Made by a program: the position numbers and the translations under genes. Under the pieces are notes generated by a model. It ran no database searches, was not told the DNA's origin, and was given only the letters and a program-made list of their open reading frames with translations. This document shows, piece after piece, positions 1 to 16,125 of a DNA stretch of 16,125 nt (within the stretch, counting starts at the first letter, position 1; each line of letters starts with the position of its first letter). Source of the DNA: Candidatus Woesearchaeota archaeon (lineage in GTDB: Archaea > Nanobdellota > Nanobdellia > Woesearchaeales > GW2011-AR4); contig DUHN01000060.1 in the NCBI GenBank assembly GCA_013330825.1, positions 1 through 16,125 on the forward strand. Direction: 5' to 3'.

Positions 1-129
1 TTTTTGGAGGCGGAACATAGTGGAGCCGAGAAAAAGGTTTGGCGCATCCCCCGCGACGCCTTTGCCGCTCGCCGTTGCCAGCGTTCGACTGATGCCGCTA
101 ACCACATTCGGGACAGAGCCGTTTTCTCG

Positions 130-143
130 GAAAGCTTTATATA
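130..143 (+). promoter_or_regulatory. BRE/TATA promoter of the HxlR-type regulator
   Basis: A purine-rich GAAAG (130-134) is followed by CTTTATATA ending at 143, a classic archaeal BRE plus TATA arrangement. Transcription would start about 25 bases further on, near 165-168, giving a leader of roughly 50 bases before the ATG at 217. The element is almost symmetrical (CTTTATATAC/GTATATAAAG), so it could also fire leftward. The same GAAAG-TTTATATA combination precedes the next + strand gene, which supports both calls. Confidence 0.65.
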
Positions 144-216
144 CTTCCCTTTCTAAATTAAGTAACTAAAGGTAATATAAAAGCATTTTGTAACAACCAG
201 GTAAGGCAGTGAGCAT

Positions 217-615
217 ATGGTTCCCCATTCCCACGGCAACGGAGTGTGCAATTGCCCCATAGAGACCTCCATGGTCCACATCGGCAGGAAATGGAGCGTC
301 AACATCCTGCGGGACCTGTTCAGCGGCAGGAAGCGCTTCAAGGATTTCCTGGACGCGAATCCGAAGCTCTCAACCAAGATGCTTTCCGCGCGCCTCAAGG
401 AGCTCGAGAGGGACAGGTTCATCGAGAAGAAAGTGGTCTCCACCACCCCCCTCATCGCCGAATATGGCCTCACCCAAAAAGGCCGCGCGCTGGATAGGAT
501 ACTCTACGAGCTGTCCGTCTTCTCCATCAACCACTGCTGCGACGAGGTGGGCAGGCTGACCCCTGCGCAGAAGGAGAAGGCGCTTTCTGAAGTGAGGGGG
601 ATGCTGGGGCTGTGA
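217..615 (+). CDS. HxlR-family winged-helix transcriptional regulator
   Basis: A 132-residue protein with the HxlR family layout: an N-terminal cysteine followed by proline (C13-P14), GRKWSVNILRDLFSG (23-37) leading into the winged helix, the recognition-helix region KLSTKMLSARLKELE (50-64), and wing residues around PLIAEYGLTQKGR (78-90). HxlR proteins are dimeric DNA-binding regulators that often respond to aldehydes, thiol stress or other small molecules. Unusual extra metal- or redox-capable residues are visible: H4, H6, C11, C13 at the N-terminus and H106-C107-C108 near the C-terminus. It lies 116 bases upstream of a co-directional secreted protein with its own promoter, so it may control that gene. 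The family call is firm; the signal sensed is not visible. Confidence 0.88.
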   Translation: MVPHSHGNGVCNCPIETSMVHIGRKWSVNILRDLFSGRKRFKDFLDANPKLSTKMLSARLKELERDRFIEKKVVSTTPLIAEYGLTQKGRALDRILYELSVFSINHCCDEVGRLTPAQKEKALSEVRGMLGL

Positions 616-647
616 GTCTGCCCTTTTGGGCGGTATCGTTATTTATC

Positions 648-663
648 ACCACTTGATTGTGGT
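648..663. promoter_or_regulatory. Inverted repeat ACCAC-N6-GTGGT, possible regulator site
   Basis: ACCAC (648-652) and GTGGT (659-663) form a perfect 5-bp inverted repeat with a 6-base spacer, ending nine bases before the BRE/TATA of the 732-1250 gene. A dimeric winged-helix protein such as the HxlR regulator encoded just upstream could bind here, and the position upstream of the TATA box would fit an activator or a repressor. The arms are short enough that chance cannot be excluded. Confidence 0.35.
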
Positions 664-671
664 AAAATACA

Positions 672-685
672 GAAAGATTTATATA
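672..685 (+). promoter_or_regulatory. BRE/TATA promoter of the secreted-protein gene
   Basis: GAAAGA (672-677) runs directly into TTTATATA (678-685). Transcription should start near 708-711, about 20 bases before the ATG at 732, leaving room for the GGGGTGA ribosome binding site at 721-727. Confidence 0.65.
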
Positions 686-731
686 CCACTTCAGTAGTCG
701 ATATTCATCACAACTTTGTTGGGGTGAACTC

Positions 732-1250
732 ATGAGACCATACATGAATGCTGTCGGTAGTGCGTTAGCCGGAGTCGCATTGGCTACTAGCGTAGCGCAA
801 GCGGAGCCCAAATGGGTAAAGCCGGAAGAACTGGCTGCCAGAGTATCAAACTACACCGGTGCCAAGGCCACGCCAATAAACGGCGGAATTCAATATACCA
901 TTTCTGGACTTCCCATTGTAGATAAGGAAGGTGGCCCATACGGAATAGAATTGATAAGGGGTCATACCAGGGCAAAACTCTTGAGCTTGACGTACAAGGA
1001 TGTGGGCCAAAAGGGCCCGTCGGCTGGAGACGAGATCAACTATACTGTTAAAGTCACTGTAAATGGAAAGACTTGCGTGACTAAATATACCGACAAATGG
1101 GATGATAAAGGTAATCTCTCAGGGTGGATCCATATGGATACCGCTACAGGCAATACCCAATACCTCTTTACTGATAGGCATAAGTTGGACAGGACTATTG
1201 TAGGCATCCTTCTTAAGGTAGAGGAAGAAGCTGCTAAACTGCTTAAATAA
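732..1250 (+). CDS. Unrecognised secreted protein with N-terminal signal peptide
   Basis: A 172-residue protein I do not recognise. Residues 1-24 look like a cleavable signal peptide: a short basic start, a hydrophobic core near SALAGVALATSVA, then an AQA-type cleavage site before Glu25, so the mature protein should act outside the membrane. The rest is mixed and soluble, with alternating hydrophobic residues suggesting beta strands (for example INYTVKVTVNGKTCVTKYTDKW), a single cysteine, and a helical Lys/Glu-rich C-terminus. The start is fixed by GGGGTGA at 721-727, five bases before ATG. Codon use is clearly richer in A/T than in the surrounding GC-rich genes, which hints at recent acquisition or relaxed codon selection. 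It has its own TATA box and lies just downstream of the HxlR regulator. Confidence 0.75.
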   Translation: MRPYMNAVGSALAGVALATSVAQAEPKWVKPEELAARVSNYTGAKATPINGGIQYTISGLPIVDKEGGPYGIELIRGHTRAKLLSLTYKDVGQKGPSAGDEINYTVKVTVNGKTCVTKYTDKWDDKGNLSGWIHMDTATGNTQYLFTDRHKLDRTIVGILLKVEEEAAKLLK

Positions 1251-1258
1251 AATCATTG

Positions 1259-1846
1259 TCATTTCTTTTTTTTATTTATCACTCGGCTTTCAGTCACCAC
1301 CGCATCCATTCCCACATCATGCGGCTCTGGCGGAATGCCATCAACGACCTGAAAATCAAACGCGAGCCCGATCTTCACCGCGCGGGGCACCTTCTTCAAG
1401 AATTTGTCATAATATCCCTTCCCGAACCCGAGCCGGTGCCCCTGCGTGTCGAAGGTGATGCCGGGCACGATCACCGCGTCGATGTTGGAAAGCCTCACCG
1501 GCAGCGCCTCGATGGGCTCGAGGATGCCGCGGTCGTTCAGGATCAGGTTCTCCATGGTCAGAATCAACGACGGCACAATCTCCTGCTGCACCATTTTCGG
1601 CAGCAATATTTTCTTGGACAGCAAAGACTCGGCAATCATCTCGTGGGTGCGCACTTCATTGCCGAACGAGGCGTAGAACAGCACGATTCTTGACTTGGAG
1701 AACGCATCGACGACGAACAGCCGCTTCTTTATCTGCTCGCTGTATTCCCGCACCTGCTCTTTTTTCAATGAGTCCCTCTTTTCGAGGGTCTCTTCCCTGA
1801 TTTTTTCCTTCTGCTCCTGGGGATTGGGGATGGCCATGGCGGGCAC
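1259..1846 (-). CDS. 5-formyltetrahydrofolate cyclo-ligase family protein
   Basis: A 195-residue protein of normal length for the family. It uses ATP to convert 5-formyltetrahydrofolate to 5,10-methenyltetrahydrofolate, returning the storage folate to the one-carbon pool in the cytoplasm. Diagnostic segments are YASFGNEVRT (58-67), GILEP (107-111), the folate/ATP-binding region DAVIVPGITFDTQGHRLGFG (123-142) with KGYYDKFL following, and IPPEPHDVGMDAV (171-183). It follows purD by 21 bases and probably shares its transcript, fitting a folate/purine link. The start shown is GTG; an ATG nine bases downstream (1837) is equally possible because neither has a clear ribosome binding site. The C-terminus NKKKK is encoded opposite the terminator of the convergent gene. 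Confidence 0.9.
   Translation of the reverse strand: MPAMAIPNPQEQKEKIREETLEKRDSLKKEQVREYSEQIKKRLFVVDAFSKSRIVLFYASFGNEVRTHEMIAESLLSKKILLPKMVQQEIVPSLILTMENLILNDRGILEPIEALPVRLSNIDAVIVPGITFDTQGHRLGFGKGYYDKFLKKVPRAVKIGLAFDFQVVDGIPPEPHDVGMDAVVTESRVINKKKK
1262..1277 (+). terminator. Oligo-T tract ending the + strand secreted-protein gene
   Basis: A T-rich run including eight consecutive T residues lies 11 bases after the stop codon at 1248-1250, as expected for an archaeal intrinsic terminator. It falls inside the convergent cyclo-ligase gene, where the opposite strand encodes that enzyme's Lys-rich tail. Confidence 0.5.
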
Positions 1847-1867
1847 GGTAATGATGATGCGATGAAA

Positions 1868-3184
1868 TCACGGCTTCATGATGCTGTCCATGTGGTCGAT
1901 GCGCTTCTGGATCAGCTGCCGGGTGCCGATGTCCCTGCGGTGGTACACCTTCCCCTTCACGCGGGAGCAGCCATCCTCGGCGATTCTCTCGGCCTCTTCC
2001 AGCGTATCGGCGATGCCCACCACGCCCACCGCCCTGGACGGGGACATATGGATGCCATCCTCTTTCCCCTCCACGGCCGCATAGTAGAAGTAGGCGTCAG
2101 CGCTCTCGTCCACCTCAATCTTCCCCCCTTTCGCCGGATTGCTGGGGTAGCCTTCGGGCACGATGTACTTGCACACCGTCGCCTTCTTCGCGAACTCGAT
2201 GCCAACGGTCTCCAGCTTGCTGTCGATCATCGCCCTGCAGATGTCCACGAAATCCGTCTTGAGGATGGGCAGGACGTTCATGGTCTCCGGGTCGCCGAAG
2301 CGCGCGTTGTACTCGATGAGCCTCACCCCTTTCTTCGTCTTCATGAAGCCGCCATACATGACGCCGATGTAGGGGTCGCCGGCCTCCTCGTAGAGGGCCC
2401 GGCACACCTTTTTCGTTATCTCCAGCCCTTCCTCGACATCTTTCCTCGTCAGGAACGGCAAAAGGTGGTCCGGGCAGGAGTATGAGCCCATGCCCCCCGT
2501 GTTCGGGCCCTTGTCATCTTCGAATGCGCGCTTGTGGTCCTGCACCGCGGGCATCGCGACCACTGTCTCGCCATCGGTCAGGCATTGCAATGAGAACTCC
2601 TCTCCCTCGAGCTTCTCCTCGATGATGACGCGGGGATGGTCCTGCAGGCATTCCCTCGCGTAGGCGATGCCCTCTTCCTTCGTCCTGAAATGGTCTCCCT
2701 GCACCCACACGCCCTTGCCTCCGGTCAATCCGTCCGGCTTCACCACGAACTGCCTGATATCCCTGACAAACGCATCAGCATTTGCTATGCTTTCCCGGGT
2801 GAATGAGGCGAACAGCGGGTTGCCAGGGATCTTGTACGTGTCCAGCAGGCTGCGGGTGAATGACTTGGAGGTCTCCAGCTGCGCGAGGATCCGTTTGGGG
2901 CCTATGCAGGGGATGCCTTCCTTGGCCAGCGCGTCCGCTACGCCGTGCTTCAATGGCTCCTCCGGGCCGATGATGGCGAACTCCACGCCCACCTTCTTCG
3001 CGAATGCCGCGATCTGGTGCGTGGCCGAGTAGCTGCCCAGCTCGACCCCTTCCGCGTACGTCAGGATGCCGGGGTTGTTGGCCTTCATGTACGCATAGAT
3101 CCGCGGGCGGTGCCTGCTTTTCTCCAATGTCTCGGCTATCGCATGCTCGCGGGCGCCGTTGCCGACCAGGAGTATCTTTGTCAT
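1868..3184 (-). CDS. purD: Phosphoribosylamine-glycine ligase (GAR synthetase)
   Basis: A full-length 438-residue enzyme of de novo purine synthesis, joining glycine to 5-phosphoribosylamine with ATP. The N-terminal domain starts MTKILLVGNGAREHAIAETL; the ATP-grasp portion contains VKPDGLTGGKGVWV (148-161), the family signature QDHKRAFEDDKGPNTGGMGS (215-234) and YNARFGDPETMNVLP (292-306) carrying metal-binding residues. The NNPGI stretch (36-40) resembles archaeal PurD versions, as I recall them. The promoter lies so close that the transcript should begin at or next to the ATG, so translation is probably leaderless. The cyclo-ligase gene follows 21 bases downstream. Confidence 0.96.
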   Translation of the reverse strand: MTKILLVGNGAREHAIAETLEKSRHRPRIYAYMKANNPGILTYAEGVELGSYSATHQIAAFAKKVGVEFAIIGPEEPLKHGVADALAKEGIPCIGPKRILAQLETSKSFTRSLLDTYKIPGNPLFASFTRESIANADAFVRDIRQFVVKPDGLTGGKGVWVQGDHFRTKEEGIAYARECLQDHPRVIIEEKLEGEEFSLQCLTDGETVVAMPAVQDHKRAFEDDKGPNTGGMGSYSCPDHLLPFLTRKDVEEGLEITKKVCRALYEEAGDPYIGVMYGGFMKTKKGVRLIEYNARFGDPETMNVLPILKTDFVDICRAMIDSKLETVGIEFAKKATVCKYIVPEGYPSNPAKGGKIEVDESADAYFYYAAVEGKEDGIHMSPSRAVGVVGIADTLEEAERIAEDGCSRVKGKVYHRRDIGTRQLIQKRIDHMDSIMKP

Positions 3185-3205
3185 GCTTCCAGGGCGGCGG
3201 ACATC

Positions 3206-3215
3206 GTTTATATGT
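3206..3215 (-). promoter_or_regulatory. TATA box of purD, predicting a leaderless mRNA
   Basis: On the - strand ACATATAAAC is preceded by an A-rich stretch. Its centre is about 26 bases from the purD ATG at 3184, so transcription is expected to begin at or within a few bases of the start codon. No good ribosome binding site is seen, in line with a leaderless transcript. Confidence 0.55.
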
Positions 3216-3225
3216 TTTTTGATAA

Positions 3226-3257
3226 AGAAGAAGAAAGGAAAAAAATAAACAAAGAAT
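3226..3257 (-). terminator. Oligo-T terminator at the end of the metal operon
   Basis: Read on the - strand, several T-runs (TTTGTTTATTTTTTTCC and beyond) begin about 25 bases after the stop of the 11-codon ORF, as in archaeal intrinsic termination. The purD TATA box begins directly after it, so this is the boundary between the two transcription units. Confidence 0.6.
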
Positions 3258-3273
3258 GGTTGATGGTATAGTC

Positions 3274-3289
3274 ATGCTGTTAACAGCAT
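3274..3289. repeat. Perfect 16-bp palindrome ATGCTGTTAACAGCAT
   Basis: ATGCTGTT/AACAGCAT is a perfect inverted repeat without a spacer. It covers the last two Cys codons and the stop of the 11-codon ORF and lies just before the oligo-T terminator. It could be a protein-binding site or assist 3'-end processing. Its overlap with the ORF end also means the ORF may be a by-product of another function. Confidence 0.6.
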
Positions 3290-3315
3290 CCCTTGCCCTT
3301 GCCTTTTCCTGCCAT
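3280..3315 (-). CDS. Possible 11-residue Lys/Gly peptide ending in Cys-Cys
   Basis: A short reading frame, MAGKGKGKGCC followed by TAA, stands behind one of the best ribosome binding sites in the window: GGAGGTGA (complement of 3321-3328) five bases before ATG. Such a site is hard to explain if nothing is translated here. It is the last cistron before the oligo-T terminator of the metal operon, 51 bases after the lipoprotein stop. The alternating Gly-Lys run and terminal vicinal cysteines would suit binding of a soft metal or nucleic acid, but that is inference; I recognise no family. The palindrome overlapping its end may be a separate element. It could also be a leader- or attenuation-type ORF. 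Confidence 0.5.
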   Translation of the reverse strand: MAGKGKGKGCC

Positions 3316-3366
3316 GCTTCTCACCTCCCCCGGTTATTGATGAGCAGTTCATTGATTGGGTAGTGG

Positions 3367-3822
3367 CTATCCCCAGCGATATTCCCGCTTCTCGACGGAA
3401 GGTATGCCCGTGATGGTCAATCCGAACGACGTGGGCTCCTCCCCGACATCAAACGCCAGCAGGCCGCCGCCATGGTGGCCATTGAACGCGGGGGCGCTGA
3501 CGGGGAGCAATCCTTTCCCATTGATGGTCAGCACGGCATCCTTCGCCAGAGTAACCTGCCCAAGATCGACGGAATGGGTGTTCATCTGGACCTCGATGAC
3601 AAACCTGCCATCGACCATCCCCTTCGGCGTCGCCTCCACCAGCACATTGCCGGAGTCCACGCCGCCCGTTGATTTTGTCGGGTATGCTGCCGCATCTGCC
3701 TGCGCCAAGGGCGCTTTTTCGCCGTTCCCCACCTGCCCATCGGCTTTCTTCTCGGCACAGCCGGCTACTGCCCACGCGACCAGGATGATGGACAACACCA
3801 AGAGCACCTTACGAGCATCCAT
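3367..3822 (-). CDS. Lipoprotein with NTHSVDL and HHGGG motifs, probable metal-locus envelope protein
   Basis: A 151-residue protein with a bacterial-style lipobox: a hydrophobic segment VLLVLSIILVAWAVAG followed by Cys22, so it should be lipid-anchored outside the membrane. A flexible linker (about 23-60) leads into a beta-rich domain with NTHSVDLGQV (81-90), FNGHHGGGLLAF (113-124) and a C-terminal ITGIPSVEKREYRW (137-150). From memory, this NTHSVDL...GGHH...G.L.F pattern recurs in uncharacterised envelope proteins; the paired histidines suggest metal binding. The start is set by GGAGGTG six or seven bases upstream of ATG. It overlaps the end of the preceding membrane-protein gene by 14 bases, so the two are translationally coupled. 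Function is not established. Confidence 0.82.
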   Translation of the reverse strand: MDARKVLLVLSIILVAWAVAGCAEKKADGQVGNGEKAPLAQADAAAYPTKSTGGVDSGNVLVEATPKGMVDGRFVIEVQMNTHSVDLGQVTLAKDAVLTINGKGLLPVSAPAFNGHHGGGLLAFDVGEEPTSFGLTITGIPSVEKREYRWG

Positions 3823-4237
3823 GCGCGCACCTCCTCTTCATCCTCCATTCCTGGACCAGTGCTATTGCGCCGAAGAACACCAATACCCCTCCGCTCAGGT
3901 AGAAGAGTGCAATCTGCGGCTGGAGCGCCTGGAACGGAACCCCGGCGGCCACGAGGCCGATGTTGAGCAGCATCAACCCCGGAGAGATGCACTTCCTCGT
4001 GAAGTAGAAGAACAGCGTGATCGCGAGCAAAGCGGCAGCCACCATCCACACCGGCTTGGCGATGGTGGTGAAGAAGAGCAGGGGCATGCCCTGCAGGGAG
4101 ATGCCGATGACCGACAGCGCCGCGATCAGTGCCAGGCAGACATTGTGGCAGACCTGCCATGAGCCGAGCACGCTTGCTGCGGCAGAGATGCTGCCCGTCG
4201 CCCCGATGAGCCTTTCCTTTCTCGATGATGCGTCCAT
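3809..4237 (-). CDS. Four-helix membrane protein with CHNVC motif, function unknown
   Basis: A 142-residue protein with about four membrane helices (near 30-50, 51-61 joined to 62-80, 86-102, and 109-129). A C-H-N-V-C motif (30-34) lies at the start of the first helix, a further Cys at 83, and the C-terminus ends RRCAHGCS, so it is rich in potential soft-metal ligands. It resembles small mercury/copper transport proteins such as MerT/MerC only in size and cysteine placement; I do not assign it to them. It starts 16 bases after the DUF302 gene and its end overlaps the lipoprotein gene, suggesting the three act together. The start has only a weak ribosome binding site. Confidence 0.78.
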   Translation of the reverse strand: MDASSRKERLIGATGSISAAASVLGSWQVCHNVCLALIAALSVIGISLQGMPLLFFTTIAKPVWMVAAALLAITLFFYFTRKCISPGLMLLNIGLVAAGVPFQALQPQIALFYLSGGVLVFFGAIALVQEWRMKRRCAHGCS

Positions 4238-4253
4238 GATGCAGCCTCGCGCC

Positions 4254-4634
4254 TCACAGCGCGTCGACGACTTTCTTCAGCTTCTTCTCCACGTCCTGCG
4301 CAATCCCGAGAAGCCGGTCGTTGCGTATCATCCCCATCGCCGCCGTCGGCAGGATGGCGGAGACTTTTGTCTTTCCTCCCTTCTCATGCACGATGACGTT
4401 GCAAGGCAGCATCAGGCCGATGTCCTCCTCTGCCTGGAGCGCCTTGTAGGCGAACGGAGGGTTGCATGCCCCGAGGATGAGATACTTGTCGAAGTCCACG
4501 TCCAGCTTCTTCTTGAGGGTTGCCTTGACGTCTATTTCCGTCAATACCCCGAAGCCTTCCTTCTGCAGCTCCTGCCGCGCCCTGTCCACCGCCTGCTCGA
4601 ACGTGAGCGGCAGCTCTTTTCCGTATCCGTACAT
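4254..4634 (-). CDS. DUF302-family protein
   Basis: A 126-residue protein with the DUF302 core: KEGFGVLTEIDVKATLKKKL (25-44), then ILGACNPPFAYKAL (53-66) and IGLMLPCNVIVHE (72-84). Two conserved cysteines, C57 and C78, could bind a metal or form a disulfide. The family is widespread in archaea and bacteria, often beside thiol, heavy-metal or sulfur genes, but its biochemical role is unknown. I chose the ATG at 4634 because GGAGGG lies at 4642-4647, seven bases upstream, and family members usually begin close to this MYGY segment. Upstream ATGs at 4649 (overlapping the dehydrogenase stop as TGATG) and 4664 are possible. No signal peptide is seen. Confidence 0.9.
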   Translation of the reverse strand: MYGYGKELPLTFEQAVDRARQELQKEGFGVLTEIDVKATLKKKLDVDFDKYLILGACNPPFAYKALQAEEDIGLMLPCNVIVHEKGGKTKVSAILPTAAMGMIRNDRLLGIAQDVEKKLKKVVDAL

Positions 4635-4648
4635 GTCCCTGCCCTCCA

Positions 4649-5413
4649 TCACTGCGCCGTCCATCCCCCGTCAACGACGAGATTGTGGCCGGTGATGAAG
4701 CTCGATGCGTCAAGCGCCAGGAACACCGCGGCGTTGCCGATGTCCTCCGGAATCCCCACGCGGCCCACCGGGGTGTTTCCCAGCAATGAGGCGCTGGTTT
4801 TCTTGTCCTTGAGCATGCCGGCCGTCATGTCCGTCTGGATGACCCCCGGGTCGATTGCGTTCACGGTGATGCCCTCTTTCGCGACGTCAAGCGCCGCTTC
4901 CCTTGTCAGTTCGGTGACTCCCCCCTTCGAGGCGCAGTACGCGGAGATGCCCGGGAAGCCCACCAGGCCGGCGATGGAAGAGATGTTGATGATCCTCCCT
5001 CCCTTGCCCTGCCTCTTCATCTGGATGATGGCGTGCTTCATACCGAAGAACACTCCCTTGAGGTTGACGCTCATCTGCCTGTCCCATTGCTCCTCGGTGA
5101 GCTGGTCGACGGTGCCGAACACCAGGATGCCGGCGTTGTTCACCATGATGTCCAGCTTCCCGAATTTCTCCACCGCCTGCCTGACGAGGTTCTCGACGTC
5201 TTTCTCTCTGGAGACATCCGCCACCACGAAGAGAGCGTCGCTTCCGAGCTTTTTGATCTCCTGCACAGTCTTTTTCCCCTCTGGAGAGTCCTTGTGGGCG
5301 TTGATGACCACCTTGCATCCTTCCTTCGCCAAGCAGAGCGCGATGCCCTTGCCGATGCCCCTGTCAGAGCCAGTGACTACCGCAACCTTTCCATCAACCT
5401 TTCCATTGCCCAT
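4649..5413 (-). CDS. Short-chain dehydrogenase/reductase (FabG-like)
   Basis: A 254-residue classical SDR with an NAD(P)-binding Rossmann fold: TGSDRGIG (14-21), D66-V67, NNAG (92-95), N117, catalytic Ser in NISS (143-146), and Y159-x3-K163. The C-terminus SSFITGHNLVVDGGW is typical of FabG or glucose-dehydrogenase-like SDRs. It reduces or oxidises an alcohol/carbonyl pair in the cytoplasm, but the substrate cannot be read from the sequence. I placed the start at 5413 because GGAGG lies eight bases upstream; the longer in-frame extension to 5494 would contain that site and looks non-coding. It sits oddly among metal-handling genes. A carbonyl-detoxifying role is conceivable but unsupported. 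Confidence 0.93.
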   Translation of the reverse strand: MGNGKVDGKVAVVTGSDRGIGKGIALCLAKEGCKVVINAHKDSPEGKKTVQEIKKLGSDALFVVADVSREKDVENLVRQAVEKFGKLDIMVNNAGILVFGTVDQLTEEQWDRQMSVNLKGVFFGMKHAIIQMKRQGKGGRIINISSIAGLVGFPGISAYCASKGGVTELTREAALDVAKEGITVNAIDPGVIQTDMTAGMLKDKKTSASLLGNTPVGRVGIPEDIGNAAVFLALDASSFITGHNLVVDGGWTAQ

Positions 5414-5501
5414 GTGCGCGCCTCCTGTTTTCCTTCTGCTTGCCTTCTGTTCGGTTTTTTGACTTGTCGTCCCATTGCCATGCCTTGCTTGCACCTGTTC
5501 T

Positions 5502-5651
5502 TCACACAGGCTTCAGCACTCCGACTGCGGATGTGGTGATTTCAATGTTGCAGCTCTGATGCTTTCTGCACCAGTCCTCGCATTCCTTTGCCATCTCCTT
5601 CCGTGGATAGGCAAAGCTGCACATCTCGCATAGGTACACTTGCTTTACCAC
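5502..5651 (-). CDS. 49-residue Cys-rich zinc-finger-like protein
   Basis: A short gene with clear protein-like features. From the GTG at 5651 it encodes 49 residues with YLCEMC (6-11), a helical KEMAKECEDWCRKHQSCNIEI (18-38) and a short tail. The cysteines are C8-x2-C11, C24-x3-C28 and C34 with H31 nearby, a pattern able to hold one Zn2+ or another metal. Small archaeal proteins of the form Y-C-x2-C-x-F-x-Y...C-E-x-W-C-x2-H-x2-C are familiar to me as uncharacterised conserved proteins. Start choice is uncertain: a second GTG (5639) or an internal ATG (5624) is possible and no strong ribosome binding site is seen. The frame stays open back to the stop of the upstream membrane-protein gene at 5724. 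Confidence 0.68.
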   Translation of the reverse strand: MVKQVYLCEMCSFAYPRKEMAKECEDWCRKHQSCNIEITTSAVGVLKPV

Positions 5652-5723
5652 GGCATCATTTTTTCTGCTATCCTCGTTACAACCAACATTCCTGTGTGAG
5701 ACGCAACAGCACGCTCTGCGGCA

Positions 5724-5969
5724 TTACGCGAATTTGTTGTACACCCACGCGAGGGCGTACGCAAACACGAATCCCATGATTGCCGCTTCGGCAATGCCGG
5801 TCATGATCCCTATCGGGGTGAGGGAAAAGAACATGTGCCACTGCATCATCTGCTGCGCAGCGCCGCTGTACATGCCCATGTTGCCCCCTATGCCCAGCAG
5901 CAGCATCCCGGCCGCGCTGACAATCGCTCCCGCGTATCCCAATGCCAACTCATTCAGTTTTTCTGCCAT
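5724..5969 (-). CDS. Small membrane protein resembling DUF5676
   Basis: An 81-residue protein with a short cytoplasmic N-terminus (MAEKLNELAL) and two or three hydrophobic segments: 11-29, 45-57 and 59-76. It ends AYALAWVYNKFA. The pattern of a glycine-rich first helix followed by a loop and a G-F-V-F-A-Y helix near the C-terminus is like small DUF5676 membrane proteins, which often appear in metal-resistance clusters, but the match is by eye and weak. Methionine is frequent (23, 31, 33, 41, 42, 46, 56, 65), which would suit Cu+ contact. It starts 52 bases after the DsrE-like gene with a weak GAGGCG site. Confidence 0.75.
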   Translation of the reverse strand: MAEKLNELALGYAGAIVSAAGMLLLGIGGNMGMYSGAAQQMMQWHMFFSLTPIGIMTGIAEAAIMGFVFAYALAWVYNKFA

Positions 5970-6021
5970 GTTTTTCGCCTCTTGCTTCCTCTTGCCTGTT
6001 TCGTGCCTTCTCTTCTGCCTC

Positions 6022-6345
6022 CTATCCGAAGGTCAGCACCTTGTCTGATTTCTCGATCAATGCCAGCAGATCCTTCATGGTGGAGACGGGGCAGACTGCG
6101 CTTTCTCCCTTCTGCCTGGATTTCATGCACGTCCCGCAGGCCAGGATCCGCCCTTTCTGCTCCCTAAAGGCGTCGACCTGCCCCTTGACATCGTACTTCC
6201 CGTCTGTGATGTCCTCTATCTCCACTCCCTTGTTCATCAGGAACACCACCACTTCATGCTGCGCCTTCAACGCCGTGACCCCCAGTCTGAAGGCATTCCA
6301 CACGGTTTCCGGGTCGTTTGTGCCCAACACGATGCCGATGTTCAT
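6022..6345 (-). CDS. DsrE-family protein with CGTC motif
   Basis: A 107-residue cytoplasmic protein of the DsrE/TusD fold. It begins MNIGIVLGTNDPETVWNAFR, a nucleotide-fold-like first strand and helix, continues with VVVFLMNKGVE (32-42) and has the typical cysteine-bearing segment ILACGTCMKSRQKG (67-80), with a third Cys at 85. In relatives the corresponding cysteine carries persulfide sulfur during sulfur relay; here C70 and C73 are the candidates. The start at 6345 is preferred over 6393 because the latter would overlap the DUF2892 gene by about 40 bases and family members start at this strand. It begins five bases after the DUF2892 stop, so the two are coupled. Confidence 0.9.
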   Translation of the reverse strand: MNIGIVLGTNDPETVWNAFRLGVTALKAQHEVVVFLMNKGVEIEDITDGKYDVKGQVDAFREQKGRILACGTCMKSRQKGESAVCPVSTMKDLLALIEKSDKVLTFG

Positions 6346-6350
6346 CTTCG

Positions 6351-6548
6351 TCAACCTTTCTTCCCGATGCCCAGCATCTCGTGCAGCCAGCAATACCCGA
6401 GGAAGCTCTCAGCCAGCGCAATCCACGCAACGGCAATGATGAGCCAGTTCACCCATTCCGCGGCGAAGCGCAATGGCCACGGCCCCAGCCACCAGAAGGC
6501 CAGCGCGAACCTCAGTATCCTGTCAACCGTCCCTAAGTTTTGCCTCAT
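6351..6548 (-). CDS. DUF2892-family small membrane protein
   Basis: A 65-residue protein starting MRQNLGTVDRILRFALAFWW, the typical DUF2892 (YgaP membrane-domain type) opening, followed by a second hydrophobic helix (about 34-51) and ending FLGYCWLHEMLGIGKKG with Cys53. Two membrane helices are expected. In bacteria this domain is often fused or linked to rhodanese-type sulfur carriers, so its pairing here with a DsrE-like protein makes sense. The start at 6548 follows GAGGTGAT four bases upstream. ATG at 6554 and GTG at 6557 would lie inside that site and are less likely. Confidence 0.88.
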   Translation of the reverse strand: MRQNLGTVDRILRFALAFWWLGPWPLRFAAEWVNWLIIAVAWIALAESFLGYCWLHEMLGIGKKG

Positions 6549-6570
6549 GTTCATCACCTCAGCGTCTCGT

Positions 6571-6582
6571 CATTTATTTAAG
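6571..6582 (-). promoter_or_regulatory. Possible internal TATA box before the DUF2892 gene
   Basis: CTTAAATAA on the - strand matches the core of the thyA promoter exactly and is centred about 28 bases before the DUF2892 start. It overlaps the last codons of the preceding gene (Leu-Lys-stop), so it may be coding coincidence. If real, it would let the DUF2892/DsrE half of the locus be expressed separately. Confidence 0.28.
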
Positions 6583-7197
6583 CTCTTTCTTCATCTCCTC
6601 GAATTGCTTCCTGGAGATATCCCCTTTGGCGTAGCGCTCCTTAAGCGCGTCAAGAGGGCCCCCGCGCACCTGCTTCCACAGCCAGATGACCAGCAGCACC
6701 AATGCCGCCAGCAGCAGCACGGACCACAGCGCGCCAAGCACCCAGTAGCCTCCGTAGCCGCCCATCATCCCCATCCCATAGTTGTATGCCATCATCCCGC
6801 CTCCTCGTTGGTTGCCTATGCTGTCCGCATCCTGAGCGTCGCCCCAGTTGTCCATCATCCCCGGTCCCATGCCCCAGCCCATCATGCCCATGCCGTAGCC
6901 GGTGCCGGCACGCTCGTTGCAATAGATCCGTTCCGCGATCGCGATATGCGCCTGCTTCACCTGGGCAGAGCCCTCGCCGCCCATCATCTGCTCCATGAGG
7001 GCATGCGCCTCTCCCGGATGCATCTGCTCCATGTAATAGTCCCCTATCATCTCCATTTGCCCATCGCTGAGCTGGGCGCAGGGCACCTTGGCGTCTATCA
7101 GCCCCTTCGCCTCGGTGAAATCCTCCGCCTGTCCGGCGGCAAGCGCCATGCCCAGCACCAGCATCGCTATGCATGCCCATTGCTTGTTCATGCCCAT
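6574..7197 (-). CDS. Met-rich membrane protein with signal peptide and C-terminal SHOCT domain
   Basis: A 207-residue protein in three parts. Residues 1-24 are a signal peptide ending near AAGQA. The exported region (about 25-150) first carries a helical segment with two cysteines (C40, C93), then a Met/Gly-rich stretch with repeated GMGMM, GMMD and GMMAY motifs (about 100-147) of the kind that binds Cu+. A membrane helix (151-176) follows, then a cytoplasmic SHOCT domain, GPLDALKERYAKGDISRKQF (180-199), continuing EEMKKEL. SHOCT domains are short oligomerisation-type modules. The start at 7197 has GAGGTGA five bases upstream; GTG 7206 overlaps that site. A role in external copper binding or sensing is inferred from composition and neighbours. 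Confidence 0.85.
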   Translation of the reverse strand: MGMNKQWACIAMLVLGMALAAGQAEDFTEAKGLIDAKVPCAQLSDGQMEMIGDYYMEQMHPGEAHALMEQMMGGEGSAQVKQAHIAIAERIYCNERAGTGYGMGMMGWGMGPGMMDNWGDAQDADSIGNQRGGGMMAYNYGMGMMGGYGGYWVLGALWSVLLLAALVLLVIWLWKQVRGGPLDALKERYAKGDISRKQFEEMKKELK

Positions 7198-7219
7198 CAC
7201 GGTCACCTCGCCATTCTTC

Positions 7220-7729
7220 TTACCATTCCTTGCAGCAGTTTATTATCTTTTTCATTAGGGCGGAGAATTTACCCATCTTCCTGCTTTCTTCCGCCAGCGC
7301 GCCTTTCTCTATCTCCTTGACGCCGACCAGCTTGAGATTGATGGCGAAGAACAGCGCCCACAGGTCAAACCCTGCGCGGAAATAGGGGAGCGCCTCCTTT
7401 TCGCCTTTTGTCGAGAGCTCCTTGCACCCCACTTCGTAGAGGCGCATGCTCGCCGCGAGCAGGTGCTTGCTGATGCACCATTCCTCCCCGACGGGGCTGA
7501 CGACGATCTTCGCGAGGAGCTTCTTCCGCATCTCCCTCACCGATTGCAGGGACTCGAGATACCTCTGGTTCCCGGTCTTCATCGCGGTGAAGTAGAAGTG
7601 CTCCTCCAGGCTGATGAGGTTCATGAGCGCGATGCTCAGGTCCTCGTCGCGGGACAGGTCCGCCTCTCCCTTCTTCAGCTTCGCGATCTTCTCCATCCAT
7701 TCCTTGACGGCGTCTCCTTCCATGGTCAT
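7220..7729 (-). CDS. 169-residue helical protein, conserved-looking but function unknown
   Basis: An almost wholly helical soluble protein without signal peptide or membrane helix. Notable segments are SRDEDLSIALMNLISLEEHF (26-45), followed by YFTAMKTGNQRYLESLQSVREMRKKLL and GEEWCISKHLLAASMRLYEVG (81-101); it ends with vicinal cysteines (C165, C166). I have a memory of similar uncharacterised archaeal proteins with the EDLS...EEH and WCISKHLLAASMRL motifs, but no function. E42, E43, H44, H89 and C85 could form a metal or cofactor site. The start at 7729 overlaps the previous stop as ATGA, so it is translationally coupled to the CPLC membrane protein; an ATG two codons later (7723) is also possible. 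Confidence 0.82.
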   Translation of the reverse strand: MTMEGDAVKEWMEKIAKLKKGEADLSRDEDLSIALMNLISLEEHFYFTAMKTGNQRYLESLQSVREMRKKLLAKIVVSPVGEEWCISKHLLAASMRLYEVGCKELSTKGEKEALPYFRAGFDLWALFFAINLKLVGVKEIEKGALAEESRKMGKFSALMKKIINCCKEW

Positions 7730-8247
7730 AGCAGCAGTTGCATGATGGCGCCCGCGCCGACGAGCAGGGCAAGGGTGAGCACGATTCCCTGGTAGGGCAG
7801 CGTCCTGTTGCCGCGCCAGGATGACATCTTCCTGCTCATCCATGGCGTCATGCAGGTGATGGCCCCGCCGAGCAGCGCCCCGGCGTAATAGGCATTGAGC
7901 GCGTAGGTCTTGCCGTATGCCCCTATCCAGGGGATGTACAGCGCCCTTGTCTCCGACAGCAGGGGGGCGAGGGGCAGCACCGTGGTGATGACTGACAGCA
8001 GGATCAATGCCGGCTTTTGGTACGGGATGTACTGCCGCTTCAGCATGTTGCCGATCCACCACCCCATGGACACGGCGAACGCGCCGATGAACACCCCGAT
8101 GGCGCCTTTGCCTACCCCGAAGTATGCAGCCCCCCCTGCCGCGGCAGCCGCGCCGACGGTGCAGAGCGGGCAGTGGGCAGAGACGGCCTGCATCATTGCC
8201 AGGAGCGCGCCTCCCGGCAGAAGCAATCTCTTCTTCATGGTGCTCAT
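7726..8247 (-). CDS. Polytopic membrane protein with CPLC motif
   Basis: A 173-residue protein with five or six hydrophobic segments. The first (7-24) looks like a signal or anchor, immediately followed by H25-CPLC (26-29), a C-x2-C redox or metal site at the outer edge of the membrane. Further helices lie around 31-45, 49-69, 78-97, 116-134 and 153-173, with another Cys at 132. A C-x2-C beside membrane helices recalls VKOR-type disulfide enzymes or metal transfer sites, but the fold is not clearly VKOR. GAGGG seven bases upstream supports the start at 8247; 8253 and 8238 are alternatives. The coupled gene downstream may encode its cytoplasmic partner. Confidence 0.82.
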   Translation of the reverse strand: MSTMKKRLLLPGGALLAMMQAVSAHCPLCTVGAAAAAGGAAYFGVGKGAIGVFIGAFAVSMGWWIGNMLKRQYIPYQKPALILLSVITTVLPLAPLLSETRALYIPWIGAYGKTYALNAYYAGALLGGAITCMTPWMSRKMSSWRGNRTLPYQGIVLTLALLVGAGAIMQLLL

Positions 8248-8258
8248 GCCCATGCCCT

Positions 8259-8741
8259 CTATACCCTCATGAACTCCGTGTAGCTGCCGTCGTGCTGCAC
8301 CGCGTAGATGACCCACGTCCCGGACTTCTTTCCCGGCATTCCTGGAGAGCCGGAAGGCATGCCCGGCAGGGCGATGCCGGCGATGTCCGGCTTTTCCGCC
8401 AGCAGCTTGGCAATCGCCTCGTTGGGGACATGCCCCTCCACGAAGTATCCCTCTATCTCAGAGGTGTGGCAGCTTTGCAGTTGGGGCGGGACATTGAACT
8501 TCCTCTTTATCTCGCCCATGTTGTCGACCGTATTCATATCCACCGCATAGCCTTCCTTTCCCATGTACTGCGAATAGACGTCGCAGCATCCGCAGCCGGG
8601 AGACTTGAAGATGGTCGCCTTTATCCCAGACGGTACTGACGCCCCCTCCGAATCCTGCTGGGCGGCCGGCGCGCATCCGAGAAGAAAGACCGCCATGCCG
8701 ACGAGCAGCGCCCCGATGATCATGTTTTTTTTCTTATCCAC
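8259..8741 (-). CDS. DUF411 metal-binding lipoprotein
   Basis: A 160-residue protein with a lipobox (hydrophobic IIGALLVGMAVFLLG then Cys23) and the full DUF411 signature: FKSPGCGCCDVYSQYM (45-60), SCHTSEIEGYFVEGHVP (90-106) and IALPGMPSGSPGMPG further on. DUF411 proteins are periplasmic or surface proteins found with copper-export genes; C50, C52, C53 and C91 with H92 are the likely metal ligands. The start is taken as GTG 8741, five bases after GGTGA; GTG 8750 and ATG 8723 are alternatives, and 8723 would leave a shorter but still workable signal. The beginning overlaps the end of copA by eight bases. Confidence 0.92.
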   Translation of the reverse strand: MDKKKNMIIGALLVGMAVFLLGCAPAAQQDSEGASVPSGIKATIFKSPGCGCCDVYSQYMGKEGYAVDMNTVDNMGEIKRKFNVPPQLQSCHTSEIEGYFVEGHVPNEAIAKLLAEKPDIAGIALPGMPSGSPGMPGKKSGTWVIYAVQHDGSYTEFMRV

Positions 8742-11052
8742 GTGCCTCACCTTCGCCTGTTTTCCTTTTCCAGATCCTTTTCTTTGCCAACAGCAACGAG
8801 TTTGAAACCACGCTCACCGAGCTCAGCGCCATCGCCGCCCCGGCAATCATGGGATTGAGCAGGAATCCGGCAAGGGGGTAGAGCACTCCCGCAGCTATGG
8901 GGATGCCTGCCGCGTTGTAGAAGAACGCCCAGAACAGGTTCTGCTTTATCTTCCGGATGGTATGCGCGCTCAGGGTGATGGCCTTCACGACATCCCGCAG
9001 GTCATTCTTGACGAGGATGATGGAGCCCGTCTCCAGCGCGATGTCCGTTCCCGCCCCGATCGCGATCCCGACGTCAGAGGCGGCCAATGCGGGAGCGTCA
9101 TTGATGCCGTCGCCGACCATCGCGACGACCTTCCCCTCTTTCTGCAGCTTCCGTATCTCGGCCTCCTTGTCCTGCGGCAGCACCCCTGCGATGACCCTGC
9201 CTATCCCTGCCTGGGCGGCGATGGCTTTGGCAGTCCTCTCATTGTCGCCGGTGATCATCACCACTTCCTTGCCCATGGCGTGCAGCGCCGCAACGGCCTC
9301 CTTCGAGCTCTCCTTGAGGGTGTCCGCTATGGCTATCAGCCCGATGAGGGCAGTATTCACGCCTACGATGACCGTCGTTTTCCCCTGCGATTCAAGCTCC
9401 CTGATTTTCTTCTCCGCATCACTGGAAATCTTCATCCTGAAGCGCGCCAGCATCCTGCTGTTGCCGACGCAGATCCGGTGGTTCTTGTACCGCGCCACGA
9501 CGCCCATGCCATGGACGGCCTCGAAGGCGCCCGGATGGCGGACGGCAATCTTCCTGCTTTTTGCCTTGCTGAGCACCGCCTCCGCGAGCGGGTGCTCAGA
9601 GCCCTTCTCCGCGATGGCCGCGAACCCCAGCACGTCATTCTCCCCGTGCTTTTTGCCGAGCGCGACGATGTCCGTCACCTCAGGCTTCCCGGTCGTCAGG
9701 GTGCCGGTCTTGTCGAACACGATGGTCGTCAGCTTGCGGGCCGTCTCGAGGGCTTCGGCATTCTTGATGAGGATGCCGTTCTCCGCCCCCCTGCCCGTGC
9801 CGACCATGATGGCGGTGGGCGTCGCCAGCCCCAGGGCGCAAGGGCATGCGATAATCAGCACCCCGACGAAAACCGTGAACGCGAACAGGAACGGCGAGGC
9901 GATCGCCATGAAGCCCGGGGCGACAAGATACCAGAAGAGGAAAGAGAGCATGGCGATGGCCATCACGATGGGGACAAAAATCCCGGACACCTTGTCCGCA
10001 AGCCGCTGGATGGGCGCCCTCGAGCCCTGGGCATCCTCGACAAGCCTGATGATCTGCGCGAGCATGGTGTCGCTGCCGATTCTCGTCGCTTTCACCCTGA
10101 GCATCCCGCTCTTGTTGATGGTCGCCCCTATGACCTTGTCCTTTTCCTTCTTGGAGGCAGGCATGCTCTCCCCAGTGATCATGGACTCGTCCACGTGGGA
10201 GCTCCCTCCGGAGACAATGCCGTCCGTCGCTATCTTCTGCCCGGGCTTGACGATGAATATGTCGCCGATCCGCAGCTCTTCGATGGGGATTTTCTGCTCC
10301 TTCCCGTTCCTCACCACCAGCGCTGTTTTCGCCTGCAATCCGATGAGCTTCCGTATCGCCTCTGATGCTTTTCCCTTTGTCACGGCCTCAAGGTATTTTC
10401 CGAGCAGGATGAAGGTGATGATGACCGCAGAGGTGTCGTAATACAGCTTCGCGTCAAAGGAGGAGGGGAAAAAGGTCGCGAGGGCGCTGTATGCGTATGC
10501 GGCGGATGTCCCTATCGCTATCAAGGTGTCCATGTTCGCCGCCCAGTTCCGGAGCGCGGCCCAGGTCCCGGTGTAGAAGCGGTAGCCGAGGATGAATTGG
10601 ACAGGCGTGGCAAGGGCGAACAGCACATAGGCCCGGTACGGGAACGCTATCCCGAACCATTCCGGGAACGAGAGGATGAAGATGGGGATGCTCAGGGCGA
10701 ATCCGGCAATGACCTTCCTCTTCAGCCCGGCAATCTCCTCCTTGCGCGCTTCCTTCTCCCGGTCATGGCCGGATAAATGCTCGCCCGCCTGCAGCTCCTT
10801 CACGCCATACCCTTTTTTCCTGATGGCGTCCTTCAGCGCGCTTTCCTGCACGGTACGGGGGTCGAACTCGACAACCGCTTTTTCCGAGGCGTAATTGACA
10901 TGCGCTTTTCCCACCCCGGGAGTTTTCAGGAGGGCGCGCTCGATGATGGCAGCGCACGACGCGCAGTGCATGCCGGTGATGGGGATGGTCGCCTTCTGCG
11001 TTGCCGCGTCATGCATATCGTGATCATGCCCATCGTGGCTCATATCGTCCAT
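8734..11052 (-). CDS. copA: Cu+-exporting P1B-type ATPase
   Basis: A 772-residue heavy-metal ATPase that pumps Cu+ (or Ag+) out of the cytoplasm. In order: a metal-binding-looking tail MDDMSHDGHDHDMHD (1-15); one HMA domain with GMHCASC (27-33); transmembrane helices; actuator-domain TGES (293-296); CPC in helix 6 (403-405); phosphorylation site DKTGT at D447; SEHPLA of the nucleotide domain (485-490); and GDGIND (647-652). The Y712-N713 pair in helix 7 and M741-x2-SS in helix 8 are the residues that define the Cu+ subgroup. ATG 11052 is chosen because GGAGG stands six bases upstream and it follows the chaperone stop by one base; the extension to 11091 overlaps the chaperone gene. Confidence 0.97.
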   Translation of the reverse strand: MDDMSHDGHDHDMHDAATQKATIPITGMHCASCAAIIERALLKTPGVGKAHVNYASEKAVVEFDPRTVQESALKDAIRKKGYGVKELQAGEHLSGHDREKEARKEEIAGLKRKVIAGFALSIPIFILSFPEWFGIAFPYRAYVLFALATPVQFILGYRFYTGTWAALRNWAANMDTLIAIGTSAAYAYSALATFFPSSFDAKLYYDTSAVIITFILLGKYLEAVTKGKASEAIRKLIGLQAKTALVVRNGKEQKIPIEELRIGDIFIVKPGQKIATDGIVSGGSSHVDESMITGESMPASKKEKDKVIGATINKSGMLRVKATRIGSDTMLAQIIRLVEDAQGSRAPIQRLADKVSGIFVPIVMAIAMLSFLFWYLVAPGFMAIASPFLFAFTVFVGVLIIACPCALGLATPTAIMVGTGRGAENGILIKNAEALETARKLTTIVFDKTGTLTTGKPEVTDIVALGKKHGENDVLGFAAIAEKGSEHPLAEAVLSKAKSRKIAVRHPGAFEAVHGMGVVARYKNHRICVGNSRMLARFRMKISSDAEKKIRELESQGKTTVIVGVNTALIGLIAIADTLKESSKEAVAALHAMGKEVVMITGDNERTAKAIAAQAGIGRVIAGVLPQDKEAEIRKLQKEGKVVAMVGDGINDAPALAASDVGIAIGAGTDIALETGSIILVKNDLRDVVKAITLSAHTIRKIKQNLFWAFFYNAAGIPIAAGVLYPLAGFLLNPMIAGAAMALSSVSVVSNSLLLAKKRIWKRKTGEGEARG

Positions 11053-11053
11053 G

Positions 11054-11263
11054 TCATGCCTCCTCAACGGTGTACTTGCCGAGGCTTTCAATCTCCTTTT
11101 TCAGGGCATTCCAGTCCGGTTTGCCTTCGTACTCAACGACCATGTTTCCCGTGCCAAAATCGACAGTGCATCTTTTGACGCCCAGGATGTCCCCGCATAC
11201 GTCCTCGATGAGCGCCTTGCATGCCCTGCAATGCGTCCCTTTGACCCTGAATGCTTTTTTCAT
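11054..11263 (-). CDS. Atx1/CopZ-like HMA copper chaperone
   Basis: A single 69-residue heavy-metal-associated domain with GTHCRAC (9-15) in place of the usual GMxCxxC; C12 and C15 bind Cu+ and pass it to the ATPase. The ferredoxin-like beta-alpha-beta pattern continues with GVKRCTVDFGTGNMVVEYEG, which adds a third Cys (C32). GGGTGA six bases upstream of ATG sets the start. The stop codon is one base from the copA start, so chaperone and pump should be made together. The Met-to-Thr change before the first Cys is shared with the HMA domain of the fusion protein upstream. Confidence 0.93.
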   Translation of the reverse strand: MKKAFRVKGTHCRACKALIEDVCGDILGVKRCTVDFGTGNMVVEYEGKPDWNALKKEIESLGKYTVEEA

Positions 11264-11266
11264 CGG

Positions 11267-11342
11267 CGTTCACCCATAATCCATTCTCACCCACAATTCA
11301 CTCACACTCATAATCCACCCATATCAATCTCCTATCCCCTCT
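11267..11342 (-). repeat. Short imperfect repeats between the fusion and chaperone genes
   Basis: This 79-base spacer is richer in A/T than its surroundings. On the - strand it repeats TGGATTATGRG twice and GTGAG/GGTGA-like words several times. The last copy supplies the GGGTGA ribosome binding site of the chaperone. It has no reading frame I would call a gene and no convincing TATA box. It may be a transcript-processing or translation-tuning region, or simply a slipped duplication. Confidence 0.3.
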
Positions 11343-12728
11343 TTATGCCCGCGGCACCACGCTGAATGCCGCGCCGGGAGTGGTCATGCCCATGGTGCAG
11401 CTGAAGGCGAACCTGCCGACCTTTTCCGGGATGAAGGAGATGACGTTCAGCTTCCCGGGGGACAGATACCTCAGAAGGCCCAGTTTGGGCGCGGTGATGA
11501 CCTGCGCGCATCCTGTCGCCTTTGAGGCGTCAATCTGCCATTCGACCGGAATGCCCTCCACAACCTCAAACTTCGGGGGGAAGTAATTCAGCCCCTCAAT
11601 CCTCATCTTCGCGATCTGCCTGCCGTCAACGATCTCCGCCTTCTGCACCGGCGAGGAGATGCTCTGCTGGTACTGCGCGATTGCCGGATTGAGGCTTGCC
11701 GCGGAAAGCGGGGAGGGGATATCAAGGGTGATGCTGGCCGCGTTCACCCCGCTGATGAGGTTGAAGACCCCGAGGACGATGACGGCGACGCCAGCGAATT
11801 GCATGAAGAGGCGCTTGGACGTCCCCCGGACGTAGCTGGACACCGCCCCGACAGAGAGGAGGGAAGGGAGCGTCCCGAGGGAGAACACCAGCATGGTCAG
11901 CGCGCCGGCCGCTGCGCTGCCCGTGCTCAGCACGTAGAGCTGGAGCGCGATGGTGAAGCCGCACGGCAGGAAGAACGTCCCTGCCCCGAGGAGGAACGGC
12001 ATGGCCCCGTGCTGTCTGGCGGCGGCATCGTGCAGCTTGTGCCCGAGCGCCTTGGGCATCCGCGGATGGAACCTCGCGAGAGAGGGAAAAATCCTGAGCA
12101 GCCGGAATCCCAGGACGATCATCACCGCGCTCGCCCCCATGATGAGGATGCCGTTCATGAAGGGGGAAAGCGCGAGCACCGAGCCGAATGCGCCGATAAC
12201 CGCGCCGAAGAAGGTGTAGGAGGCGATCCTCCCCATGTTGAAGAAGATGTTCGGCCTGAATTTCTGCCAGCCAGTGAGCTCGGGATGGGCTTCATTGTGC
12301 CGCGCGACGACGGCGAGGAGCAGGCCGCCGGAAACCGCCAGGCACGTCGAGACCGCGGCAACGAGGCCGATCAGGAAGATGAAGCCGTAGCTCATGGTCT
12401 CTGACGTCTGCATCTGCGGCAGGATGTCAAACGCCTTCAGCAGGACATACGTGAGCAGGGTGATGCCGGCCATGAGGGCGATTTCCCCGTAATCGGGCTT
12501 TTCCGTCTGCCCCTTCTCGGCAAGGGAGTAGCCGTGTTCCCTGACAGCGCTTTCGATGTCTTCCCTTTTCGGGAGGCCGTCATAGGAAACCTTCGCCTTT
12601 CCCGTCCTGAAATTGACATGCGCCCCGGTGACGCCCGGGACTTTCTTCAGCTGCCGCTCCAGGAGGATCTCGCAGCTCGGGCAGTGCGTCCCCGCAATCC
12701 ATATCTCCATTGTCTTTGCGTGGTCCAT
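11343..12728 (-). CDS. HMA - TauE/SafE-type membrane - cupredoxin-like fusion protein
   Basis: A 461-residue three-part protein. Residues 7-70 are an HMA domain with GTHCPSC (13-19). About 82-330 form a multi-helix membrane domain of the sulfite exporter TauE/SafE or DsbD-like type, with STCLAVSGG (127-135) and FLPCGFTIALQLYVLSTG (253-270), each carrying a Cys in a helix. Residues 375-461 look like a cupredoxin domain: VVEGIPVEWQIDASKATGCA (389-408) and RFAFSCTMGM (439-448), giving C407, C444, M446 and M448 as probable copper ligands. The order implies that copper is taken by the cytoplasmic HMA, passed through the membrane and bound outside, or the reverse. It starts 39 bases after the ArsR gene; ATG 12710 is an alternative start. 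Confidence 0.88.
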   Translation of the reverse strand: MDHAKTMEIWIAGTHCPSCEILLERQLKKVPGVTGAHVNFRTGKAKVSYDGLPKREDIESAVREHGYSLAEKGQTEKPDYGEIALMAGITLLTYVLLKAFDILPQMQTSETMSYGFIFLIGLVAAVSTCLAVSGGLLLAVVARHNEAHPELTGWQKFRPNIFFNMGRIASYTFFGAVIGAFGSVLALSPFMNGILIMGASAVMIVLGFRLLRIFPSLARFHPRMPKALGHKLHDAAARQHGAMPFLLGAGTFFLPCGFTIALQLYVLSTGSAAAGALTMLVFSLGTLPSLLSVGAVSSYVRGTSKRLFMQFAGVAVIVLGVFNLISGVNAASITLDIPSPLSAASLNPAIAQYQQSISSPVQKAEIVDGRQIAKMRIEGLNYFPPKFEVVEGIPVEWQIDASKATGCAQVITAPKLGLLRYLSPGKLNVISFIPEKVGRFAFSCTMGMTTPGAAFSVVPRA

Positions 12729-12767
12729 GGAGTCGGTATCCTATCCTGCGGTGATTTATCCTTGCCC

Positions 12768-13070
12768 TTATCCCTTGAGGTGGCAGCAGTACTGCTTCAT
12801 GTGCCTGTCCATGATCATGAGGATTTTCCGGATGGTCTCCTTGTTGAGGGAATACACGCGCTCCCTGCCGTTCTGCCTCGCCTTCACGAAGCCGCACTCC
12901 TCCAGCCGCGCAAGGTTCTTGGACGCGGTGGGCTGCTTCATCTTAAGAGCGCTGCAGATCTGGGTGGCGTTCTTCTCCCCGTCGAGGAGCAGCATCATGA
13001 TGTCTATGCGCATCTGGTTGGCGAGCGTGCCGAAGAACCTGCTGTAGGGGTGCCTGAGCTTCTGTTTCAT
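12768..13070 (-). CDS. ArsR-family metal-responsive repressor
   Basis: A 100-residue winged-helix protein of the ArsR/SmtB family: RFFGTLANQMRIDIMMLLLD (11-30), recognition helix region QICSALKMKQPTASKNLARL (37-56), then EECGFVKARQNGRERVYSL across the wing. Possible metal ligands are C39, C59 and a C-terminal D88-x-H90...C95-C96-H97 cluster; the last resembles the alpha-5 type site but does not copy its exact spacing. As first cistron of the metal locus, with a perfect inverted repeat over its expected transcription start, it very likely represses its own operon until metal binds. Copper is the best guess from the genes controlled. Confidence 0.92.
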   Translation of the reverse strand: MKQKLRHPYSRFFGTLANQMRIDIMMLLLDGEKNATQICSALKMKQPTASKNLARLEECGFVKARQNGRERVYSLNKETIRKILMIMDRHMKQYCCHLKG

Positions 13071-13076
13071 GGTTAG

Positions 13077-13093
13077 TTTACATATGATGTAAA
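13077..13093. promoter_or_regulatory. Probable ArsR operator TTTACAT-N3-ATGTAAA
   Basis: A perfect 7-bp inverted repeat with a 3-bp spacer lies between the TATA box (13103-13110) and the ArsR start codon at 13070, covering the expected transcription start near 13080. A dimeric winged-helix repressor bound there would block transcription, the usual ArsR mode of autoregulation. Confidence 0.65.
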
Positions 13094-13102
13094 TGGAATG
13101 TG

Positions 13103-13110
13103 TATATAAA
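13103..13110 (-). promoter_or_regulatory. TATA box of the ArsR/copper operon
   Basis: TTTATATA on the - strand, preceded by a purine-rich AGCAAGA stretch as a BRE-like element. Transcription should start near 13080, about ten bases before the ATG. The gap to the preceding permease gene is about 100 bases, enough for an independent promoter. Confidence 0.7.
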
Positions 13111-13178
13111 TCTTGCTGTGTTTTGCCCGGTGTAATCAGGATACGGTCGCGCTCCGCCGCACGCCACGACGGCGCTCT

Positions 13179-14501
13179 TTATCGCTTGATCCGGCCACGC
13201 TTCCCTTTCATCCCGCCCCAGCGGGCGAACAAGGCATAGATGACCATCCCTGCGGCCAGGAGCCCCGCCCCGTACGCGAAAATCCTCGGCTCAAAGAACC
13301 AGAGCATGCCGACGTTGAGCGCGATGCCCAGCAGGGCGAGAAGCGGGAGTTTCCCGACGGTGAAGGGGCTCCGGAACTCCCGCTTTGCCAGGGGTTCGCG
13401 GTAGCGCAGGGCAATGACCGCGGCGTTGATGAAGATATAGACGGAGAAGATCCCCAAATCGACAAGGTGCGCGAGGTCCCTGATGCCTCCCGCAAACAGC
13501 GCCGCGCTCGACAGGAGGAAGACGGAGCCGATCGCATACGGCGGAGTGCCGCGCGCTCCCACGAATCCGAAAAAAGACGGCAGCGCCTTGTTCGAGGCAA
13601 GGCCGTACAGCAGCCGCGATGCCACGATGAGGAGGATGAGCACGGTGTTGGACGTGGCGAAGAGCGCGATGACCGCAAGGACCCATGAGCTTCCGGGAAT
13701 GGCCTGCTCCACGGCTTCTGCGAGAGGGGCCTTTGACTGCGCGAGCCGCTCCCATCCCACCAGCGAGACCGCGGCAACGGACACCAGGATATAGATGACT
13801 GTCGATATGGCCAATGACCACAGCAGTGCCTTGGGAATGGTCTTTCTCGGCTCCTTCACCTCCTCGGAGATGTTCACCAGGTTCTCGAAGCCGATGAAGG
13901 CGAAATAGACAACCGTCGTTGCCGCCATCACTCCTCCCCACCCAAACGGAGACGCGCTGACGGAAAGGTGGGGGACGACCCCGGTTTTCCCTATGAAGTA
14001 GGCCCCCAGGACAACCACTCCCACGAGGCCTGACACTTCCAGGAAGGAGGAAAGGTCATTGTACCGCGCGGAATCCTTCATGCCCAGCAGGTTGAGCAGG
14101 GACATCGCGAAGAGGAGCAGGAAAGCGATGAGCAGGAGGCTGCCCCCGAAGAGAAAACTCCAGTACCCGGCAAAGCCGAGCGCAACCACTCCCGCAGAGA
14201 CGGTGGTGACGAACACCATGGTCCATTGCACCATGAAAGAGAGCCATGCCTTCCCGAAGGCGTGCTTGGTGTAGACATACTCCGCTGCCTCCTTCGGGTA
14301 CAGGGACGCAAGCTCCGCGTAGCTGAGCCCCGTGCACGCGGCGATGATCGCCCCGATGAGGAACGAGAGCCAGAGCGCGCTGCCCGCGGTCGCCGCGCCC
14401 GCCCCGACAAGCGCATAGATGCCCGCTCCCAGTATGATGCCGATGCCGTAGAGCGTCGCCTCGAAAAGGCCGATGGTTCTCTTTAAGGTTTGTTTTGCCA
14501 C
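13179..14501 (-). CDS. APC-superfamily amino acid permease
   Basis: A 440-residue membrane transporter with about 12 helices. The first helix carries the APC signature YGIGIILGAGIYALVG (18-33), with helix 2 following at SALWLSFLIGAIIAACTGLSYAELASLYP; the central FAFIGFENLVNISEEVKEPRKTIPKA segment is the typical loop after helix 6. Such proteins import amino acids by proton or sodium symport or exchange; the substrate is not deducible. The start is a GTG with GAGGAG just upstream. It lies downstream of the PAS remnant and folA and may be read from the thyA promoter. The Lys/Arg-rich C-terminus (GKRGRIKR) is cytoplasmic. Confidence 0.93.
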   Translation of the reverse strand: MAKQTLKRTIGLFEATLYGIGIILGAGIYALVGAGAATAGSALWLSFLIGAIIAACTGLSYAELASLYPKEAAEYVYTKHAFGKAWLSFMVQWTMVFVTTVSAGVVALGFAGYWSFLFGGSLLLIAFLLLFAMSLLNLLGMKDSARYNDLSSFLEVSGLVGVVVLGAYFIGKTGVVPHLSVSASPFGWGGVMAATTVVYFAFIGFENLVNISEEVKEPRKTIPKALLWSLAISTVIYILVSVAAVSLVGWERLAQSKAPLAEAVEQAIPGSSWVLAVIALFATSNTVLILLIVASRLLYGLASNKALPSFFGFVGARGTPPYAIGSVFLLSSAALFAGGIRDLAHLVDLGIFSVYIFINAAVIALRYREPLAKREFRSPFTVGKLPLLALLGIALNVGMLWFFEPRIFAYGAGLLAAGMVIYALFARWGGMKGKRGRIKR

Positions 14502-14508
14502 CTTCTCC

Positions 14509-14675
14509 TCAGCGCATTTTCCCGGTCTTGAGCTTTTCCTCAGCCTCTTTCAGCTTCGTGATATCAAAATGGATGGAAAGGTACTTGACTGGCTTCCCCG
14601 TCTTGCCCAGCACTTCGGCGCGCGGCGCGGGAGGATTTCGAGCTTTTCCTTCGTCGGGCGGAGAATCTCGATCAT
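14509..14675 (-). pseudogene. Frameshifted PAS-domain fragment
   Basis: The stretch opens with ATG 14675, nine bases after the folA stop, and reads MIEILRPTKEKLEILPRRAP. Within the GC-rich CCGCGCCGCGCGCCG the reading then shifts to another frame, AEVLGKTGKPVKYLSIHFDI continuing TKLKEAEEKLKTGKMR, and stops at 14509. The second part is a clear PAC-type end of a PAS domain (GKPVKYLSIHFDIT followed by K-x-AEEKL). The total of 167 bases shows one base lost or two gained. Only the C-terminal part of a PAS domain is present, so this is most likely the remnant of a sensor protein. A sequencing error in a real ~55-residue gene is the main alternative. The stop falls just before the permease ribosome binding site. 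Confidence 0.55.
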
Positions 14676-14684
14676 GCGGCGCCC

Positions 14685-15152
14685 TCAATGCCTCTTCCTG
14701 TAGACGACAAACTCGAACTCCGGAAAATCCCGCCTTTCCTCAACGGCCCATTCCTTCTCGGTAAACTCCGGGAAGAACGTGTCCCCGGGGTAGTCTTTCC
14801 TGATGTACGAAAGCATCATGGTGTCCGCAAGGGCGAAGCTCTCCCTGGCGATCTGCGCCCCGCCGATGATGAAGATATCCCTGTGGTGCTTCTTCGCCAT
14901 CTCAACGGCCTCGGGGACGCTTCCCGCGACCTCGCATCCGGGCACCTTCCCGGCGTTCCTGCTCACGACGATGTTCGGCCTGCCGGGCAGCGGGTGTCCG
15001 ATGGACTCATAGGTCTTCCTTCCCATGATGATGGCGCCTCCCTTGGTGAGCTTCCTGAAATGGCTGAGCTCTTCGGGGATGTCCCACGGCAGCCTGCCGT
15101 CTTTCCCGATGACTTTCCCTTTTTTGGTCATGGCCACGACAATCGCAATCAT
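14685..15152 (-). CDS. folA: Dihydrofolate reductase
   Basis: A 155-residue bacterial-type DHFR that reduces dihydrofolate to tetrahydrofolate with NADPH, renewing the cofactor oxidised by thymidylate synthase. Seen are MIAIVVAM (1-8), VIGKDGRLPWDIPEELSHFR (14-33) with W23 and the catalytic acid at E28, MGRKTYESIGHPLPGR (43-58) with the NADPH-binding GRKT, and IFIIGGAQI (93-101). I start at ATG 15152, matching the usual family start; a GTG at 15167 overlapping the thyA stop as GTGA would add five residues. It follows thyA directly, the classical functional pair. Confidence 0.95.
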   Translation of the reverse strand: MIAIVVAMTKKGKVIGKDGRLPWDIPEELSHFRKLTKGGAIIMGRKTYESIGHPLPGRPNIVVSRNAGKVPGCEVAGSVPEAVEMAKKHHRDIFIIGGAQIARESFALADTMMLSYIRKDYPGDTFFPEFTEKEWAVEERRDFPEFEFVVYRKRH

Positions 15153-15163
15153 GCTCACACTGC

Positions 15164-16036
15164 TCACACCGCGATGTCCATCTTGATGGACGGGTAGCTC
15201 TGGTAGCCCAGGAGCTCGGTATCCGGGTACTTCCAGTCAAAAATGCTGCTGAAATTGCTCGTCCTTATCCTCGGCAGCGGATACGCGCGGCACTCCCTGC
15301 CGAGCAGCTCCCTGGCGCCGTCCCTGTGGTTCTCGTAGATGTGCACATCCCCCAGGAATCCGACCAGTTTCCCCTCTTTCATGCCGGATTCGAGGGCCAG
15401 GAGGTGGAGCAGCAGGCCGTAGCTGGCGATGTTGAACGGCAGCCCGAGCATGGTGTCGACGGAGCGCTGGTTCCACAATACGTTCAGCTTATCCCCGATG
15501 ACTACGACCTGAAACCCGTAATGGCAGGGCGGCAGGGCCATCTCGTGCAACGACATCGGGTTCCACGCGGAGACGAGCATCCTCCGGTCATTGGGATGTT
15601 CTTTGAGCTTCTTGACCACTTCCCTAAGCTGGTCAACTCCCTGATGGGAATAATCAGCATGCTGGTCCTTGTACGCTGCCCCGAAATGCCTCCACTGGAA
15701 GCCGTAGATTGCGCCGAGGTCGGGTTCTTCCAGCATCCTCTTCTGCGTCTCCGGGTCATGGCCGTACGGCACTTTCCCGGGGTTGCACCACTCGTCCCAG
15801 ATGCGGTTATTTCTTTCCTGAAGCCATTTTTTATCCGTGATGCCCCTGATGAAGAACTCCAGTTCAGAGGCGATGAGGCGGAACGGCACCTTCTTGGTGG
15901 TGAGCAGCGGATAGCCTTTCGCCATGTCGTGCTCGAACTTCATGCCGGCTATCGTGAGGGCCCTGGTGCCCGTCCTGTTGGCCTTCCACTCGCCTTTTTC
16001 CAGAATGTCCCGCACGATGCGATGATACTCTTCCAT
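15164..16036 (-). CDS. thyA: Thymidylate synthase
   Basis: A 290-residue ThyA that methylates dUMP to dTMP with methylenetetrahydrofolate, releasing dihydrofolate. Diagnostic segments are NRTGTRALTIAGMKFEHDM (20-38) with the phosphate-binding Arg, WDEWCNPG (80-87), RRMLVSAWNP (151-160), the catalytic Cys171 in MALPPCHYGFQVVV, and QRSVDTMLGLPFNIASYGLL (190-209). It is the first gene of a unit with folA, so each turn of dTMP synthesis is matched by folate reduction. Many archaea use ThyX or have other ThyA types, so this bacterial-like pair may have been acquired long ago; that is inference. GGGTGG upstream may serve as ribosome binding site. Confidence 0.96.
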   Translation of the reverse strand: MEEYHRIVRDILEKGEWKANRTGTRALTIAGMKFEHDMAKGYPLLTTKKVPFRLIASELEFFIRGITDKKWLQERNNRIWDEWCNPGKVPYGHDPETQKRMLEEPDLGAIYGFQWRHFGAAYKDQHADYSHQGVDQLREVVKKLKEHPNDRRMLVSAWNPMSLHEMALPPCHYGFQVVVIGDKLNVLWNQRSVDTMLGLPFNIASYGLLLHLLALESGMKEGKLVGFLGDVHIYENHRDGARELLGRECRAYPLPRIRTSNFSSIFDWKYPDTELLGYQSYPSIKMDIAV

Positions 16037-16066
16037 GCGCCACCCGCATCAAAGGACGCCAAGACC

Positions 16067-16075
16067 TTATTTAAG
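16067..16075 (-). promoter_or_regulatory. TATA box of thyA
   Basis: CTTAAATAA on the - strand lies 31-39 bases upstream of the thyA ATG at 16036, predicting a start of transcription near 16044 and a very short leader. Confidence 0.5.
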
Positions 16076-16080
16076 AGTTT

Positions 16081-16125
16081 CTACTTCCTCGCTCTTGCCG
16101 GTCCGCCCGCCTTGTACGGCGTGAA
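16081..16125 (-). other. Possible C-terminal end of a gene entering from the right
   Basis: On the - strand the window edge reads FTPYKAGGPARARK followed by TAG at 16081-16083, just upstream of the thyA TATA box. This would be the basic tail of a protein encoded mostly outside the window. A second frame is also open (HAVQGGRTGKSEEVETLK, stopping at 16067 inside the TATA box), so the call is weak and no product can be named. Confidence 0.3.

Follow-up and report, generated by a model that had tools for sequence, protein, structure and literature searches.

Small bacterial metallothioneins such as SmtA and MymT are about 50 residues long and contain many Cys residues, while cysteine-codon leader peptides are short ORFs with tandem Cys codons that lie ahead of other genes. 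Among larger systems, the accessible part of PMC10694973 describes archaeal cop operons with the order copR-copT-copA in Sulfolobus and copA-lrp-copZ in Haloferax, and reports that silver induced a SHOCT protein in the latter. CopG (PDB 6WIS/6WJE) is linked to copA elsewhere, according to the available part of PMC7558416. Literature searches combining DUF411, CopG and copper found no paper, and one on copper resistance together with Woesearchaeota and DPANN found an Asgard review only.

The window, that is the whole 16,125-nucleotide stretch of Candidatus Woesearchaeota DNA that was analysed, carries a cluster of 17 same-strand ORFs. Like the archaeal cop operons in the part of PMC10694973 seen, it combines a copper ATPase, a chaperone and a local regulator; unlike them, it has ArsR in place of CopR/Lrp and many more genes, and that part of the source holds no description of CPLC, p169, TM142, p151 or the micropeptide. 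With a probability of roughly 62%, we read the cluster as a metal-inducible operon for copper (soft-metal) and thiol homeostasis, probably one transcript, with a Cu(I)/thiol-ligand micropeptide as its last gene. Its features are:

13103..13110, minus strand: ArsR promoter TATA box TTTATATA, 40 bp upstream of the ATG; the only perfect 8-mer in the 90-bp stretches ahead of the cluster genes
13077..13093, unstranded: operator-like palindrome TTTACATCATATGTAAA with perfect 7-bp arms, between TATA box and ArsR start
12768..13070, minus strand: ArsR/SmtB metalloregulator, 100 aa (NF033788, 72.6 bits, cut-off 55)
11343..12728, minus strand: HMA - DsbD_2/TauE-like membrane - cupredoxin-like fusion, 461 aa (Pfam)
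11054..11263, minus strand: CopZ-like HMA chaperone, 69 aa (HMA, 45 bits)
8734..11052, minus strand: CopA, P1B copper ATPase, 772 aa (TIGR01511, 627.8 bits, cut-off 397)
8259..8750, minus strand: DUF411/CopG-like protein (DUF411, 89.7 bits; lipobox-like LLGC by eye)
7726..8253, minus strand: CPLC membrane protein (V/A-x-A before H in homologues)
7220..7729, minus strand: p169 (no signal peptide by eye; no Pfam family)
6574..7206, minus strand: Met/His-rich, apparently exported protein with SHOCT tail, 210 aa (SHOCT, 27.9 bits, cut-off 27)
6351..6557, minus strand: YgaP-like TM protein, DUF2892 (PF11127, 43.3 bits)
6022..6345, minus strand: DsrE-like protein with CGTC (PF02635, 38.3 bits)
5724..5969, minus strand: 2TM protein TM81, DUF5676-like (PF18926, 24.6 bits, below the cut-off of 27.6)
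5502..5651, minus strand: 49-aa five-Cys protein ZnR49 (C8, C11, C24, C28, C34)
4649..5413, minus strand: SDR oxidoreductase, FabG-like, 254 aa (PF13561, 240 bits)
4254..4664, minus strand: DUF302 protein (PF03625, 91.6 bits; PDB 1j3m match)
3809..4237, minus strand: TM142, hydrophobic and membrane-like by eye (conserved CHxxC and a further Cys83)
3367..3822, minus strand: p151, lipobox-like by eye (conserved TH and GHH motifs)
3280..3315, minus strand: micropeptide ORF MAGKGKGKGCC, 11 codons, Shine-Dalgarno GGAGGTGAG
3224..3253, minus strand: oligo-T terminator-like tract 3' of the 11-codon ORF, read from sequence

The single strand and the gene order from ArsR (13070) to the 11-codon ORF (3280) held on re-checking, and the overlaps were found again (ATGA at 7726-7729; 8 bases at 8734, taking the GTG at 8741 as start; 14 bases at 3809). 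The original prediction had counted 16 cistrons; the recount gives 17 ORFs, the 11-codon one included, with gaps of 1 to 88 bases. It had also proposed one strong promoter, one operator and one clear oligo-T end, and each is present. When the 90 bp upstream of each cluster gene were scanned, a perfect TATA 8-mer, a string found at 0.012% of minus-strand positions, occurred only before ArsR; the palindrome, with arms TTTACAT and ATGTAAA around a central CAT, is a single copy in the 1.16-Mb assembly with up to one mismatch allowed; and the T tract follows the 11-codon ORF at about 3253-3224. For the probable single operon the sequence displays one strong TATA box and one oligo-T end. Two or more transcripts merely sharing a strand, with an internal promoter before CopZ, TM81, ZnR49, SDR or DUF2892, are possible, if doubtful: gaps of 79, 52, 72 and 88 bp precede the first four of these genes, a 7-of-8 TATA-like near-match (CTTAAATA) lies 25 bp before DUF2892, overlapping the SHOCT gene stop, and gene order is shuffled in relatives, but there is no internal perfect TATA 8-mer, and overlaps and short gaps are many.

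The families originally assigned to the first half (ArsR, HMA fusion, chaperone, CopA, DUF411) were borne out by profile matches, with HMA and DsbD_2 of the fusion protein above the Pfam cut-off and Cupredoxin_1 alone sub-threshold (24.1 bits, cut-off 27). ArsR falls within the ArsR/SmtB subfamily profile, and the equivalog profiles for named ArsR sensors scored below cut-off (CmtR 40.7 vs 150, BigR 34.6 vs 155). It possesses Cys39, Cys59, Cys95-Cys96 and His97; its Cys positions are also found in the ArsR of relative G008 and are absent from that of G036. The fusion protein has a 43% relative in G008 and aligns nearly full-length with an HMA-TauE/SafE-cupredoxin-like fusion of Acetoanaerobium noterae (31% over 95% of the query); against such fusions elsewhere the window copy is nothing special. 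CopA is assigned by its family profile and has an N-terminal HMA domain. The DUF411 protein, with candidate starts at ATG 8723, GTG 8741 and GTG 8750, matches PDB 6wis (E 5e-21) with CGCC and GMPxGSPGM aligned. The two are homologous along 106 residues and have in common the CGCC motif as well as the two Met positions, and the CxCC and two nearby Met ligands are at least 85% conserved in 23 sequences; by this sequence evidence it is a CopG homologue. It differs from CopG in being an archaeal lipoprotein-like protein within a 17-ORF cluster.

Several second-half genes encode poorly described families. In CPLC a signal-peptidase-like site lies immediately before HCPLC, the predicted mature N-terminus. 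The window protein matched no Pfam family, and 30 CPLC members gave scattered weak Pfam matches (best E 0.0028), none common to more than six members. For p169 there are 6564 homologues, and among the 120 matches listed none carries a Pfam domain; 36 members gave scattered weak matches (best E 0.011 among 25 of 26 families), none, among the families listed, common to more than six. The A1 profile found no credible match in the PDB, the best (E 0.019) being a designed-looking entry. Conservation is strong in a 78-sequence alignment, which excluded p169 rows of 150 aa or less; judged on these comparisons p169 forms a large family, strongly conserved and absent from Pfam. The SHOCT-tail protein has a conserved Y.MEQ.HPG..HE.M...MGGEGS, and the SDR is 72-78% identical to copies in relatives' clusters. 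The DUF5676-like protein has a 55% homologue in G050, the DsrE protein recurs in one other genome (G014) among the loci fetched, and TM142 has 209 homologues. The Cys residues of the five-Cys protein are conserved across 17 sequences; neither it nor TM142 nor p151 matched a family in profile searches. A plasmid origin was considered and rejected, as none of 72,556 plasmid records matched TM142, p151, CPLC or SHOCT.

It had been asked whether the CPLC, 169-aa, SHOCT, DUF302, CHNVC and NTHSVDL genes keep company with copA in other archaeal genomes, and in related archaea they do. The genes for CPLC, p169, SHOCT, DUF2892, SDR, DUF302, TM142 (CHNVC) and p151 (NTHSVDL) are repeatedly found with copA and mostly share a strand; that of p169 is shared by CPLC in 57/58 cases, SDR in 12/12, DUF2892 in 14/14, DUF411 in 23/24 and CopA in 31/38. 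p169 occurs in 17 of 59 genomes, its own included, of which 16 have CopA; in 13 of the 17, CopA, or a fragment of it where a contig breaks off, lies on the p169 contig no more than 10 kb away. Across the order, CopA is present in 43/45 genomes with p169 vs 141/242 without it (Fisher p 1.5e-7), p values here being inflated because the genomes share kinship and are not independent; the p169-CopA distance is 15 kb or less in at least 18 of the 45. Exceptions are G050, where CopA lies on another contig, and G004 and G244, with p169 and no CopA match. Since strand and partners recur in many relatives with gene order partly shuffled, the cluster is more than chance. It is a conserved woesearchaeotal cluster for soft metals, most likely copper. 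The copper link makes p169 and CPLC testable.

In bacterial candidate phyla, where both proteins also occur, the stretch seen often has no copper genes, and thioredoxin-like or other Cys-bearing membrane proteins are frequent neighbours; the two may therefore act in thiol redox rather than on copper. Such neighbours, often beside bacterial p169, would suit a general extracytoplasmic thiol/sulfur stress cluster that drew in copA, copper not being the main signal, as would the DsrE, DUF302, YgaP-like TM, SDR and five-Cys proteins of the window and the occurrence of DUF302 in sox clusters of sulfur oxidisers, noted in the available part of PMC5037610. We consider this quite unlikely, given ArsR, CopZ, CopA, CopG and HMA at the head of the operon, the strong co-occurrence with CopA and a CsoR-type repressor family (one member Pfam-checked) in nine p169 loci. 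Cluster c19, also beside bacterial p169, has a representative with only a sub-threshold SfLAP match.

Under the copper operon reading, we infer that ArsR would occupy the single-copy palindrome that separates its TATA box from its start codon, until Cu(I) or some other thiophilic metal releases it. Cu(I) would pass from CopZ and the HMA-TauE-cupredoxin fusion to CopA for export; DUF411/CopG, the Met/His-rich SHOCT protein, the lipoprotein-like p151, TM142 and CPLC, the last via its mature N-terminal HCPLC site, may handle copper at the outer face, and p169 could act inside the cell as partner to the membrane CxxC protein. Translation of the final gene would yield the 11-residue MAGKGKGKGCC, of a family of 9-12 residue Lys/Gly peptides with terminal Cys-Cys that are most likely Cu(I)/thiol ligands of minimal metallothionein-like or small-thiol function.

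Of the earlier description as an extended copper or thiol-stress system, then, the copper/soft-metal cluster stood up to the neighbourhood comparison; the folate flank as a functional link fell. The cluster is not, as had been stated, exactly between two folate/nucleotide blocks: DHFR is separated from ArsR by an amino-acid permease gene (13179-14501) and an unassigned ORF of 59 codons. purD does follow the 11-codon ORF on the same strand. The folate link was dropped because the flanks in relatives are different. A DHFR-like gene close to the cluster turned up in a single archaeal locus, L096.

The 11-codon ORF, a mere end point in the original prediction, is the most novel part of the cluster in this analysis. 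Loci fetched with p169 or CPLC contain 20 distinct lysine-rich ORFs of 9-11 codons ending in Cys-Cys, each with a Shine-Dalgarno; they make up 20 of the 21 distinct ORFs with ATG and Shine-Dalgarno in these loci (8-14 aa, CC end), and all 20 are on the strand of p169. The scans required ATG and a Shine-Dalgarno-like string, leaving GTG or leaderless forms uncounted, and counts were de-duplicated by sequence or locus choice, many loci of L039-L056 and L140-L147 duplicating L057-L136. Small Lys/Cys ORFs number 29 on the same strand vs 0 on the opposite one; four of these same-strand ORFs coincide with the end of p169.

The micropeptide is conserved at the protein level: pN/pS is 0.13 (0.05 when restricted to the K,G,K,K,G codons), information is 1.75, 1.78 and 1.17 bits at codon positions 1, 2 and 3 (start codon included), and values of 0.49 bits upstream and 0.38 downstream confine conservation to start-to-stop. 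This selection, the shared strand and linkage, and an Rfam scan of the window that found nothing at gathering scores make it very improbable that the ORFs arose by chance or represent a non-coding repeat. They are indeed very short, and Lys-x-Lys-Gly-Cys-Cys ends do arise randomly: a pattern search gave 100 sites in 79/287 genomes and 16 control sites, and of 36 regions fetched around pattern sites 16 had micropeptides with ATG and Shine-Dalgarno and 20 had no such 9-12 codon form (30 further short pattern loci were scanned by script only). In bacterial p169 loci the micropeptide was searched for and none was found. Annotation pipelines normally do not call genes of 9-12 codons, and therefore such a family is easily missed.

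Of the 11 sites with the exact motif, at least 9 are no more than 6 kb from CopA; of the others, G012:C3 adjoins a multicopper oxidase, and in G191 the CopA position is not among the matches listed. The micropeptide genes, of which a genome often has two or more, neighbour copper and glutaredoxin genes; some adjoin DAHP synthase or a nitroreductase. The 12-codon forms precede a CPWC glutaredoxin ORF in 6/6 loci (Pfam run on one), and in four of the six a promoter-like AAAGATTATTAAAT, Shine-Dalgarno, CC codons and T-rich tract come before it. This arrangement brings in the main rival to the Cu(I)/thiol micropeptide, in which the ORFs are leader peptides, ribosome pausing at the tandem Cys codons sensing cysteine/thiol status and setting oligo-T read-through into the next gene. 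The Cys codons are immediately 5' of the stop, oligo-T tracts directly after several micropeptides would fit a leader equally, and in the window purD is next on the same strand. The gene after the micropeptide is highly variable (SHOCT, DUF2892, DUF5676, TM142, DUF411, glutaredoxin, DAHP synthase, CopA), and only the glutaredoxin loci match what a leader with a fixed regulated gene behind a terminator would look like; in L041, L046 and L049 a SHOCT gene comes next, at most about 25 nt on and without an intervening oligo-T. Unlike cysteine-codon leaders, the window ORF is last in its operon and its family has a Lys/Gly body, its codons as conserved as those for Cys; other clusters have different Lys/Cys peptides with internal Cys. 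We regard the leader as unlikely.

The near-identical 9 to 12 codon Lys/Cys genes of related archaea thus point, on sequence grounds, to very small metal- or thiol-binding peptides of a kind that has been overlooked. They share with SmtA and MymT the character of small Cys peptides in metal operons and are short, Cys-bearing, beside metal genes and conserved as protein; they differ in having 9-12 residues, a Lys/Gly body and one Cys-Cys pair each, from which a metal-thiolate cluster would need oligomers. A tentative proposal is a ribosomally made dithiol that buffers Cu(I) and serves glutaredoxin in the manner of glutathione. The idea that the peptide replaces glutathione-type thiols is weakened by a GCS2-like protein that this genome encodes (28.1 bits, above the cut-off of 21), and replacement argued from absence of GshA was rejected as unsupported here; GCS2 had no match in 9 of 13 micropeptide-bearing p169 genomes of the same family. 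If made, the peptides would rank with the shortest metal or thiol ligands that genes encode, and would reveal by what means these DPANN archaea hold Cu(I) and reduce disulfides. A literature search for KGKGCC found an amphibian peptide paper only. Lastly, a phage origin of the micropeptide was considered and rejected; seven viral contigs match its pattern, one of them (L237) with ATG and Shine-Dalgarno (MAKKKKGKKKGCC).

The window is an entire 16,125-bp contig of the 1.16 Mb source assembly (83 contigs, 87% complete), whose closest named kin are Candidatus Woesearchaeota, and it carries the cluster as 17 minus-strand ORFs running from ArsR (13070) to an 11-codon ORF, with gaps of 1–88 bp. The single strand, short gaps and overlaps of the original prediction were all found again, the count of 17 including the 11-codon ORF. 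The features which recur below are:

8253-7726, minus strand, membrane protein CPLC, named for its motif
7729-7220, minus strand, p169
3315-3280, minus strand, micropeptide ORF (MAGKGKGKGCC), last ORF of the cluster, preceded by GGAGGTGAG

When the 90 bp upstream of each cluster gene were scanned, a perfect TATA 8-mer was found for ArsR only. Between it and the ArsR start codon lies the palindrome TTTACATCATATGTAAA, which occurs once in the genome, even at one mismatch, and an oligo-T tract follows the 11-codon ORF. These agree with the one promoter, one operator and one oligo-T end originally described, and the observation of a same-strand metal-handling cluster led by ArsR was confirmed overall. 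An APC permease gene (13179-14501) adjoins ArsR and has 62–63% homologues beside the cluster in two compared genomes (G009 and G012); it may be part of the system. Between it and DHFR is a fragment-like 59-codon ORF (14509-14688) without a Pfam or NCBIfam match. The plus strand at the contig end (217-1250) specifies an HxlR-family regulator and a 172-amino acid protein without a known family in either database.

Pfam and NCBIfam assign ArsR, the HMA/DsbD_2 fusion (its cupredoxin-like end below the Pfam threshold), CopZ, CopA, DUF411, SHOCT, YgaP-like TM, DsrE, SDR and DUF302 proteins; a DUF5676 match is also below the Pfam threshold. ArsR, CopZ and CopA at the head of the cluster form a standard sensor-chaperone-exporter set. 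No family match in Pfam or NCBIfam was obtained for CPLC, p169, the 49-amino acid five-Cys protein (ZnR49), the CHxxC hydrophobic protein TM142 or p151. The DUF411 protein aligns to the solved CopG structure 6WIS, and its CGCC motif and two Met positions are retained; CopG is described as thioredoxin-like, with a tetranuclear Cu cluster and genetic linkage to copA (PMC7558416). Since Lgt is present in the source genome (251.8 bits, PF01790 profile), DUF411 and p151 could make use of their lipobox-like ends.

Among 59 genomes, the source included, CPLC is found in 19 and p169 in 17, of which 16 have a CopA match, the exception being G004. In 13 of the 17, CopA, or a piece of it at a contig end, lies within 10 kb of p169 on the same contig; of the others, G050 has CopA on another contig, and two p169 contigs are only 3 and 6 kb long. 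On a wider scale the neighbourhood search originally proposed again ties p169 to CopA: among 287 genomes of the order CopA is present in 43 of the 45 that have p169 and in 141 of the 242 that lack it (Fisher p 1.5e-7, kinship ignored), and the two are linked within 15 kb in at least 18 of the 45. Neighbours were counted at 79 of 80 named p169 loci (at L101 p169 was not called as an ORF), with archaeal and bacterial loci pooled and locus lengths unequal. They include CPLC (58), p151-like (36), CopA (35), SHOCT (24), DUF411 (22), DUF5676-like (21), TM142 (16), ZnR49 (15), DUF2892 (14), SDR (12) and DUF302 (9), mostly on p169's strand. DsrE is rare near p169. The neighbourhoods support the proposed link of the second half to copper or soft metals, and the original interpretation as a whole is borne out in part. 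Closest in layout is G008, with ArsR, CopZ, the HMA-TauE fusion, CopA, DUF411, CPLC, p169, SHOCT, TM142, p151 and a micropeptide. Judged from sequence, the cluster is conserved and is probably an archaeal copper/thiol operon of a general kind already known; it also includes unnamed conserved families and the micropeptide family.

Other proteins recur at the p169 loci. Neighbour cluster c3 (39 of 79 loci, e.g. L082) is a conserved protein that carries CEYCCG...CGCAHSxAMRG and ends in VGGC, as does the adjacent small protein c6; the c3 representative has no Pfam match, and a 37% relative lies elsewhere in the source genome (contig C21). Cluster c5 (33 of 79, e.g. L087) combines a membrane-like N-terminal part, in which Cys residues are conserved, with a C-terminal winged helix (DUF7343), and is a possible membrane copper/redox sensor of the relatives' clusters. 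A gene which by eye is Lgt-like (c24) lies beside the cluster in relatives at 9 of 79 loci; in the source genome Lgt lies elsewhere, at 3920-4666 on contig C80.

A database search with p169 gave 6564 homologues, and no Pfam domain was found among the 120 matches listed. Residues that never vary in 78 sequences from archaea and bacteria are D24, D30, M36, S40, E42, H44, K51, R65, R68, G81, E82, W84, C85, K88, H89, L90, R96, E99, G101 and K103; C165, C166 and E168 are present in 77. Many of the bacterial candidate-phylum loci inspected have a CPLC-like or c19 protein, then p169, then a thioredoxin-like protein (c13), c19 being a membrane protein in which NPC and EFPC motifs are conserved and for which there is only a sub-threshold SfLAP match. 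These neighbours point to thiol chemistry.

The CPLC-type motif is present in 119 of 120 CPLC homologues, the remaining one having CRLC. All 119 have Ala at -1 and His at +1, 114 have Val or Ala at -3, and any of 16 residues stands at -2. Ala at -1 with Val or Ala at -3 matches a signal peptidase I site, which predicts a mature protein beginning HCPLC. The residue at +1 in 53 genome copies is His (43), Phe (5) or Val (5); a few further copies lack the leader or motif in the stretch read.

Loci fetched for p169 or CPLC were scanned for ORFs of 8–14 codons with ATG, a Shine-Dalgarno sequence and a Cys-Cys end. Of 21 distinct ORFs 20 are of the lysine-rich type, all on p169's strand: MGKGKSKGCC, MPKGKGKGCC, MAKGKGKGCC, MGKGKTKGCC, MGKGKGKECC, MEKGKKGKGCC, MRKGKSKGCC, MGKRKSKGCC, MGKGKKGCC and others. 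Within 9 kb of p169 (86 loci; 865 small ORFs on its strand, 659 opposite) 29 small ORFs that are rich in Lys and contain a Cys pair lie on p169's strand and none opposite; four of the 29 are p169's own end, and the others include the divergent MECCGSDCCKNKKDKKEKKEGCCEK, MAKKKKKESKQCCCNC, MKKEKKKQEKDQRDCCCR and MGCCGGSSKKRKKEC. Among the 10-codon forms and that of the window (14 sequences) pN/pS is 0.13; it is 0.22 when Cys codons are left out, and the K,G,K,K,G codons alone give 0.05. With the start codon counted, information at 21 sites, eight of them recruited via the amino acid pattern, is 1.75, 1.78 and 1.17 bits at codon positions 1, 2 and 3, compared with 0.49 bits upstream and 0.38 bits downstream. 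A phylum sample of 371 genomes has 11 sites with the exact motif K-G-K-x-K-G-C-C-stop, spread over 9 genomes that all belong to the source's order. Nine sites are within 6 kb of CopA; that on contig C3 of G012 has a multicopper oxidase gene 0.8 kb away, and the last, in G191, is without a listed CopA place. Further copies lie between transketolase and DAHP synthase genes (three closely related genomes) or adjoin a nitroreductase. Among the literature matches listed, none names the family.

The twelve-codon forms MGKDKMKGKGCC and MGKGKMKGKGCC stand 7–68 nt ahead of a glutaredoxin ORF in six of six loci (Pfam on one ORF, CPWC in all six), all within one genus of the family, and four have a promoter-like AAAGATTATTAAAT upstream. 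This arrangement, like the oligo-T tracts near micropeptide ORFs, would suit a leader peptide, which we retain as an alternative. Against it, the place in the operon varies, the Lys/Gly body is conserved and other clusters hold divergent Lys/Cys peptides, and on these grounds we favour a product. Such a product is too short for a signal sequence and should remain intracellular, where its Cys-Cys pair might keep Cu(I) ready for CopZ or CopA or, alternatively, cycle as a dithiol with glutaredoxin. The bolder idea of a glutathione substitute is weakened by a GCS2-like protein that scores above cut-off in the source genome and by other thiols known from archaea, such as CoA and gamma-glutamylcysteine (PMC7278568).

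At two of the glutaredoxin loci (L179 and L181) a second Lys/Cys-rich frame, CxCGSGK...CC, stops just upstream of the 12-codon peptide; by eye we take it to resemble the SEC-C zinc motif. Lastly, MAKKKKGKKKGCC is encoded on a viral contig (L237, 5108-5149), where a Shine-Dalgarno-like string precedes it.
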